Of a DNA stretch of 64,000 bases, positions 1 to 64,000 are shown one piece after another. The stretch spans positions 4,606,001 through 4,670,000 of the forward strand of contig CP163498.1 in the NCBI GenBank assembly GCA_041071465.1. Direction: 5' to 3'. A program made the translations under genes and the position numbers. A model generated the notes under the pieces. It had not been told where the DNA came from. It saw only the letters and a program-made list of their open reading frames with translations, and did no database searches. The stretch is from Pseudomonas putida (lineage in GTDB: Bacteria > Pseudomonadota > Gammaproteobacteria > Pseudomonadales > Pseudomonadaceae). Positions within the stretch are counted from its first letter, which is position 1, and the number at the start of each line of letters is the position of its first letter.

Positions 1-210
1 GCACTGGGTGGCTATGTGGAAGGCGCATCGCCCATTGGGCAAGCACTGGTGCAGTTGAAGGGTGTGGCGTTCACCTTCGTTTACTGCTTCGTAGTGAGCT
101 GGGTAATTCTCGCGGCCATCAAGCTGACCATCGGGTTGCGGGCCAGCCGAGAGGAAGAAGAGCAAGGGCTGGACCTGGCGGAGCACAATGAGCGCGCTTA
201 TAACCTTTGA
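1..210 (+). CDS. Ammonium transporter, C-terminal fragment (gene begins before the window)
   Basis: The frame is open from base 1 and stops with TGA at 208-210; the apparent GTG start at 16 is internal. The visible 69 residues hold one hydrophobic helix (roughly FVYCFVVSWVILAAIKL) and a charged tail ending EEEEQGLDLAEHNERAYN. That layout, a last transmembrane helix followed by an acidic tail with GLDLAEHGE-type residues, is characteristic of the cytoplasmic C-terminus of Amt/MEP ammonium channels, where the GlnK PII protein docks. No glnK lies downstream; the next gene is convergent. The family call is firm, but which Amt paralogue cannot be told from the tail. Confidence 0.85.
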   Translation, partial: ALGGYVEGASPIGQALVQLKGVAFTFVYCFVVSWVILAAIKLTIGLRASREEEEQGLDLAEHNERAYNL

Positions 211-226
211 CAACACGTTGTGCCTG

Positions 227-262
227 CCGGCCTCTTCGTGGTTTTACCCGCGAAGGGGCCGG
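227..262. terminator. Hairpin between convergent amt and permease genes
   Basis: An imperfect inverted repeat (CCGGCCTCTTCG near 227-238, CGAAGGGGCCGG at 251-262) sits between the two convergent stop codons. It also resembles the local REP hairpin family (GGCCTCTTCGCGG...). It probably serves as a bidirectional terminator. Confidence 0.5.
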
Positions 263-273
263 TGCAGTTTGAA

Positions 274-1686
274 TCAGTGCCCCATGGCCAACTTGGCACT
301 CATCTGCCGGCGACGGTAGGCACTGTCACGGCTGGCCAGCCACCAGTACAGCGGTGAAGTAATCGCCAGCCCTACCAGCCACGACAGGTCAGCCCCGTTG
401 ATGTGCTCGGAAATCGGCCCGACATACAGCGGTGTGTTCATGAACGGGATCTGCACCACGATACCCACTGTATAGGCGATCAGCGCCTGTGGGTTGTAAC
501 GGCCGTAGATACCGCCATCGACCTGGAAGATCGACTGGATGTCGTAGTCGCCCTTGTGAATGGCATAAAAGTCGATCAGGTTGATCGCCGTCCACGGCAC
601 CAGCACCACCAGCAGCACCAGCACCATGTCGACGAAGTGGCCGATGAAGTCCGCCGAAGCGAACACCGCTACCACGCTGCAGGCTGCCAGCACGATCAAC
701 GACAGCACGGCGCGGCTCTTGGCGGTAGGGATCCAACGGTAGGCGAAGGTCTGGATCAGGGTGATGATCGACAGCACCGCACCATACAGGTTGAGGGCAT
801 TGTGGCTGATGACGCTGAGCAGAAACAGCACCAGCATGATCGGGCCGAGGGTGCCAGTGGCCAGTTTGACCGCGTCCATGGTGTCCATGCCGGCCGGGAT
901 CGCCAGCACGGCCACGGCGCCGAAAATGAACGACAGGCTCGAACCCAGGGCTGAGCCCAGGTAGGTGGTCCAGAACGTCGAGCTGACTTTCACATCTGCC
1001 GGCAGGTAGCGTGAATAGTCCGACACATAGGGCGCAAAGGCGATTTGCCACAGCGCCGCCAGCGACACGGTGGCCAGCCAGCCAGCCAGGTTGAAGCCGC
1101 CGCGGGTGAGGAAGTCGTCGCTTTGTACATGGGTGAAGATGTAGCCGAAGCCGACCACGATGCCGATGCCCAGCACCCAGGTGCCGATGCGGTTGAGCAC
1201 GTGAATGAAGCGGTAGCCGATGATGCCGATGACGCCCGAGCCCAATGCACCGATGACGATGCCGACCGGTACCGGTACGGCGTCGACCACGCCATGCAGT
1301 GACTTGCCGGCAAGCACGATGTTGGACGCGAAGAAGCCGATGTACATGACGCCGGCGATCACTACCACCAGCAGCGCACCGAGGGTGCCGAACTGGGCGC
1401 GGCTCTGGATCATCTGCGGGATGCCCATTTGCGGGCCCTGGGCCGAGTGCAGCGCCATCAGCACACCGCCGACCAGGTGGCCGACCAGGATGGCGACGAT
1501 GCCCCATACCAGGTTCAGGTGGAACAACTGCACGCCCAGCGCGCCGGTGACGATGGGTAGCGGCGCGATGTTGCCGCCGAACCACAGTGTGAACAGATCC
1601 CTTACCTTTCCATGGCGGTCTTGCGGGGGCACATAGCCGATCGTGTGTTTTTCTATCAGGGGTGCCGAATTGGCTGCACTGGTCAT
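274..1686 (-). CDS. NCS1-family cytosine/purine-type permease
   Basis: A 470-residue polytopic inner-membrane protein, hydrophobic almost throughout, of the nucleobase:cation symporter-1 family (imports cytosine, purines, hydantoin, thiamine and similar compounds). Family signatures include RDLFTLWFGGNIAPLPIVTGA near the N-terminus and a QMGIPQMIQSRAQFG loop. It is a close paralogue of the permease at 15058-16464; the two align along their whole length. I start at 1686 (MTSAANS) because TTGGAGTC lies just upstream; an in-frame ATG at 1713 lacks a good ribosome-binding site. It lies outside the catabolic island and has no clear copy of the operator found there, so co-regulation is uncertain. 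Substrate unknown. Confidence 0.9.
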   Translation of the reverse strand: MTSAANSAPLIEKHTIGYVPPQDRHGKVRDLFTLWFGGNIAPLPIVTGALGVQLFHLNLVWGIVAILVGHLVGGVLMALHSAQGPQMGIPQMIQSRAQFGTLGALLVVVIAGVMYIGFFASNIVLAGKSLHGVVDAVPVPVGIVIGALGSGVIGIIGYRFIHVLNRIGTWVLGIGIVVGFGYIFTHVQSDDFLTRGGFNLAGWLATVSLAALWQIAFAPYVSDYSRYLPADVKVSSTFWTTYLGSALGSSLSFIFGAVAVLAIPAGMDTMDAVKLATGTLGPIMLVLFLLSVISHNALNLYGAVLSIITLIQTFAYRWIPTAKSRAVLSLIVLAACSVVAVFASADFIGHFVDMVLVLLVVLVPWTAINLIDFYAIHKGDYDIQSIFQVDGGIYGRYNPQALIAYTVGIVVQIPFMNTPLYVGPISEHINGADLSWLVGLAITSPLYWWLASRDSAYRRRQMSAKLAMGH

Positions 1687-1988
1687 GACTGACTCCAAGG
1701 CAAGGTAGGGCATCGGGAGCTGCCCGGGGGCGTGCCGGCGATGGGCGACGCGTTCTTGTTGGAGCGATGATGCGGGGCGCGGGGATAACGAGAAATTAGT
1801 AAATATGTACCCATAAACCTTAAAAAACCTAAGGCTGACAAAAGCTTAAGCGGGGGACGGTAGCAAGGAGGGTGCCAGCAGGCGGGAAGGCTTGGGATAG
1901 AGGGGGTGAGCCCTTTGCCCGTAGCAAGTGGTGGGCTTTGCTGGTGCACCATGCCCATTTTCAGGGCAGCTGAATGGTTGCCAGTAAT

Positions 1989-2020
1989 GGCCCTTTCGCG
2001 GGGTTGTCCGCGAAAGGGCC
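1989..2020. terminator. Perfect 13-bp-stem hairpin downstream of the Lrp gene
   Basis: GGCCCTTTCGCGG (1989-2001) pairs exactly with CCGCGAAAGGGCC (2008-2020) around a 6-base loop, just after the Lrp stop at 2038 on the minus strand. Stem sequence resembles the P. putida REP type. The rest of 1687-2037 is the permease leader and promoter region and is AT-rich around 1790-1830. Confidence 0.6.
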
Positions 2021-2037
2021 AGCACAGGAGCAAACGG

Positions 2038-2490
2038 CTACATCGGCAACAACCGGTCTTGGATCACCTCTTTCATCACCAAGGTCGAACTCAGGCGCTT
2101 CACATTGGGAATGCTGGTCAGTTTCTCGTCATACAGCTTCTGAAACGCCGGCAGGTCCTTGGCCACCACATGCAGCAAATAATCCGGGTCGCCGAACAGC
2201 CGCTGCGCCTCGACGATCTGCGGGATCTCCGCCAGTGCCGCTTCAAAGTCCGCCACCGGTTGGCGGGTTACCTCGCGCAGGGTAACGAACACCAACGCGG
2301 CAAAGTTCAGCCCCAGGGCGCTCGGCGCCAAGCGGGCGTGATAGCCCAGAATCGCTCCGGACTCTTCCAGCGCCTTCAAGCGCCGATGGCAGGGCGACAG
2401 GCTGAGCCCTACGCGGTCGGCCAGCTCGGTTACCGACAGCCGCCCATCCTTTTGCAGTTCGGCAAGGATTTTTCGATCTGTTCGGTCCAT
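2038..2490 (-). CDS. Lrp/AsnC-family transcriptional regulator
   Basis: A 150-residue protein of normal Lrp length. The N-terminal winged helix-turn-helix (about residues 1-60) opens with MDRTDRKILAELQKDGR and contains LADRVGLSLSPCHRRLKALE, the canonical AsnC-type HTH. The C-terminal RAM domain (about 65-145) would bind an amino-acid effector and form the oligomer. It is divergent from a LysE-type exporter (start 2600) with 109 bp between, the standard arrangement in which an Lrp protein senses excess amino acid and induces an exporter. The specific amino acid cannot be read from sequence. Confidence 0.92.
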   Translation of the reverse strand: MDRTDRKILAELQKDGRLSVTELADRVGLSLSPCHRRLKALEESGAILGYHARLAPSALGLNFAALVFVTLREVTRQPVADFEAALAEIPQIVEAQRLFGDPDYLLHVVAKDLPAFQKLYDEKLTSIPNVKRLSSTLVMKEVIQDRLLPM

Positions 2491-2599
2491 GGGGGAGAAT
2501 CTTCCAGTAAATAAATGAAGAGGGGAATATACGAAAGAAAATCCCCGGGCGGAATCCGTAATCTTTCGACATCCAACGCAGTAGATAAGGAAGATTCAA

Positions 2600-3214
2600 G
2601 TGGCTATCAGTGTGCTGACGGCGTTTTGGGCCGTGTCGATGCTGTTCGTGATAACCCCGGGTGCAGACTGGGCCTACGCCATCTCGGCGGGCATGCGCGG
2701 GCGCTGGGTGATGCCGGCGGTGGTGGGGATGTTGTCGGGGCATTTTCTGGCCACGCTGGTGGTGGCGGCCGGGGTCGGCAGCCTGCTGGCAGGCCACCCC
2801 TTGGCGCTGACCTTGCTGACCCTGGCGGGTTGCAGCTACCTGCTATGGCTGGGCGGCAACCTGTTGCTGAGCCCGGCATTGCCGGCGGCCGGGCAGGGCG
2901 GTGCGGGGGAGTCGGGTTCGCGCTGGGCGTTCAAGGGGTTTTGCGTCAGTGGCCTGAACCCGAAAGTGTTCCTGCTGTTCCTGGCCTTGTTGCCGCAGTT
3001 CACCGACCCGCAGTCGAGCTGGCCGGTGCCGTTGCAGATCTTGTTGCTGGGGCTGGTGCACCTGTGCAGTTCACTGGTGATCTATTCGCTGGTGGGTTAC
3101 GGCGCCAAGGCGGTACTGAGCACACGGCCAGGGGCGGCGAAACTGGTCGGGCGGGTGTCGGGGGTGGCAATGATTGCAGTAGCCTTGGGACTGATTGCAG
3201 GGCAAATCAACTGA
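2600..3214 (+). CDS. LysE/RhtB-family amino-acid exporter
   Basis: A 204-residue inner-membrane protein with about six hydrophobic segments. It carries the LysE N-terminal motif around TPGADWAYAISAGMRGR (residues about 16-32) and the mid-protein GFCVSGLNPKVFLLFLALLPQF block, both diagnostic of LysE/RhtB efflux proteins. Start is GTG at 2600, preceded by AAGGAAG. Likely exports an amino acid under control of the divergent Lrp regulator; a second LysE gene follows at 3281 in the same direction. Confidence 0.9.
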   Translation: MAISVLTAFWAVSMLFVITPGADWAYAISAGMRGRWVMPAVVGMLSGHFLATLVVAAGVGSLLAGHPLALTLLTLAGCSYLLWLGGNLLLSPALPAAGQGGAGESGSRWAFKGFCVSGLNPKVFLLFLALLPQFTDPQSSWPVPLQILLLGLVHLCSSLVIYSLVGYGAKAVLSTRPGAAKLVGRVSGVAMIAVALGLIAGQIN

Positions 3215-3280
3215 ACTCACCTGTATGCGATGGCTTCGGATAAACTCGCTGCAGCCCAATGCACAACCAGGATGTGCCCC

Positions 3281-3913
3281 ATGCCCGATATCACCCAACT
3301 GCTCACCTTCGCCCTGATCTGCCTTGGCATGGTCCTTACCCCAGGGCCGAACATGATCTACCTGATCTCCCGCTCGATCTGTCAGGGCCGCAAGGCCGGG
3401 TTGATTTCCCTCGGCGGTGTGGCCCTGGGCTTCGTTATCTATATGTTCTGCGCCGCGTTGGGCATCACTGCCCTGGTGATGGCCGTACCCTTTGCCTACG
3501 ATGCGTTGCGCATCGGTGGTGCGCTGTACCTGTTGTACCTGGCCTGGCAGGCGCTGCGCCCCGGTGGTCGTTCGCCGTTCCAGGTGCGTGACCTGCCTGC
3601 CGACAGCCCGAGGCGGTTGTTCACCATGGGCTTTGCCACCAGCCTGCTGAACCCGAAGATCGCCGTCATGTACCTGTCGCTGATGCCGCAGTTCATCGAA
3701 CCGGGGCACGGCAGTGTGCTGTTGCAATCGCTGGTACTGGGTTCGACGCAGATCGCCATCAGCGTCACGGTCAATGCCATGATCGCGATCATGGCCGGAT
3801 CCATCGCCGTGTTCCTTGCCGGTCGCCCATTGTGGCAGCAGGTTCAGCGCTGGTTGATGGGTACGGTACTGGCTGGCCTTGCCGTGCGCATGCTGGCGGA
3901 AGGGCGCCGCTGA
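3281..3913 (+). CDS. LysE/RhtB-family amino-acid exporter, second copy
   Basis: A 210-residue membrane protein with the motif GMVLTPGPNMIYLISRS near the N-terminus and FATSLLNPKIAVMYLSLMPQF in the middle, both LysE hallmarks. I place the start at 3281 (MPDITQ) because the hydrophobic first helix begins there and an AGGAT lies upstream; the frame is open further back to 3230. It follows the first LysE gene by 66 bp and may be co-transcribed with it. The two copies are clearly diverged, suggesting different export substrates. Confidence 0.88.
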   Translation: MPDITQLLTFALICLGMVLTPGPNMIYLISRSICQGRKAGLISLGGVALGFVIYMFCAALGITALVMAVPFAYDALRIGGALYLLYLAWQALRPGGRSPFQVRDLPADSPRRLFTMGFATSLLNPKIAVMYLSLMPQFIEPGHGSVLLQSLVLGSTQIAISVTVNAMIAIMAGSIAVFLAGRPLWQQVQRWLMGTVLAGLAVRMLAEGRR

Positions 3914-3934
3914 TCGCCCATCACAAGCGTGGGT

Positions 3935-6118
3935 TCAGTTGCCCAGCACTTTCCCGAGCAGGCGGCACACCTGTTCTGCCGAATAGGGCTTGGCCAGGAA
4001 GGTGAACCCCTGGTGCCCGCCTTCGGCAATCGCCTCGCTGTAACCCGACGTGAGGATCACCGGCAACCGTGGGTGCAGGCGGCGCAGCTCACGGGCCAGC
4101 GCCAGGCCGCCCATGCCGGGCATGACCACATCGGAAAACACCGCATCAAAGTCACCTGCCGGTCCCTCCAGCTGCGTCAGGGCCTCTTCCGCCGAGCGCG
4201 CATAGCTGATCCGATAGCCGTGGTCTTCTAGGATTTGAGCGGTGAAGTTGCCAAGATCAGGGTTGTCCTCCACCACCAGTATTCGCCGTCGTTCGCCCTG
4301 CGCCTGCGCCTGGCTGCTGCTTGGGGCATCCGCCGGCAAGGCTGCGGGCGGTGTCTCCTGTGGCAGGTACAGGGTAAAGGTGGTGCCCTGGCCCTGAACG
4401 CTGTGCACCTGCACGTCACCGCCAGACTGCTTGGCAAACCCGAACACCTGCGACAACCCCAGCCCAGTGCCTTCACCCGGCGCCTTGGTGGTGAAGAACG
4501 GGTCGAAAATGCGCTCCAGCAGCTCGCTGGCAATACCGACACCACTGTCGCTCACCGAGATGGCCGCAAACGGGCCAGGCTGTGGCGCCTGGCCGCGCAG
4601 GGCAGGCAGGCTCTGGTCGGCCTGCAGACGCAGCAGCAACGTACCTTCGCCGGCCATGGCGTCGCGTCCGTTGAGCATCAGGTTGATCACCGCCGTTTCC
4701 AGCTGGCTGAGGTCGGCGCGGATATGGCAGGGCGCCTGCGGCAGCTTCAGTGCGACCTGGATGCGTGCGCCGGTGGCGGTGTCGAGCATTTCGGCCATGG
4801 CTTCCAACCGAGGGCCGGCCTCGAACACTTGCGGGCTGAGGGCCTGGCGGCGGGCAAAGGCAAGCAGTTGGCCGGTCAGCTTGGCGCCGCGGTCCACGGT
4901 GTCGGACATGGTCTTGATGTAGCGTTCGCGGCGTTTCTCGTCCAGGTCGGGGCGCTGCAGAAAGTGCAGCGAGGACCGGATGATGGTCAGCAGGTTGTTG
5001 AAGTCATGGGCGACACCACCTGTCAGCTGGCCGATGGCTTCCAGCTTTTGTGCCTGGCGCAGTACGGCTTCGGTGTGCAGCAACTGGGTAGTACGTTCTT
5101 CGACGCGGTGCTCCAGGGTGGCGTTGAGCGCCTCCAGCGCTGCCATGGCCTCGCGCACTTCGGCATTGGCCTGCACCCGCTGGATATGCGCCCAGCAACG
5201 TTCGGTCACTTCGCCGATCAGCGCTTGCTCGTAGTCGGTCCATACCCTTGGCACGCGGTCATGAATGGCCATCAGCGCCGTCAACCTGCCACCCTTGATC
5301 AGCGGTATGCAGATAGTGGCCGTAATGCCGATGGCCTGAAAGGTTGCCGCCTCGTCAGCCGCCAGCTCGCGGAGGTTGTCGTTGATCACCAACGCCAGGC
5401 CGCTGCGCAGCCGGCTGACCGCCATGTGGCCGAAGTCATGCAGGTGGTACTGGCCCACCAGGCGTGGTGAACCGGGTGCCACCGCGTCGCCGCAGATAGT
5501 GAAGCCATCCTGGTCCGGCTCCATCACCGCATAGGCACAGCTGGACAGGCCAAGGTGCTCGACCAGCATGCGGGTGGTGATGGCCATGATCTGGTCCGGG
5601 TCGTTGGCCTCGGTCACGGCGCGCCCAAGGTTGTCGAGAAAATTCAGGCGCTGGTTGGTGACCACGCTGGCGGTGGTTTCGGTGACCGTGTCGAGCATGC
5701 CCAGCACCTTGCCGTCATGGCCGCGTATCGGGCTGTAGCAGAAGGTGAAATAGGCACGCTCGGGGCAGCCGTTACGCACGATCGCCAACGGGAAGTCTTC
5801 GATGTACACCGCTTCACCGGCCAATGCACGGTCGGCCATGCTGCTGATGTCGGCCCAAGCTTCTTGCCAGACCTCGCGGAAGGGGACGCCCAGGGCCAAG
5901 GGTTTCTGCCCGAGGATTGGCAAGAAGGCGTCGTTGTGCAGGGTAAGCAGGTCGGGGCCCCACAACACGGCCTGTGGGAAGCGCGAGGCCAGGCACAGCG
6001 CCACGGTGGTCTTGAGTGCATCCGGCCAGGCCTCGAGCGGGCCGAGGCTGGTACGTGTCCAGTCGTGGTTGCGGATGCGTTCGGCCATCAAGCCGCCGCC
6101 GTCTAACCATTTCGCCAT
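3935..6118 (-). CDS. Hybrid sensor histidine kinase/response regulator with PAS and GAF domains
   Basis: A 727-residue soluble-looking protein with no convincing membrane helix. Order: PAS-like sensor (about residues 20-160), GAF (about 165-310), coiled coil (about 315-355), phosphoacceptor domain with [17 protein letters not shown] (His near 370), ATP-binding domain ending [20 protein letters not shown], and a C-terminal receiver domain (about 610-727) with the acceptor Asp in [11 protein letters not shown] and the Lys in FLAKPYS. It has no adjacent regulator gene, so its receiver must pass phosphate on or act in-house. Signal unknown. ATG at 6118 is used; a second candidate start lies 10 codons in. 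Confidence 0.93.
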
Positions 6119-6134
6119 GGCCTGATGCCGATCC

Positions 6135-6153
6135 TTTAGCTTGAGAAGCTAAA
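6135..6153. promoter_or_regulatory. 8-bp-stem palindrome upstream of the sensor kinase
   Basis: TTTAGCTT-GAG-AAGCTAAA is a perfect inverted repeat 17 bases upstream of the kinase ATG. It lies in the leader or promoter, so it could be an operator or an RNA hairpin affecting translation. It lacks a T-run positioned for a terminator of the metallopeptidase gene. Confidence 0.35.
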
Positions 6154-6218
6154 AGATGCACTGAGATGGCGTGATTTGCGAGTGTTTTGTAGCGGTCAGC
6201 CAGGCGAGTGGTGAGCTG

Positions 6219-7390
6219 TTAGCGAAAACCCGCCACGATCCCTTTGCGCTCTTCGAGCAAACGGTGGTTATCGGCGGTGTCCTTGTCCCCCAACCGGATA
6301 CCGTCCACCTCGCGCTGCGGGTCTGACCAGTAAGGTAGCCGGACCGTATCCAGTCTGAAGGCGGTCATGACGGTATACAATTTTGGTCCGTCCGCTGGCT
6401 CATGAGCGTAGCCATGGCCATAGGCAAACGGACCGCTTGCGTTATCATGTGCCCCCCTAAAAGGTGGCCGATTTCATGGGCAAAGGTGAATCTCCCGACC
6501 CCGATGCAGCGCACGTTTACTACGGTGAATGCAGTCTCGGCGCTGGCGCCGATCTCACCGGCAAATCCACAGCTCGTGTTGGCGTTGTCACGTAGCAAAA
6601 CCACCACGTCGGCCTTCAAGGTGTCTCTCATATCATGGACTTCGTCCATGTAACCGTCATCGATCTTCATGAGCCTGTCCAAATCCCAGTTCGGACTGAA
6701 TGACTGCTCGTAGTCCAGTGGGAACACGTCTGCAAGTTCCAGCGAAAGATCGATTCCGCTTTCGACGAAGGTCTGGTTCGACTCCTCGATGGCCAGATGA
6801 GCCATTGCTCTTAAGTCTTCGCTGGCTTCGTCAGCCTGACGCGAAGCGACAACCAGTACCCGAATAGTGGCATGGCCCGGCTGGTAAGGCGCTATTGCGA
6901 CATGTTGGCGGGGGCCGAGCATTGCCCCACTTGGTATTGACGGATCGTGGTCGGGAGGCAGCTTCGCTGCGTCGATCTTGCTCAGTACCGTTGCATCCCC
7001 ACTGGGAAGGAGGCTGTAAGCCTGGCCATCGCGGCGGATGATTCCGCTAACTCGGTTGCTGGAGCGGATCAGAATGATGCTGTTCAGGGCGGCCTTGAGC
7101 GAACCGTTTGCTGCAGGGGCGGCACTCTCAGCGATGAGAGTGCCATGCCAGGCAATCGTGCCGTCTGGCAGCGTATGGACTGCTATCCGGTCTGCCAGGA
7201 GACGCCCCTCGCCGGGAATTACAAGGCTCAGGCGCTGGGTGTCCGTATCAATGCTCTGTGGATTGATGCGCACCTGCCACTGTTCGGGGATCCACGCCGC
7301 CCTGGTAGCCTGCACTGGCGGGTTGATGGTCGAACAGGCAGCTAGCGTTGTCGTTAGCAGCAGGCACAGGAGGCGATTCCAGATCTTCAT
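6219..7390 (-). pseudogene. Lipoprotein zinc metallopeptidase, frameshifted inside the active-site motif
   Basis: The product starts at 7390 (GGAGTG upstream) with a lipoprotein signal (LLLTTTLAACS, lipidated Cys about residue 19). The reading frame runs to HEIGHLLGGHM and then leaves frame at a six-C run (6452-6457 on the plus strand), ending at 6365. Adding one base restores HEIGHLLGGAHD, exactly the HExxHxxGxxHD zinc motif of metzincin-type peptidases. The frame then continues with GYAHEPADG and a Met-turn-like YTVMTAF to TAA at 6219, giving 390 residues. So the conserved protein is a cell-envelope zinc protease, broken here by a one-base deletion that may be a sequencing error. Stands alone between two minus-strand genes. 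Confidence 0.85.
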
Positions 7391-7473
7391 GGGCACACTC
7401 CGAGTGGAGTGCATACGCTAGCAACCCGTTGCGGAACTGGAACCTGGCAGTTTTACTAGGTGGTTCGCCGGTT

Positions 7474-8037
7474 TCAGCGAATGAAGTGCACCTTGCCGGT
7501 GTCGTCATTGCCCATGTATATGCCATACACCCCGGCTTGGCGTTCAAGGATATAGCGCTCGAGAATCTGCCGGATCGCCGGGTAGTAGATTTGATCCCAG
7601 GGGATTTCATCCGGTTCGAAGAACTTGTAAGCCAGGGTCTCCGGCCCGTACTGCCCGGTCTCTTCGGTGACGCTGGCGCGGAAGATGATGTACACCTCGC
7701 TGATTTTCGGCACGCTGAAGATCGAATAGGGTGAGACGATGTCCGCACGAACGCCGGTTTCTTCCCACACTTCGCGCAATGCCGCCTGCTCGGTGGTTTC
7801 CCCAGCCTCCATGAACCCGGCGGGTAAAGTCCAGGTGCCCGGCCGCGGCGGGATGGCGCGTTGACACAGCAGGTACTTGCCATCGCGCTCGATGATGCAG
7901 CCGGCGATGATCTTCGGGTTGATGTAATGGATGTAGCCGCAGCCGGTGCAGTGCAGGCGTTCATGGGTGTCGCCTGTGGGAACGCCCCGGGCCAGTTCCG
8001 TGGTGCAGTGCGGGCAGTAGCGCGGGGCGTTGGGCAT
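7474..8037 (-). CDS. NUDIX hydrolase with N-terminal zinc ribbon
   Basis: A 187-residue protein. Four cysteines (C8, C11, C30, C33) form a zinc ribbon, followed by a Nudix domain with the full box (GFMEAGETTEQ..., then REVWEETGV). Such proteins hydrolyse nucleoside-diphosphate-linked compounds, often ADP-ribose, NADH or FAD-type substrates. Its ATG is 2 bp after the GntR gene stop, so it is the last gene of the catabolic operon. A role in cleaning up damaged flavin or nicotinamide cofactors would fit the company of a flavin monooxygenase, but that is inference. Confidence 0.88.
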   Translation of the reverse strand: MPNAPRYCPHCTTELARGVPTGDTHERLHCTGCGYIHYINPKIIAGCIIERDGKYLLCQRAIPPRPGTWTLPAGFMEAGETTEQAALREVWEETGVRADIVSPYSIFSVPKISEVYIIFRASVTEETGQYGPETLAYKFFEPDEIPWDQIYYPAIRQILERYILERQAGVYGIYMGNDDTGKVHFIR

Positions 8038-8039
8038 GA

Positions 8040-8792
8040 TCAGCGGCCTATGCGGGGTTCCTTCAGGGCCAGGGGCTCGACAATGTCGCGCACCTTGGCG
8101 TTGTCATCCTGCTTCTGGCGCAGGTAGTCCAGGGCCACCTTGGCGGCGGCGCGGACGTGGTCGACCGAGGCCTGGTGGGCCACCAGTGGGTCGCCCCCCT
8201 TGATCGCCTCGACGATCTTTTCCATTTCGCGGTTGCTGGCACCACGGCGGTTTTCCTGCGACACCGAGGTGGCGCGCAGGTAGCTGATGCGGGCCTGCAA
8301 CTGGCGCAGCTGCTGCGCCGCCACCTGGTTGCCGGAGCCTTCCAGCAGCACATCGTAAAAGCCTTGTACCGAATCCAGCACCTGTTGCAGCTCGCCTTCT
8401 TCCAGTGCTTCGCGGTTGACCTCCAGCGCGCGCTCCAGAGCACGGATGTCCTTGGCCTTGGCGTTGAGGGTGAACAGCTGCACGATCAGGCCTTCGAGCA
8501 CACAGCGCAGCTCGTAGATGTCGCGGGCGTCTTCCAGGGTAATGATGGCCACGCGCGGGCCTTTGGCGTCGGCGAATTCCACCAGGCCTTCGGACTCCAG
8601 GTGGCGCAGGGCTTCACGCACCGAAGTACGGCTGACGCCCAAGCGGTCGCAGAGGTCGCGCTCGACCAGGCGGTCGCCTGGCAGCAGGTGAAAGTTCATG
8701 ATCGCGGCGCGCAGCTTGTCGAGCACGATTTCGCGCAGGGTAACGGGGTTGCGGTTGACCTTGAAGCTGTCGTCGAGTGGCTGGCGTTTCAT
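8040..8792 (-). CDS. GntR-family (FCD subfamily) transcriptional regulator
   Basis: A 250-residue protein. The N-terminal GntR winged helix (about residues 15-85) includes LPGDRLVERDLCDRLGVSRT and SVREALRHLESEGLVE. The C-terminal all-helical FCD domain (about 90-235) binds the effector. Several metal-binding histidines usual in FCD domains look replaced (FYDVLLEG where FH is common), so effector binding may be metal-independent. It sits inside the catabolic operon between the decarboxylase-like gene and NUDIX. FCD regulators bind short palindromes of the TGGTnnACCA type, and such sites occur at 12874, 14798 and 14976. It is therefore the likely repressor of the island. Confidence 0.92.
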   Translation of the reverse strand: MKRQPLDDSFKVNRNPVTLREIVLDKLRAAIMNFHLLPGDRLVERDLCDRLGVSRTSVREALRHLESEGLVEFADAKGPRVAIITLEDARDIYELRCVLEGLIVQLFTLNAKAKDIRALERALEVNREALEEGELQQVLDSVQGFYDVLLEGSGNQVAAQQLRQLQARISYLRATSVSQENRRGASNREMEKIVEAIKGGDPLVAHQASVDHVRAAAKVALDYLRQKQDDNAKVRDIVEPLALKEPRIGR

Positions 8793-8880
8793 CAGGTGCG
8801 CTCTTTATGAGGCTGTTGCGCCAACATCGCGGAACGCCCCGAACCGAGGCTTTCCATGCAGTGGTTCGAACAGCCCGTTG

Positions 8881-9270
8881 TTAACGGGTTGACTCCGCAT
8901 CGGCTTCGGCAAACGCTTCACGGGCCAGGCGGAAACTGTCCACCGCCGCGGGTACGCCGCAATAAATGCCGACCTGGAGCAGGATCTCGCGAATCTGTTC
9001 ACGGCTCAGGCCATTGCGCAATGCGCCGCGAATGTGCAGCTTGAGCTCGTGGGGCCGGTTGAGCGCGGAAATCATGGCCAAGTTTATCATGCTGCGCTCT
9101 TTGAGCGAGAGGCCTTCGCGGCCCCAGACGTGGCCCCAGCAGTATTCGGTGACCAGCTGCTGCAACGGCTGGGTGAACGCGTCGGCGTTCTGGATCGAGC
9201 GGTTGACGTAGTCCTCGCCCAGCACCTGGGTGCGGATCTTCAGGCCTCTTTCGTACGTTTCATTGCTCAT
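8881..9270 (-). CDS. Carboxymuconolactone decarboxylase-family protein
   Basis: A 129-residue protein, the usual length of gamma-carboxymuconolactone decarboxylases. It carries the family pattern EYCWGHVWGREGLSLKERSM, then ALNRPHELKLHIRGALRNG and IYCGVPAAVDSF. The position commonly occupied by His before IYxGVPA is Gln here (LLQVGIYCG), which may shift its chemistry. Start at 9270 is chosen for GGAG upstream; the frame opens to 9303. Lying in the operon with a ring-opening monooxygenase, it probably decarboxylates or isomerises a ring-cleavage product rather than working in the protocatechuate pathway, none of whose genes are nearby. Confidence 0.88.
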   Translation of the reverse strand: MSNETYERGLKIRTQVLGEDYVNRSIQNADAFTQPLQQLVTEYCWGHVWGREGLSLKERSMINLAMISALNRPHELKLHIRGALRNGLSREQIREILLQVGIYCGVPAAVDSFRLAREAFAEADAESTR

Positions 9271-9358
9271 GTGCAGTACTCCGGAATAAAACAGGGGCCG
9301 CAACCGAGGGTGAGACGATAGCGCGGCCCCTAAAACAGGGGATCGTTGTTGGCGTACG

Positions 9359-9844
9359 TCAACCCAAGGGCGGCAGGGCGCCGAGTTTGCCTTTGTGGTA
9401 AACCATCGGCGTTACCGGCTGCTCGGGCAGCACCAGGTTCTTCACCGCCCCGACGATGATCGCGTGGTCACCGCCGTCATACTCGCGCCACAGTTCGCAC
9501 TCGATGATCGCCGTGGCCTTGGCCAGCAGCGGGTTGCCAAGCTCGCTCAGGTGCCACTCGACACCCTTGGCCTTGTCCTTGCCCTTGCCGGCGAAAGCAT
9601 AGGCTTCGGCGGTTTGCTCGGCGGACAGCAGGTGTATCGCGAACTGCTTGCTGTCACGCAAAACCGGGTAGGTGTCGGAGGCATAGTTAGGGCAGAACAG
9701 CACCAGTGCCGGGTCGATCGACAGCGCGCTGAAGGCGCTGGCGGTGATGCCGACGATGGCGCCGTCGGCGTCCAGGGTGGTGACTACCGTGACGCCGGAC
9801 GGGAAGGAGCCCATCACGTCTTTGTAGATGCCGGGTTCGATCAT
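9359..9844 (-). CDS. Flavin reductase (RutF/HpaC-like), copy 1
   Basis: A 161-residue flavin reductase-like domain protein (GSFPSGVTVVTT, GITASAFSALSIDPALVLFC, YRxGGDHAI-type EYDGGDHAIIVG). These enzymes use NAD(P)H to make free FMNH2 or FADH2 for a partner monooxygenase. It is the same length as, and strongly similar to, the reductase at 14256-14741, so the island encodes two. It is placed between the aldehyde dehydrogenase and the decarboxylase-like gene, 13 bp after the former. Its partner is probably the LLM monooxygenase at 13140. Confidence 0.9.
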   Translation of the reverse strand: MIEPGIYKDVMGSFPSGVTVVTTLDADGAIVGITASAFSALSIDPALVLFCPNYASDTYPVLRDSKQFAIHLLSAEQTAEAYAFAGKGKDKAKGVEWHLSELGNPLLAKATAIIECELWREYDGGDHAIIVGAVKNLVLPEQPVTPMVYHKGKLGALPPLG

Positions 9845-9857
9845 CTCGTGCTACCTC

Positions 9858-11339
9858 CTAACGCATCACAAACGGGTCGGGCATCGGTGCGGTGGACAGG
9901 TTGATCCACACGGTCTTCAGCTCGGTATAGGCCAGCACCGAATCGATGCCGCTCTCGCGGCCGTAGCCGCTGTTTTTGAAGCCACCGATCGGCGCCATGG
10001 CCGACACGGCGCGGTAGGTGTTGACCCAGATGATCCCCGAGCGCACGTCACGGGCCAGGCGGTGGGCACGGCCCAGGTCGCGGGTCCAGATGCCGGCAGC
10101 CAGGCCGAACTGGGAGTCGTTGGCGATGGCCAGGGCTTCTTCCTCGGTCTTGAAGCGGATCACCGCGGCGACCGGGCCGAAGACTTCCTCCTGCATGATG
10201 GTCATCGAGTTGCTGTCGCACTCGAACAGGGTCGGTTCGTAGAACCAGCCGTCACCTTCAACCTCGGCACGCTTGCCGCCCAGGTGCAGCTTGGCGCCCT
10301 CGGCCTTGGCCGCAGCCACCAGGCCTTCGACCACGGCCAGTTGCTGTGCGGTGGCCATTGGGCCCATTTCGCTGGCGTCGTCCTGCGGGTTGCCGATGCG
10401 GATACGCTTGGCGCGGGCAATCAGGCGCTCGACGAATTCGTCGAAGATTTCGTCCTGCACCAGCAGGCGCGAACCGGCCACGCAGCTTTGCCCGGAGGCT
10501 GCATAGATGCCGGCCACGGCACCGTTGATGGCACTGTCCAGGTCGGCGTCGGCGAAGATGATGTTCGGCGACTTGCCGCCCAGCTCCAGCGACAGCTTGG
10601 CGAAGTTCTCGGCACTGCTGTGCACCACGTGGCGGGCGGTGGCAGCGCCGCCGGTGAAGGCGATCTTGCGCACCAGCGGGTGGCGGGTGAGCGCTGCGCC
10701 GGTGCTTGGGCCGTAACCGGTGACCACATTGACCACGCCGGCCGGGAAGCCGGCTTCGAGGGCCAGGCGGGCCAGCTCAAGGATGGTCGCCGAGGCGTGC
10801 TCGGACGGTTTGAGCACGATGGTGTTGCCGGCGGCCAGGGCCGGGGCCAGCTTGATCGCGGTGAGGTACAGCGGGCTGTTCCAGGGGATGATCCCGGCCA
10901 CCACGCCGATAGGCTCGTGCACGGTGTAGGCGAACAGGTCGGGCTTGTCCAGCGGCAAGGTGCCGCCTTCGAGTTTGTCGGCCAGGCCTGCGGTGTAGTG
11001 GAAGAACTCTGGCAGGTAGCCAACCTGGCCGCGGGTTTCGCGGATCAGCTTGCCGTTGTCACGGCTTTCCAGCTGGGCCAGGTGTTCCTTGTTCTCGGCA
11101 ATCAGGTCGCCCAGGCGACGCAGCAGCTTGCCGCGTGCGGTGGCGGTGATGCTGCGCCACTCTTTGCTGTCGAAGGCACGCTGGGCGGCCTGTACGGCCA
11201 GCTCCACATCGGCTTCGTCGGCGTCGGGCAGTTGCGCCCAGGCCTGGGCGGTGGCCGGGTTGAGGCTGTCGAAGGTCTTGCCGCTCTGGGCATCGCGCCA
11301 TTGGCCGTCGATGCACATCTGGAAACGAACGAGGGTCAT
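9858..11339 (-). CDS. NAD(P)-dependent aldehyde dehydrogenase
   Basis: A 493-residue protein covering the full aldehyde dehydrogenase fold. The catalytic Glu is in LELGGKSPNII (about residue 250) and the nucleophile Cys in GQSCVAGSR (about 284); IIPWNSPL and the C-terminal PIGGFKNSGYGRE block are typical. Its ATG overlaps the hydrolase stop (ATGA), showing translational coupling. In the island it would oxidise an aldehyde or hydroxylactone released by ring cleavage to an acid, as TgnC does in trigonelline breakdown; the actual substrate is unknown. Confidence 0.93.
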   Translation of the reverse strand: MTLVRFQMCIDGQWRDAQSGKTFDSLNPATAQAWAQLPDADEADVELAVQAAQRAFDSKEWRSITATARGKLLRRLGDLIAENKEHLAQLESRDNGKLIRETRGQVGYLPEFFHYTAGLADKLEGGTLPLDKPDLFAYTVHEPIGVVAGIIPWNSPLYLTAIKLAPALAAGNTIVLKPSEHASATILELARLALEAGFPAGVVNVVTGYGPSTGAALTRHPLVRKIAFTGGAATARHVVHSSAENFAKLSLELGGKSPNIIFADADLDSAINGAVAGIYAASGQSCVAGSRLLVQDEIFDEFVERLIARAKRIRIGNPQDDASEMGPMATAQQLAVVEGLVAAAKAEGAKLHLGGKRAEVEGDGWFYEPTLFECDSNSMTIMQEEVFGPVAAVIRFKTEEEALAIANDSQFGLAAGIWTRDLGRAHRLARDVRSGIIWVNTYRAVSAMAPIGGFKNSGYGRESGIDSVLAYTELKTVWINLSTAPMPDPFVMR

Positions 11340-12169
11340 GCAACAATCCCCTTGGCGGATTCGGTGAGGGTGCGGGCTTGCGCAAGGAAGTCCAGCAGCA
11401 TCTTGTTGACTTCACGGGGTGCTTCCACCGGCATCATATGCCGTTGCTCGGCGAGGACCACACTGTGTGCGCCTGGAATGCTGGCGGCGAGCTGGCGGGT
11501 CATGGCCGGGGTGGAGCCAGCGTCGAGTTCGCCGGTGGCGATCAGCGTCGGCACCTGGATGCTGCCCAGGTCATTGGCGCGATACATGTCCTGGGTGGCG
11601 AACAGCGAATAAGTGGTGTGGTAGCCCTGCGGGTCGTTACTCGCCAGTACCTGGCGAATGGCGGCGACCTGCGCCGGGTTGGCTGCCTTGTATTCACGGC
11701 TGAACCAGCGGTCCAGGGCTGCATCGACGTTGGCATCGGGGCCCAGCTCCGCCGCCTGGGCCGCGCGGGCAATCACGCCAGCGCTTTGCTCCGGGGTGCG
11801 GTTGAACACGCTGTTGAGCACCACCAGGGCAGTCAGGCGCTGCGGGTGGTTAAGGGCAAATGCTCGGGCAACCAGGCCGCCCATGGAGAAGCCGATCACG
11901 GTGGCCTGGGCAATTTGCAGGTGGTCAAGCAGTTCGGCGAGCTGGTCGGCATAGCCTTCCAGCGGTGTGTCGGCGGCCGGTACGCGGCTTTGACCGTGGC
12001 CGAGCATGTCGTAGGCGATGACGCGGTAGTCGTTGGCCAAGCCAACGAACTGACCGCCCCACATTTCCTTGTTCAGGCCCACGCCGTGGATCAGAACCAC
12101 GGGTTGGCCCTGGCCGACGGCCAGGTAGCTGGTGCCGGCAGGTGTGCGTTCAGCGACAGGCTGAATCAT
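11336..12169 (-). CDS. Alpha/beta-hydrolase fold enzyme (probable amide or ester hydrolase)
   Basis: A 277-residue protein of normal alpha/beta-hydrolase size. Oxyanion region LIHGVGLNKEMW, nucleophile elbow GFSMGG (Ser about 94), acid in ATGELDAGSTP and catalytic His in EQRHMMPVE near 250 make a complete triad. Start at 12169 is set by AGGAG eight bases upstream; the frame opens to 12214. RutD, the trigonelline amidohydrolase TgnD and the vitamin B6 enamide hydrolases belong to this fold. A carbamate/enamide hydrolase role after ring opening is therefore a reasonable inference, but PcaD-like lactonase activity is equally possible. Confidence 0.88.
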   Translation of the reverse strand: MIQPVAERTPAGTSYLAVGQGQPVVLIHGVGLNKEMWGGQFVGLANDYRVIAYDMLGHGQSRVPAADTPLEGYADQLAELLDHLQIAQATVIGFSMGGLVARAFALNHPQRLTALVVLNSVFNRTPEQSAGVIARAAQAAELGPDANVDAALDRWFSREYKAANPAQVAAIRQVLASNDPQGYHTTYSLFATQDMYRANDLGSIQVPTLIATGELDAGSTPAMTRQLAASIPGAHSVVLAEQRHMMPVEAPREVNKMLLDFLAQARTLTESAKGIVA

Positions 12170-12237
12170 GGAGGGCGCTCCTTGAAGGTCGGGCGCGGCG
12201 GGTAAGCACGCCACGCCCCGGCCCGTCTTGGTTGTTG

Positions 12238-12834
12238 TTATTGAGCGTTGGCTTTTTCGGCAGCCAGTTCTTCCAGGTCGATGTAGCGGTTGCCGATGCG
12301 CGGATGCAGGCGGCCACCATCGGCTGCGCCCAGGACCACGACGATTTCGTCGGCGCGCGGGGCGTCTTCGATCTGCATCTCCAGGGTGATGTAGTGCGAG
12401 CGCAGGCCTTCGTCGTCCTTCTGCATCATCGGGATCTGGATCGAGGTGCCTGGGCCGCCGCGCTTGTTGGTGAAGCTCAGGTAGCTCTTGGCCTGTACCG
12501 CTTCGCGGTAGTGGTTGCCGAAGCGCAGGGTGTGGATCACGGCCGAGGCGTGCTCGATTTCGCCGTCGGCGCCGACCACAGCAGCCTTACCGTAGGCTTC
12601 GATCTTGTCGGCACCGCCGATGGCGGCGGTCAGGCGCTCGACCATCAGGGCACCCAGTTCCGAGCAGTTGGCGCGAATTTCCGGCTTCAGATCTTCAACG
12701 AAACCGCGACCGGCCCATGGGTTCTTGATCACGACGGCCAGGCCGACCATGGTCACCGGTTTGTCGGTGGCCTTGCCGCCTTCGATGCGGGTCTCTTCGG
12801 AGTAGGTGACGATCTTGCGGATTTCGAAACTCAT
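12238..12834 (-). CDS. AA_synth (PF06684, formerly DUF1185) family protein of unknown reaction
   Basis: A 198-residue protein beginning MSFEIRKIVTYSEETRIEGG, with TMVGLAVVIKNPWAGRGF and FTNKRGGPGTSIQIPMM, features of the amino-acid-synthesis family (a chorismate-mutase-like fold by structural genomics; reaction not established to my knowledge). The frame runs open to 13221, but that extension would cross the promoter and a REP pair, so 12834 (GGAG upstream) is the start. It is the first gene of the distal operon, directly behind an operator-bearing promoter. Being first in the unit suggests a core enzymatic step. Confidence 0.85.
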   Translation of the reverse strand: MSFEIRKIVTYSEETRIEGGKATDKPVTMVGLAVVIKNPWAGRGFVEDLKPEIRANCSELGALMVERLTAAIGGADKIEAYGKAAVVGADGEIEHASAVIHTLRFGNHYREAVQAKSYLSFTNKRGGPGTSIQIPMMQKDDEGLRSHYITLEMQIEDAPRADEIVVVLGAADGGRLHPRIGNRYIDLEELAAEKANAQ

Positions 12835-12873
12835 GGGTGGCTCCTGGTGAGGGTTATCAGCTCTTGTTGTCTG

Positions 12874-12901
12874 ATGGTATACCATAATATTTGTTGTGCA
12901 A
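12874..12901 (-). promoter_or_regulatory. Promoter with GntR-type operator for the AA_synth operon
   Basis: On the minus strand: -35 TTGCAC (12901-12896), 16-base spacer, -10 TACCAT (12879-12874). The palindrome ATGGTATACCAT (12874-12885) covers the -10. The start point would be about 33 bases before the AA_synth ATG. About 33 bases from the -35 to CAGACA are nearly identical to the promoter at 14798-14825, so both should bind the same regulator, most likely the GntR protein at 8040. No binding data; assignment by family and position. Confidence 0.65.
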
Positions 12902-12968
12902 GAGGTGTCAGGAAATTTCTCTTGCCGGGGGACGAAAGGTGGCCTGATGCCTTGATTTTTGTGGTGTC

Positions 12969-13056
12969 TGCACTGGCCTCTTCGCGGGTAAACCCGCTCC
13001 CACAGGAATACGCGGTCCCTTGTGGGAGCGGGTTTACCCGCGAAGAGGCCAGTGCA
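12969..13056. repeat. REP pair: two 36-base arms in perfect inversion
   Basis: Arm 12969-13004 and arm 13021-13056 are exact reverse complements around a 16-base loop. Each arm itself contains the P. putida REP core CGCGGGTAAACCCGC. The unit separates the two transcription units of the island. Related hairpins occur at 227-262 and 32796-32833. Confidence 0.85.
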
Positions 13057-13062
13057 GGTTTC

Positions 13063-13109
13063 AAAAAAAAGCCCGCTCACGCAGGCCGAAGGGGCCCACG
13101 GGAGCGGGC
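13063..13109 (-). terminator. Rho-independent terminator of the monooxygenase unit
   Basis: Read on the minus strand, GAGCGGGC-type arms (13102-13109 with 13071-13078) enclose a secondary GGGCCCCTTCGGCC loop and are followed by eight T (13070-13063). It lies 31 bases after the LLM gene stop, so monooxygenase plus reductase form their own transcript. Confidence 0.75.
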
Positions 13110-13139
13110 GCGTCCCGCAATGGTTCAGGCAATGGGAAT

Positions 13140-14180
13140 TCAGGCGAAGGCGGGCACCACTTCCTTGATGAACAGCTCCAGCGACTTTTTCTTCTCGGCG
13201 TGGGGCAGGCTGTTGTCGCACCAGAAGCTGAACTCGTCGACGCCGAGCTCCTGGTAGTACTTGATGCGCGCGATGATTTCTTCTGGGGTGCCGATCATGG
13301 TGTTCTTGCGGATGTTCTCCAGCTGGAACGCTGGCACTTCGGCGAACTTCGATTCCGGGCTTGGCTCGAGGAAGCCGTTGACCGGGGTGGTCTTGTTGCC
13401 GAACCAGGCGTCGAAGGTCCGGTAGAAGCGCGAGATGGCCTGGGCACCGACCTTCCAGCCATCCGGTTCGGCTGGGCTGTGCACGTGGGTGTGGCGCAGC
13501 ACCATCAGTTGTGGGCGCGGTACGTTCGGGTTGTTGTCCAGGGCGGCCTGGAACTTGTTCTTCAGGTCCAGGACTTCTTCGTCACCCTTCATCAGTGGGG
13601 TGACCATGACGTTGCAGCCGTTTGCCACTGCGAAGTTATGCGAGTCCGGGTCGCGGGCGGCAATCCACATCGGCGGCGTCGCGTTGAATGGTTTCGGCAC
13701 GCTGGTGGAGGTGGGGAACTTGTAGACTTCGCCGTCATGGGCGTAGTCGCCTTCCCACAGCTTGCGTACCACAGGCACCATCTCACGCAGCGCCTTGCCG
13801 CCGTCGGTGGCCGGCATGCCATTGGCCATGCGGTCGAACTCGAACTGGTAGGCGCCACGGGCCAGGCCCACTTCCATGCGGCCGTTGCTGATCACGTCCA
13901 GCAGGGCGCATTCACCGGCAACGCGGATCGGGTTCCAGAACGGCGCGATAATGGTGCCGGCGCCCAGGCGGATCTTGTCGGTACGTGCGGCCAGGTAGGC
14001 CAGCAGCGGCATCGGGCTTGGCGAAATGGTGTACTCCATGGCGTGGTGTTCGCCGATCCACACGGTGCTGAAACCGCCGTTTTCGGCCATCAGGGTCAGT
14101 TCGGTCAGGTCTTCGAACAGCTGGCGGTGGCTGACCTGTTCATCCCAACGTTCCATGTGCACGAACAACGAAAATTTCAT
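13140..14180 (-). CDS. LLM-class flavin-dependent monooxygenase (luciferase-like)
   Basis: A 346-residue protein with the bacterial-luciferase TIM-barrel pattern: MKFSLFVHMERWDE at the start, VWIGEHHAMEYTISPSP (about residues 40-57), RLGAGTIIAPFWNPIRVAGE, and LARGAYQFEFDRM. Group C flavin monooxygenases use FMNH2 supplied by a separate reductase; RutA, TgnB and the pyridine monooxygenase PyrA open N-heterocyclic rings this way. A reductase gene lies directly upstream on the same transcript (75 bp gap). This is the probable ring-opening enzyme of the island; the substrate is not readable from sequence. Confidence 0.92.
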   Translation of the reverse strand: MKFSLFVHMERWDEQVSHRQLFEDLTELTLMAENGGFSTVWIGEHHAMEYTISPSPMPLLAYLAARTDKIRLGAGTIIAPFWNPIRVAGECALLDVISNGRMEVGLARGAYQFEFDRMANGMPATDGGKALREMVPVVRKLWEGDYAHDGEVYKFPTSTSVPKPFNATPPMWIAARDPDSHNFAVANGCNVMVTPLMKGDEEVLDLKNKFQAALDNNPNVPRPQLMVLRHTHVHSPAEPDGWKVGAQAISRFYRTFDAWFGNKTTPVNGFLEPSPESKFAEVPAFQLENIRKNTMIGTPEEIIARIKYYQELGVDEFSFWCDNSLPHAEKKKSLELFIKEVVPAFA

Positions 14181-14255
14181 GGGGCTTTCCTCAACGCTTG
14201 AAAGGGTCTGGCGCCGGGCAGGGGAGGCGCCAGGGGTGTCGATTCAGAATAGGCT

Positions 14256-14741
14256 TCAGGCAAAGGCCGGCAGGCTGGCCATCCTGCCGCGGCAGTACAC
14301 CATCGGCCGTGGCGCTTGCGCAGGGACAATCAGGTTGTGCACCTTGCCGACCATGATGGCGTGGTCGCCACCTTCATACTCACGCCACAGTTCACATTCG
14401 ATGACTGCGGTGGCGCCGGCCAGGACCGGGTTGCCCAGTTCGCTCAGGGTCCACTCGATGCCGCTGGCCTTGTCCTTGCCCTTCTTGGCGAACGCATAGG
14501 CTTCGGCTTGCTGTTCACCGGACAGCAGGTGAATGGCGAAGCGCTTCTGCTTGATCAGTACCGGGTAGGAGTCGGAGGTGTAGTTGGGGCAGAACAGCAC
14601 CAGCGGCGGGTCCATCGACAGGGAAGAGAAGGCGCTGGCGGTCAGGCCGACGACCGAGCCGTCGTCGTCCAGGGTGGTGATGACGGTAACGCCGGATGGG
14701 AAGGAGCCCAGGACGTTCTTGTAGACGGTTGCGTCGATCAT
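14256..14741 (-). CDS. Flavin reductase (RutF/HpaC-like), copy 2
   Basis: A 161-residue flavin reductase domain protein, paralogous over its full length to 9359-9844 (shared GSFPSGVTV, FCPNYxSDxYPVL, GGDHAI blocks). Start at 14741 follows AGAGGT; the frame runs open to 14825 but that would cross the promoter. First gene of the monooxygenase transcript, so it is the natural reductant source for the LLM enzyme. Why a second reductase is kept in the other transcript is unclear. Confidence 0.9.
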   Translation of the reverse strand: MIDATVYKNVLGSFPSGVTVITTLDDDGSVVGLTASAFSSLSMDPPLVLFCPNYTSDSYPVLIKQKRFAIHLLSGEQQAEAYAFAKKGKDKASGIEWTLSELGNPVLAGATAVIECELWREYEGGDHAIMVGKVHNLIVPAQAPRPMVYCRGRMASLPAFA

Positions 14742-14797
14742 CGGAAGTACCTCTAAAAGGCTGCGGTGGTCCGCGGTTTTTATCATTGATGTGTCTG

Positions 14798-14825
14798 ATG
14801 GTATACCGTAATACCTATTTTGCAA
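14798..14825 (-). promoter_or_regulatory. Promoter with GntR-type operator for the reductase-monooxygenase unit
   Basis: On the minus strand: -35 TTGCAA (14825-14820), 16-base spacer, -10 TACCAT (14803-14798), overlapped by GGTATACC. TCTGATGGTATACCGTAATA (14794-14813) differs from the 12870-12889 copy at one base. Predicted leader of about 50 bases to the ATG at 14741. Confidence 0.65.
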
Positions 14826-14957
14826 GCGGAATTTTCAGCCCTGGTTTTTCACGATGAACGGCTCAAGGCCACGTATATCGTGGTCTTGAGCGGTGAGGTG
14901 GTTTGTCGCAGGGCTTTTGCAAGCGGATCAGCGGGCGTTTTTTACTGCGGATCAGTG

Positions 14958-14988
14958 TTGTCAAAAGTTTGGAATACCATAATATGGT
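14958..14988 (+). promoter_or_regulatory. Promoter with operator for the divergent NCS1 permease
   Basis: -35 TTGTCA (14958-14963), 16-base spacer, -10 TAATAT (14980-14985). The inverted repeat ACCATA-A-TATGGT (14976-14988) covers the -10 and shares TACCATAATAT with the site at 12880-12890. A repressor bound here would block the polymerase directly. This third copy ties the permease to the same regulon. Leader about 65 bases. Confidence 0.6.
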
Positions 14989-15057
14989 CCGCAGCTGAGA
15001 GGCCGCCTAGATGCGGTTTCCTTACAAAGATAAAAACGACCTTTCGAGCTGAAAACC

Positions 15058-16464
15058 ATGTCCCAACCGTCATCGCAACACCAGTTTGTCGAGAATCACA
15101 CGGTCGATTACGTTCCACCTGCCGAGCGCCACGGGAAGGCGCGCGACCTGTTCACCCTCTGGTTCAGCACCAACATTGCGCCACTGCCCATCGTCACCGG
15201 CGCCATGGTGGTCCAGGTGTTCCACCTGAACCTGCTGTGGGGGTTGATCGCCATCGTGCTGGGCCATCTGGTTGGGGGCGTGGTCATCGCCCTGGCCTCT
15301 GCGCAGGGACCGCAGCTGGGCATTCCACAGATGGTGCAGAGCCGTGGTCAGTTTGGCCGTTACGGCGCGTTGCTGATCGTGTTCTTCACCGCGTTGATCT
15401 ATGTCGGCTTCTTTATTTCCAACATTGTCCTGGCAGGCAAGACCATCCACGGCATCGCCCCGAGCGTGCCGATGCCCGGCGCCATTGTGATCGGCGCCCT
15501 GAGCGCCACCGCCATTGGTGTGATCGGTTACCGCTTCATCCACATCCTCAACCGTATCGGTACCTGGGTGATGGGTTCGGCCTTGCTGGCCGGTTTCATC
15601 ATGATGTTCATCCAGGACCTGCCGGCCGACTTCTTCAGCCGCGGCGCGTTCAACCTGTCCGGTTTCATCGCCACCGTGTCGCTGGGCACCATCTGGCAGA
15701 TCAGTTTCTCGCCTTACACCTCCGACTACTCGCGCTACCTGCCGCGTGAAGTGGGTATTGCCAGGCCGTTCTGGGCTACCTATTTCGGCGCCACCCTGGG
15801 CACCATCCTGTGCTTCAGCTTTGGTGCGGTGGCAGTGCTGTGCGTGCCGCAAGGTACCGACGCGATGGACGCGGTGAAGCAGGCCACCGGCTGGCTGGGC
15901 CCGGTCCTGATGGTGCTGTTCCTGCTCAACATCATCAGCCACAACGCCCTTAACCTGTATGGCGCGGTGCTGTCGATCGTCACGGCGATCCAGACCTTCA
16001 TGGCCGAGTGGACGCCGAGCATCAAGGTGCGGGTGATCCTGGCGTCGGTGATTCTGGTTGGCTGCGCGATGGTTGCTCTGAACGCTTCTGCGGACTTCAT
16101 CGGCCACTTCATCGGCCTGATCCTGGCGCTGCTGCTGGTGCTGGTGCCGTGGGCTTCGATCAACCTGATCGACTTCTACCTGATCAAGAAGGGGCAGTAC
16201 GACATCGCCTCGATCTTCAGTGCAGACGGTGGCATCTATGGCCGCTTCAACCACCACGCGATCATTGCCTATGCTTGCGGCATCCTGGTGCAGTTGCCGT
16301 TTGCCAATACGTCGTTGTATGTGGGGCCGTATTCCAACATCGTCGAAGGGGCGGACTTGTCCTGGCTGTTCGGGCTGATTGTCACGGTGCCGCTGTATTA
16401 CTGCCTGGCGACTCGGGGCAAGGCTGGCGAGAAGACGGGGCGGGTTGTGAGTGTCAATGACTGA
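15058..16464 (+). CDS. NCS1-family permease, island copy
   Basis: A 468-residue polytopic membrane protein, full-length paralogue of 274-1686 (shared RDLFTLWF, NIAPLPIVTGA, GIPQMxQSR, FASPYxSDYSRYLP-like PYTSDYSRYLP, SHNALNLYGAVLSI). NCS1 carriers import nucleobases, hydantoins, and pyridine or thiazole vitamins by ion symport. Divergent from the catabolic genes with a shared intergenic region bearing two operator copies, so it is almost certainly the uptake system for the island's substrate. Confidence 0.92.
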   Translation: MSQPSSQHQFVENHTVDYVPPAERHGKARDLFTLWFSTNIAPLPIVTGAMVVQVFHLNLLWGLIAIVLGHLVGGVVIALASAQGPQLGIPQMVQSRGQFGRYGALLIVFFTALIYVGFFISNIVLAGKTIHGIAPSVPMPGAIVIGALSATAIGVIGYRFIHILNRIGTWVMGSALLAGFIMMFIQDLPADFFSRGAFNLSGFIATVSLGTIWQISFSPYTSDYSRYLPREVGIARPFWATYFGATLGTILCFSFGAVAVLCVPQGTDAMDAVKQATGWLGPVLMVLFLLNIISHNALNLYGAVLSIVTAIQTFMAEWTPSIKVRVILASVILVGCAMVALNASADFIGHFIGLILALLLVLVPWASINLIDFYLIKKGQYDIASIFSADGGIYGRFNHHAIIAYACGILVQLPFANTSLYVGPYSNIVEGADLSWLFGLIVTVPLYYCLATRGKAGEKTGRVVSVND

Positions 16465-16482
16465 TGGAGCGTCGTTGCTGTA

Positions 16483-16507
16483 GCCGGGGCCGCAACGCGG
16501 CCCCGGC
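16483..16507. terminator. Bidirectional terminator between permease and chemoreceptor
   Basis: GCCGGGGCCGC (16483-16493) pairs perfectly with GCGGCCCCGGC (16497-16507) around AAC, between two convergent stops (16464 and 16517). No long T-run. Confidence 0.65.
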
Positions 16508-16516
16508 AGTTTCAGA

Positions 16517-18142
16517 TCAGACCTTGAACTGCGCCACCATGCCGTTCAGATCCACCGCCAACCGCGACAAATCCTGTGCCGCCGCACTGGTCTGGTTCGC
16601 CCCTGCCGACGTCTGCATCGCCAGGTCGCGAATGTTCACCAGGTTACGGTCCACCTCCCGCGCCACCTGTGCCTGCTCCTCCGAAGCACTGGCAATCACC
16701 AGGTTGCGCTGATTGATCGACGCAATCGCCTCGGCAATCACTTCCAACGCCACCCCGGCGCCTTGCGCCACCTCCAACGTGCCGGTGGCACGCCCCTGGC
16801 TGCTGTGCATCGCCGTCACCGCGCGTTCGGTACCGTTCTGGATACCGGCAATCATCTGCTCGATCTCTGCCGTCGACTGCTGGGTGCGGTGGGCGAGGGC
16901 GCGGACCTCGTCGGCCACCACGGCAAAGCCACGGCCTGCCTCGCCAGCGCGAGCCGCTTCGATGGCGGCGTTCAACGCCAGCAAGTTGGTCTGCCCGGCA
17001 ATCGCACCAATCACATCCAGCACGCGGCTGATTTCGTTGGCATTGGTGGCCAGCTGTTCGATCTCGGCCGAGGTACCGGTCACGTCAGCCACCAGGTGCT
17101 GGATGGACGCCAGTGCCTGGTTGACCCGGTCGCGGCCGTCGCGGGTAGTCTGGTCGGCGCCTTTCGAGGCGTCGGCGGTGCTGACCGCATTGTTCGCCAC
17201 TTCCTCGACCGCTGCAGTCATCTGGTTGACGGCCGTCGCCGCCTGGTCGATTTCTGCGCTCTGCTGGTGCAGGCCACGGCTGGTGTCCTCAGTGACCGTG
17301 TGCAGCTCTTCCGAGGCCGAGGCCAGTTGGTCCGACGAAGCCGCGATCTTGCGCAAGGTGTCGCGAAGGCTGTCTTGCATACGGCCCAAGGCGCGCAGCA
17401 GCAAGGCTGGCTCGTCCTGGCCGATCACGCGGATTTCCCGGGTGAGGTCGCCGGTGGCCACACGCTCGGCGACAGCCACGGCATCGGCCAGCGGCACAAC
17501 GATACTGCGGGTAAGCACGGTGGCAATGGCGGCGAGCGCAAGCATGATCACCAGCAACGAGACGATGATGGCAGTGAATGCCTCGTCGGCCACATCGCTG
17601 CTGCGCTGCGAGGCATCTTCGGCACCCTTGCTGTTGTAGGCGATCAACGCGGTCAAGGCCTTCATCATGCCGTCGGCGCGCTGCGTGAGTGGGCCGCCGA
17701 TCTGCTGCTTGGCCTCGCTCATGCGGCCAGCAGCAATGTCCTGCAGCACCCTCACTTGCAGGTCGAAATACTGCTGGTAGGCGTCGTTGAACGTGTTGAA
17801 CAGGGCACGGTCGTCGGCCGCGATGATGGTATCGGCGTAGGCTTTCAACCCATCCTTGAGCTCGGCATTGATGCCATCGAGCAGCTGCAGGTTGCGTGTG
17901 CGTTCGTCGGGGTTGTCGTCCAGCGCGGCGCGCAGGGTGACGGCGCGAGCGCGCCCGAGGTTGCTGCTGATGTCACCCAACGCCACCACGGCGGGCATCC
18001 AGGTGACCCGGATCTCGTCGGTAGCCGTGTCCATCTGGCGGGTTTCGTAGAGTGCGATAAGGCCCATGAACAGGACCAGGATGCCCAACAGGGCGAATAC
18101 GCTGGCAGCGCGAATGCCGATCTTCATATTCCGTAACTGCAT
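16517..18142 (-). CDS. Methyl-accepting chemotaxis protein with four-helix-bundle sensor
   Basis: A 541-residue receptor: TM1 (about 12-32), periplasmic four-helix-bundle ligand domain (about 35-188), TM2 (about 190-212), HAMP (about 213-265), and signalling domain with the conserved hairpin tip region [17 protein letters not shown] and [16 protein letters not shown]. Start at 18142 is set by AAGGAG. It directs flagellar swimming through CheA/CheW. It is convergent with the island permease, so it may sense the same compound; P. putida chemoreceptors for pyrimidines and nicotinate are known, but I cannot match this one to them. Confidence 0.92.
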
Positions 18143-18331
18143 GGAATGCTCCTTGACGGTGGCGTGCAGGCCTCAGGAGCTTGGACGGAAAAGCCGGAAC
18201 ACCGGTAAGGCGCCAGGCTCTTGATGCGCTGCGGATTGTGTTGTGTGCCTCACCCTCTTGCATACTTTTTGATTTGAATGATGCCATATGGCCATCATTG
18301 TTGAACAGTCATTCAATGTAACGAAATAATT

Positions 18332-18362
18332 GACAAAACCGTCGTATTTTGACGGTTTTGTC
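18332..18362. terminator. 12-bp-stem hairpin after the NDH-2-like gene
   Basis: GACAAAACCGTC (18332-18343) pairs exactly with GACGGTTTTGTC (18351-18362). It lies 13 bases beyond the minus-strand stop at 18375 and within the chemoreceptor's upstream region. Probably a terminator; on the plus strand it is followed by AGGTTTTTG. Confidence 0.55.
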
Positions 18363-18374
18363 AGGTTTTTGCCG

Positions 18375-19571
18375 TCAAACGATCGCGATCATCGGGTCGG
18401 CGGCGGCCAGGGCCAGGGCGCGGTCAGCTGCCGGCGGGTAGATCCACACCGAGTTGATCTGGCGCTTGAGGTCCTTGCCTTCTTGGCCCTGCAGTTTCAA
18501 TTCGCGCTCCCAGCCTTCGCTGTATGCCGCGCCCCATTCACCCAGGTCCAGGCAGGTAACGTACTTGGGCTGGCGGTACACCACGGGCGTCACCCCAAGC
18601 AGGTCGGCCATGGCGTTGTTGCCACTGTGGCGGCCCATGGGGATGGCGTGCTGGCAGGTCATCAGCGCGTGGTTACCGATTTCATCCACGGCAGCCCAGG
18701 CGGTATCCCCGGTGGCATAGATGTGCTGCTGGCCAATCACCTTGAGGTGATCGTCGACCTTGAGCCGGCCGAAGTTGTCGCGCTCGCCGGCAACCTGTGC
18801 GGTCAGCGGGCTGGCCTTGACGCCGACGGTCCAGATCACGGTGTTGCTGGCGATGTAGTCGCCGTTGTCGAGGGTGACCCCGCCTGCATCCACGGCCACC
18901 ACCGAGGTGCCGGTCAGCCATTCGACGCCGGCCAACTGCGAGGCCGCAACGATCGATGGCTTGATGCCCGTGCCCAGTGCCGCGCCGACACTGGCACCAC
19001 GGTCTACCAGCAGCACCCGTACATCGTTACCGAGGATGGCGCGCAGCCGCGCAGGCATTTCGGTGGCCGTTTCGATACCGGTGAAGCCACCACCGCAGAC
19101 CACCACGGTATTGCGTGCAGGCGAAGCGGGCAGGGCGGCCAGGCCCGCCAGGTGTTGCTCCAGGCGCACGGCCGACTCCATCTGGTCGACGTCGAAGGTA
19201 TGTTCGGCAAGGCCTGGGACTGCTGGGCGTGCAACCTGGCTGCCAGCGGCAAGGATTAGGCGGTCGTAGCTGATCTGCTGGCGCTGGCCGTGGCTGTCGG
19301 TGTAGCTGACGTTGCGTGCATCGGCGTCGATGGCTTCGGCGTTACCGGTAATGAAGCGCACGCCAACGGCCTCGAACAGTTCACCCACGGGGGCTTTCAA
19401 GGTGTGCGCGTTGGCCTCGTAAAAGCGCGGGCGAATGCGCAGTTCCGCTTGCGGGGCCAGCACGCTGATGCTCAGGTCGTCGCGTTGCGCCTGGTCGAGC
19501 AGGCGTGCTGCGCTCAGGGCGCTCCAGACACCGGCAAAGCCGGCACCGATGATGAGGATGTTCGATTTCAT
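18375..19571 (-). CDS. NADH dehydrogenase (NDH-2-like) FAD-dependent oxidoreductase
   Basis: A 398-residue pyridine nucleotide-disulfide oxidoreductase fold. FAD-binding GxGxxG is at ILIIGAGFAG (residues about 5-14), NAD-binding VVVCGGGFTGIETA is near 165, and the second FAD motif is YATGDTAW near 290. The protein lacks redox cysteines, as expected for type II NADH:quinone reductases and related diaphorases that feed electrons to quinone. Monocistronic, with a 25-bp palindrome 54-78 bases upstream of the ATG, so it is probably induced by a dedicated regulator not encoded alongside. Confidence 0.88.
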   Translation of the reverse strand: MKSNILIIGAGFAGVWSALSAARLLDQAQRDDLSISVLAPQAELRIRPRFYEANAHTLKAPVGELFEAVGVRFITGNAEAIDADARNVSYTDSHGQRQQISYDRLILAAGSQVARPAVPGLAEHTFDVDQMESAVRLEQHLAGLAALPASPARNTVVVCGGGFTGIETATEMPARLRAILGNDVRVLLVDRGASVGAALGTGIKPSIVAASQLAGVEWLTGTSVVAVDAGGVTLDNGDYIASNTVIWTVGVKASPLTAQVAGERDNFGRLKVDDHLKVIGQQHIYATGDTAWAAVDEIGNHALMTCQHAIPMGRHSGNNAMADLLGVTPVVYRQPKYVTCLDLGEWGAAYSEGWERELKLQGQEGKDLKRQINSVWIYPPAADRALALAAADPMIAIV

Positions 19572-19624
19572 GCTGTGCTCCGCTGGAAAAGGGGGATTCG
19601 CCCCGTGAGTCGTGTTGCTTCAAT

Positions 19625-19649
19625 AACTCCGACCATAGTGGTCGTAGTT
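19625..19649. promoter_or_regulatory. 25-bp near-perfect palindrome, candidate operator of the NDH-2-like gene
   Basis: AACT-n-CGACCA-TAG-TGGTCG-n-AGTT, arms 19625-19635 and 19639-19649, only one mismatched pair. The size and dyad resemble operators of TetR- or MarR-type repressors. No such regulator gene is in the window. The rest of 19572-20083 holds no convincing gene; it contains C-rich stretches and a weak hairpin near 20020-20040. Confidence 0.55.
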
Positions 19650-20083
19650 TGTTTGTGCAAGCGTTTCCAAACCGCAGTCGCCCCTGCCGAATGCTCGGCA
19701 GGGGTGATTGCGGGTGTGGCACAGCAGGGCCACAAACCTTGATATACCCAGCCCCATCCGTTATAGATAAAAAGGAAACCACAAAGAAAAGAGGCCATTG
19801 CAGCCCCCATGTACGAGAACACACGTATCTTGCGCCCCTCAGGCCCCCATTTTGCGCCCTGCGCTGATGGATACGGGCCCACCCCCATGATCCTTTCCCC
19901 GCTTTCAAGCCTGTTTCACGTGTTGTCGATTCCTCCCGCCAACATCCTGCTCCACCAGATGCGCAAACGCCCCGTCCCTCCGCCTGCACCGTAACGCCTG
20001 AACTCCGTTACCCCCGGCTTTTTGCCGTTCGGGGTTGGGGAGCCTTTGCATTTTTTTCAGCGTTCAACTGTTCAGGAATCACT

Positions 20084-21463
20084 ATGACTCTTCGTGTAGC
20101 AATCATCGGTGCCGGCCCGTCCGGCCTTGCACAACTGCGTGCGTTCCAGTCTGCCCATGCCCAGGGCGCACCCATGCCGGAAATCGTCTGCTTCGAGAAA
20201 CAAGCCGACTGGGGCGGTATGTGGAACTACACCTGGCGCACCGGTCTCGACCAGCATGGCGAGCCGGTGCACGGCAGCATGTACCGCTACTTGTGGTCCA
20301 ACGGCCCCAAGGAGTGCCTGGAGTTCGCCGACTACAGCTTCGATGAACACTTCGGGCGGCCGATTTCCTCGTACCCACCGCGCGAGGTGCTGTGGGACTA
20401 CATTCAGGGCCGCGTGAAGAAGGCCGGGGTGCGCGATTACATTCGCTTCAATACAGTGGTGAAGAACGTCAGTTTCAATGAGCGCACGCGCGAGTTCACC
20501 GTAAGCGCCCATGACTACAGCGCAGGGGTCGGTATCGAGCAGGTGTTCGATTTCGTGGTGGTGGCCAGTGGGCACTTCTCCACGCCACACGTGCCGGAGT
20601 TCGAAGGCTTCGAGCGTTTCACCGGGCGTATCCTGCACGCCCACGATTTTCGCGAAGCGGTGGAATTCAAGGGGCAGGATCTGCTCATTGTCGGCAGCAG
20701 CTACTCCGCCGAAGACATCGGTTCGCAGTGCTACAAGTACGGCGCGCGTTCGATCACCACGGCCTACCGTACCCAGCCGATGGGCTACAAATGGCCCAAG
20801 GGGTGGGAAGAGCGCCCGCAACTGGTACGGGTCGAAAACGACCTGGCGTTTTTCGCCGATGGCTCGAGCAAGCGCGTGGATGCGATCATCCTGTGCACGG
20901 GCTACCAGCATCACTTCCCGTTCCTGCCGGATGAGCTGACCCTCAAGACCAACAACCGCCTGTGGCCTGCGGGCCTGTACCAGGGTGTGGTATGGGAGCA
21001 GAACCCGCAGTTGCTGTACCTGGGCATGCAAGACCTCTGGTACAGCTTCAACCTGTTCGACGCACAGGCATGGTTTGCCCGTGACTACATGATGGGCCGC
21101 ATCAAGCTACCGTCCAGGGCCGGCATGCAAGCCGACAGCCTGCGCTGGCGCGAGGACGAAGAGGGGCTGGAAACCACGGCTTCGATGTACGAGTTCCAGG
21201 GCCGATACATCAAGCACCTGATCGAGCAGACCGATTACCCACGCTTCGATATCGATGCGGTCAACCGCATCTTCCTGCAATGGAAGCAGGACAAGAAGCA
21301 CGACATCATGGGCTACCGGGACAAATCGTACCGCTCGGTGCTCACCGGCACCAAAGCAGTGCCCCACCATACCCGCTGGATGCAGGCGATGGATGACTCG
21401 CTGCAGGAATACCTGCGCGAGACGGACGGCAAGAAAGGCGAAGTGAAGGCTTTGCGCGGGTAG
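20084..21463 (+). CDS. Flavin-containing monooxygenase, trimethylamine-monooxygenase-like
   Basis: A 459-residue FMO. FAD-binding [13 protein letters not shown] is at the N-terminus, the FMO fingerprint region [13 protein letters not shown] is near residue 185, and NADP-binding [13 protein letters not shown] is near 205. [12 protein letters not shown] and a mid-protein [11 protein letters not shown] are typical of the bacterial Tmm type that N-oxygenates trimethylamine and related amines or sulfides. Start after AGGAATCACT. A long leader of about 430 bases separates it from the divergent NDH-2-like gene. No methylamine genes are adjacent, so the physiological substrate is open. Confidence 0.88.
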
Positions 21464-21580
21464 ACGCCAGCCTTTTGCAGCGCGATGCGGTTGGCGCTCC
21501 AGCACTTCAAGGCAGAGGACCGCTTTGCGGTGCTGGCGTTACCCGCGTATTATTTGCGACAAAGTTGGTCGGAGATTGAA

Positions 21581-22119
21581 ATGTCGCTTTACAGTGCTGG
21601 CGTCGAATACGGCATCCATTGCCTGTTGTTCCTGGTGGACGAGCGTGGTGATTCGCGCGAGTCCAGCGTGCGCGATCTGGCGGAGTTGCAAGGTGTGCCC
21701 AGGAGTACCTGGCCAAGGTCTTCACCAAGCTGGCACGCGCCAAGCTGGTGGTTGCCACCGAAGGTGTGCGCGGCGGCTTCCGCCTGGCCCGGCCTTCGGA
21801 CGAAATCACCGTGCTGGACATCGTCAATGCCATCGATGGGCCGAAGAAGATCTTCGACTGTCGCGAAATCCGCGAACGCTGCACGCTGTTCGACGGTGCT
21901 GCACCGGGGTGGGCGACTGAAGGCACCTGTGCGATTCATGCGGTGATGCTGGGGGCACAGAAGCGTATGGAAGAGGCCTTGGCGCAACAGACCATACTGG
22001 ACTTGGCGCGACGGTTCGGGCGCAAGGCCCCGGCCGAGTTCGGTCAACAGGTCAATAGCTGGATGGGTGAGCGGCGGGAAGGTAAAGGAGGCGGGGACAT
22101 ACCGGTCAGCCAAGTCTGA
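21581..22119 (+). pseudogene. Rrf2-family transcriptional regulator, frameshifted
   Basis: ATG at 21581 follows GGAGATTGAA. The N-terminal half (SLYSAGVEYGIHCLLFLVDE...DLAELQGVP) is Rrf2-like; frame is lost at CCC (21698-21700). Adding one C gives GVPQEYLAKVFTKL and then VVATEGVRGGFRLARP, the continuous Rrf2 winged helix, ending at 22119 with 179 residues. Three cysteines (CREIRERC and GTC) lie where IscR/NsrR-type members bind an Fe-S cluster, so the intact protein is likely a redox or nitrosative sensor. It follows the FMO gene by 117 bases in the same direction. The one-base loss may be a sequence error. Confidence 0.85.
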
Positions 22120-22144
22120 ATGGGCCGCTACAGCAGTAACGCTT

Positions 22145-23056
22145 TCAGCGCCCTTCATGCTGGCGCCGGTACGCCCCCGGCTGCACCCCCACCGCTTTGG
22201 CAAACGCGCGGGTAAACGCTGCCACCGACTGATACCCCACCTGCGCACCCACTTGTTCAACAGTATTTCCTGCCCGCAGCAACTGGCTGGCATGGCGCAT
22301 GCGCAGCGCCAACAGTACTTGCCCCGGCGACTGCCCGGCCAGTTCGCTGAACCGCTTGAAAAACGCCGACCGCGACAAACCGGTGCAGGCGGCCATGCTC
22401 TCCAGCGTCCAGGCTTGCCCCGGTTGCGCGACCAACTGTTCCAGCAGCCCGGCAAATGCCGGCTGGCGGGCGAGGGCGATCAGCCCGCCCAGTGACTGCT
22501 CGGCATTTACCTGCTGGCGCAGCACGTACAGGAACAACAGGTGCGTCAGCCGCTCAAGCAATACCTGCGACGGGCCTGCGGCACGCCGGCATTCTTCCAG
22601 AATCAGCCCGAACAGCGCCCGCGCTGCGCTGCCAGCGGGGTCTTCGGCGCGCAGCAAGATCCAGTCAGCCAGGCCCTCGACAATCAACGAAGTCAGGCCC
22701 GACTGAAAATGGAAGAAGCCGCAGACCAGCCCAACGCCATCGCTGGCCTCGCTGTCCAGCGCCTGCATGGCCTGGCGCGGTTGGGCGCAGGCGTCTACCG
22801 GGTCCTGGTCGCTGGACAAGCGATAGGCCAGGTCGCGCAACAGGAACACCGCGTCGCCTTTTTCCAGCCGCACCGGTTGCGGTTGGCCATCGATGTGCAA
22901 CCAGCAGTGCCCCTGCACCACCAGATGGAAGCTGGCGCGGCCCATGCCCTGGGTGCTGGCATGCCAGCCGCCACAGTAGCGGCCCACATGAAACAGGCTG
23001 GCATCGAGCTCCAGGCTTTCTAATAACCAATCGACAAGGTGGCTGGACGAAATCAT
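22145..23056 (-). CDS. AraC-family transcriptional regulator with cupin sensor
   Basis: A 303-residue protein. The N-terminal AraC-binding/cupin domain (about 15-180) contains FHLVVQGHCWLHIDGQPQPV; the C-terminal double HTH (about 200-300) contains LESMAACTGLSRSAFFKRFSE and VEQVGAQVGYQSVAAFTRAF. Length and layout match the cupin-6 AraC group that often regulates oxidoreductases. Divergent from the AhpD-like operon with 102 bases between, so it is the probable activator of that operon. Confidence 0.92.
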   Translation of the reverse strand: MISSSHLVDWLLESLELDASLFHVGRYCGGWHASTQGMGRASFHLVVQGHCWLHIDGQPQPVRLEKGDAVFLLRDLAYRLSSDQDPVDACAQPRQAMQALDSEASDGVGLVCGFFHFQSGLTSLIVEGLADWILLRAEDPAGSAARALFGLILEECRRAAGPSQVLLERLTHLLFLYVLRQQVNAEQSLGGLIALARQPAFAGLLEQLVAQPGQAWTLESMAACTGLSRSAFFKRFSELAGQSPGQVLLALRMRHASQLLRAGNTVEQVGAQVGYQSVAAFTRAFAKAVGVQPGAYRRQHEGR

Positions 23057-23158
23057 CTAATGCAAAGACTCAGGAGCAAGGAAAGGCGACTGATGAATAT
23101 GGAGGGTAATTCTTATAACCAACAGACTGTAGTGACCCCCATCAAAGGAGACCACTCC

Positions 23159-23719
23159 ATGTCCTCGCGCATTACTTTACACACCCTGCAGAGCGCCCCG
23201 GAAGCGGCGCGTCCATTTCTCGAAAACGCCCAGAAGAATTCTGGCTTCATCCCCAACCTGCTCGGCGTGCTGGCCAACGCCCCGGCGGCGCTGGAAACCT
23301 ACGTGACCGTGTCGGCACTCAATGGTAAATCCGACTTGAGCCTGGCCGAGCGCGAAGTGGTGCAGTTGATTGCCGCCACTGTGCATGGTTGTGATTTCTG
23401 CGTGGCTGGCCATACGGCTGTGGCGCTGAACAAGGCCAAGCTGCCGCAGGAGGTAGTGGATGCCCTGCGTGCCCGTGGTGAACTGCCCGATGCCCGATAC
23501 GAAACCCTGGCTGCCTTCGCCCGTGAAGTGATCGCTACCCGCGGCAACGTCGGCGAAGCCACCTACCAGGCCTTCCGTGAAGCTGGCTTCAGTGAAGGCA
23601 ACGCCCTGGAAGTGATTCTTGGCGTAAGTCTCGCAACCCTGTGCAACTTTGCTAATGTTTTCGCCCAGACCCCGCTCAACGACGAGCTTGGCAAGTACCG
23701 CTGGCAGCCAACTGCATAG
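23159..23719 (+). CDS. AhpD/carboxymuconolactone-decarboxylase-like peroxidase-family protein
   Basis: A 186-residue protein of the CMD/AhpD superfamily. The redox motif HGCDFCVAGHT (CxxCxxxH) is the AhpD-type active site that reduces peroxides or peroxiredoxins. Start at 23159 follows AAAGGAG; the frame is open back to 23039 without a good site. First gene of an operon with an acyl-CoA-dehydrogenase-like flavoprotein and an ABC importer, under the divergent AraC regulator. A role in handling peroxide made by the flavoprotein is inferred. Confidence 0.88.
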   Translation: MSSRITLHTLQSAPEAARPFLENAQKNSGFIPNLLGVLANAPAALETYVTVSALNGKSDLSLAEREVVQLIAATVHGCDFCVAGHTAVALNKAKLPQEVVDALRARGELPDARYETLAAFAREVIATRGNVGEATYQAFREAGFSEGNALEVILGVSLATLCNFANVFAQTPLNDELGKYRWQPTA

Positions 23720-23732
23720 CCCACGTGTGATA

Positions 23733-23797
23733 GCGACCCAGACGCGGTCGCTGTAGGAGCGGCCTTGTGCCGCGAATGGGCCGCCAAGCGGCCCCGG
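23733..23797. repeat. REP-type hairpin element inside the AraC-controlled operon
   Basis: Two hairpins: GCGACC/GGTCGC (23733-23751) and GGGCCGC-CAA-GCGGCCC (23778-23794), joined by TGTAGGAGCGGCCTTGTGCC, a P. putida REP-like consensus. Lies between the AhpD-like and dehydrogenase-like genes. Confidence 0.65.
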
Positions 23798-23818
23798 CGT
23801 TCCAAAAGGAGCAAGACC

Positions 23819-24883
23819 ATGCAAGATTGTGCATTTCGACAATGGCTGGATGCCAATGCCGAGGCCATCGACCGGGGCCTGTGCGAACCGCAACAGGTGC
23901 TGGCGCAGATTGCCGAGTCGCAGTTGCTGCGCATAGGTGTCGACCCGGCGCAGGGTGGCACAGGCGGGCGGGTGACCGACGCTGTCGAGGCAATCGCCGC
24001 TATTGCCAGCCGATCGTTGGCGGCGGCGTTCGTCTGCTGGGGCCAGCGCGCCTTCATCGAATACCTGTTGCACAGCCCCAACCACGCCCTGCGCGAGCGC
24101 CTGCTGCCGGGCTTGTTGACGGGCGAACTGGCCGGTGCCACCGGGCTGTCCAACGCCATGAAGTTTCTGTCCGGCATCGAAGCGCTGCAGGTGCGTGGCC
24201 GCCCGGCAGCCGATGGCTGGCAGCTGGAAGGGCGCCTGCATTGGGTGACCAACCTGCGCAAGAGCGGCTTCGTGGTGGCGGCGGCCATCGAAGATGAAGC
24301 CGGTGGCGCGCCGTTCGTACTGGCGATTCCTTCCAATGCCCAGGGCCTGGAGCGCTCTGACGACCTGCAACTGATGGGGCTGCAGTCGAGCAACACGGCA
24401 GCACTGGCGTTTCACCAGGTGCCGCTGGCGCGTGATTGGCTGCTGCATGAAAATGCCCGCGAATTCTTGCCACGGGTACGCCCGGCGTTCCTGGCGCTGC
24501 AGTGCGGCATGGCCATCGGCCTGGCGCGACGGGCGTTGGAAGAGGTTCAGGCGCACTTGCATGGGCGCACCTCGTTCCTCGACGAAGCCCGTCAGGTGCT
24601 CAGCGAGCGCCTGGAAAATACCGTCAGCGAGCTCAAGCAGGGCCTGCTCGAAGGCCGCTTCCAGCAACACCCAGCGGCCTTGTTCAAGCTGCGCATCACC
24701 TTGGCTGAATGTGCCGCCGACGCCGTGCAGTTGGAGTTGCAGGCCAGTGGTGGCAAGGCTTATCTCAGCGAGTATGGCGAAGGCTTTGCCCGTCGCTGGC
24801 GTGAGTCGGCCTTCGTGCCGATCGTCACCCCCAGCTTGGTGCAACTGCGCGCCGAACTGCAACGCCAGGCGGGCGCCGCATGA
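23819..24883 (+). CDS. Acyl-CoA dehydrogenase-family flavoprotein of unknown substrate
   Basis: A 354-residue protein with acyl-CoA dehydrogenase layout: N-terminal helices (LRIGVDPAQGGTGG near 40), a middle beta domain (GLSNAMKFLSGIE, WVTNLRKSGFVV) and a C-terminal helical bundle. It is shorter than classical acyl-CoA dehydrogenases (about 380) and I cannot place the catalytic Glu. It may be of the DszC/SfnB type that oxygenates heteroatoms using reduced flavin. Start at 23819 after AAAAGGAG. The stop overlaps the ABC ATPase ATG, so flavoprotein and importer are made together. Confidence 0.75.
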   Translation: MQDCAFRQWLDANAEAIDRGLCEPQQVLAQIAESQLLRIGVDPAQGGTGGRVTDAVEAIAAIASRSLAAAFVCWGQRAFIEYLLHSPNHALRERLLPGLLTGELAGATGLSNAMKFLSGIEALQVRGRPAADGWQLEGRLHWVTNLRKSGFVVAAAIEDEAGGAPFVLAIPSNAQGLERSDDLQLMGLQSSNTAALAFHQVPLARDWLLHENAREFLPRVRPAFLALQCGMAIGLARRALEEVQAHLHGRTSFLDEARQVLSERLENTVSELKQGLLEGRFQQHPAALFKLRITLAECAADAVQLELQASGGKAYLSEYGEGFARRWRESAFVPIVTPSLVQLRAELQRQAGAA

Positions 24884-25701
24884 GCGCAGTGTTGCTCGAG
24901 GCCCGTGACATCAGCCTGGGCTACCCACGCGAAGGTGGCTGGCAGGAAGTGCTGGCGCAGTTCGACCTGCAGCTGGCGCCGGGCGAAGTCGTGAGCATCC
25001 TTGGCCCCAGCGGCGTCGGCAAGTCGAGCCTGCTGCGGGTGCTGGCAGGCTTGCAGCAGCCCCGTGGCGGTCGCGTGAGCCTGCACGGTCAGCCGCTGCA
25101 GGGGCCGCACCCGCGCCTGGCGGTGGCTTTTCAGGACCCGAGCCTGCTGCCTTGGCTTAGCCTGGAGAAGAACGTTGCCTTTGGCCTGGACTTCGCCCGT
25201 CAGCCCAAACTGGCTGCTGCCGAGCGGCGTGCACGCATCGATCATGCGATTGCCGCTGTCGGCCTTGAGCATGCCCGTGGCCAGTACCCGGCGCAGCTGT
25301 CTGGCGGCATGGCCCAGCGTACCGCGCTGGCCCGCTGTCTGGCCCGCCAGCCTGAAGTACTGCTGCTCGACGAGCCGTTCGGCGCGCTGGACGAAGTGAC
25401 CCGGGCCGACATGCAGCAACTGCTGCTGCAACTGATCGCTACCCACAACACGGCGGCGGTGCTGATTACCCACGATATCGACGAAGCCCTGCTGCTGTCC
25501 GACCGGGTTCTGCTACTGGGCAACCACCCAGCGCACATCCTCGGCCAATGGCACATCGACCTGGCGCAACCGCGCGCGCAGCGGATCGAAGAACTGGGCG
25601 CCTTGCGCATCGAAATTCTCAAAACCCTTCGGCGGGCAAGCCGCACAGTCGAACCTACCTCAACCCCGTTGCCCTCGGAGGCTGTCCATGTGCATGGATG
25701 A
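24880..25701 (+). CDS. ABC importer ATP-binding subunit (nitrate/sulfonate/taurine type)
   Basis: A 273-residue ATPase with Walker A GPSGVGKSS (residues about 44-52), Q-loop in AFQDPSLLPWLSLEKNV, signature QLSGGMAQRTALARCLA, Walker B LLLDEPFGALD, and switch His in LITHDIDEA. The DPSLLPW and FGALD wording is typical of the SsuB/TauB/NrtD importer branch. It overlaps its neighbours at both ends, showing tight operon packing. Energises import by the binding protein and permease that follow. Confidence 0.93.
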   Translation: MSAVLLEARDISLGYPREGGWQEVLAQFDLQLAPGEVVSILGPSGVGKSSLLRVLAGLQQPRGGRVSLHGQPLQGPHPRLAVAFQDPSLLPWLSLEKNVAFGLDFARQPKLAAAERRARIDHAIAAVGLEHARGQYPAQLSGGMAQRTALARCLARQPEVLLLDEPFGALDEVTRADMQQLLLQLIATHNTAAVLITHDIDEALLLSDRVLLLGNHPAHILGQWHIDLAQPRAQRIEELGALRIEILKTLRRASRTVEPTSTPLPSEAVHVHG

Positions 25702-26893
25702 CTGCTGTTCCACTTCATCGCGTCGTGATTTTCTCAAACTCGGAGCCATGCTTACCGCCGCCGGTGCGCTGCCGTTGCTGTCGAGCTTGCAGGCCCGCGC
25801 CGCCGCCGAGCCGGACGCACCGGTGCGCATCGGCTATCTGCCGATCACCGACGCCACGCCACTGCTGGTGGCGCATAACAACGGGCTGTTCGAGGCCGAA
25901 GGCATCAAGGCCGAGCGCCCGGTGCTGCTGCGCAGTTGGGCGCAGGTGATCGAGGCGTTCATCTCGGGCCAGGTCAACGTCATCCACCTGTTATCGCCGA
26001 TGACCGTATGGGCGCGCTATGGCAGCAAAGTGCCGGCCAAAGTGGTGGCCTGGAACCATGTGGGCGGTTCGGGGCTGACCGTGGCGCCCGATATCACCGA
26101 CATGAAACAGCTCGGTGGCAAGACCGTGGCGATTCCGTTCTGGTATTCGATCCACAACGTGGTACTGCAGCAGATGCTCAACGACAATGGTCTGTCGCCG
26201 GTGTCGAAGCCGGCCAATGCGCAGCTAGCTGCCAACGAAGTCAACCTGCTGGTGCTGCCGCCGTCCGACATGCCACCGGCGCTGGCCAGCAAGCGCATCG
26301 CCGGCTACATCGTTGCCGAGCCGTTCAATGCCCTGGCCGAAAACCTCAAGGTTGGCCGCGTGCAGCGCTTTACCGGCGATGTGTGGCGCAATCACGCCTG
26401 CTGCGTGGTGTTCATGCACGAACATGACCTGAACAACCGTCCAGAGTGGTCGCAGAAGGTGGTCAACGCCATCGTCAAGGCCCAGCACTGGACCCGCGAC
26501 CACCGCGCCGAGGCCGCGGCCTTGCTGTCCAAGGCCGGCCCCAACAAGTACACCCCGCACGAGCCTGCGGTGTTGGCCAAGGTTCTGGCGCCTGCCGCCG
26601 AGGACCGTGCAGGCTATATTGCCAGTGGCGCCATTCGCCATCAGCAGTGGGACGAAAAACGCATCGACTTCCAGCCATACCCGTTCCCGAGCTACACCGA
26701 AGAGCTGGTCAAGCGCCTGAAAACCACCCTGATCGAAGGCGACAACGGCTTCCTGGCCGGGCTGGACCCGGCGCAGACCGCCCGCGACCTGGTCGACGAT
26801 CGCTTCGTGCGCAATGCCATCGCTGCAGTCGGCGGCCCGTCGGTGTTCGGCATTGCCGACAACTTCGAGCGTAGCGAGGAGTTCGCGGTCTGA
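25688..26893 (+). CDS. ABC importer substrate-binding protein (NrtA/SsuA-like) with Tat signal
   Basis: A 401-residue periplasmic binding protein. The N-terminus carries a twin-arginine signal (SSRRDFLKLGAMLTAAGALP) preceded by an unusual MCMDDCC cluster. The mature part starts near PVRIGYLPITDATPLLVAHNNGLF, the NMT1/NrtA-type opening. Starts after GGAGG at 25677-25681, inside the end of the ATPase gene. Tat export suggests folding or cofactor loading before secretion. The ligand may be a small organosulfur, nitrogen or carboxylate compound; sequence alone does not decide. Confidence 0.9.
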   Translation: MCMDDCCSTSSRRDFLKLGAMLTAAGALPLLSSLQARAAAEPDAPVRIGYLPITDATPLLVAHNNGLFEAEGIKAERPVLLRSWAQVIEAFISGQVNVIHLLSPMTVWARYGSKVPAKVVAWNHVGGSGLTVAPDITDMKQLGGKTVAIPFWYSIHNVVLQQMLNDNGLSPVSKPANAQLAANEVNLLVLPPSDMPPALASKRIAGYIVAEPFNALAENLKVGRVQRFTGDVWRNHACCVVFMHEHDLNNRPEWSQKVVNAIVKAQHWTRDHRAEAAALLSKAGPNKYTPHEPAVLAKVLAPAAEDRAGYIASGAIRHQQWDEKRIDFQPYPFPSYTEELVKRLKTTLIEGDNGFLAGLDPAQTARDLVDDRFVRNAIAAVGGPSVFGIADNFERSEEFAV

Positions 26894-27648
26894 TGCGCAC
26901 CCATGTCGTACATGCCGGCCTTGGGCTGGCCGGGTTGTTGGCCTTGTTGCTGTTGTGGTGGGCCGGTGTTGCCATGTTCGGCCAGGCCGACGGCCTGTCG
27001 GCGCGCTTTTCACCGGCGGCTACCTTGGCCAGTCTGGTCGAGCTGTTGGGGCAGGGCGAGGTCTACGGGCATATCTGGGTCAGCCTCAAGCGTATCCTGG
27101 TCGGGCTGCTGCTGGCGCTGCTGATAGGGGTACCGTTGGGCTTGCTGGTTGGCAGCTACCGGCACCTGGAGGCGGCGACCACGCCGGCGTTCCAGTTTTT
27201 GCGCATGATCTCGCCATTGTCGTGGATGCCGGTGGTGGTGATGCTGATGGGTGTGGGTGACCAGCCGATCTACTTCCTGCTGGCGTTTGCCGCGTTGTGG
27301 CCGATCTTGCTGAACACCGCGGCAGGGGTACGGCAACTGGACCCACGCTGGCTGCAACTGAGCCGCAGCTTGAGCGCCACGCGTTGGGAGACCTTGTGCA
27401 AGGTGATCGTGCCGGGGGTGATCGGCCATGTGCTGACCGGGGTGCGTCTGGCCATCGGTATTCTGTGGATCGTGCTGGTACCGTGCGAAATGCTGGGCGT
27501 GAGTGCGGGGCTTGGGTATTTCATTCTCGATACCCGCGACCGGCTGGCGTACTCCGAGCTGATGGCGATGGTGCTGCTGATTGGCGTGCTGGGGTTTGTG
27601 CTGGATGCCCTGGCGCGTGGGCTGCATCGACGCTGGGTACACGGTTGA
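26893..27648 (+). CDS. ABC importer permease subunit (SsuC/TauC-like)
   Basis: A 251-residue membrane protein with about six helices and the BPD_transp_1 EAA-loop region (ISPLSWMPVVVMLMGVG ... LARGLHRRW at the end). ATG overlaps the binding-protein stop (TGATG). Completes the importer; probably works as a homodimer as in the sulfonate and nitrate systems. Confidence 0.92.
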   Translation: MRTHVVHAGLGLAGLLALLLLWWAGVAMFGQADGLSARFSPAATLASLVELLGQGEVYGHIWVSLKRILVGLLLALLIGVPLGLLVGSYRHLEAATTPAFQFLRMISPLSWMPVVVMLMGVGDQPIYFLLAFAALWPILLNTAAGVRQLDPRWLQLSRSLSATRWETLCKVIVPGVIGHVLTGVRLAIGILWIVLVPCEMLGVSAGLGYFILDTRDRLAYSELMAMVLLIGVLGFVLDALARGLHRRWVHG

Positions 27649-27658
27649 CGGGGCAATG

Positions 27659-27691
27659 GGGCTTCTCGCGGGCATGCCCGCGATGAAGCCC
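27659..27691. terminator. REP-like bidirectional terminator after the ABC operon
   Basis: GGGCTTC-T-CGCGGGC and GCCCGCG-AT-GAAGCCC form a long hairpin between convergent stops (27648 and 27697). Confidence 0.65.
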
Positions 27692-27696
27692 TACGC

Positions 27697-28383
27697 TCAA
27701 TGCACGGTTTTGCGCTGCCGCACACATTCCTGGGCTTGAGCGGCCAATTCATCCAGCCGCTCATCGCGCATCTGCTCCGCTTCGATCATCGCATCCTCAC
27801 CTTGCTGGTTAAGCAGGTAGGTATGAATCTGCAGCACTTCAGCCGTCTGATAAATCGGCGCAATGTCCAATCGCCCTATCAATGCGCCGCTGGCTTGCCC
27901 GGTGCTACTCATCAGCACTTGCGGACCATTGGCGGCCACCGCCTGCATACCCATGGCCTCGAACCACGGCACCTGGCTGGCGAAGGCATTGAGTTCTACA
28001 CAGGCATGGCGAGCTCGCAAGTCGTCCAGCAAGGCGCGGGCGATGCCCTGGCGGCGGTGGCTGGGGCGCACGGCCAGGAATGCCAGTGCACAGGCCTGCT
28101 GGTCGTCCTCGGCTGGCAGAGACAGGGCAAAGCCCAGCAACTGGTCCGGTGCTTCGGCATCCAGCGCCAGGGTGAGCGCAACGGCCAGGCCACGGTTGCC
28201 GTCCAGTGCTTGCAGGTACTGGTGCACTTCCATGCCGACGCCGTACTGGTATAGCGGGTACAGCGGGTTGTCGGCAGTGATGGCGACACTGCTCAGTTCG
28301 CCGACATTGTGGATTACCAGCTCGCGGATCTGGTTCTGGAAAGATTCGGGCGGCACGCTGTCGAGGCGGCTCAGGATGAACAT
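27697..28383 (-). CDS. GNAT-family N-acetyltransferase
   Basis: A 228-residue protein. The acetyl-CoA-binding segment is visible as LAFLAVRPSHRRQGIARALLDDLRA (residues about 115-140, the R/QxxGxA loop). The C-terminal 60 residues are a charged, probably helical tail. GNAT enzymes transfer acetyl groups to amines on small molecules or proteins; the acceptor here is unknown. It stands alone, convergent with the ABC operon and in the same direction as argC upstream. Confidence 0.82.
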   Translation of the reverse strand: MFILSRLDSVPPESFQNQIRELVIHNVGELSSVAITADNPLYPLYQYGVGMEVHQYLQALDGNRGLAVALTLALDAEAPDQLLGFALSLPAEDDQQACALAFLAVRPSHRRQGIARALLDDLRARHACVELNAFASQVPWFEAMGMQAVAANGPQVLMSSTGQASGALIGRLDIAPIYQTAEVLQIHTYLLNQQGEDAMIEAEQMRDERLDELAAQAQECVRQRKTVH

Positions 28384-28463
28384 CGGGGGGCAGGCTCCGG
28401 CGGGTGAGATTACAGCCCGCGCTGTGTTGGCGCGGGTTGTACAGTCTAACCGGTTTTGCCGTA

Positions 28464-29405
28464 TCAGCCTTGTGCCTGTAATGCACCGAGCATCAGGTCG
28501 AGGTTTTGCACCGCAGCACCCGAGGCGCCTTTACCCAGGTTGTCGAACACGGCGGTGAGCAGGACCTGGCCATGCTCGGGGTTGGCGTACAGCGCCAGGC
28601 GCAGGTTGTTGCTGTCGTTCAATGCCTCGGGGTCGAGGTTTGCCGCAGCGCCGTGCTGGTGCAAGGGCATCATCTGGACGTGCCGGGCACCCTGGTAATG
28701 CTGCTCCAGGCAGGCCTGCAACTGTTCGGCGTTGACCTGCCCAGGCAGCAGGCGCAGCTGCAGTGGAATGCTCAACACGATACCTTGGCGGTAGGCGCCG
28801 TAACCGGGCATGAACATCGGCCGCGCCGACAGCCCTGCGTGCTGCTGAATTTCCGGCACGTGCTTGTGCGCCAGTTCCAGGCCATACAACTGCAAGGCCG
28901 GGGCTTTGCCCGCGCCGGGTTGTTCATGCCGCTCCACCGCAGTGCGCCCGCCGCCGGAGTAGCCGGAGATGGCATGGATGTTCAGTGGGTAATCTGCAGG
29001 CAACAGGCTAGCCTTGACCAGCGGCCGTAGCAAGGCGATGGCACCCGTGGGGTAGCAACCTGGGTTGCTGACCCGCTTGCTGTTCGCGATACGCTCGGCT
29101 TGTCGCTCGTCAAGTTCCGGCAGGCCATACACCCAGCCTGGCGTGATGCGGTGCGCGGAGCTGGCGTCGATCACCCGCACGTGTGGGTTGCTGATTGCTG
29201 CCACGGCCTCACGTGCAGCATCGTCGGGCAGGCACAGCAGCGCGATGTCGGCGCTGTTGATCGCCTCGCGGCGGCGTTGCGGGTCTTTGCGCTCGGCCTC
29301 GGGCAGGGTCAGCAGGCGCAGGTCGCCACGGCCCTGCAGGCGGGCATGAATTTGCAGGCCGGTGGTGCCTTGGTCGCCATCGATGAAGACAACAGGGGTG
29401 TGCAT
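28464..29405 (-). CDS. argC: N-acetyl-gamma-glutamyl-phosphate reductase (short type)
   Basis: A 313-residue NADPH-dependent reductase of arginine biosynthesis, making N-acetylglutamate semialdehyde. The N-terminal Rossmann segment [18 protein letters not shown], active-site Cys in [15 protein letters not shown] (near residue 118), and [12 protein letters not shown] are family marks. At 313 residues it belongs to the shorter argC2 type; P. putida normally has another, longer ArgC elsewhere. Divergent from a LysR regulator, with 106 bases between. Confidence 0.88.
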
Positions 29406-29511
29406 GGTCGGGTCCGGTTGGGGAAGGATGGCCTATGCTCGCCTGTGGCTTTGCTAATGAAAATTTGAATATGATGATCGACATGTTCATTTTTTCTGAA
29501 TTGATCCGACC

Positions 29512-30708
29512 ATGCGCGAAATCAGCCTCGACCGCCTCCGCACGTTGGTGGTCATCACCGACCTGGGTTCATTTGCCGAGGCCGCCCGCCAGCTCAACCT
29601 GGCGCCGCCCACCATCAGCCTGCACGTGGCTGAACTGGAGGCGCGAGTGGGGGCCCCGTTGCTTACCCGCACCCGTGGTCAGGTGCGGCCCACGGCCATC
29701 GGCGAAACACTGCTGCTACGTGCCCGCCGCCTGTTGGCGGACGCCGACCTGGCGCTGGACGAAGTACGCCGGCAGGTCGAGGGGTTGACTGGGCGGGTGC
29801 GCCTGGGCGCTTCTACCGGCGCCATCGCCCATTTGCTGCCACAAGCCTTGGCGCGGCTGCGCATGGAGCACCCCGGGATCGACGTGCAGGTACAGGTGCT
29901 GACCTCACAGGCCTCGCTCACGCGCCTGCGTGAAGGCACGCTGGATATCGGCCTGGTGGCCTTGCCGCAGGTGGCCGGCAAAGGGCTGATGGTCACCCCC
30001 TGGCGGCGCGACCCGATTCTTGCCTATGTGCCGGCCGACTGGCAGCCACCGGCAAGGGTCACGCCGGGCTGGTTGGCGCAGCGGGCATTGATTCTCAACG
30101 ACAGCACTACCCAGCTGTCACGGGTGACCGGGGAATGGTTCGCGACAGCGGGGTTGTACCCCACGCCGCGCATCGAGCTGAACTACAACGATGCGATCAA
30201 GAGCCTGGTCGGCGCCGGCTACGGGGCGACGCTGTTGCCGCAGGAGGGGGAGGCGGCCGAGCTGGACCGGCGTATTGCTCGCCGGCCATTGCGGCCGGGG
30301 TTGTGGCGGCAGTTGGGCATTGCTTGCCGGGCGGGGCAGGCAGAGCGGGCCACGGGGTATGTGCTGCAAGCGTTGGAGCGGTTACGGCAATCAGGGGCCG
30401 CTCGGCGGCCCCAGGCCTCAACGCCGCTCTCGCGCCCGGACTGCGGTCACGGTCTCGCCACCGACACCCCAGTTATCGGTTGGCACCTCCTCGATCACCA
30501 CAAAGGTACTGGCAGGCGGCTTCCCCAGCACCTCCTGCAGCATACGGGTCGTCTGTTCGATCAACTGGCGCTTGTGCTCAGCGCTCACCCCTTCATCGGT
30601 TACGCGAATATGGACATAAGGCATGGTTGCTTGCTCCTCGGGTCAATGCCATGTGCCGGCGGTACTGCCGCCATCCACCGGCAGGATGACGCCGCTGACG
30701 AAGCGTGA
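29512..30708 (+). CDS. LysR-family regulator with an anomalous C-terminal extension
   Basis: The first 305 residues are a normal LysR protein: HTH with FAEAARQLNLAPPTISLHVAELE and a substrate-binding domain to about GYVLQALERLRQ. The open frame then continues another 93 residues through a strong hairpin (30394-30412) and antisense across the tautomerase gene at 30418-30624. That part is Arg/His/Pro-rich shadow sequence unlike any LysR tail. The true gene probably ends near 30390; a lost stop codon (mutation or sequence error) is the simplest explanation. Divergent from argC, which it may regulate. Confidence 0.8.
   Translation: MREISLDRLRTLVVITDLGSFAEAARQLNLAPPTISLHVAELEARVGAPLLTRTRGQVRPTAIGETLLLRARRLLADADLALDEVRRQVEGLTGRVRLGASTGAIAHLLPQALARLRMEHPGIDVQVQVLTSQASLTRLREGTLDIGLVALPQVAGKGLMVTPWRRDPILAYVPADWQPPARVTPGWLAQRALILNDSTTQLSRVTGEWFATAGLYPTPRIELNYNDAIKSLVGAGYGATLLPQEGEAAELDRRIARRPLRPGLWRQLGIACRAGQAERATGYVLQALERLRQSGAARRPQASTPLSRPDCGHGLATDTPVIGWHLLDHHKGTGRRLPQHLLQHTGRLFDQLALVLSAHPFIGYANMDIRHGCLLLGSMPCAGGTAAIHRQDDAADEA
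30394..30412. terminator. Bidirectional terminator between LysR and tautomerase genes
   Basis: GGGGCCGC-TCG-GCGGCCCC is a perfect 8-bp stem, just outside the tautomerase stop (30418, minus) and where the LysR gene should end. Its position argues that the long LysR read-through is not real. Confidence 0.6.
30418..30624 (-). CDS. 4-oxalocrotonate tautomerase-family enzyme
   Basis: A 68-residue protein with the catalytic N-terminal proline (MPYVHIRVTDEG) and VIEEVPTDNWGVGGE, typical of the 4-OT/YwhB small tautomerases, which shuttle protons on enol/keto acids through Pro-1 as hexamers. Start follows GAGGAG. It lies 18 bp after the SDR gene stop, so the two are one operon, probably under the LysR at 31502. 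Confidence 0.9.
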   Translation of the reverse strand: MPYVHIRVTDEGVSAEHKRQLIEQTTRMLQEVLGKPPASTFVVIEEVPTDNWGVGGETVTAVRARERR

Positions 30709-31377
30709 ATCGGCCAGGTACAACACCGCGTCCACCACGTCCTGGGGCGAACCGGTGCGGCCGCTTGGCGACAGTGCGCCCATCCCCTGAACATTGTCGC
30801 CATGCAGGGGGGTCTCGATGATCCCCGGCGCCACGGCATTCACCTGCACGCCGCTGGCCGCCAGTTCCAGCGCCAGGCCTTTGACCGCCTGGTTCAGGCC
30901 GCCTTTTACCAACACCGGCAGCAGGGCTGGTACGCGGGTATCCGGCTGCAGGGCGATGGAGGCCGTGATGGCGATGATCTGCCCATGCCCTTGCTGGGTC
31001 ATGATCCGCGCTGCTTCCTGGGCTGGGTAGAAAAAGCCTTTGAGGTTGGTGCCGACCAACGCGTCCACATCCATTGCAGTGTATTCGGCAAACCGTTTGG
31101 CAATGAAAATGCCGGCGTTGTTGATCAGGATGTCCACACCGCCAAAGGTGTGAGCGGCCTTGGCGAACAAGCGTTGCGCCGTGGCCGGTTCGGCGATGTC
31201 ACCCGCTACGCCAATAAACCGCGAAGCGTTGCCGAGGCGAGCGGCGGCCTGCTCCAGGCGTGCCTCGCTGCGGGCATTGCCGACGACGTTGTCGCCGCGT
31301 TCCAGGAAGGCCTCGGCCAGGGCAAAACCCAGGCCGCTGGAGGCCCCAGTGATGATGACGGTACGTGGCTTGTTCAT
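30643..31377 (-). CDS. Short-chain dehydrogenase/reductase
   Basis: A 244-residue classical SDR. Cofactor motif TGASSGLGFALAEAF (TGxxxGxG, residues about 10-24), NNAG at DILINNAGIF, and the C-terminal VSGVILPVDGGSTAGTW are clear. The usual YxxxK is atypical: after the Ser in ITASIALQ I read LLPVLVKGGLNQAV, where Leu or Pro stands in place of Tyr with the Lys kept. This may alter catalysis and deserves a check. Divergent from a LysR gene; operonic with the tautomerase. Confidence 0.88.
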   Translation of the reverse strand: MNKPRTVIITGASSGLGFALAEAFLERGDNVVGNARSEARLEQAAARLGNASRFIGVAGDIAEPATAQRLFAKAAHTFGGVDILINNAGIFIAKRFAEYTAMDVDALVGTNLKGFFYPAQEAARIMTQQGHGQIIAITASIALQPDTRVPALLPVLVKGGLNQAVKGLALELAASGVQVNAVAPGIIETPLHGDNVQGMGALSPSGRTGSPQDVVDAVLYLADSRFVSGVILPVDGGSTAGTWH

Positions 31378-31501
31378 GTGCTTGGTCTCCAGTGAATTGA
31401 GCCATCGGCTCGATGTGGACTCACTGTAATTGGCTACCGATGCTTGAAAAATAAGGCGCGAGGCATTTCAATCGATACACCATGTAATTAATTGAGCCGC
31501 C

Positions 31502-32422
31502 ATGCCCCGCCATTTCGATGACTTGCAACTGGGTAGCCTTGAGCTGTTCTGCCTGGCCGCCGACAGTGGCAGCTTCACTGCCGCAGCCGCACTGGCCGGC
31601 GTCACGCCGGCGGCGGTCAGCCGCAACGTGGCGCGTCTGGAGGAGCGCCTGGGGGTACGGTTGTTTGTCCGTACCACGCGGCAAATTCGCCTGTCCGCAG
31701 CGGGCCATGCCTATTACCTGCAATGCCGACAGGCGCTAGGGCAACTGGTCGAAGCCGAACGCCAGGTAACGGGTGGGCAGATCGAGCCCAGTGGCTTACT
31801 GCGCATCAGTGCGCCCACGCCCTATGCCCATCATCGGTTACTGCCGCTGCTGCCGCGCTTTCGCCAGCGCTACCCGCAGGTGCGGGTGGACGTGCATGTC
31901 AGCAACCGCAACGTCGATTTTGCCGAGGAACCCTTCGACCTGGCCATTCGTGGCCGCGAACCGGCCGACTCACGGCTGGTGGCGCGTCGGCTTGAGGATG
32001 CCGAGCTGGTGGTGGTGGCCACCCCGGGCTACCTGGCCGGTGCCGGCATGCCGCAGGTGCCACAGGACTTGCAGCACCACGAGTGCATCCAGTTTGAAAT
32101 GCCCAGCAGTGGCCGCCGCCCGCCGTGGACCTTTCGCCAGGATGGTCGTCAGGTGGAAGTGGAAACGCAGGGGGCGTTCACCTGCCTGGGCGACTTTCTA
32201 GCCACGGCCACGCTGGTGCGCCACGGCGGCGGGCTGATGCAGGCTTATCGCTTTACTGTGCAAGACGCATTGGTCAGCGGCGAACTGGTCGAGGTGCTGA
32301 CGGCGTTTGGCGGCACCTCTCGGCCCTTCATGTTGATCTACCCGCAGGCACGGCACATGCCATTGCGGGTGCGGGTGTTCATCGATTTCCTGTTCGCCGA
32401 GGCCGGGCAACCGCTGAGCTGA
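31502..32422 (+). CDS. LysR-family transcriptional regulator
   Basis: A 306-residue LysR protein. HTH is in GSFTAAAALAGVTPAAVSRNV (residues about 24-44, opening MPRHFDDLQLGSLELFC); the substrate-binding domain includes GLLRISAPTPYAHHRLLPLL and FAEEPFDLAIRG. This CrgA/AaeR-like type commonly controls a divergent oxidoreductase. The 124-base gap to the SDR gene contains two TGTAATT half-motifs (near 31425 and 31482) suited to LysR binding. Predicted regulator of the SDR-tautomerase pair. Confidence 0.92.
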   Translation: MPRHFDDLQLGSLELFCLAADSGSFTAAAALAGVTPAAVSRNVARLEERLGVRLFVRTTRQIRLSAAGHAYYLQCRQALGQLVEAERQVTGGQIEPSGLLRISAPTPYAHHRLLPLLPRFRQRYPQVRVDVHVSNRNVDFAEEPFDLAIRGREPADSRLVARRLEDAELVVVATPGYLAGAGMPQVPQDLQHHECIQFEMPSSGRRPPWTFRQDGRQVEVETQGAFTCLGDFLATATLVRHGGGLMQAYRFTVQDALVSGELVEVLTAFGGTSRPFMLIYPQARHMPLRVRVFIDFLFAEAGQPLS

Positions 32423-32516
32423 CGTGGTGCGGTGCAGGCATGGGCCGACTATGCTTTTGGCTGCGCCGAGCCGAATAGGCCTCGACGAACCTTACGGTTT
32501 TCCAGGAGAACGCTCC

Positions 32517-32789
32517 ATGAAATCCATGAAATGCATACCCTTGCTGGTGATTACCTCCGTCCTCGCTTTTGCCGCACACGCAGACCCAGCAAGCAACTGT
32601 GCGGCCAAGATCAAGGAACTGGAGGATTTCCATAAAGCCAGTGGTCAGGCGATGCATGGCGGCATGGCCCATGACTTCAAAGTTCATCTGCAAAATGCCA
32701 AAGATGCTCAGAGCAAGGGTGACATGGCTCAATGTCAGGCCTCTGCGGACCAAGCCAAGACCATCTATAACAAGGCTCGTAGCAAATAA
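32517..32789 (+). CDS. Small periplasmic protein (DUF1090-like)
   Basis: A 90-residue protein with a clear Sec signal (MKCIPLLVITSVLAFAAHA, cut before DPASN). The mature part is helical and charged, with two cysteines (SNCAAKIKELED and MAQCQASADQAK) that could form a disulfide. Size, Cys spacing and helical content resemble the YqjC/DUF1090 family, though I am not certain. Start at 32517 after CAGGAG. Function unknown; no operon partner. Confidence 0.72.
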   Translation: MKSMKCIPLLVITSVLAFAAHADPASNCAAKIKELEDFHKASGQAMHGGMAHDFKVHLQNAKDAQSKGDMAQCQASADQAKTIYNKARSK

Positions 32790-32795
32790 GCTCGT

Positions 32796-32833
32796 ACGGG
32801 CCTCTTCGCGGGTAAACCCGCGAAGAGGCCCGT
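32796..32833. terminator. Perfect 18-bp-stem REP hairpin between convergent genes
   Basis: ACGGGCCTCTTCGCGGGT (32796-32813) pairs without mismatch with ACCCGCGAAGAGGCCCGT (32816-32833). The core GGCCTCTTCGCGGGTAAACC is shared with the REP pair at 12969-13056. It lies between stops at 32789 and 32851. Confidence 0.75.
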
Positions 32834-32850
32834 GCAGGATGGCCCCGCCG

Positions 32851-33501
32851 TCAGAACCAGCGATCGTTCTTCTTGCGTCCCCGGGTCAGCGCCGGCAGGA
32901 TCAACCCCGCCAGCAAACCCGCACCAGCAATGCTGCCGCCATACACCATGTAGCGCATCATCACCTGCTTGTTCTCATCCCCCAGGCGCGCCTGGGTATC
33001 GCGCAGCTCCGACTGGCTTTGGTCCAGCTGCTCGTTCAGCGCCTTGTTGCGCGCCTCCAGTTCGTCGATCAGCTGTTTGCGCGAATCGAGCGTTTCCTGC
33101 ATGCCCTGCACGCGGTTTTTCCAGCTGTCGTCGATGGTCTTCAGCTGCCCGGTCAGTTCCACGACCTGGGCATCGAGCATCGGCAGGCGTTCGTTCTGTC
33201 CAGGAACCGCCTGCAGGTCGTTGCTGAGAATCCACACCACATCGCCGTTCTGCCCGCGCACCTGGCTGTAGTTGCCCTGGCTGCCGATCAGGGTGAGTTT
33301 TTGCCCGGACTTGAGCGTTCCGACGATGCGGTGGCCATCCGTCGGGCCGCTGCGCACGTAGGTGCTCAGGCTGTCGCTGACCCAGCGTGCATCGCTGGCA
33401 GGCTCTTCGGCGTGCACCGGTGCGGCAAGGGTCACCAGGGCGGCAATCAGGCCGCCGCGCAGGGCAGGGAGGACGGAAGCAATTGGGCGGGAATCGGGCA
33501 T
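32851..33501 (-). CDS. SH3-domain envelope protein (TIGR04211/YgiM-like)
   Basis: A 216-residue protein: N-terminal signal ending APVHAEEP, bacterial SH3 domain (about 30-95, YVRSGPTDGHRIVGTLKSGQKLTLIG), coiled coil (about 105-165), and a C-terminal transmembrane helix followed by a basic tail RGRKKNDRWF. This is the architecture of YgiM-type proteins anchored in the inner membrane with the SH3 domain in the periplasm. Start at 33501 puts the signal peptide first; the frame opens to 33609. Confidence 0.85.
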   Translation of the reverse strand: MPDSRPIASVLPALRGGLIAALVTLAAPVHAEEPASDARWVSDSLSTYVRSGPTDGHRIVGTLKSGQKLTLIGSQGNYSQVRGQNGDVVWILSNDLQAVPGQNERLPMLDAQVVELTGQLKTIDDSWKNRVQGMQETLDSRKQLIDELEARNKALNEQLDQSQSELRDTQARLGDENKQVMMRYMVYGGSIAGAGLLAGLILPALTRGRKKNDRWF

Positions 33502-33771
33502 GTTGGGTCTTCGCTGAAACAGGACAAAAGTAGGCCCGGTGACTGGGCCGATGAACCGGTCGGTGAGTTGACCGTCAGCCAAAGACCGTTTTTTTGTAAG
33601 CAGGTTCACTACCTGACGTCGGAAATGTCTGCAGGATGTTGCAAGGCCCGACCCAGGGCATTGCCTTGTCGATGACGCAATTGTAATGCGCCGATCACCT
33701 TGGCGTTATCTGCCGGCCGTCAATCTCGGCCCGCCGACATAACAACAAATGCGACGTTCAAGGAGCATCGG

Positions 33772-35114
33772 ATGACCCGCAGATCACCCCTGAAACTGGC
33801 GGCTTGCCTGGCACTGGCCAGCGTTGGCAACCAGGCCATGGCCGCAGAAGAAAGCGCTGAAGGCTTTGTCGAGGGCAGTACCCTCAGCGTGCTCAACCGC
33901 AATTTCTACTTCAACCGCGACAACCGCGATTCCGCCGCCCCCACGCACAACCCCAACAAGCAGCCTGACAATGGCTACTCCGAAGCCTGGGCTCACGCTG
34001 TGATTACCCGCTTCGAGTCGGGCTTCACCCAGGGTACTGTCGGTGTTGGCCTGGATGCGTTCGCCATGCTTGGCCTCAAGCTCGACACCGGCGGCGGTCG
34101 CAACGGCGGGCGTAGCTCTTTCGATGTAATGCCCGTTGACCGTGATGGCCAGGCCCGTGACGAATACACCAAGATAGGTGGCGCGGCCAAGGTGCGCCTG
34201 TTCGACACGGTCCTGAAGGTAGGCGATGTGTTCCCGGCCAACCCGGTGGTGGCGGCAGGCGACTCGCGGCTACTGCCGGAAAGCTTCCGTGGCGTGACCC
34301 TGGAGAACACCAGCATCAAGGACCTGACCTTGCAGGCCGGGCGTTTGCACGCCATGAGCCAGCCAATGTCCAGCGACCTGCGGGAAAACTTCGTGACCTT
34401 CTACGGCGGCCCGGTCGATTCGCCGTGGATTGCCTATGGCGGTGGTGACTACACGCTCAATGACCATGTCAGCGTCAGCCTGTTCAGCAGCCGGCTCAAG
34501 GATGTGTGGAACCAGTACTACGCCGGCACCAGCCTGAGCTGGCCGTTGAGCGATGAGTGGCCCTGCTTGGCGGTTTCAACTATTACAAGGCGGTTGATGA
34601 AGGGCAGCGGCGCCTGGGTGCCTTCGACAATGACATCTGGAGCGCCAAGGTCGGCGTGCGCCTTGGCGCTCACACCCTGGCGCTGACTCACCAGCGCAAC
34701 AACGGCGACGATGACTTCGACTACCTGCGCCAGTCCGACTCGATCTTCCTCGACAACTCTATCCAGTACAGCGACTTCAACTCGCCCAAGGAGCGCTCGT
34801 GGATGCTGCGTTACGACCTGAACATGGCCGCCTATGGCGTGCCTGGCCTGTCGTTCATGACGCGCTACGGCAAGGGCACAGACGCCGACTACTCCAATGC
34901 CAACGCCACCTACATGCGCCGCGACGGCGACGGCAACCCACTGACCGACCAGAAGCGCTGGGAACGTGACATCGAGGTCAAGTACGTGGTGCAGACCGGC
35001 GCAGCCAAGGACCTGTCATTGCGCGTGCGCCAGGCCACCACCCGGGCCACGGCCTTCGAGTCGGACCTGGACGAAGTACGGCTGATCGTGGAATACCCGC
35101 TTTCGATCCTGTGA
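33772..35114 (+). pseudogene. OprD-family outer-membrane porin, frameshifted
   Basis: Start ATG 33772 after CAAGGAG. Signal peptide ends NQAMAAEESAEGF, followed by the OprD opening SVLNRNFYFNRDNR. The frame is lost at 34558-34563 (TGGCCC). Adding one G there gives SWPLSDEWALLGGFNYYK and a continuous 447-residue protein with the C-terminal tail DEVRLIVEYPLSIL. OprD porins pass basic amino acids or small carboxylates across the outer membrane. No regulator or permease is adjacent to hint at the substrate. Loss of one base in a short G run suggests a sequence error. Confidence 0.85.
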
Positions 35115-35162
35115 ATTCACCTTGGCAGCCTTGTTGCTCCTTTGGTTTGGGTGAATATTTTG

Positions 35163-35188
35163 GCGCTCCGCATGGAGCGCTTTTTTTT
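35163..35188 (+). terminator. Rho-independent terminator of the porin gene
   Basis: GCGCTCC-GCAT-GGAGCGC followed by eight T (35181-35188), 49 bases after the porin stop. Confidence 0.85.
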
Positions 35189-35246
35189 CGGGCTATTAAG
35201 TTGCAGCTAGACTCATGGGTTCACACCCTTTCAGGGAGCCAGGACC

Positions 35247-35726
35247 ATGACTGCCAAGAATACCGTCTGCCTGTGGTATGACCACGATGCCGAAGAAGCG
35301 GCGAACTTCTATGCCCGAACCTTCCCCGATAGCCAGGTGGTCGCGGTGCACCAGGCACCCGGCGATTACCCTTCAGGCAAGCAGGGCGATGTGATTACCG
35401 TGGAGTTCACGGTAATGGGCATTCCTTGCGTCGGGCTCAACGGTGGTTCGACCTTCAAGCACTGCGAGGCGTTTTCGTTCCAGGTCAGCACCGCGGACCA
35501 AGCCGAGACCGACCGTTTGTGGGATGCCATTGTCGGCAACGGTGGCGAGGCCAGCGTGTGTGGTTGGTGCAAGGACAAATGGGGGATTTCGTGGCAGATT
35601 ACCCCACGTGTCCTCATCGAAGCCATCGGCCACCCCGACCGTGCGGCGGCCAAGCGGGCGTTCGAGGCCATGATGCAGATGGGCAAGATCGATGTGGCCA
35701 AGATAGAGGCGGCATTGAAGGGTTGA
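35247..35726 (+). CDS. VOC-superfamily protein (PhnB/3-demethylubiquinone methyltransferase-like fold)
   Basis: A 159-residue protein opening NTVCLWYDHDAEEAANFYARTFPDS, with GLNGGSTFKHCEAFSFQV and a C-terminal GISWQITPRVL, the standard layout of the PhnB/YnfE group within the glyoxalase fold. Older annotations call these 3-demethylubiquinone-9 methyltransferases, but the fold gives no methyltransferase activity; the reaction is unknown. Start follows GGAGCCAGGACC. Monocistronic. Confidence 0.88.
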   Translation: MTAKNTVCLWYDHDAEEAANFYARTFPDSQVVAVHQAPGDYPSGKQGDVITVEFTVMGIPCVGLNGGSTFKHCEAFSFQVSTADQAETDRLWDAIVGNGGEASVCGWCKDKWGISWQITPRVLIEAIGHPDRAAAKRAFEAMMQMGKIDVAKIEAALKG

Positions 35727-35810
35727 GGCAGGTTCTGCTTAAGTCCCCGCCTCGCAGCCCCTTTAGGTGACACAAGGCCGTTTCGACAGGGACCGCCCAG
35801 CCTTGCAGGG

Positions 35811-37559
35811 TCAGGTTTGGGAAACTTCGTTCGCTGCCGTTACCGGCTTTGTCGAAGCCTTCTTTTCCTGCACCACAATGTAAAATTCCTCACCATGCTT
35901 TACCGCACCATACAGCACGGCTTTTTCGATCAGTTCGTTGCCGCGCAGGTGACGCAGCATCATCGGGTCCTTGCGCAGGTCGCGGTAAAGCGCCAGGCAC
36001 AGCAGTACCATCACCATCACGAACGGCAAGGCGACGACGATGGTCAGGTTCTGCAGCCCGGTCAGTGCCTCGCCGGGGTCACGCGGGTCGCCAATCGCCA
36101 GCATGATCGCCGCCACCGTCCCGGTCAGCGCGCCCCAGAAAATTACCGTGCGCCGTGATGGCGCGGTGGTGCCGTGTTCCGATAGCGTGCCCATCACCAG
36201 CGAGGCTGCATCGGCTCCCGAGACGAAGAAAATGCCTACCAGGATCATCACCAGCACCGAAGTCGCCGAGGCCAGCGGGTAGCTGTCCAGCAGTTGGTAC
36301 AACGCGTGGTTGCTGTTGACCGCACCGTTGGCCAATTGGAGGGCACCCTCGCGCACGGCATCGATGGCGGCGCCGCCGAAGATGGTGAACCACACCAGGC
36401 TGACCAGGCTCGGCACCAGCAGCACCCCTGTAACGAACTGGCGGATGGTGCGGCCGCGGCTGATGCGGGCGATGAACATGCCCACGAATGGCGTCCAGGA
36501 AATCCACCAGGCCCAGTAGAACACGGTCCAGCCGGCCAGCCAGTTGTTCATCTGCTCGCCGCCACTGGCGTTGGTGCGGGCCATCATTTCCGGGAGCATC
36601 TTGATGTAGATGCCGAGCGATGTCGGCAGCAGGTTGAGCATCAACAGGGTTGGCCCGACCATGAACACGAACACCGCCAGCACCAGCGCCAGCACCATGT
36701 TGGTGTTGGAAAGCCACTGGATACCCTTGCCGATGCCCGACACCGCCGAGGTGACGAAGGCAATGGTCAGCAGGGTGATGATCGAGATGTAGAACAGCTT
36801 GCCGGGGCTTTCGATCCAGCCGTTGTATTCCAGGCCGCCGGCAATCTGCAGCGCACCCAGGCCCAGCGAGGCGGCCGAGCCGAACAGCGTGGCGAAAATC
36901 GCCATCATGTCGATCAGGCGGCCGAGTGGGCCGTTGGCGTGCTTGCCGATCAGCGGCCGGAAGGCTGCGGAAATCAACTGCGAGCGGCCACGGCGGAAGG
37001 TGCCGTAGGCGATCACCAGGCCGACGATGGCGTACATGGCCCAGGGGTGCAGGGTCCAGTGGAACAGGGTGGTGGCCATCGCCACCTGCATCGCTTCGCT
37101 GGTCTGCCCGCTGGCCGAACCGGGCGGCGGCGATACGTAGTGCGACAGTGGCTCGGCCACGCCGAAGAACATCAGGCCGATCCCCATGCCTGCGCTGAAC
37201 ATCATTGCTACCCAGGACACCGTGCGGAACTCCGGCTGTTCGCCATCACGGCCCAACGGAATTCTGCCGTAGCGGCTGGCGGCCAGCCACAGCACGAACA
37301 CCACGAACAGGGTGGAAGTGAGCACGAAGAACCAGCCAAAATTGAGAATGACCCAGGATTGCGCGCTGGAGGCGCTGCTGGCCAGGCTGGCCTGGTTGAG
37401 GAAGCCCCAGAGCACGAATGCGATGGCCAGGAGGCTGGTGAAGCCAAAGACGATCCAGTCGAGTTTGCCCTCGAAATGTCGGTCCTGGCGGGCTTCTGCG
37501 GTTTTCGAGGGGTCTGTCACGCCAAGATCGAGTGTTTCGGTGATGTGTTCCTTTGCCAT
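35811..37559 (-). CDS. BCCT-family betaine/carnitine/choline transporter
   Basis: A 582-residue membrane protein of about twelve helices. The BCCT substrate-site segment is present as FYWAWWISWTPFVGMFIARISRGRT (about residues 340-365). GMGIGLMFFGVAEPLSHY is the Gly-rich helix usual in sodium- or proton-coupled members. C-terminal tail of about 60 residues is hydrophilic and may be the osmosensing part. Imports quaternary ammonium compounds for osmoprotection or as nutrient. No betaine catabolic genes are near. The 316 bases upstream (37560-37875) contain no convincing gene. Confidence 0.92.
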   Translation of the reverse strand: MAKEHITETLDLGVTDPSKTAEARQDRHFEGKLDWIVFGFTSLLAIAFVLWGFLNQASLASSASSAQSWVILNFGWFFVLTSTLFVVFVLWLAASRYGRIPLGRDGEQPEFRTVSWVAMMFSAGMGIGLMFFGVAEPLSHYVSPPPGSASGQTSEAMQVAMATTLFHWTLHPWAMYAIVGLVIAYGTFRRGRSQLISAAFRPLIGKHANGPLGRLIDMMAIFATLFGSAASLGLGALQIAGGLEYNGWIESPGKLFYISIITLLTIAFVTSAVSGIGKGIQWLSNTNMVLALVLAVFVFMVGPTLLMLNLLPTSLGIYIKMLPEMMARTNASGGEQMNNWLAGWTVFYWAWWISWTPFVGMFIARISRGRTIRQFVTGVLLVPSLVSLVWFTIFGGAAIDAVREGALQLANGAVNSNHALYQLLDSYPLASATSVLVMILVGIFFVSGADAASLVMGTLSEHGTTAPSRRTVIFWGALTGTVAAIMLAIGDPRDPGEALTGLQNLTIVVALPFVMVMVLLCLALYRDLRKDPMMLRHLRGNELIEKAVLYGAVKHGEEFYIVVQEKKASTKPVTAANEVSQT

Positions 37560-37875
37560 GAATGATGAGGCCCCTTTGTGGTTTACCTGCGTATGCAGGC
37601 TTGTTGTTGTATGGGCTACCGAGCGCGATGAAGGCTTCGGCGGGGTGGAGTGCTGGCGCGATTATCCTGCGCCGGAAAAGGCGACGCCTGTCCCCATAGC
37701 GCCCTGGGGCGTCCATTACGCGACTTGGCAAATACTTTTAGTTCTGGGGGCAGTGGCCCTTTCTGCCTCGGCTTCTGGTAACCTGATGGGCATTACCCGG
37801 GCCCGCACATACGAGCACCGTAGAAGCGCTGCTGCTTGCGGCCCTGGCCGTACCAGGAAACGGAGATTCGTCATA

Positions 37876-38192
37876 ATGGCCACTGACCGTGTGAGCCTGA
37901 TTCATTTCGATAAATTGAGCATGAGCCCTGCCGCTGCCGATCGGTTCCAGAAAGCCCTCGACGCGCTGGCAGCGCTCAAGCTGCAGGACCGTTACGTGTA
38001 CCTCATCGCTCCTTATCTGGGTGATATCGCTGACGCCTCCGACCTTGAACAACTGGACACCGCCCTGGGCCAGTGCATTCGTGTGGTCGATGAGCTGCTG
38101 GCTGCCAGGTCGGTCAGCAAGGCCAAGGCCGAAGAAGTACGCCAGGTGTTTCACAGCGCCGCCGAACGTGCTCGGCGGAAATGCCCGGCTGA
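37876..38192 (+). pseudogene. Small conserved-looking hypothetical protein, probably frameshifted near its end
   Basis: ATG at 37876 opens MATDRVSLIHFDKLSMSPAA and reads as a helical, soluble protein through KAKAEEVRQVFHSAAERAR. As written, the frame then runs to 38283 over the DUF1289 gene with a Trp/His/Arg-rich tail. Restoring one G in CTCGGCGG (near 38171-38178) gives ...ARAEMPG and TGA at 38190-38192, a 105-residue protein ending nine bases before the DUF1289 ATG, a typical operon junction. I do not recognise the family. Confidence 0.6.
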
Positions 38193-38200
38193 GTGGTGGC

Positions 38201-38401
38201 ATGGCCAAAGACATCGACAACCCTTGCGTCTCTTTATGCCAGCTGAACAGCGAGCTGTGCGTGAGCTGCGGCCGCACCCGTGACGAAATCCGCAAGTGGC
38301 GGGGCATGAAGCGCCCCGAGAAGATGGCCACTGTGCAGCGGGCGGCGACGCGAATGAAGGCTATCGCCAAGAAGGCGGCCAAGCGGCAGAATGCCGACTG
38401 A
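38201..38401 (+). CDS. DUF1289-family small cysteine-rich protein
   Basis: A 66-residue protein with the DUF1289 pattern NPCVSLCQLNSELCVSCGRT followed by DEIRKWRGM, then a basic tail. The four cysteines look like a metal or Fe-S site; function is unknown. Start at ATG 38201, directly behind the hypothetical gene at 37876, with which it probably forms an operon. The frame opens upstream but the conserved part starts here. Confidence 0.85.
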   Translation: MAKDIDNPCVSLCQLNSELCVSCGRTRDEIRKWRGMKRPEKMATVQRAATRMKAIAKKAAKRQNAD

Positions 38402-38450
38402 GCCTGCGTGCCATTCACGCAACCTTTCCTGATTGTTTGTCGAGCCTGAA

Positions 38451-39092
38451 ATGGATTCTCACTCGCTGTTTGCGTTTACCCTGGTCGCCGCCATCGCGAT
38501 CGCCAGCCCTGGCCCTGCCACCTTGATGGCCATCAACAACAGTCTGGCCCATGGCCAGCGCAGCGCGATCTGGTCGTCGCTGGGCAATGGCACGGGCCTG
38601 TTCTGTCTGTCGGCCGCGGCCATGTTGGGGTTGGGCGCATTGCTGGCCAGTTCTGAAGTGCTGTTCAATGCCGTGAAAATCCTGGGGGCAGGCTACCTGT
38701 TTTACCTGGGGGTGCGGCAGTTGTTGAAAAAAAGCCCGATGCTGGAGCAGGGCGCCGCAGAGGGTGCAGCCAAGGCAAGGCCTACGCCGCTGAAACTGTT
38801 CAAGTCGGCCTTTCTGACGGCGGTGACCAACCCCAAGGCGACCATGTTCTTCACCGCGCTGTTCCCGCAGTTCATCGACCAGGGCGCGGCGTTATTACCG
38901 CAGTTCCTGACCTTGACAGGCATTTTCGTGGCCTTGTCGCTTACTTCACTGAGCTTGTATGCCGCCCTGGCTGCGCGGGCCAAGGGTGTGTTGACCCGAC
39001 CTTCGCTGTCGCGCTGGGTGAGCCGGGTGGTGGGCACCACCTTTATCGGTTTTGGCGCGGCGATCCTGGCAATGCGGCGGCAGGGGGCCTGA
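38451..39092 (+). CDS. LysE/RhtB-family exporter
   Basis: A 213-residue membrane protein with IAIASPGPATLMAINNSLAHG at the N-terminus and FKSAFLTAVTNPKATMFFTALFPQFI in the middle, the two LysE blocks. Start at 38451 (MDSHS). It is the third LysE-type exporter in the window and is distinct from the pair at 2.6-3.9 kb. Export substrate unknown; 49 bases downstream of DUF1289. Confidence 0.9.
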   Translation: MDSHSLFAFTLVAAIAIASPGPATLMAINNSLAHGQRSAIWSSLGNGTGLFCLSAAAMLGLGALLASSEVLFNAVKILGAGYLFYLGVRQLLKKSPMLEQGAAEGAAKARPTPLKLFKSAFLTAVTNPKATMFFTALFPQFIDQGAALLPQFLTLTGIFVALSLTSLSLYAALAARAKGVLTRPSLSRWVSRVVGTTFIGFGAAILAMRRQGA

Positions 39093-39299
39093 AAAGGCCG
39101 GATTCCAGTCAACTGTGCGGGCCCTCATTGTCTATCCTCCGGCGGTTTTTCTGCTGGCCGATGAAAGGCCCGTCTATTGGCCGCTGATGGTCCAGACTGC
39201 CTAGAAGACGCACAGATGATTGCTGCAGCCGACCACAGTAGGTGGCAGCCTTTGGCCACCATGTCGGGTCGCCGGATGTACATGTGCCGAGGGTCGTAG

Positions 39300-40088
39300 A
39301 TGATCGAGCGTTGCTTTCGCCGCGCCTTGCTACTGTTGTGCCTGTTGCCGCTGCCCCTGGCTGCGGTAGCGGATGATGCATGCCGACGGCTCACCGCGAC
39401 CGGCAATCCTGAATACCCGCCGTACTTGTGGCGCGACCCGCAAAACCCCCAGCAATTGATCGGTGCCAATGCTGACCTGCTCAAGTACTTGGGCAAGCAG
39501 TTGGGGCTGGATATCGAAGTGGTTTACGGCGGGCCGTGGTCGCGAGCCCAGGAAGAGGTGCGCACCGGTCGGATCGATTTGCTGGCCGGGTATTTCCTGA
39601 CCGAAGCACGCCGGCTGCAGATGGACTTCATTGCCCCGCCATTCCTGCATACCCCCAGCGTGGTCTGGGTGCGCCAGGACAATGCCTTTGCCTACCGACA
39701 ATGGGCCGACCTCAAGGGCCACAAGGGCGGCACTCTGGTCAACAACAGCCATGGCCAGCAGTTCGATGAATACGCCCGGGCCAACCTAACCCTTGAAGCG
39801 GTGCCCAGCGCCCGGCAGGCGTTCGAGAAGCTGATGCACAAGCGCAGCGATTACGTGGTGTACGAGCAGTACCCTGGTATGGCGCTGGCGCGTACCTTGG
39901 GCATCGCAGCCACTGTGCAGGTGTTGCAGCCGCCAGTGTCCAGCGAAGGGTTGTACCTGGCGATTTCGCATGATTCGCCCTGTAACCTGCCGCAGTTGCG
40001 TGAGGCGCTGGCGCGGGAAATGGCGAAGATAGTTGCCGGAGCGCTGCCCGATCATTTGCTGAAGCAGAACCTGGAGCGGTGGCAGTAA
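39300..40088 (+). CDS. Periplasmic solute-binding protein, family 3 (amino-acid type)
   Basis: A 262-residue protein with a signal peptide (LLLLCLLPLPLAAVADD). The mature fold opens LTATGNPEYPPYLWRDP and has LLKYLGKQLGLDIEVVYG and GRIDLLAGYFLTEARR, the SBP_bac_3 pattern seen in polar amino-acid receptors and in orphan proteins of many pseudomonads. No permease or ATPase is nearby, so it may feed a distant transporter or act as a sensor partner. Confidence 0.85.
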   Translation: MIERCFRRALLLLCLLPLPLAAVADDACRRLTATGNPEYPPYLWRDPQNPQQLIGANADLLKYLGKQLGLDIEVVYGGPWSRAQEEVRTGRIDLLAGYFLTEARRLQMDFIAPPFLHTPSVVWVRQDNAFAYRQWADLKGHKGGTLVNNSHGQQFDEYARANLTLEAVPSARQAFEKLMHKRSDYVVYEQYPGMALARTLGIAATVQVLQPPVSSEGLYLAISHDSPCNLPQLREALAREMAKIVAGALPDHLLKQNLERWQ

Positions 40089-40105
40089 CGCGCAGGTGCG
40101 CGCTT

Positions 40106-41124
40106 CTACAGGGACCGTGCCAATCGTTCTGCTTCCTTGGCTTGGGTGACGTTGACTGCCCCAGGCAAACTGACGTTGTTCTTCGCCGCGAGGATCTCGG
40201 CCATGACGCTGACTGCAATTTCCGCTGGGGTCTTGCTGCCGATGTAGATGCCAATCGGGCCGTGCAAGCGCCGCAGCGAAGCTTCGCTCTCACCGAAGTG
40301 CTCGATCAGCCGTTCACGGCGTAATTGGCTGTTGCGCCGCGAACCGATGGCGCCAATGTAGAACGCCGGGCTGTGCAACGCTTCGAGCAGGGCCAGATCA
40401 TCCAGTTTTGGGTCGTGGCTGACGGCGACGATGGCGCTGCGAACGTCAGCGGCGAAGGCGCGGACCACGTCGTCTGGCATGCCAGGCAGCAAGTTGACCC
40501 GGCAACATTCCAGCCTGCCGTGTACTCCGGGCGCGGGTCGCACAGCGAAACGCTGAAACCGTTGAACAGGGCCATGGTGGCGAGGTACTCGGCCAGTGCG
40601 CCGGCACCGATCAGCAGCAGGCGGTAGCCTGGGCCGAGGGTGCTGAGCATGCGCTGGCCATCGAAGCTGAACAGTTCAGGCAAGCCCGTGGCGCAGAGGC
40701 TGGCTTCGCCGCTTCGCAGGTTCAGGTCACGGCGTACCAGGCTTGCGCGGTCGAGGCAGGCCAGCAGTTGTTCAAGGTGCTCCAGCGAAGGGGTGAACTC
40801 CAGCACCAGTTCGAGGGTACCTCCACAGGGCAGGCCGAAGCGGTGGGCCTCGTCGGCACTGACGCCATAGCGCACGACCTGGGGCTGGCTGGCGGGCATG
40901 CCGGGGCCTTCGTATGCACGGGTGTAGCGATGGATGAGGTCGTCCTCGATGCAGCCCCCGGAAACACTGCCGACCATTCGACCGTCACTGCGCAGGGCCA
41001 TCATCGAGCCGACCGGGCGCGGGGATGAGCCCCAGGTGCGGGCGACCGTGGCGAGCAGGGCGCGGTGGCCGGCTGCAAGCCAGTCACGGGTAGTGCGCAG
41101 GACCAGCAGGTCGATGCTTTCCAT
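40106..41124 (-). pseudogene. XdhC/CoxI-family molybdenum hydroxylase accessory protein, frameshifted
   Basis: From ATG 41124 the frame shows the XdhC N-terminal domain (TVARTWGSSPRPVGSMMAL, GSVSGGCIEDDL) and then the NAD-like domain (LLLIGAGALAEYLATMA, SLCDPRPEYTAGW). It loses frame at CCC 40498-40500. Adding one base gives NVAGVNLLPGMPDDVVRAF and then the conserved SHDPKLDDLALLEAL and FYIGAIGSRRN to 40106, 339 residues. XdhC-type proteins sulfurate and insert molybdopterin into the partner enzyme, here the adjacent 42.5-45.2 kb hydroxylase. Loss of one G/C in a short run is probably a sequence error. Confidence 0.88.
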
Positions 41125-41163
41125 TGGGGCTCCATTAACCTAGGTGTTCAAAAGTTGTCCGAT

Positions 41164-42525
41164 TCAGCGCATATGCAAGATGATCGGGCTGCTACTGGCC
41201 GGGTTGGTATGCCCTCGCAGCTTGCCCACTGCTTGCGCGTTCACCGCGCCACCCTGGTTACCCCATGCCGTACGCACGAAGCTCAGCACTTCGGCAATCT
41301 CCTGATCACTCATCTGTTCGCGAAAAGCCGGCATGCGATAGGCATCCGGCACCCCGGCAGCCACCACCCGCTGCGAACCGTTGAGGGTGATATTGATGGC
41401 CGAGGCATCCTCCCTGGCCAGTGCCGAGGTTGCCCCGGCCAACGGCGGCATCCATTCGGCCTGGCCTTTGCCGTCCAGGCCGTGGCAGGAGGCGCAGCGG
41501 GTCACATAGGCATGCGCCCCAGGGCTGTCGAGCTGCGCAGCTGCCGATTCGGCCCGGTATTGCCACGGCGCGCCGTCACGCTGTGGGTCACCGGGCAGGG
41601 ACTTCAGGTAGTGGGCGATGGCGGCCAGGTCATCGTCATGCATGAATTGCGTGGAGTTGTTGAACGCCTCGGTCATCGAACCAAATACCACGGCATGCCG
41701 GTTGCGCCCGGTCTTCAGAAACTGCGCAATCTCAGCCTCGCTCCAGCGCCCCAGCCCGGTGTTGTGGTCGGCGCGCAGGCTAGGTGCGTACCAGCCGTCG
41801 AGCAAGGCGCCAGCCAGGAACGGCTTGCCACTGTCATCCAGTGCCTTCTCGTTGAACGCCAGGCCGCGCGGTGTATGGCAACTGCCGCAGTGGCCAGGCC
41901 CCTGGACGATGTAGGCGCCACGGTTCCATTGCGCATCTTGCCCGGCCTTGTCGGCGTAAGGCGTTGTGGCAGCGAACAGCCCGTTCCACAAGGCGATTGG
42001 CCAGCGCAGGTTCAGTGGCCAGGGGATGTCGCTGGCCAGGTTGGTCTGCTGCACCGGTTGCACGCTGTGCATGAAAAAGGCGTACAGCGCCTTTACATCG
42101 TCATCAGTGAGCTTGGCATAGGACGGGTAGGGCATCGCCGGGTACAGCCGTCGACCACCGGGCGCGACACCTTGGCGCACGGCGCGGTCGAAGTCGGCCA
42201 GGCTGTAGTTGCCGATACCCTTGTCGCGATCGGGAGTGATGTTGGTGGCGTGGATTGCCCCCAGTGGGGTGGCCATCTCCAGCCCGCCGGCAAACGGTTT
42301 GCCGTCTGGCAGGCTGTGGCAGGCCACGCAGTCGCTAAGCCGGGCCACGTACTCGCCGCGGCTGATCAGCGCCGGGTCGGCTTCGGTGGCCTGCGCCTGC
42401 GCCTGGGCCTGGGCTTCGGCGAACGGCGAAGCAGGCTCACGGGTGACATACCAGGCCAGCAGGCCTGCCGCGACCAGGCACGGCAGCGCCAGCCAGCCAG
42501 CGGTTCTTGCGAAACGATGGGTCAT
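41164..42525 (-). CDS. Triheme cytochrome c subunit of the molybdenum hydroxylase
   Basis: A 453-residue protein with an N-terminal membrane anchor or signal (GWLALPCLVAAGLLAWYV) and three CxxCH heme sites (CVACH near 60, CGSCH near 205, CASCH near 340). This matches the cytochrome c subunits of membrane-bound alcohol/aldehyde dehydrogenases. It follows the large subunit by 18 bases and would pass electrons from it to the respiratory chain. Confidence 0.92.
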   Translation of the reverse strand: MTHRFARTAGWLALPCLVAAGLLAWYVTREPASPFAEAQAQAQAQATEADPALISRGEYVARLSDCVACHSLPDGKPFAGGLEMATPLGAIHATNITPDRDKGIGNYSLADFDRAVRQGVAPGGRRLYPAMPYPSYAKLTDDDVKALYAFFMHSVQPVQQTNLASDIPWPLNLRWPIALWNGLFAATTPYADKAGQDAQWNRGAYIVQGPGHCGSCHTPRGLAFNEKALDDSGKPFLAGALLDGWYAPSLRADHNTGLGRWSEAEIAQFLKTGRNRHAVVFGSMTEAFNNSTQFMHDDDLAAIAHYLKSLPGDPQRDGAPWQYRAESAAAQLDSPGAHAYVTRCASCHGLDGKGQAEWMPPLAGATSALAREDASAINITLNGSQRVVAAGVPDAYRMPAFREQMSDQEIAEVLSFVRTAWGNQGGAVNAQAVGKLRGHTNPASSSPIILHMR

Positions 42526-42543
42526 GGGGCGTCCCTTGTGCGA

Positions 42544-44793
42544 TCAGCTGAAGGTATGGCGGCTCAATGGCAAGCTGCGTACGCGTTGGCCGGTGAGCTG
42601 CGCGACCGCGTTGGCCACCGCCGGGGCCACGGCCGGCAACGGTGGTTCGCCAATGCCGCCCATCTTCGCCCCGCTTTCGACGATGCGCACATGCACCCGG
42701 GCCATGCGCGCAGGCGGCAGGATCGGGTACAGGTCGTAATTGCGCGCGCGCGGCTTGCCGTCCACGTACACCGCTTCTTCCACCAGCGTCTGCGACAGGC
42801 CAAGGGCGACGGCGCCATTGACCTGGTGCTCGATGATCGCCGGGTTGACGATGCTGCCCGGGTCGATGGCCTGCCAGATGTCGTGTACCTTGACCTGGCC
42901 GTTGTCGATGGACACCTCGGCAATGACCGCAGCCTCCGAGCCGAACGGTGAGGCCATGGCCACACCGCGTGCGCGCTTGCTACCGTCTTCGGCGGTGAAC
43001 GGCCCACGCTTCCAGCCACCGGACAAGTCGGCGACCGCGTTCAGCAGGTGGGTCAGGCGTGGGTTGTCGCGCAGCAGGTGAAGGCGCAGTTCGAACGGGT
43101 CCTTGCCGCCTTTGTCAGCCAGCTCGTCGAGGAATGACTCGTAGAAGAAGTCGTTCAGCGAATTGCCCACAGAGCGCCAGTAGCCGAGCATGGCTGGGCC
43201 TTTGACGTAGATCTGGGCGATGCGCTTGTTGGCGATGGCGTAGGCCTTGCCCGACAGCCCCTCAAGCGCGGTCGGGTCGATCTTGTCCCCCTGTTTGCCT
43301 GCGATGGCCTCGGTTGGGCCTTCGGTGGCGCTTATCGCTTCGAGGGCCACTGGCATGCCGTCGGCATCCAGCCCGGCGCGGAACTTCACCACGGCAACCG
43401 GGCGCAGTACATCACGCAGGAACTCTTCTTCGCGGCTCCAGATAAGCTTTACCGGCCGGCCAACGGCTTTGGCCAACGCAATGGCCTGCGGGTAAGGGTT
43501 GGCCGAGTCGTACAGGAAATGCCGGCCAAAGAACCCGCCCAGTAGCGGCGAGTGCAGGTTGATCTGTGCAGGCTCCAGGCCGGTGCGCTTGGCAATGTCG
43601 TCACGGAACATGTCCGGGGCCTGGTTGGGCAGCCAGACGTCCAGGGTGCCGTCCGGGTTGAAGCGGGCGAGGGCGGACGGCGGCTCGAGCTGGGCATGGT
43701 TGAGGTATTGATTGTGATAGCTGGCCTCGACCTTGGTCTTGGCATTGCTCAGGGCGCTGGCCACATCACCTTCATTTTCTTCATCACGGGCCGGGCCCTT
43801 GACCGTGGCGAGGTGTTCGCGCCAGGCGTCGCTGGAAAAGTCGGCCGGCATCGGCCGAACCTTGCTGTCGACGGTTGGCTCTTTCCAGTCCACTTGAAGC
43901 GCCTCCACCGCACGCTTGGCGTGCCACCAGCGTTCTGCGACCACGGCCACGGCGCCCGGCAGCTGATGCACCGAATGCACGCCTTTCATGGCCTTGACCT
44001 GGTCTTCGTTGCGCAAGCTGCCCACGGTCATGCCCAAGCGTGGCGCATGCTGCACGGCGGCGTGGAGCATGCCGTCGACCTTGATGTCGATGCAGTACTG
44101 GGCCTTGCCAGTGGATTTGTCATAAGCATCCAGGCGGCGTACGGGCTTGCCGATCCAGCGAAACTGGCTGGGGTCGCGCAATTTGACGCTGGCCGGGTCG
44201 GGCACGGGCAGGTCCATGGCGCGCCCCGCCAGTTCTCCGTAGGATATGGAGCGGCCAGTCGTGGTATGTACCACGTTACCCGGCGTGGTTGAAAGCTCAT
44301 CGACCGGCACGCCCAGCTGTTCGGCGCCCGCCTGCAGCAGCATGGCTCGGGCGAGGGCGCCCAGGCGGCGCATGGTCGGATAGCTCATGCGTACCGACAT
44401 GCTGCCGCCGGTAATGCGCATGCCGTTTTCCATCACCACGTAGGCTTCGCCCGGTGGTGCGCTGTCGACCACGAAATGAGCCGGGTCGACGTCAAGTTCT
44501 TCACCGACGATCTGTGCCATGGCAGTAAACGGGCCTTGCCCACCCTCCATGAAGGGGCTGAGCAGGCGTACCGTGCCGTCTGGGCGAATTTCCAGAAACG
44601 CCGGCACCTGGGTGCCGCGCTCAGCAGTTGCCGCCGCTGCAGCTTGCACGCGAGCCGAGCCCATGGGCAGGCCGAAGCCCAGTACCAGGGCACCGACTGC
44701 GGTGCTGGCCAGAAAGCGCCGACGCGACAGGTTGACCGTTTCGCCCAGTTGCAACCTGTGCAGTTCGGCGAGGGTATCGACGGGCGTGTTCAT
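42544..44793 (-). CDS. Molybdopterin-binding large subunit, isoquinoline-oxidoreductase/aldehyde-dehydrogenase-like
   Basis: A 749-residue xanthine-oxidase-family protein with a Tat signal (SRRRFLASTAVGALVLGFG, residues about 24-42), so it works in the periplasm. Blocks such as LLSPFMEGGQGPFTAMAQI, HNQYLNHAQLEPPSALARF and GGIGEPPLPAVAPAVANAV correspond to the Mo-binding domains. Size and partner set (separate 2Fe-2S and cytochrome c) resemble IorB-type hydroxylases, not the larger fused NicB of nicotinate hydroxylase. Oxidises an aldehyde or N-heterocycle using water; which one is unknown. ATG overlaps the stop of the 2Fe-2S gene. Confidence 0.9.
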   Translation of the reverse strand: MNTPVDTLAELHRLQLGETVNLSRRRFLASTAVGALVLGFGLPMGSARVQAAAAATAERGTQVPAFLEIRPDGTVRLLSPFMEGGQGPFTAMAQIVGEELDVDPAHFVVDSAPPGEAYVVMENGMRITGGSMSVRMSYPTMRRLGALARAMLLQAGAEQLGVPVDELSTTPGNVVHTTTGRSISYGELAGRAMDLPVPDPASVKLRDPSQFRWIGKPVRRLDAYDKSTGKAQYCIDIKVDGMLHAAVQHAPRLGMTVGSLRNEDQVKAMKGVHSVHQLPGAVAVVAERWWHAKRAVEALQVDWKEPTVDSKVRPMPADFSSDAWREHLATVKGPARDEENEGDVASALSNAKTKVEASYHNQYLNHAQLEPPSALARFNPDGTLDVWLPNQAPDMFRDDIAKRTGLEPAQINLHSPLLGGFFGRHFLYDSANPYPQAIALAKAVGRPVKLIWSREEEFLRDVLRPVAVVKFRAGLDADGMPVALEAISATEGPTEAIAGKQGDKIDPTALEGLSGKAYAIANKRIAQIYVKGPAMLGYWRSVGNSLNDFFYESFLDELADKGGKDPFELRLHLLRDNPRLTHLLNAVADLSGGWKRGPFTAEDGSKRARGVAMASPFGSEAAVIAEVSIDNGQVKVHDIWQAIDPGSIVNPAIIEHQVNGAVALGLSQTLVEEAVYVDGKPRARNYDLYPILPPARMARVHVRIVESGAKMGGIGEPPLPAVAPAVANAVAQLTGQRVRSLPLSRHTFS

Positions 44794-45248
44794 CAGGCCT
44801 GCTCCCCTTGGGCCAAGTCATGCACGGCGGCATGGATGGCGTTGTAGGTGCCGCAGCGGCACAGGTTGACCATGGCTGCATCGATCTGCGCATCGCTAGG
44901 CTTGGGCGTGTGCTTTAGTAGCGCAGTGGCTGCCATCACCTGGCCAGACTGGCAGTAGCCGCATTGGGCCACCTGGTGCTCGACCCAGGCGGCGACCACG
45001 CGTTTGCCGACGGCATCGGCCTCGATCGCCTCGATGGTGGTGACCTCGCGGCCGACCACGCCTGCCACCGGGGTGACGCAGGCGCGCACCACGTTGCCAT
45101 CCACCAGCACCGAACAGGCGCCGCACTGGGCCAGGCCGCAGCCGTATTTGGTGCCGGTCAGCCCCAGGTCATCGCGGATCACCCACAGCAAGGGCGTATC
45201 GGCGTCCGCCTCGACCTGATAGGTCTTCTGGTTGATGCGTAGTTCCAT
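44793..45248 (-). CDS. 2Fe-2S small subunit of the molybdenum hydroxylase
   Basis: A 151-residue protein with the plant-type 2Fe-2S motif ([16 protein letters not shown], cysteines near 37-45 and 57) and the second, xanthine-oxidase-type cluster ([13 protein letters not shown] and [10 protein letters not shown]). First gene of the iorA-like operon; carries electrons from the Mo centre to the cytochrome subunit. Tat export is probably by hitch-hiking on the signal of the large subunit. Confidence 0.93.
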
Positions 45249-45506
45249 GGTTCACCTGCCAGTCATCGGTTGCTGTCGCGTTGTTTTTTTCAGTGCGGGA
45301 ATACGTTGTTCCCCAGAGAAGAAACGCTAGCACAGGGGGATGACCGCTGGTCTGGTGTCGGGGCGAGGTTCAGAGGATCAGGCAAGCAATCCGGTGGAAT
45401 GCGCAAGGGCGTGAAGGGGTGGGGCAGGTAAACAGGACTTCCGTTGTGAAAACCCGGATAATGCCGGGCAATTTCGTTTTGCACGCTTAAATCACGGTAA
45501 ATCCGC

Positions 45507-47693
45507 ATGGAAATCAAGGTCAATTTTCTCGACAATCTCCGTCTCGAAGCCAAGTTCGACGACTTCACGGTGATCGCCGATCAACCGATCCGCTACAAAG
45601 GCGACGGTTCGGCCCCAGGCCCGTTCGACTATTTCCTGGCGTCTTCGGCCTTGTGCGCGGCTTACTTCGTCAAACTGTACTGCCAGACCCGCGACATCCC
45701 CACCGAAAACATTCGCCTGTCGCAGAACAACATCGTCGACCCGGAAAACCGCTACAACCAGATCTTCAAGATCCAGGTCGAGTTGCCCGAGGATATTTCC
45801 GAGAAGGACCGCCAGGGCATCCTGCGCTCCATCGACCGCTGCACTGTCAAGAAGGTGGTGCAGACCGGCCCCGAGTTCGTGATCGAAGTGGTCGACAACC
45901 TCGATGCCGACGCCCAGGGCTTGCTGATGCCGGTGTCGGACACCAGCACCTACATCCCCGGCAAGGACCTGCCGCTGGAGCAGACCATCGCCAACATGTC
46001 GGGCATTCTCGCCGGGCTGGGGATGAAGATCGAAATCGCCTCGTGGCGCAATATCGTGCCCAACGTCTGGTCGCTGCACGTGCGCGACGCGCAGTCGCCG
46101 ATGTGCTTCACCAACGGCAAGGGTGCCACCAAGGAAGCCGCGCTGGCCTCGGCACTGGGTGAGTTCATCGAGCGCCTTAACTGCAACTTCTTCTATAACG
46201 ACCAGTTCTGGGGCGAAGACCTGGCCAATGCGCCGTTCGTGCATTACCCCAACGAGCAGTGGTTCAAACCGGGCCCGCGCGATGCGTTGCCGGCCGAGAT
46301 CCTCGACGAGCATTGTCTGGAGGTCTACAACCCTGACGGCGAATTGCGTGGTTCGCACCTGTACGACACCAACTCGGGCAACAAAGCGCGGGGCATTTGC
46401 TCGCTGCCGTTCGTGCGTCAGTCCGACCAGCAAGTGGTGTACTTCCCGTCCAACCTGATCGAAAACCTGTTCCTCAGCAATGGCATGAGCGCCGGCAACA
46501 CCCTGGCCGAGGCGCAGGTGCAGTGCCTGTCGGAAATCTTCGAGCGCGCCGTCAAGCGCGAAATCCTGGAAGGCGAGCTGTGCCTGCCGGACGTGCCGCA
46601 GGAGGTGCTGGCCAAGTACCCGGCGATCGTCGCCGGCATTCAGGGGCTGGAAGAGCAGGGCTTCCCGGTACTGGTCAAGGATGCGTCGTTGGGTGGCGAG
46701 TTCCCGGTCATGTGCGTGACGCTGATGAACCCGCGCACGGGCGGTGTGTTTGCCTCGTTCGGCGCACACCCAAGCCTGGAAGTGGCGCTGGAGCGTAGCC
46801 TCACCGAGCTGCTGCAGGGCCGCAGCTTCGAAGGCCTGAACGACCTGCCGCAACCGACCTTCGAAAGCCACGCGCTGACCGAGCCGAACAACTTCGTCGA
46901 GCACTTCATCGACTCCAGCGGCGTGGTGTCATGGCGCTTCTTCAGCGCCAAGGCCGACTTCGAGTTCGTCGAGTGGGACTTCTCCGGCCACGGCGAGAAC
47001 TCCAACCAACAGGAGGCCGCGACGCTGTTCGGCATCCTCGAGGCGCTGGGCAAGGAAGTGTACATGGCGGTGTACGACAATCTGGGCGCCACTGCTTGTC
47101 GCATTCTGGTGCCGGGCTACTCGGAAATCTACCCGGTCGAGGACCTGATCTGGGACAACACCAACCGTGCCTTGTCGTTCCGTGCCGACATCCTCAACCT
47201 GCACAGCCTCGACAGCCGCTCACTGAAGCTGCTGCTCAAGCGCCTGGACAACTGCGATGTGGATGACTACACCACCATCACCACGCTGATCGGCGTGGAG
47301 TTCGACGAGAACACCGTTTGGGGCCAACTGACGATCCTTGAGCTGAAACTGCTGATCTGCCTGGCGGTACAGCGCTTCGAGGATGCCAAGGAACTGGTCG
47401 AGGCGTTCCTGCAGTTCAACGACAACACCGTCGAGCGCGGCCTGTTCTACCAGGCGCTGAACGTGGTGCTGGAAGTGCAGTTGGATGACGAACTGGAGAT
47501 GGGTGACTACGAAGCCAACTTCCGTCGGATGTTCGGCAACGCGCGCATGGACGCGGTGCTGGGTTCGGTGGACGGCAGCGTGCGCTTCCATGGCCTGACC
47601 CCGACCAGCATGAAGCTCGAAGGGCTTGATCGCCACTTGCGCTTGATCGAGAGCTACAAGAAGCTGCACGCGGCGCGGGCCAAGTTTGCCTGA
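45507..47693 (+). CDS. ycaO: OsmC-YcaO fusion protein (ribosomal S12 methylthiotransferase accessory factor type)
   Basis: A 728-residue protein. Residues about 1-145 form an OsmC-like domain (GPFDYFLASSALCAAYFVKLYC). From about 150 the YcaO domain aligns closely with E. coli YcaO (YIPGKDLPLEQTIANM, CFTNGKGATKEAALASALGE, FVHYPNEQWF), and the last ~160 residues are a helical C-terminal domain. YcaO proteins activate amide backbones with ATP; the E. coli protein supports RimO beta-methylthiolation of ribosomal protein S12. The N-terminal OsmC part, absent in E. coli, may supply thiol chemistry. Monocistronic. Confidence 0.92.
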   Translation: MEIKVNFLDNLRLEAKFDDFTVIADQPIRYKGDGSAPGPFDYFLASSALCAAYFVKLYCQTRDIPTENIRLSQNNIVDPENRYNQIFKIQVELPEDISEKDRQGILRSIDRCTVKKVVQTGPEFVIEVVDNLDADAQGLLMPVSDTSTYIPGKDLPLEQTIANMSGILAGLGMKIEIASWRNIVPNVWSLHVRDAQSPMCFTNGKGATKEAALASALGEFIERLNCNFFYNDQFWGEDLANAPFVHYPNEQWFKPGPRDALPAEILDEHCLEVYNPDGELRGSHLYDTNSGNKARGICSLPFVRQSDQQVVYFPSNLIENLFLSNGMSAGNTLAEAQVQCLSEIFERAVKREILEGELCLPDVPQEVLAKYPAIVAGIQGLEEQGFPVLVKDASLGGEFPVMCVTLMNPRTGGVFASFGAHPSLEVALERSLTELLQGRSFEGLNDLPQPTFESHALTEPNNFVEHFIDSSGVVSWRFFSAKADFEFVEWDFSGHGENSNQQEAATLFGILEALGKEVYMAVYDNLGATACRILVPGYSEIYPVEDLIWDNTNRALSFRADILNLHSLDSRSLKLLLKRLDNCDVDDYTTITTLIGVEFDENTVWGQLTILELKLLICLAVQRFEDAKELVEAFLQFNDNTVERGLFYQALNVVLEVQLDDELEMGDYEANFRRMFGNARMDAVLGSVDGSVRFHGLTPTSMKLEGLDRHLRLIESYKKLHAARAKFA

Positions 47694-47716
47694 TAACCGC
47701 CGCCCTCAAGCGTCGC

Positions 47717-48610
47717 TCATACGCGCCTTTTTTGGGTTGAAGGTGCTGGAGCTTCCTCGAACGCTTCTGGGGGCGGTGGCGCCGCTCGGACGTTGAACAG
47801 GCGGCAGATGCCGTACCAGCAGATGGCGACGGTGAGGTTATAGGGGAACAGCACGGCCCAGAACGGCAATTGCCAGTTCTTTTTGCCCTGCATTTCACCG
47901 GGCTCACCGGTTCGCCAAGGAGCGTAGTGGCGCCACGCTTCGGCTGGGGTCAGGCAGATGGCGTGCAGCGGCTTGTGCCACCAGTTGGGCTCGCCGGGCG
48001 GGGGGAGTTTGTCCGGGCCGTGAGCCATGAAATGGCGGAGGTATTCCCAGACTTCGGCGACGTGCTTCACGCCGGGTTCGGTGGGTTCGTTGCTGTCGAC
48101 CCAGAGGCAGTCTTTTTGGTGGAGGCTGCCATCTGCCCGGCGAGGGGCGAAGGCGAGGGCGTAGCTGGTGCTGAACGATGAGCCGCCGTTTTCGGTGCGT
48201 TTGAAAAGGCCTCCGCCCGTGTTGCTCCACTCAAAGACAAATAGCTTACTCAACCGCTGATAGTAAATTTTCTGAGTTGATCGGTTGAAGCATAAGCTTG
48301 ATAAGCGTTTTATGAAATATATTCGATAGGCTAAAAACGGGAGGAAGATGAAAGGTCCAATTACTGTGAGGATGATAAAGGTATAGCTAAAGGTGTATGG
48401 GTCCCATGCTTCGCTGGATAGTAGGTATGGGTAGAAGAAGATAATCGACGCGACAATCATTGCGCAGTAAATCTTTCCCATAAATACAGAGTCTGTTACC
48501 CAGGGGTTTCGCAGGGTTAAAGTGTTACTTGATAAGTTTAATAGCTGTCCGCCAATAGCAGGTTTGTGCCCGGAGTCTGTGGTTGGATTGAATAGCCAGA
48601 TGGTCGCCAT
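47717..48610 (-). CDS. DUF6708-like membrane protein, probable immunity partner of the T6SS effector
   Basis: A 297-residue protein with two N-terminal hydrophobic helices (about 45-60 and 78-100) and one near 260-280, and a cytoplasmic-looking middle that includes EVWEYLRHFMAHGP and PPPGEPNWWHKPLHA, features I associate with DUF6708. It begins 2 bases after the effector stop, i.e. co-transcribed and last. Inner-membrane immunity proteins are what a pore-forming effector needs. Its 5' half (48230-48610) is AT-rich while the 3' half is GC-rich, suggesting that the part recognising the toxin was exchanged. Immunity function is inferred from position. Confidence 0.72.
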   Translation of the reverse strand: MATIWLFNPTTDSGHKPAIGGQLLNLSSNTLTLRNPWVTDSVFMGKIYCAMIVASIIFFYPYLLSSEAWDPYTFSYTFIILTVIGPFIFLPFLAYRIYFIKRLSSLCFNRSTQKIYYQRLSKLFVFEWSNTGGGLFKRTENGGSSFSTSYALAFAPRRADGSLHQKDCLWVDSNEPTEPGVKHVAEVWEYLRHFMAHGPDKLPPPGEPNWWHKPLHAICLTPAEAWRHYAPWRTGEPGEMQGKKNWQLPFWAVLFPYNLTVAICWYGICRLFNVRAAPPPPEAFEEAPAPSTQKRRV

Positions 48611-48612
48611 GC

Positions 48613-51603
48613 TCAGCGCTCCAGATGAAAAGTTGACAGGATCTCATTGTTCTCGTCCAGGCCTTGATTGGTGCTGTAAGTTAGATGCAGTGAGACATAT
48701 TTTTGGTTAGCTAGCGTGTTTTCGAAGTGCAGAACCAAGCCAGCACCTACGATGTGGCCGGTCGGGGTAATTGGAAGCAGGTCCCTTCCATGGTCATCAC
48801 GGAGGGCATTTAAGCGTCCTGACCATTCGCTTACCCCAAGCACAAAGCCAGGTAGCAGCACTGTGAACTCAGCGGTTGGTTGAGGTGTGGAAACTTCGTT
48901 ATGTGTGATAGCGGCCCAGTTGGGCGGAGACCAGTAATCATTCTGATGCCACCGGGTGTCGACATGAGATACGCCGAGTGACAGGGCCTGCTCGGTAGAT
49001 AGAAGTTTTGGGCCGTAGTGCTGATTGTGCCAAGCTTTGATTTCGGCTTGTAGCGAGTCGAAAGAGGGCAGTTTCTTTTCATAATCCAAAGTTATGCCGG
49101 GGCGCTCCTCTCCATCATTATTACGATTGCCGAAGATACTGCGTGCTGCCCACAACTCAATTGGGCTATGAAGGTGCTCATGTGCCTTGGCGTGTAGGTA
49201 CAGGCCTACTCCAATGATGGCGACACCCACGAGGACAAGGGCCGCTGCGGCCCATCCGGCAAAGGGTACTAGCGTTGTAGCGCCTGCAACTGCAAGACCT
49301 GCTTCAAGAATTACAACGGAACCAATGGCCATGCTTAAACCGCCAGCTAAAGTGTAATCAGCAGCTGTTTGATTGCCGTTCGCTCTCTGGCGCCCTGCCT
49401 TGAAAAAATCTGAAAATAGAGTGAATGCTATTGCAGGATATCCGGCTAAACGCGCAAACAAGTTACTGCTTAGGAACCTGATAACGCCGTTACCAAACGC
49501 CATCCCAGGTGCTGTCGAGCTTAATCGCAGCATCACCGCCTTCTGCGTTGCCCGAACGCTGACCGTTGTCGCTGCCGCTGCACCGATCACCCCGAATATC
49601 GATGAAGCAAAGCCCAAGGTATATTCCGGTGCATTGCTCTTCTGCAGGCTGTTGTAGGCCGTCTTGAGCGATAAGATGTTGAACCACAGCATGCCCGCGT
49701 TCAAACCACCGCCAACGCCCGAGGTGAGCAGGCCGAGAAAATTGGGTTTCACTCGCGCTGTGGTCGTCAGTTCGATCAACACGTTCCGGCTACCCGAGAT
49801 GCGCAGCTCTTTCAGTTCTTCGACCTGCGCCATGCCGCTCTTCAAGTACTTCTGTACCTCCTGGCTGAACGGATTTTCCGTGATGGCCTGGCTGGTGATC
49901 CGATAGCGCGCTGCCAATAGCCCCAGCGCCTTCTCGGCATTCCCCTCACGCGCCGCCATCAACACCTGCTGGCGCAGGCCATGGCTGGCATCCCAGCGGG
50001 TTTGCCCGCGCAGGCGCTTGAGCACCACGGTATTGAGCGTCTGGGCGGTCAGGTCGGTGATGTCGGCCATGGCCGGAAAGCGACCGGCCAAGCCTTCGAT
50101 CACGTCGTCGCTGGCGCCGAACAAACTGCCGATCGAGTCGGCCTTGTCCTTGAACGGGTTGAACGGTGCCAGGGCGGTGTACAGCGGGCTGTCGTGTTGG
50201 TCGAGCCATTGTTCCAGGCGCTTGAAGCGTCGATCCTGTTCCTCGGTGCCGGGTGTCGGCTGGCCCATTGGCTGAATCAGCAAGGCCAGTGAGATTTCCA
50301 GGCCACGGGCGGAGGCGCGTTCGTCGCGGTCGTAGCAGGCCAAGGCCGCCGCCAGGCTATAGGGGTTATCGATGTGTTGGGATTCGGCCGTTGCCAGCCA
50401 GGCGTCATGATCGTTGCTGGCTTGCAAGGCTTGGTTGCGCAGGGCGGCAATACGCCGTTCCAGCTCATCGCGCTCGGCGATGAAGCGCTGGTATTTGCCG
50501 ACATCGAGGCGCTGTACCAGGCGCGCGCCGTGGGGCGAGTAGTCCTTGTGGGTGAGCGCCTGAAAATGCGACTCGGCCGGCGACAGGGCGGGGCCCCGGC
50601 GTTCCAGGCCAAGCCGGAACGCGGCCAGTTCCGGTGAGGGGGCGTCCGCCGGGTACATGCTTTCCAGCGTCTTGTTCAGCAGCATGGCCACCAGGTTGCG
50701 ATGGTGGAAATCGCGGCTTTGCACGCTCAGTTGTTCGGCATCCAACCGGTAGCACGCCGGCACGCGCTCCTGCTCGGGCGGTTGTGCGGGTTTGGTGTGC
50801 TCCAGTTGCTCGGCGGGCATCAGGTCGCGCAGTTGATGCTGGTAGGCCGAGACCGACAGGCTCAGGTCCAGAGCCATGCCTTCGGCGTCGGCAAGCGCGA
50901 CCACCACCGGCACTTTCGGCTGGGTGTAGGGGTAGTGCCGCGCCATGGCGACGAGGTTGCCGATGGGCAGGATTTCGCTGATCGGGTCGCTGCTCCAGGT
51001 CAGCGGCATGCGCAGGTGGGGCGGTTTGAAGTCTTCGACCCAGGTTTGCAGGGCGCTGACCGGCAGCACATGGGGCTGGGTGGACGGCGCTTGGTTGCCG
51101 CTCACCAGTTCGGCCATGTCCAACTGGCGCATGTGCCGTTTGCGCAGGGCAGGCGAGCCGGTGATGCGGGCGGTCATGGCGTTGGTCCACAGGTGTGGGC
51201 TGTAGCCGATCCAGACTTCCTTGGCGGTATCGGGGCAGGTATCGGCCCACACCCAGCCCAGGGTGCGGCTGGAGAGGTAGCGTTCACGCAGGTGGTAGTT
51301 CTCCAGCCCTTGGTAGCGCAGTTCCTTGTAAAGGCCTGCGCCGACGTACTCATGAATGACCAGCTTTTCGCCCAGCGGGCCTTTCATGAACACGTAGACA
51401 TAGCCCTGACGCAGGGCGCGGAGGGTATAGGCGGAGTGCTGCAGCGGGGCAAAGCCTTGTTCGAGGTTGAAGCCTGCGTCGGCATAGCGGTAGGCGGGGG
51501 AGTCGCCGGTGCGCGGCACGATGGCATAGCGCACTGGCAGGATGGGGATGCGTGCACTGCAGGCGGGACCAGAGGTGGCACTGCTGACGGAGGCATTGCT
51601 CAT
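48613..51603 (-). CDS. Type VI secretion MIX-type effector (VasX/BTH_I2691-like) with membrane-inserting C-terminus
   Basis: A 996-residue protein. The N-terminal region opens [16 protein letters not shown] and contains LRQGYVYVF (near residue 63), an exact match to the MIX pattern hRxGhhYhh of type VI effectors. A long helical middle follows (about 250-600). Hydrophobic segments lie near 620-645, 655-680 and 755-803, as in VasX-like pore formers. The last ~190 residues are soluble and AT-rich in DNA. No vgrG, hcp, tube or adaptor genes are in the window, so it is an orphan effector locus using a T6SS elsewhere. Start ATG 51603. Confidence 0.88.
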
Positions 51604-51704
51604 GAGAGTTCCTTGCTCAGAGAGCAGCCCTTTCAGACATTAGGCGTAGAGTGGCCTGCTCCAGTACAGAAAAGACTGAAAGATAATTGGCTGACGATTG
51701 TTGT

Positions 51705-51720
51705 GTAAGAAATTTCTTAC
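51705..51720. promoter_or_regulatory. 16-bp perfect palindrome upstream of the effector gene
   Basis: GTAAGAAATTTCTTAC lies 102 bases before the effector ATG in a strongly AT-rich gap (51604-51905) that has no gene. It could be an operator or a nucleoid-protein (MvaT-type) target region. Confidence 0.45.
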
Positions 51721-51905
51721 TTGCTATTTTAAGTTGCAGGGATATGGATTTGCTGGGCGATAAGCGAAGTAGGATGCCTCGATTAATTATTTTTGGTCGA
51801 GGGTGAAAGTGTAATATTTTATGTGGATTTATTCGTGCTTTAGTAACGTGGGAAGTTATAACTAAGTTTGTAGGAATTGCCTTACTTAAACCGTCCTCTA
51901 TCTAT

Positions 51906-52196
51906 TCAGTTTTTGCACTTGGCCATGACGACTTGGCAAGTTCTCGGTGTGCCTCCCGAGCGACTGGCATAGCGTATGCAGTTGTTCATCGACTTCTGAC
52001 GGGCAATGCTGAGGTTATTGCCCCAGGCCAGGCCACCCTCGCCGGTCGTGGGGACGGCTTTGGCGAAGCAGTTGGAGCCCACCGCAGGTGTGGCGTAGCG
52101 GGGTTTGCTGGAGCAGCCAGCGGTGAGCGCCAGGCTGAGGGCTAGCAGGGTGTTCAGCACCCAGGACTCGATTGGGCGTATCGGTTGTCTGCGCAT
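51906..52196 (-). CDS. Small lipoprotein of unknown function
   Basis: A 96-residue protein with a lipoprotein signal (LNTLLALSLALTAGCSS, lipidated Cys near 28). The mature part contains NCFAKAVPTTGEGGLAWGNN and further cysteines (NNCIRYASR, RTCQVVMAKCKN), which resembles DUF4189-type periplasmic proteins, uncertainly. Start at 52196 follows AAGGGG. Upstream of the effector gene on the same strand but separated by the AT-rich gap. Confidence 0.72.
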   Translation of the reverse strand: MRRQPIRPIESWVLNTLLALSLALTAGCSSKPRYATPAVGSNCFAKAVPTTGEGGLAWGNNLSIARQKSMNNCIRYASRSGGTPRTCQVVMAKCKN

Positions 52197-52360
52197 GTGA
52201 TCCCCTTGTCCGCTTGGCGGCAAATGCCTTGCAGGATATTTCATTCAAGCCAAACGGTGAACTATCGCGGCGTCAAGGGGCTCCTTTGCTAAGCGCACCC
52301 TGCGCTCAACTGATGGTACAAGCCCATCAGCCCCGGGTCACTGAATGAAAAGGAGGCACC

Positions 52361-52789
52361 GTGACCGCATCTGACCAAAATTTCTACCGCTGTACACCCA
52401 GCCCGCTGCACGCCTTGTTGCTGGCCGGCAGTGTGCCGTTGTTTCTGGGTGCGCTACTGAGCGATATCGCCTACTACAACAGTTATCAAATCCAGTGGAG
52501 TAACTTCGCCGCCTGGCTGATCGCCGGTGCTTTGGTGTTCTGCGGGCTGGCACTGCTCTTCGCGTTGGCCAACCTGATCCGCGCCGAGCACAAGGGCGGG
52601 CGCGCAACGCTTTACTTCGCGCTGCTGCTGGTGACCTGGCTGCTTGGGCTGGTCAATGCGTTTGAGCATGCCAAGGACGCTTGGGCAGTGATGCCGTCGG
52701 GGCTGGTGTTGTCGGTGATCGTGACCGTGCTTGCGGTAGTGGCTGCATGGACCGGCTTGAGCAACCTGCGTTCGGGAGGTGCGGCATGA
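52361..52789 (+). CDS. DUF2231-like inner-membrane protein
   Basis: A 142-residue protein with four hydrophobic helices (about 18-36, 48-70, 80-96, 110-132) and the opening SPLHALLLAGSVPLFLGALLSD, which resembles DUF2231 membrane proteins (His, Asp in the first helix region). GTG start preceded by AAAGGAGG. Its stop overlaps the ATG of the sugar dehydrogenase (ATGA), so the two are translationally coupled; it may anchor or accept electrons from that enzyme. Confidence 0.8.
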   Translation: MTASDQNFYRCTPSPLHALLLAGSVPLFLGALLSDIAYYNSYQIQWSNFAAWLIAGALVFCGLALLFALANLIRAEHKGGRATLYFALLLVTWLLGLVNAFEHAKDAWAVMPSGLVLSVIVTVLAVVAAWTGLSNLRSGGAA

Positions 52790-54078
52790 AGCCTTTACAT
52801 GCATTGACCCTGTTGAGCCTGACGCTGGCGCTTGGTGCCTGTGGTGGCGACGGTGAGCCGACCCAGGCCCACGGCCCAGACCCGAAGCTGCCGGAGCCGC
52901 AGCGCGGCTTGCTGCCGAGCATGAAGATTGCGCAGCCGGTTGCCTGGGGTGAACAGAAACCGACCGTGCCGGAGGGTTTCAGCGTCACGGCCATTGCCAC
53001 TGACCTGAAGATTCCGCGGCAGAGCCTGGTGCTGCCCAATGGTGACATTCTGGTAGCCGAGGGCAGGGGTGGCAGTGCGGCCAAGCTCAAGCCCAAGGAC
53101 GTGATTGCCAGCCAGATCAAGGCCAAGGGCAACACGCAGGTAAAGGGCGGCAACCGCCTGACCTTGCTGCGTGATGCCGACGGCGATGGCACCTATGAGG
53201 TGCAGACCGTGTTCGCGGAAAACCTCAACGCCCCCTACGGCTTGGCGTTTGCCGACGGCAAGCTGTATGTGGCCAACCAGGATGCGCTGGTGCGCTTCGA
53301 CTACAAGGAAGGCCAGACCCAGGCCGAAGGCTCGCCCACCAAGGTCACCGACCTGCCGGCCGAGATCAACCACCACTGGACCAAGGCGCTGACCATCAGC
53401 CCGGATGGTCGTTACCTGTACGTGGGCATAGGCTCGAACAGCAATATCACCGAGCGCGGCCTGGAGGTCGAGATCGATCGGGCCATGGTCTGGCAGGTCG
53501 ATGCCGAAACCGGTGCGCACCGGCCCTACGCCACCGGCCTGCGCAATCCGACGGCATTGACCATTCAGCCGCAGACCGGGCAGTTGTGGACGGTGGTCAA
53601 CGAGCGGGATGAACTGGGCCCCGACCTGGTGCCGGATTACCTCACATCGGTGCGTGAGGGCGGCTTCTATGGTTGGCCTTACAGCTACTGGGGACAGAAC
53701 GTGGATGACCGGGTGCGGCCGCAGAACCCAGGCAAGGTGGCAGCGGCGATCAAGCCGGATTACAGCCTGGGCTCGCATGTGGCTGCCCTGGGTGTCGACT
53801 TCTCGATACCGGCCATGGGGGATGGGTTTTCCGACGGTGTCTTCGTGGGCGAGCACGGCAGCTGGAACCGACCTGACCCGGTGGGCTACAAGGTGATTTT
53901 CGTGCCGTTCAGCAATGGCAAGCCTGCGGGAGAGCCGATCGACTTCGCCATGGGGTTCCGAGGTGAGGATGGCAAGACCCGTGGACGGCCGGTGGGGGTG
54001 ACAGTGGACCCCCGTGGGGCGTTGATCATTGCCGATGATTTGGCGAATACGGTTTGGCGGGTGACGCGCAATCGCTGA
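52786..54078 (+). CDS. PQQ-dependent sugar dehydrogenase (sorbosone dehydrogenase-like) lipoprotein
   Basis: A 430-residue protein with a lipoprotein signal (LLSLTLALGACGG). It then forms a six-bladed beta-propeller of the GSDH/sorbosone dehydrogenase family: LNAPYGLAFADGKLYVANQ, NHHWTKALTISPDGRYLYVGIGS, ATGLRNPTALTIQP, FVGEHGSWNRPDPVGYKV and GRPVGVTVDPRGALIIADD. These enzymes oxidise sugars in the periplasm with PQQ and pass electrons to the membrane. Coupled to the upstream DUF2231-like membrane gene. Actual sugar unknown. Confidence 0.88.
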   Translation: MKPLHALTLLSLTLALGACGGDGEPTQAHGPDPKLPEPQRGLLPSMKIAQPVAWGEQKPTVPEGFSVTAIATDLKIPRQSLVLPNGDILVAEGRGGSAAKLKPKDVIASQIKAKGNTQVKGGNRLTLLRDADGDGTYEVQTVFAENLNAPYGLAFADGKLYVANQDALVRFDYKEGQTQAEGSPTKVTDLPAEINHHWTKALTISPDGRYLYVGIGSNSNITERGLEVEIDRAMVWQVDAETGAHRPYATGLRNPTALTIQPQTGQLWTVVNERDELGPDLVPDYLTSVREGGFYGWPYSYWGQNVDDRVRPQNPGKVAAAIKPDYSLGSHVAALGVDFSIPAMGDGFSDGVFVGEHGSWNRPDPVGYKVIFVPFSNGKPAGEPIDFAMGFRGEDGKTRGRPVGVTVDPRGALIIADDLANTVWRVTRNR

Positions 54079-54145
54079 ATGAACTACCGGGGTTGCGCGA
54101 TCCGCTGGGCTTGCGCGACAGCGTCTACACGGATCGCGCAGCGCT

Positions 54146-56278
54146 TCAGAAGCGGTAGTTGAAGCTGGCTTCCAGCGTCCGTGGTGCCCCTGGCGTAACC
54201 AGGTCCACCGAGCCGTGCGCCGAGGCATAGTAGTCACGGTCGAAGGCGTTCTTCAGGCGCAGCGCGGCATCCCACTGCGGCACGCTGTACAGCAGTGCGG
54301 CGTCGAAGGTGGTGTAGCCCGGCATCACCACTACGTTGTCGAGCGCGGTGTAGCGCTCGTCGACGTAGTTGGCACCGGCAGCCACGCGCCACTCTGGGGT
54401 CAGGGTGCGCACCAGCCAGATGTTGGCGCTGTTACGCGGCGTCAGCGTAGGGGTCTGGCCTTCATTGGCCACGCCATTGGTCTTGCTGTTCGACTTGGTG
54501 ATCTCGGCATCCAGGTAGGCGTAACCGGCGTAGACTTGCCACTTGTCCGAGAGCTGCCCGCTGACGGTGGCTTCGAAACCATCGGTACGTTGCTCGCCCG
54601 CCAGTACGGTCAGGTTGGGGTTGGCCGGGTCGGCAGTCTTCATGTTGGTGCGCTCAAGGCGGAACACCGCAGCGGTCAGCGACAGGCGGCTGTCGAGCAG
54701 GTCCCATTTGGCGCCGATTTCATAGTTGGTGGTTTCTTCCGGCTCCAGATGCTGGTTGGTCGGGCTGACCGCGAACACTTCGCCCGAAGGCTGGTAGCTG
54801 CGGCTGACCGACACGTAGTAGGACTGGATGGTGTCCGGCTGATAGACCAGGCCGGCGCGCGGGCTCCAGGTCTTGTCGGTGCGGTCGAGGTCGACGTTCT
54901 GCACGCGGTCGTCGTCGTACTCCTGGCCGAAGATGTCATAACGCACACCCACCAGGGCCTTCCAGTGCTCGTTAAGCTCGATCATGTCCTGCAGGTACAA
55001 ACCGGTGGTCTGCTGGAAGTTGGTGCCTTTGGACGACAGGTTGGCGGCATGGTCTGGCACCGGCACCAGGGCGTCGCGGTACACCGGCACCTGGGCCACA
55101 TTGTTTTGGCTCAGCACGCGCTGGTACTTGTCCTGCAAGCCCACTTCCACGCCATACAGCAGGTTGTGCTGCATGCCGGCCACTTGCGCCTGCTGCTTGA
55201 GTTCGGTCTGGTTGAATACACCGTACTCGTCACGGGCAACGTTGCCACGGTTGAGCTTGACCAGCAATTCGCCGTTGGGCGCAGTGACGAAGCGTGTCGG
55301 GCTGCTGTCGGCCAGGGTGTTGTTGCGGTCCAGGTCGTAGCGGTAGTAACGGCTGGTGTTGGTCAGCGTGAAGCTGTCGTTGATGCGGTAGTCCAGGCTG
55401 GCGGTCAGCGAGAACACCTCGCTGCGGGCGTAGTCCTGGTCGGCATCGCCAGAGCCGAAGCGCTTGTCGCGATCGACATCCACCGGGCGGTTGCCCAGGG
55501 CCGGGATGCCGAAGTCGATCAGGCGCTTGTCGTACAGGTAGGTGGCGCCCAGGTTCAGTTCCAGGTCGTCCGAGAGGCGGAAGTAGGCCGACGGCGCGAT
55601 GGCCTTGCGGTCGATATAGCCATCGTCGCGGAAGGTGTCGCTGTCTTCGAAGGCGCCGGTTACGCGGTAGGCCTGGTTGCTTTGCGGGTCGGCCCAACCG
55701 GTGTCGAACTGCGTGCGGCGTTTGCCTTCGCTGTCGAAGCTCATGCCCACTTCGCGCTTGGGCGTGAAGCTTGGCTTCTTGCTGATGCTGTTGATCAGCC
55801 CGCCAGAAGAACCACGGCCATACAGCACGGCGGCTGGGCCCTTGATCACCTCGACACGCTCGACGTTGGACAGGTCACGGAAGTACAGGGCATCGTCGCG
55901 CACGCCGTCGATGTACATGTCGCCAATGGCGCTGAAGCCGCGGATGGTCACCTGGTCGCGCTGGCCGTCGCCGTTGGACAGGCCGATGCCGGGCACGTTC
56001 TTCAGCACGTCCTCCATGGACTGCGCGCCCTGATCCTTGATTACGCTTTCGGGCACGACGTTGACGGTTTGCGGGATATCACGCAGCGGCGCGTCGATCT
56101 TCATGGCGCTGCGGCTTTCACTGGCCTTGTAGCTTTGCTGCTCGTAGGCGCTGGTGACGGCAGTGGCGGGCAGGGCGAGGCTACCCTGCGCTTGGGTTTG
56201 AACGGCAGCGTGAACAGCAGGCACAACCAGCAGGCCCAGCATGGAAATGGATGCTGGGGCAACGGACCTTTTTGCCAT
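54146..56278 (-). CDS. TonB-dependent siderophore receptor
   Basis: A 710-residue outer-membrane receptor. Signal peptide ends near VPAVHAAVQ; plug domain (about 55-175) includes LRDIPQTVNVVPESVIKDQGAQSM and VEVIKGPAAVLYGRGSSGGLIN; the rest is a 22-strand barrel ending in the terminal Phe of LEASFNYRF. This is the FpvA/FhuE/catecholate type (TIGR01783-like) that imports ferric siderophores with TonB energy. No N-terminal signalling domain or sigma factor pair is present. A weak Fur-like stretch lies upstream at 56311-56332. Confidence 0.92.
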   Translation of the reverse strand: MAKRSVAPASISMLGLLVVPAVHAAVQTQAQGSLALPATAVTSAYEQQSYKASESRSAMKIDAPLRDIPQTVNVVPESVIKDQGAQSMEDVLKNVPGIGLSNGDGQRDQVTIRGFSAIGDMYIDGVRDDALYFRDLSNVERVEVIKGPAAVLYGRGSSGGLINSISKKPSFTPKREVGMSFDSEGKRRTQFDTGWADPQSNQAYRVTGAFEDSDTFRDDGYIDRKAIAPSAYFRLSDDLELNLGATYLYDKRLIDFGIPALGNRPVDVDRDKRFGSGDADQDYARSEVFSLTASLDYRINDSFTLTNTSRYYRYDLDRNNTLADSSPTRFVTAPNGELLVKLNRGNVARDEYGVFNQTELKQQAQVAGMQHNLLYGVEVGLQDKYQRVLSQNNVAQVPVYRDALVPVPDHAANLSSKGTNFQQTTGLYLQDMIELNEHWKALVGVRYDIFGQEYDDDRVQNVDLDRTDKTWSPRAGLVYQPDTIQSYYVSVSRSYQPSGEVFAVSPTNQHLEPEETTNYEIGAKWDLLDSRLSLTAAVFRLERTNMKTADPANPNLTVLAGEQRTDGFEATVSGQLSDKWQVYAGYAYLDAEITKSNSKTNGVANEGQTPTLTPRNSANIWLVRTLTPEWRVAAGANYVDERYTALDNVVVMPGYTTFDAALLYSVPQWDAALRLKNAFDRDYYASAHGSVDLVTPGAPRTLEASFNYRF

Positions 56279-56310
56279 TACAGGTGACTCTTTGTTGTTT
56301 TCGAGGTCAC

Positions 56311-56347
56311 GAATAGTAATGATTTGTAAATGTAAAGCAAGTGTAAA
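56311..56347 (-). promoter_or_regulatory. AT-rich Fur-like stretch and TGTAAA repeats upstream of the siderophore receptor
   Basis: GAATAGTAATGATTTGTAAATG (56311-56332) partly fits the ATnAT-rich Fur consensus with the AATGAT half. TGTAAA occurs three times (56325, 56331, 56342). Iron control is expected for such a receptor, but the match is degenerate. Confidence 0.35.
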
Positions 56348-56503
56348 GAGTTCGCATTTGCTATTACAAGCGTGGGGTGGCGAGAAGGAGGCGAAACCGG
56401 TCGCAGCGGATGTGTGCGGGCAGGGTGGTGGGCAACGTCTATGCTTGTTGGCGCGTGAGCCTTTCGCGCCCTTTTTTGGTCTTGATCACATGGAAGCAGG
56501 CCT

Positions 56504-57085
56504 ATGAACCCGATTCGTTCTCTCGCTCGTGCAGTTGCCTTGGCCACACTGGTTTCCGCTGCCAGCCTCACGGCACACGCTGCTGATATCCCGATTGCCA
56601 GCGAGGCACTGGAAAGCCACGTCACCACGCAAGTCACAGCCATCGACCTGGCCAACCGCCAGGTGACGGTGAAGGGCCCTGATAACAAGAAGGATGTGAC
56701 GTTCCAGCTCACGGAAAAGGCCAAGGCCCTGCCTAATCTCAAAGTGGGCGACCAGGTCGACATCTTCGTCACCCGTGCCGTGGCTTATGTGCTCAACACC
56801 AATGTGGGTGGGGCGCCGAAGGCCAGTGAGGAGTCGGGGACCATTCGCGCCACTGCGCAAAACCCCAACCCGGGTGGCGAGGCATTCCGCCAGGTCAGGG
56901 TCACTTCGCAGATCAAGAAGATCGACCTCAAGCAGCATGAGGTGAGCCTGCTGCCACCAGAGGGCAAGCTGCAGGTCGTCAAGGTCGAGAACCCAGACCT
57001 GCAGGCGCGCATGAAGAACCTCAAGGTTGGCCAGACGGTCGACGCGATCTACACCGAAGTGCTGCGCATTGAAACCTCGCGCTGA
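56504..57085 (+). CDS. Periplasmic protein of unknown function with repeated beta domains
   Basis: A 193-residue protein with a Sec signal (ALATLVSAASLTAHAADIP). The mature part looks like two similar halves, each pairing a VTAIDLANRQVTVKGP-type strand-turn-strand with a later LKVGDQVDIFVTRAV or LKVGQTVDAIYTEVL strand, suggesting an internal duplication of a small beta-barrel unit. Start follows AGGCCT. Divergent from the TonB receptor. Family not recognised. Confidence 0.78.
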   Translation: MNPIRSLARAVALATLVSAASLTAHAADIPIASEALESHVTTQVTAIDLANRQVTVKGPDNKKDVTFQLTEKAKALPNLKVGDQVDIFVTRAVAYVLNTNVGGAPKASEESGTIRATAQNPNPGGEAFRQVRVTSQIKKIDLKQHEVSLLPPEGKLQVVKVENPDLQARMKNLKVGQTVDAIYTEVLRIETSR

Positions 57086-57089
57086 GCAT

Positions 57090-57854
57090 TCATCGAGGTA
57101 GGCTGCGGGTTGCCCGTGTATGTATCCGTCGTGATGCCTTGCATGACGGCGGATGGCGCACGAACAGCTGGATCACCCAATCCGGGCGGGTCTTGCTGGC
57201 GTCATTGAGCCAGTTGGCGACCGAGTCCTGAGCGTATTTGTCAGCTTCTGCCAGGCGCGGTACCAGCAGCGGCTCAGCCGCTTCAGGCGTTTGCTTGAGT
57301 GCGTTGATGTGCTCGCACCACACCCCACGTGGGCGTAGCACCTCGATGCAGAAGCGCCTTACCAGCGGGTTCAGGTCGCCGGCGTAAGGCCCGAGCAGTG
57401 CGAGGGCTGCGTCCAGTTCTTGGGCCAGGCGTGGGCGCAAGGCCATCCACGCCCACTCGCGTACGCCAAAATGCTCATCGCGAGCGAATCGCAACTGTGC
57501 CAGCAGTGCAGGCTCCAGCAGTTGCGTGCGCGATAAATGCGCTTGGGCGAAGGCCGCCCAGCTGCGCACGGTATCGGAAGCATGCGAGCTGCACTGCGCC
57601 AGCACTTGCTCGCGCATCGGCGAGGCGGCCTGCTCCAACCATTGCCCCAGCGCCAGCCCGATGGCTGCGATCTTCTTCGACAGGCCCAACGAGGCTGTGT
57701 CTTCAGCGCAGGCGGTCAAATCGTCGATGAGCGTGGCTGGCAGCAGGGTGGCCAACGAGCCGACCAGGGCTCTCTGGTCCACCGCCAGGCATTCGGCGAG
57801 GTTGCGGGTTGGTAACTGCCCTAGATCAAGCAGGGTTTTGCGTTCATCTGTCAT
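57090..57854 (-). CDS. HEAT-repeat DNA alkylation repair-like protein
   Basis: A 254-residue, nearly all-helical protein. Helical repeats such as SSHASDTVRSWAAFAQAH, EHFGVREWAWMALRPRL and LNPLVRRFCIEVLRPRGVW are the AlkD/HEAT-like repeats of the DNA alkylation repair family (glycosylases that excise alkylated bases without base flipping). The RRFCIEVLRPRG segment and final RATRSLPR are typical. Catalytic Trp/Asp cannot be placed with certainty. Monocistronic, convergent with the periplasmic gene before it. Confidence 0.8.
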   Translation of the reverse strand: MTDERKTLLDLGQLPTRNLAECLAVDQRALVGSLATLLPATLIDDLTACAEDTASLGLSKKIAAIGLALGQWLEQAASPMREQVLAQCSSHASDTVRSWAAFAQAHLSRTQLLEPALLAQLRFARDEHFGVREWAWMALRPRLAQELDAALALLGPYAGDLNPLVRRFCIEVLRPRGVWCEHINALKQTPEAAEPLLVPRLAEADKYAQDSVANWLNDASKTRPDWVIQLFVRHPPSCKASRRIHTRATRSLPR

Positions 57855-58056
57855 CGAATGTGTTCCATCACATCAGCTTTAGGTTTGCTCGTAGCGAGGC
57901 CCTTGGGTGTCGCGACGGGACAGGAGCCTAGCTCAATAGGTAGAGAACGTATCTATTCATGCGCCTGGCGAATAGTGTGCGTGCATGTTTTCGATTTCCA
58001 TAAGTTTGGGGAATTTTCGATCATGGCGTGAATATTGGTCAGCGATGAGGATTGCC

Positions 58057-58575
58057 ATGTTCAGTAAAACCCTGTGTCTTCTGGTGCTTCCCTTTGCCCT
58101 GGCGTTGCTAGCCGGGGCAGTTTTGCCGTTCCAGGCCGCAGGTAATGCCGCCGTCGGCCGGGCGTTGGGGCACTGGCTGTGGGGGGCATTCACGTCGTTG
58201 ACGGTGAGTTCGCTGGTGGTTGTCGCCGCGCTGTTGATCCTCAGAGTGCCAGTGCCAGACCTAGACAAGGCCCTGCAGGGGCCATGGTGGCTTTGGGTCG
58301 GGGGAGTGCTGGGGGCGATGTATGTGGCCGGTGCCGCAGCACTTACTCCCAAACTGGGCGCGGCGGGGTTCCTGGTGCTGGTGGTGGCCGGGCAGATCAT
58401 CACAGCGGTGCTCGCCGACCACTTCGGGGTAATGGGGCTGGGCGGTAAGCCGCTCAGCCTGGCCAGGGTAGCGGGTGTAGTGCTAATCCTGTGCGGTGTG
58501 CTGCTGGTGCAGGGTACATGGGCGCCGGCGCCATCGGCCGATTCCACGGTACCGGTGAAGCAGCAGGAAAACTGA
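58057..58575 (+). CDS. DMT-family (YdcZ/DUF606) inner-membrane protein
   Basis: A 172-residue protein with five hydrophobic helices. GRALGHWLWGAFTSLTVSSLVVV, WWLWVGGVLGAMYVAGAAAL TPK and VVAGQIITAVLADHFGVMG are the YdcZ (DUF606) signature segments of the drug/metabolite transporter superfamily. Start at 58057 is preferred because TGAGGAT precedes it; other ATGs are at 58045 and 57985. Transport substrate unknown. Convergent with the LysR gene that follows, with stops back to back at 58575/58576. Confidence 0.85.
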   Translation: MFSKTLCLLVLPFALALLAGAVLPFQAAGNAAVGRALGHWLWGAFTSLTVSSLVVVAALLILRVPVPDLDKALQGPWWLWVGGVLGAMYVAGAAALTPKLGAAGFLVLVVAGQIITAVLADHFGVMGLGGKPLSLARVAGVVLILCGVLLVQGTWAPAPSADSTVPVKQQEN

Positions 58576-59484
58576 TCAGCGCCCTGGCTGGCTGCAGGCC
58601 CACACGGTTTCGCGCAGCCAGCGGTGCCCAGGGTCGCTGTCCTTGCGGCTGTGCCAGGCCTGCTGGTAGTCGAATGAGGGAATAGCCAGTGGCGGCGTGA
58701 ACTGGCGCAGTGTCTTGTGTTGGCGTAACGACCCTACAGCGCGGCTGGCCACCGTCAGGATCAGATCGGTGCCAGCCAGCACTTCGACTGCCGCGCTCCA
58801 GTGTGGCAAGGCCAAGGCAATACGACGGCGCAGGCCTTGGGCGGCCAGTGCACGCTCGATTTCATCGAAGGCATCCGGGCGCATGGCCATCAACACATGC
58901 GGGCGTGCCAGCCAGTCTTCCAGGGCCAGATCACCGCGAGGGGGCAATACCTGGCGATCGGCAACACTGATGAAACGGTCGGCAAACAGGGGCTGGGCGG
59001 TGATGTCCTGGGGCAGGTCTGGGAACAGGCCCAGGGCCAGGTCCAGTTCGCCGTCGAGCAACTGGGCCAGCATCGTTTCGCGGCTGGCCTGGCTGATGGC
59101 CAGGTCCACCCCGGGTGCTACCTGGCGCAGATGGCGTAGCAGAGGCGGCAGGATAAGGCGCGAGGAATAGTCAGACAGTGACAGCCGGAAACGGCGCTGG
59201 GCCCTGGCGGGTTCGAACAACGGGGTAGCCAGCAGGCCGTTGAGGTTGCCCAGGGCATCTTGCAGGGGTTGGGCCAGCGACTGGGCGCGGGCGCTGAGGG
59301 CCATGCCGCCGCCTTGGCGTACCAGCAACGGGTCGTCGAAGTGTTTACGCAACTGCGCCAGGGCGTGGCTGACTGCCGGTTGACTGCGGTGCAGGCGCAG
59401 CGCGGCGCGGGTCACGTGCTTTTCGCTGAGCAGGGCGTGCAAGGCGAGCAGTAGGTTGAGGTCGATCTTGCGCAGCTCATCCAT
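58576..59484 (-). CDS. LysR-family transcriptional regulator (NodD/NahR-like)
   Basis: A 302-residue LysR protein. MDELRKIDLNLLLALHALLSEKH and HRSQPAVSHALAQLRKHFDDPLLVR give the HTH (about residues 5-65) in the NahR/NodD style. Substrate-binding domain includes LFADRFISVADRQVLPPRG. Divergent from the YeeE/YedE gene with 138 bases between, so it may regulate sulfur or thiosulfate uptake, but the pairing is only positional. Confidence 0.9.
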   Translation of the reverse strand: MDELRKIDLNLLLALHALLSEKHVTRAALRLHRSQPAVSHALAQLRKHFDDPLLVRQGGGMALSARAQSLAQPLQDALGNLNGLLATPLFEPARAQRRFRLSLSDYSSRLILPPLLRHLRQVAPGVDLAISQASRETMLAQLLDGELDLALGLFPDLPQDITAQPLFADRFISVADRQVLPPRGDLALEDWLARPHVLMAMRPDAFDEIERALAAQGLRRRIALALPHWSAAVEVLAGTDLILTVASRAVGSLRQHKTLRQFTPPLAIPSFDYQQAWHSRKDSDPGHRWLRETVWACSQPGR

Positions 59485-59622
59485 GGAGTGAATGATCCTG
59501 TAAGAATTTAAAGGCGTGAATCAGCTTAACAAATGATGTGGCCACATGGCCCCCACAAAGGGCTGCGCCGACCTGTCTAGCGTTATACTCCCCGTCCGTT
59601 TTACTGTTATCCGAGTATTCCG

Positions 59623-60836
59623 ATGGGTCTTTCCGCAACTGCCACACCCGAACCGCGTCGCCTTGGCGCACCTATTATCGCCATGACCTTGCTGCTGGCT
59701 GGCGCCTGGTTCCTCAACTTCAATGCCGGCTTCAAGCAGGTTTTGTTGCTGGTGGTCGGCGCCGCGCTTGGTCTGACGCTGTATCACGCCGCCTTCGGTT
59801 TCACTTCGGCCTGGCGAGTGTTCATCAACGAGCGACGTGGCGCAGGCCTGCGCGCACAGATGGTCATGCTGACCTTGGCCGTGCTGCTGTTCTTCCCGGC
59901 GCTTTCGGCAGGTAGCCTGTTCGGTAACCCGGTCACCGGTCTGGTAGCCCGGCGGGTGTCTCTGTGGTGTTCGGGGCGTTCATTTTCGGCATCGGCATGC
60001 AGCTGGGCGGCGGTTGCGCATCGGGCACGCTGTTCACCGTAGGGGGTGGTAATGCGCGCATGCTGGTAACCCTGCTGTTCTTCATCATCGGCTCGGTCAG
60101 CGCTACCCATCATGCTGATTGGTGGTTCGCCTTGCCGTCGTTCCCGGCCACCTCGATCGTGCAAACCTGGGGGGTAGGGCCTGCGCTGTTGGTTAGCCTG
60201 GCGGTATTCGGGTTGATCGCCTGGGCTACCGTGGTGCTGGAAAAACGCCGGCATGGCGCGCTTGAGGCGCCGGTTGCCAGCGAACACCAGGGCCTGCGCC
60301 GCTTCCTGCGTGGTCCTTGGCCATTGCTGTGGGGCGCTGTCGCCCTGGCCTTGTTGAACTACGCGACCTTGGCGCTGGCGGGGCGGCCATGGGGCATTAC
60401 CTCGGCGTTCGCCCTGTGGGGGGCTAAGGTGCTCAACGGGTTGGGTGTGGATGTCGGCAGTTGGGTGTTCTGGCAGGCTCCGGCCAATGCCAAGGCCTTG
60501 GCGGCGCCGTTGTGGCAGGACATCACCACAGTGATGGACCTGGGCATCGTGCTGGGGGCGTTGCTGGCGGCGGGCCTGGCCGGGCGCTTTGCGCCAAGCC
60601 TGAAGATCCCGCTGCCGTCGCTGGTGGCCGCAGTGATTGGCGGCCTGCTGCTGGGCTACGGTTCGCGCCTGGCGTACGGGTGCAACATCGGTGCGTATTT
60701 CAGCGGTATCGCCTCGGGCAGCGTGCATGGCTGGCTGTGGCTGGTGGCGGCCTATGCTGGCAACCTGGTCGGCGTGCGCCTGCGCCCGCTGTTTTTCGCT
60801 GGTGAGCGGCGCCCTGCGGTACTGGGCGGGTGCTGA
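59623..60836 (+). pseudogene. YeeE/YedE-family (TsuA-like) sulfur transporter, frameshifted
   Basis: From ATG 59623 the frame shows the first helices (MTLLLAGAWFLNFNAGFKQ, LALLLFFPALSAGSLFG-like) to NPVTGLVA and is lost at CCC 59948-59950. Adding one C gives VAPAGVSVVFGAFIFGIGMQ, followed by the conserved QLGGGCASGTLFTVGGGN and, later, YGCNIGAYFSGIASG, the two Cys-Gly loops of thiosulfate transporter TsuA-like proteins; ends at 60836 with 404 residues. Likely imports thiosulfate or another sulfur compound. One-base loss in a C run is probably a sequence error. Confidence 0.87.
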
Positions 60837-60949
60837 AGCACTGATTTGATTGCTGCAAGGGGTGCAGAAATCATCTGCACCTCGCCTGATTGTTCAACGT
60901 TTCCTACCTGATTAGCCTGATTCGAACACTCATCCAGCAGGATTCGATC

Positions 60950-61924
60950 ATGGTTACCCGCATCATTCTCAATGGCACCGGCACTGCCGATGTCATGCAG
61001 CTCGAACACATGGCGGTGCAAACTCCAGGGCCTGGGCAGGTCTGGCTGGAACAGACAGCCATGGGTGTGAACCCGCTGGACGTGTTGCAGCGCAAGGGTG
61101 GGGCAGGGCTGGCATTGCCGTCAGGCCTGGGGCTGGAAGGTGCAGGTAGGGTCACTGCCCTCGGCGATGGGGTTCGCAACGTGCAGGTCGGCGACCGGGT
61201 CGCCTATGCGATGGGGCCGGTCGGCGCTTATGCCAGCGGCCGGCTGTTCCCGGCCGAACGGCTGGTCAAGCTGCCGCCGCAGCTGGAGGACGAAGCCGCC
61301 GCAGCGGTGCTGTTCAAGGGCATTACGGCGCAATACTTGTTGAAAACCACCTTTGCCGTGGGGCCGGGTACACAAGTGCTGCTATACGGCGCAGCCGGTG
61401 CCTTGGGCCAGCTGATGGCACCTTGGGCGCGGCACCTGGGGGCGACGGTGATCGGCGTGGTGTCGCGCCCGCAAAGTGTGGCGAGGGCACAGGCAGCAGG
61501 CTGCCAGCATGTGCTGGTGTTCGACGCGGCAACCTTGGCCAGCCAGGTGCGCAAGCTGACCCAAGGGCAAGGGGTGGATGTGGTGTATGACTGCGTGGGC
61601 AAGGTGTCGCTGGAGGCTTCGCTGGACAGCCTGCGAGTGCGCGGCCTGTTGGTGTCGTTCGGTGGCACCTCCGGTGCACCGGCGGCTATCGAGGTGGCCA
61701 CGCTCAATGCCAAGGGCTCGTTGTACCTGACCCGGCCGTCGTTAGCGGCCCACACCCGCACGGTCGAGGAGTACCAGCAGCGTGCGGCCGATGTGCTGAC
61801 GGCCGTCGCCGAGGGTATCATCCAGCCTCGGGTGTGGCGTCGCTACCCGCTGGCTGACGCAGCCAAGGCCCACGGGGACCTGGAGCAAGGGCGGTCGGAG
61901 GGCGCGTTGGTACTGACTGCCTGA
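60950..61924 (+). CDS. Zinc-independent alcohol dehydrogenase/NADPH:quinone oxidoreductase
   Basis: A 324-residue MDR-family enzyme. QTAMGVNPLDVLQRKG and LEGAGRVTALGDGV are the N-terminal substrate domain; VLLYGAAGALGQLMAPWA is the Rossmann cofactor motif; the zinc-ligand cysteines of classical ADH are absent. This matches QorA-type quinone oxidoreductases. Start at 60950 follows AGGAT. The LysR gene 41 bases downstream in the same direction may be co-transcribed with it. Confidence 0.9.
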   Translation: MVTRIILNGTGTADVMQLEHMAVQTPGPGQVWLEQTAMGVNPLDVLQRKGGAGLALPSGLGLEGAGRVTALGDGVRNVQVGDRVAYAMGPVGAYASGRLFPAERLVKLPPQLEDEAAAAVLFKGITAQYLLKTTFAVGPGTQVLLYGAAGALGQLMAPWARHLGATVIGVVSRPQSVARAQAAGCQHVLVFDAATLASQVRKLTQGQGVDVVYDCVGKVSLEASLDSLRVRGLLVSFGGTSGAPAAIEVATLNAKGSLYLTRPSLAAHTRTVEEYQQRAADVLTAVAEGIIQPRVWRRYPLADAAKAHGDLEQGRSEGALVLTA

Positions 61925-61965
61925 TGCCCGATCCTTGACCCCACTGCCCTGAGCCGAGCCTTGCC

Positions 61966-62886
61966 ATGGATGCCTTCGACAGCCGCCGCGCCGATGAACT
62001 TGCCACTTTGCTGGCCTTGCATGAGCAGGGCTCGTTTGCTGCTGCCGGGCGACAACTGGAGCGCCACCCCACGGTGCTGTCGAAACGCCTGAGCTCACTG
62101 GAAACGCGGCTGGGCATTCGCCTGGTGGAGCGCAGCACGCGGCAGTTGCGCTTTACCGATGAGGGACAGCGGCTGGTAGCCAAGGTACGCGAGGCAAGCC
62201 GGCTGATTGCCGAAGCGGAGCAGGAGGCTGCCGAAGGCGCTGCAACGGTGCGTGGGCGCCTGCGTCTGGCGTTACCGGCTGCCATGGGCAGGCGCTGGTT
62301 AAGCGGGATGCTTGCCGACTTTGTGCTGGCCTACCCGCAAGTGACGGTGGAGACCGAGTACGCCGACCGTTTCGTTGACCTGATCGGCGAGGGCTTCGAC
62401 GCCGCGATTCGCATTGGTGAGCTAGCGGACAATCGACTGGTGGCGAGGAAATTATGCGATCACGTACGCATCCTGTGCGCATCGCCTCAGTACCTCGCTC
62501 GGCATGGGGTGCCTGCGGAGCCGGAACAATTGCCTGAGCATAATTGTTTAGGTTTCAGTGGTTTACGATCATTTCCTGAATGGCGCCTGAAGAGCGGCGC
62601 GCATCAGGTAAACGTCAAGGTTACCGGTAGCCTGCGCAGCAATGACAACGAAGCGCTGCTGGAGGCAGCGCGCCGCGGTGTAGGAATTTTGGCGGGTGGC
62701 GACTGGCTGATGGGCGAGGACCTGGCCAGCGGCAACCTAGTACGGGTGCTGCCGCAATGGCAATTGGACGTGGCGGCGGGCATCTACCTGGTGCGACCCA
62801 CCGCACGCCTGAATACAGCGGCCCTGGGCGCCTTCAAGGCCTGGCTGGAGGACCGTTTCAAGGGCGGCGCCCCTTGGCGGCCCTGA
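61966..62886 (+). CDS. LysR-family transcriptional regulator
   Basis: A 306-residue LysR protein. The HTH region reads LATLLALHEQGSFAAAGRQLERHPTVLSKRLSSLETRLG; the effector domain contains VRGRLRLALPAAMGRRWLSGML and EGFDAAIRIGEL. Resembles the CrgA/AaeR-like group. Immediately downstream of the quinone oxidoreductase gene, which it may control together with itself. Confidence 0.9.
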   Translation: MDAFDSRRADELATLLALHEQGSFAAAGRQLERHPTVLSKRLSSLETRLGIRLVERSTRQLRFTDEGQRLVAKVREASRLIAEAEQEAAEGAATVRGRLRLALPAAMGRRWLSGMLADFVLAYPQVTVETEYADRFVDLIGEGFDAAIRIGELADNRLVARKLCDHVRILCASPQYLARHGVPAEPEQLPEHNCLGFSGLRSFPEWRLKSGAHQVNVKVTGSLRSNDNEALLEAARRGVGILAGGDWLMGEDLASGNLVRVLPQWQLDVAAGIYLVRPTARLNTAALGAFKAWLEDRFKGGAPWRP

Positions 62887-62895
62887 AACGGTCTT

Positions 62896-62924
62896 TGTAG
62901 GCGCAGCATAAGGTTACGCCTACA
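62896..62924. terminator. Hairpin between convergent LysR and small periplasmic genes
   Basis: TGTAGGCG (62896-62903) pairs with CGCCTACA (62917-62924), ten bases after the LysR stop at 62886. Confidence 0.45.
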
Positions 62925-62965
62925 TGACTTTATGTTTAGTTAATAACTTATTGATAAATAAGTAA

Positions 62966-63295
62966 TTATCTTTTTGCTACAGCATGCTGAACACACTGCT
63001 CGTAGTAGGTCTGCTTGATCGCGGCAGGCTTGAGTCGCGAGCGGCTATTGTAGGTCTGCTCGGTAATGCCAAAGGCGGTCATGCGCATCCACGGCTTGGG
63101 GAATTTGCGTACCTGCAGCTTCTTGCGCGTGGCATACAGGGTTACCCCGGAAAGCTTGGCCTGCTGGGCCTCGGCGGCTATCTGCGCACCCCAGCCGCAG
63201 GTGTGGCGATCGTTCTGGCTCAGTGCGCGGGCCTGGGCGCTGAAAGCGAGCGTGGCCAGCAGGCAGCCGGCCATCGTTGCTAGAAGTACTCGCAT
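62966..63295 (-). CDS. Small secreted protein of unknown function
   Basis: A 109-residue protein with a signal peptide (VLLATMAGCLLATLAFSAQA, cleaved before RALSQ). The mature part has two cysteines (DRHTCGWG and YEQCVQHA) that may pair, and is basic overall (KLQVRKFPKPWMRMT). No family recognised. Convergent with the LysR gene. Confidence 0.75.
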   Translation of the reverse strand: MRVLLATMAGCLLATLAFSAQARALSQNDRHTCGWGAQIAAEAQQAKLSGVTLYATRKKLQVRKFPKPWMRMTAFGITEQTYNSRSRLKPAAIKQTYYEQCVQHAVAKR

Positions 63296-63369
63296 GTTGC
63301 TGTCCTAAGCGTCTGAAAGGAAAAAGAGTTTGCCTTCACTTTCAGTGGCTGGGGGCCAGCAATTTGCCG

Positions 63370-64000
63370 TCAGAATATGGCCATGCGCAGCGGGCTGGCA
63401 GCAGGCTTGCGCAGGCTGATCCACGCCAGGCTGGCGACCCAGATCACCGACACACCATAGTTCAGGCGCTGATACAGGCCGAACAGCTGGCCGCTTTGGG
63501 CCGCCTGGCCCATCAGTATGACGGTGACGATCGCCAGCACTACACAGACCAGAGAAAACAGCGCAAATGCAGGCGAGCCAGCAATGCGGCTGCCCTGCCA
63601 TGCCCAGAGGGCGCTGGCAACGGTCAGGGAGAGGAACATCAGCAAGCCGGACAGGTTATGCAGTTGCTGGGCGGTGGATGGCTGTGTCGGTGCGCAACCC
63701 TGATCGCAAGGGAACCACCCGGTTCCCAGGCTGCCGATGCCATGCAGCAACACCAGGCCGGCACTCAGCAGCGCCAGCTTCGAGCCACGCCAGCGTCGGG
63801 CGAGGCCCCAGGCAAACAGGCCGAACAACCCGGCCAAGGGAAAATTGTTGAGCAGTGGCGACCAGCTGTGGGTTGGCGAGCCTGTCGCACCCAGCTGGCT
63901 CATGGCCTGTTGCAGGTGGTCGTAGCCGGGGTACGCCAGGGCGGTGAGCCATACCCCTGCCAACAGCCAGAGGGGTATCAGCAGGCCGCTGCCGAGCAAC
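63370..64000 (-). CDS. DUF998-like polytopic membrane protein, partial (runs off the window)
   Basis: At least 209 residues with about six hydrophobic helices. HLQQAMSQLGATGSPTHSW, near the visible N-terminus, and GTGWFPCDQGC are the pattern of DUF998 integral membrane proteins. The frame is still open at the window end; TTG at 63999 is the first codon seen, and the real start lies beyond. Function of the family is unknown to me. Confidence 0.8.
   Translation of the reverse strand, partial: LLGSGLLIPLWLLAGVWLTALAYPGYDHLQQAMSQLGATGSPTHSWSPLLNNFPLAGLFGLFAWGLARRWRGSKLALLSAGLVLLHGIGSLGTGWFPCDQGCAPTQPSTAQQLHNLSGLLMFLSLTVASALWAWQGSRIAGSPAFALFSLVCVVLAIVTVILMGQAAQSGQLFGLYQRLNYGVSVIWVASLAWISLRKPAASPLRMAIF

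Follow-up and report, generated by a model that had tools for sequence, protein, structure and literature searches.

A tgn-like gene cluster in Pseudomonas putida, with a shared predicted operator and gmaS linkage, as a probable catabolic regulon for trigonelline or a close N-methylpyridinium carboxylate

The tgn pathway for trigonelline is known from Acinetobacter baylyi, and its gene cluster is said to have been described by Perchat et al. in 2018. The same chemical logic applies to the pyr cluster for pyridine in Arthrobacter sp. 68b, a pathway in which an unmethylated ring is opened. The window analyzed here is a stretch of 64,000 nucleotides from a Pseudomonas putida genome, in which a first-pass annotation had read one block of eleven genes as a self-contained catabolic island for a small nitrogenous ring compound. 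Open reading frame calls and Pfam searches confirmed the block and all eleven genes (Table 1), and the start sites of seven of the eleven were checked.

The intergenic gaps of the block, from -4 to 88 bp, are operon-like, with the exception of two larger gaps (about 305-317 and 316 bp) that both contain a shared operator. The ATG at 9270 is the likelier start of the CMD open reading frame. The alpha/beta hydrolase obtained its top NCBIfam score with PcaD, below the PcaD cut-off, and the PDB relatives of the AA_synth protein are 2qtp and 3byq. That AA_synth takes part in amino acid synthesis was considered and rejected, as the idea is based on the name of the family and on a structure paper's title (PMC2954203). 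For the relative HcdD, a stimulating effect was sought and the attempts failed, according to the accessible text of PMC7913881. The second NCS1 permease of the window is a possible accessory transporter, and no operator match lies in its vicinity with 3 or fewer mismatches. The 4HB chemoreceptor adjoins the NCS1 permease in several near relatives and is a candidate member of the cluster; its reading as a trigonelline sensor was set aside as unsupported, since the receptor is of the 4HB type and the accessible part of PMC10104139, on amine sensors, reports no trigonelline binding by dCache domains.

Table 1. Genes and predicted operator cores of the cluster, with a second permease, in window coordinates.
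Feature	Position	Strand	Basis or location
Additional NCS1 permease, 63% to that of the cluster	274..1713	-	Pfam and comparison
NUDIX hydrolase, N-terminal Zn_ribbon_Nudix domain	7474-8037	-	Pfam, E 2.7e-23
GntR/FCD regulator that may bind the palindromic operator	8040-8792	-	Pfam
CMD-family protein	8881-9303	-	Pfam
Flavin reductase 1 (FR1)	9359-9844	-	Pfam
Aldehyde dehydrogenase (ALDH), TgnC-like	9858-11339	-	Pfam, E 3.7e-175
Alpha/beta hydrolase, TgnD-like	11336-12169	-	Pfam, NCBIfam
AA_synth (DUF1185) protein, TgnF-like	12238-12834	-	Pfam, E 7.1e-72
Operator core TGGTATACCATAATA	12875..12889	+	AA_synth/LLM gap
LLM flavin-dependent oxygenase, TgnA-like, putative ring-opening	13140-14180	-	Pfam Bac_luciferase, E 1.3e-54
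Flavin reductase 2 (FR2), adjoins oxygenase, like the reductase part of TgnB	14256-14741	-	Pfam Flavin_Reduct
Operator core TGGTATACCGTAATA	14799..14813	+	Upstream of flavin reductase 2
Operator core TGGAATACCATAATA	14970..14984	+	Upstream of NCS1
NCS1 permease, divergent from oxygenase operon	15058-16464	+	Pfam, E 5.8e-46
4HB/HAMP/MCP chemoreceptor	16517-18142	-	Pfam

The A. baylyi locus (L110) holds GntR, AA_synth, alpha/beta hydrolase, flavin reductase, LLM oxygenase, ALDH, NCS1 and CMD genes together, as does the window, and BLASTP against it returned a match for 10 of the 11 window genes, the chemoreceptor being the exception. Identities were 74% for CMD, 55% for AA_synth, 54% for NCS1, 52% for ALDH, 48% for the LLM oxygenase, 37% for GntR and 34% for the hydrolase, with FR1 and FR2 at 40% and 39% to the L110 reductase; given its identity of just 34%, the hydrolase may act on a different substrate. 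A. baylyi encodes a single reductase whose C-terminal half is Nudix-like, whereas the window encodes two reductases and a separate NUDIX protein. The latter matched residues 173-302 of the L110 reductase at 24% identity over 142 aa (BLASTP, E 5e-6), a weak match, and Pfam did not recognise that half of the tgn reductase as Nudix-like. Set against tgn, the window cluster agrees in its clustered gene set (LLM oxygenase, flavin reductase, ALDH, alpha/beta hydrolase and AA_synth) and in its operator, but departs from it in the fused reductase-Nudix arrangement, in an oxygenase that lies outside the A. baylyi TgnA-type clade and in the absence from the window of the TgnE-type succinate-semialdehyde dehydrogenase (SSADH) that is a feature of the tgn locus. 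The porin of the A. baylyi locus is likewise missing from the window cluster. The first-pass annotation had presented the combination of AA_synth, CMD and NCS1 as setting this locus apart; all three are present in A. baylyi, however, and the accessible text of PMC7913881 describes TgnF as a homologue of a former-DUF1185 (AA_synth) protein. Because the A. baylyi locus includes these three genes, trigonelline or a near N-methylpyridinium carboxylate appears likelier than a wholly new substrate. That gene set is already known; what appears to be new are the linkage to gmaS and the operator at ribBA and ABC transporter genes; the gmaS linkage and the operator-bearing ribBA also count among the differences from A. 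baylyi tgn.

The LLM oxygenase was found in 84 of 149 sampled genomes of the genus. Within stretches fetched from 22 same-genus genomes, 17 presented both FR1 and GntR, and all 17 also encoded AA_synth, hydrolase, ALDH, NUDIX and LLM proteins, with CMD in 14 of them. Two sets of genus stretches, of 20 and of 15, were picked non-randomly, by rank in the genus LLM search and by contig position. Since the core genes co-occur in these 17 of 22 genomes, the cluster is more than a chance assembly. In the fetched stretches of G011, G018, G057, G059 and G066, the LLM gene occurs without AA_synth, hydrolase, ALDH, CMD, GntR or NUDIX. The closest gene to the tgn SSADH in the window's own genome is distant (C1:2404703, 64%). 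Three of the 17 relatives with the core block (L083, L091 and L094) carry an SSADH inside the cluster that is 69-72% like the Acinetobacter enzyme and nests in trees with gammaproteobacterial tgn SSADHs. The window CMD nests with CMDs from Acinetobacter, Lampropedia and Xanthomonas tgn loci, in trees built on 131 columns and with long branches; CMD tallies in the survey of tgn loci take in weak, probably non-orthologous CMDs near 46%. A paralogous cluster in the same genome (L009-type, also present in 4 of 148 other sampled genus genomes) resembles that of the window in LLM (45%), AA_synth (56%), ALDH (50%), hydrolase (38%) and CMD (59%), but has its own PucR-like regulator (named by eye), ProX/choline-type ABC transporter, class-III aminotransferase and SSADH.

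The window cluster and the tgn loci have in common, at the sequence level, a GntR/FCD regulator and an operator. The palindrome TATTATGGTATACCATAATA was identified, at up to 4 mismatches, in all 20 window-type loci, in 67 of the 80 tgn loci and in none of the 6 L009-type loci, compared with 0, 1 and 0 for a reversed-palindrome control. It occurs with 2 mismatches in A. baylyi and with none in most of the Acinetobacter loci shown. Sigma-70-like sites overlap the operator core in the AA_synth/LLM gap (12911-12884, minus strand) and upstream of NCS1 (14958-14985). Across the window's own genome, the 15-mer core at up to 2 mismatches gave 7 matches (2 for the reversed pattern) that fall in two loci, the cluster itself and a region where the sites, the sole ones found elsewhere, flank ribBA and an ABC transporter. 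Extra flavin-supply genes thus apparently share control with the ring-opening cluster. No exact operator match was found in viral contigs.

An operon of gmaS and putative mgsABC genes, the latter named from their domains, lies about 12 kb from the cluster and just outside the window, the end of gmaS being 4.3 kb ahead of it, and gmaS is a candidate methylamine-assimilation gene. The description of the island as self-contained is thus apt only in part, since the predicted regulon reaches ribBA and the ABC transporter elsewhere, the nearest SSADH is distant and the gmaS operon lies close by. The window-type LLM oxygenase is present in 38 of 40 genomes with gmaS versus 46 of 109 without it, and 22 of the 38 genomes with both have the two genes no more than 20 kb apart; since the genus and tgn loci are related, the Fisher and binomial values for this linkage overstate independence.

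Taken together, gene content, operator sharing and gmaS linkage point, with a probability of roughly two in three, to a tgn-like catabolic regulon in Pseudomonas, with trigonelline or a closely related N-methylpyridinium carboxylate as substrate. The reaction order that we propose follows published tgn and pyr chemistry. NCS1, and perhaps also the co-regulated ABC transporter, would import the substrate, an N-methylpyridinium carboxylate that is most probably trigonelline. Both reductases would supply FMNH2 to the LLM oxygenase, which would convert the ring to an N-formyl enamine aldehyde; this would be oxidised by the aldehyde dehydrogenase, and the alpha/beta hydrolase would then release formate and methylamine. 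The CMD protein would act as a decarboxylase on a formylsuccinate-type intermediate, aiding CO2 loss to succinate semialdehyde, which a dehydrogenase encoded elsewhere would convert to succinate, and the gmaS-mgs operon would assimilate the methylamine. The GntR/FCD regulator would repress three cluster promoters and those of ribBA and the ABC transporter through one palindrome, such that extra flavin would be made upon oxygenase induction; an FAD-to-FMN role for the NUDIX protein is a possible guess. The earlier outline of heterocycle opening by an LLM enzyme with a reductase, followed by aldehyde oxidation and hydrolysis after NCS1 uptake, is retained on homology only.

Several observations count against a tgn-like reading: the separate oxygenase clade, the presence of SSADH in only 3 and the lack of CMD in 3 of the 17 core-block relatives, and the one inspected cluster of the nearest, actinobacterial enzymes, which has no CMD, a non-orthologous NCS1 and no operator match at up to 5 mismatches. 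To these may be added the 46 of 84 LLM genomes in which gmaS was not detected at the threshold used, an mgsC frame that is short and looks broken in the window's own genome, and the TIGR03105 name, which is type III glutamate-ammonia ligase and not GMAS.

The window oxygenase falls in a clade apart from the A. baylyi enzyme (support 100/99 versus 100/98) in a tree for which, of six candidate loci (L043-L048), L046 alone passed the filter, and may therefore have a different substrate. Its AlphaFold2 model (mean pLDDT 93) and Foldseek matches to the luciferase family confirm the fold and nothing further. In a residue comparison of the clades, window and tgn enzymes share 20 residues against the L009-type, the other pairings sharing 4 and 8. 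The nearest neighbours of its clade are actinobacterial, and it is possible, if doubtful, that a branch of the TgnA family common to Pseudomonas and Actinobacteria has as its substrate some ring other than that of trigonelline; the Pseudomonas enzyme would sit in a mosaic regulon with tgn-related CMD, SSADH, NCS1 and operator, which would control its own riboflavin synthesis through an extra ribBA and be linked to methylamine assimilation.

Another N-methylated pyridinium (homarine, N-methylnicotinamide or N-methylisonicotinate), leading to identical downstream products, is an unlikely substrate. It would fit the mosaic of tgn-nested CMD and SSADH with diverged LLM, hydrolase and reductases, and the adjacency of two unlike oxygenase clusters in some Caballeronia genomes (L127, L129, L131), which points to substrate diversification. 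The operator and NCS1 held in common with tgn speak against it, as does the finding of no tgn-clade oxygenase in the 149 genus genomes at 1e-130, in a search run without a positive control. If the genus uses trigonelline, this absence would make the window-type LLM the main candidate enzyme.

Opening of an unmethylated ring, whether of pyridine or of a simple alkylpyridine, with CMD, NCS1 and operator retained from a tgn ancestor, is similarly improbable. The top named matches to the oxygenase outside pseudomonads are actinobacterial, with Mycolicibacterium at 79% (among the best 120 of 1730), and plasmid pDCT5 of Arthrobacter dokdonellae (L052) carries a cluster with a 76% identical oxygenase, NUDIX, reductase, ALDH, hydrolase, two copies of AA_synth, GntR and an NCS1-family permease. 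That cluster adds a riboflavin kinase, a tautomerase and an SSADH and lacks CMD; its reductase is fused to a SnoaL-like domain, its permease is non-orthologous (26%), and no operator was matched in it at up to 5 mismatches. An unmethylated substrate, however, leaves the gmaS linkage unexplained, and the retention of CMD in 14 of 17 core-block relatives suggests a carboxylated intermediate. Growth on pyridine is, to our knowledge, rare in Pseudomonas, yet the oxygenase is carried by more than half of the sampled genus genomes. A Rut-type pyrimidine pathway, or one for hydantoin or pyrazine, has in its favour the RutD-like, RutF-like and NCS1 domains, but was rejected as very improbable, as NCBIfam scores fell far under the curated cut-offs (RutF 62-63 versus 254.75 bits, RutD 93 versus 238.5) and none of the eleven proteins of the block has a RutB (isochorismatase) or RutC (RidA) Pfam domain.

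If the tgn-like reading is right, a likely trigonelline or N-methylpyridinium pathway would be assigned to an oxygenase widespread in the genus, with a bearing on the use of plant betaines by plant-associated bacteria. It would suggest a CMD-family decarboxylation step in tgn-type pathways, and provide an example, open to experiment, of a catabolic repressor that would raise flavin supply alongside a reduced-flavin-dependent oxygenase. Among the matches listed from a partial literature collection, none dealt with Pseudomonas genes for trigonelline catabolism or gave growth data on trigonelline for the genus; such work may exist elsewhere.

At Rfam gathering scores, there were no matches in the window or in L085. 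The operator-bearing ribBA (L199, L200) has no FMN riboswitch, and since the other RibBA locus (L201) lacks one as well, this is not special to the regulated copy. An FMN riboswitch was found at the RibB locus (L202) only, and L199 presented one terC match.

The Pfam classes of the genes in the cluster agree with the eleven-gene list of the first-pass annotation, and the cluster is both real and conserved. The pathway is not unprecedented: the cluster is of a known kind, a variant regulon resembling the trigonelline (tgn) system of Acinetobacter baylyi, with regulatory and metabolic links that are new and testable. The source genome is a single 6.32-Mb contig (window at 4,606,001-4,670,000), and the best named relatives of the LLM flavin-dependent oxygenase, among the best 120 of 1,730 matches listed, are from Pseudomonas. 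Gene spacing suggests two minus-strand transcription units, FR2-LLM and AA_synth-hydrolase-ALDH-FR1-CMD-GntR-NUDIX; the NCS1 permease gene diverges from FR2, and the regulatory sites sit in a pair of long intergenic spaces, roughly 305-317 bp and 316 bp in length depending on the start chosen. FR1 and GntR were identified in fetched stretches of 17 of 22 same-genus genomes, all 17 of which also encode AA_synth, hydrolase, ALDH, NUDIX and LLM, with CMD in 14 and an Acinetobacter-like succinate-semialdehyde dehydrogenase (SSADH) in three. In the other five stretches the LLM is present and AA_synth, hydrolase, ALDH, CMD, GntR and NUDIX are all missing, and in relatives with LLM identity below ~90% other genes often split the oxygenase part from the AA_synth-to-NUDIX part.

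Coordinates of features in the window, elsewhere in the source genome (C1) and in related loci
Location	Strand	Feature	Observation
274-1713	-	Second NCS1 permease	63% to the cluster's own; between gmaS-mgs-amt operon and cluster
6366		Operator core match
7474-18142		Cluster	Eleven genes
9359-9844	-	Flavin reductase FR1
12835-13139		AA_synth/LLM gap	GTGGGAGCGGGTTTACCCGCGAAG-like inverted repeat, resembling P. putida REP sequences
12875		Operator core	0 mismatches
13140-14180	-	LLM oxygenase
14256-14741	-	Flavin reductase FR2
14799		Operator core	0 mismatches
14970		Operator core	1 mismatch
18330-18364	both	Strong terminator-like stem	15 and 13 pairs; between chemoreceptor gene start and next gene's end
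48001-50000		Low-G+C stretch	0.529 vs 0.59-0.67 in other 2-kb bins; possibly acquired DNA
C1:2404703		SSADH nearest that of A. baylyi	64%
C1:5049001-5068000		L009, second, paralogous ring-opening cluster	LLM 45%
C1:5063519		CMD of L009
G080:C1:1585075-1586107		Window-type oxygenase of a genus genome	Two overlapping pieces, still 5 kb from gmaS
L085:11443-12423	+	Glutamate-synthase-like mgsC frame	326 aa vs 440-445 aa in four relatives; either broken gene or assembly error
L199:1129-1181	-	Rfam terC RNA match (RF03067)	47.7 bits; near ribBA/ABC transporter locus

Perchat et al. reportedly described in 2018 the degradation of trigonelline in A. baylyi by TgnA-F. PMC8269262 assigns ring opening to TgnA/TgnB, and PMC7913881 describes TgnF as a homologue of a former-DUF1185 protein. 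When genomes were scanned for relatives of the A. baumannii oxygenase and the best 80 of 547 confirmed matches were taken, these included a locus of A. baylyi DSM 14961, a strain other than ADP1, whose gene content indicates that it is probably the tgn locus (GntR, AA_synth, alpha/beta hydrolase, reductase, LLM, ALDH, NCS1, porin, SSADH, CMD); its reductase carries a Nudix-like C-terminal half. Compared by BLASTP with the genes of this locus, the eleven of the cluster yielded identities of 74% (CMD), 55% (AA_synth), 54% (NCS1), 52% (ALDH), 48% (LLM), 40% (FR1), 39% (FR2), 37% (GntR), 34% (hydrolase) and 24% (NUDIX), and no match for the chemoreceptor. The cluster is kept apart from tgn proper because its oxygenase falls outside the A. 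baylyi clade, its locus lacks SSADH, and reductase and Nudix-like part are not joined in one chain. In a tblastn search of plasmid records, oxygenase relatives were mostly at ~43-55% identity, including 48% in a 3.97-Mb A. baumannii record labelled plasmid and 50% on pSymA of Sinorhizobium meliloti 1021, a species whose trigonelline genes reportedly lie on pSym (Goldmann 1991, cited in PMC6297676).

The two systems share a putative operator. The palindrome TATTATGGTATACCATAATA, allowing up to four mismatches, was identified in 20 of 20 loci of the window's type and in 67 of 80 tgn loci (the best 80 of 547), and in none of the six loci of the paralogous L009 type; a reversed-palindrome control matched 0, 1 and 0 loci, respectively. 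Within the window, the core with up to three mismatches yields six matches at four places, versus 0.35 expected, two of the six being the opposite strand of a palindrome. Sigma-70-like sites (five in the region versus 1.9 expected) overlap two operator copies, which is presumably the arrangement that a repressor would need. Genome-wide, the core with up to two mismatches occurs at seven places in two loci only (reversed control, two).

The second of these loci comprises ribBA and an ABC transporter, with one operator upstream of each. This ribBA is 86% identical to one near the cluster in a related locus (L078); the genome also encodes another RibBA (58%) and a RibB, and an FMN riboswitch (110 bits) was detected at the RibB locus and at neither RibBA locus. 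A RibBA motif was found in 7 of 35 genus loci scanned, a set in which nine are additional stretches from genomes already represented and four are L009-type loci, and the Arthrobacter cluster inspected encodes a riboflavin kinase and a NUDIX protein. Together, these observations suggest a dedicated flavin supply, in which NUDIX might, at a guess, be an FAD-to-FMN hydrolase.

The proposed metabolic link involves methylamine, which trigonelline breakdown releases. A candidate gmaS gene, scoring 675 bits to TIGR03105 (cut-off 469.6), lies ahead of the window, its end 4.3 kb away from the first base; next come GATase, GXGXG and glutamate-synthase-like genes, then an ammonium transporter; TIGR03105 is itself named type III glutamate-ammonia ligase, and we infer the GMAS identity from context. 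Window-type LLM was detected in 84 of 149 genus genomes (partial in G046, in two pieces in G080; the raw tally of 86 includes two with L009-type only) and gmaS in 40, with both in 38; of these 38, 30 have the two genes on a single contig and 22 have them no more than 20 kb apart; 46 of the 84 lack gmaS at the threshold used. Among the 80 tgn loci the link appears in a few, three containing gmaS and four mgsC. The linkage fits a methylamine-releasing substrate. No operator match was found in the window near the second NCS1 permease.

In a 33-row tree, with the L009 type chosen as outgroup, the window oxygenase clusters with Pseudomonas and actinobacterial enzymes (support 100/99), and tgn and Mesorhizobium/Paraburkholderia oxygenases form a separate clade (100/98); a search of the 149 genus genomes at 1e-130, run without a positive control, returned no tgn-clade oxygenase. 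CMD and SSADH show another pattern: window-type CMDs (15 rows; SH-aLRT 97) and the SSADHs found in three loci of the genus (SH-aLRT 99; 69-72% to the Acinetobacter one) nest beside those of Acinetobacter, Lampropedia and Xanthomonas tgn loci. The window-type cluster is therefore a mosaic, although CMD placement is less certain than that of SSADH, since the CMD trees have 131 columns and some long branches. Relative to A. baumannii, a Xanthomonas tgn locus shows LLM 85%, SSADH 69% and CMD 73%, and the window LLM 48% and CMD 75%.

Trigonelline may support growth of some Pseudomonas. Trigonelline or a closely related N-methylpyridinium carboxylate is the likely substrate, in line with the operator, NCS1, gene set, gmaS link and 20 diagnostic residues common to window and tgn (versus 4 and 8 for other pairings, and partly mere phylogeny); the separate oxygenase clade and the 34% hydrolase identity argue against it. 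By analogy with tgn and pyr chemistry, ring opening would yield an N-methylformamido enamine aldehyde, to be oxidised to a diacid and hydrolysed to formate, methylamine and formylsuccinate, which would be decarboxylated to succinate semialdehyde and oxidised to succinate. CMD suits the decarboxylation, since most window-type clusters and the tgn loci of Acinetobacter retain it and the actinobacterial cluster inspected does not; as it is missing from 3 of the 17 relatives, it may assist this step without being essential.

The paralogous L009 cluster, found in 4 of the other 148 genus genomes sampled, encodes LLM, a flavin reductase whose C-terminal half is long, ALDH, hydrolase, AA_synth, SSADH, a class-III aminotransferase, a PucR-like regulator, CMD and a ProX/choline-type ABC transporter, the last hinting at another betaine-like substrate. 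In three Caballeronia loci (L127, L129, L131), two distinct TgnA-family clusters lie directly next to each other, with LLMs 59% and 84% identical to that of A. baumannii, which suggests different substrates.
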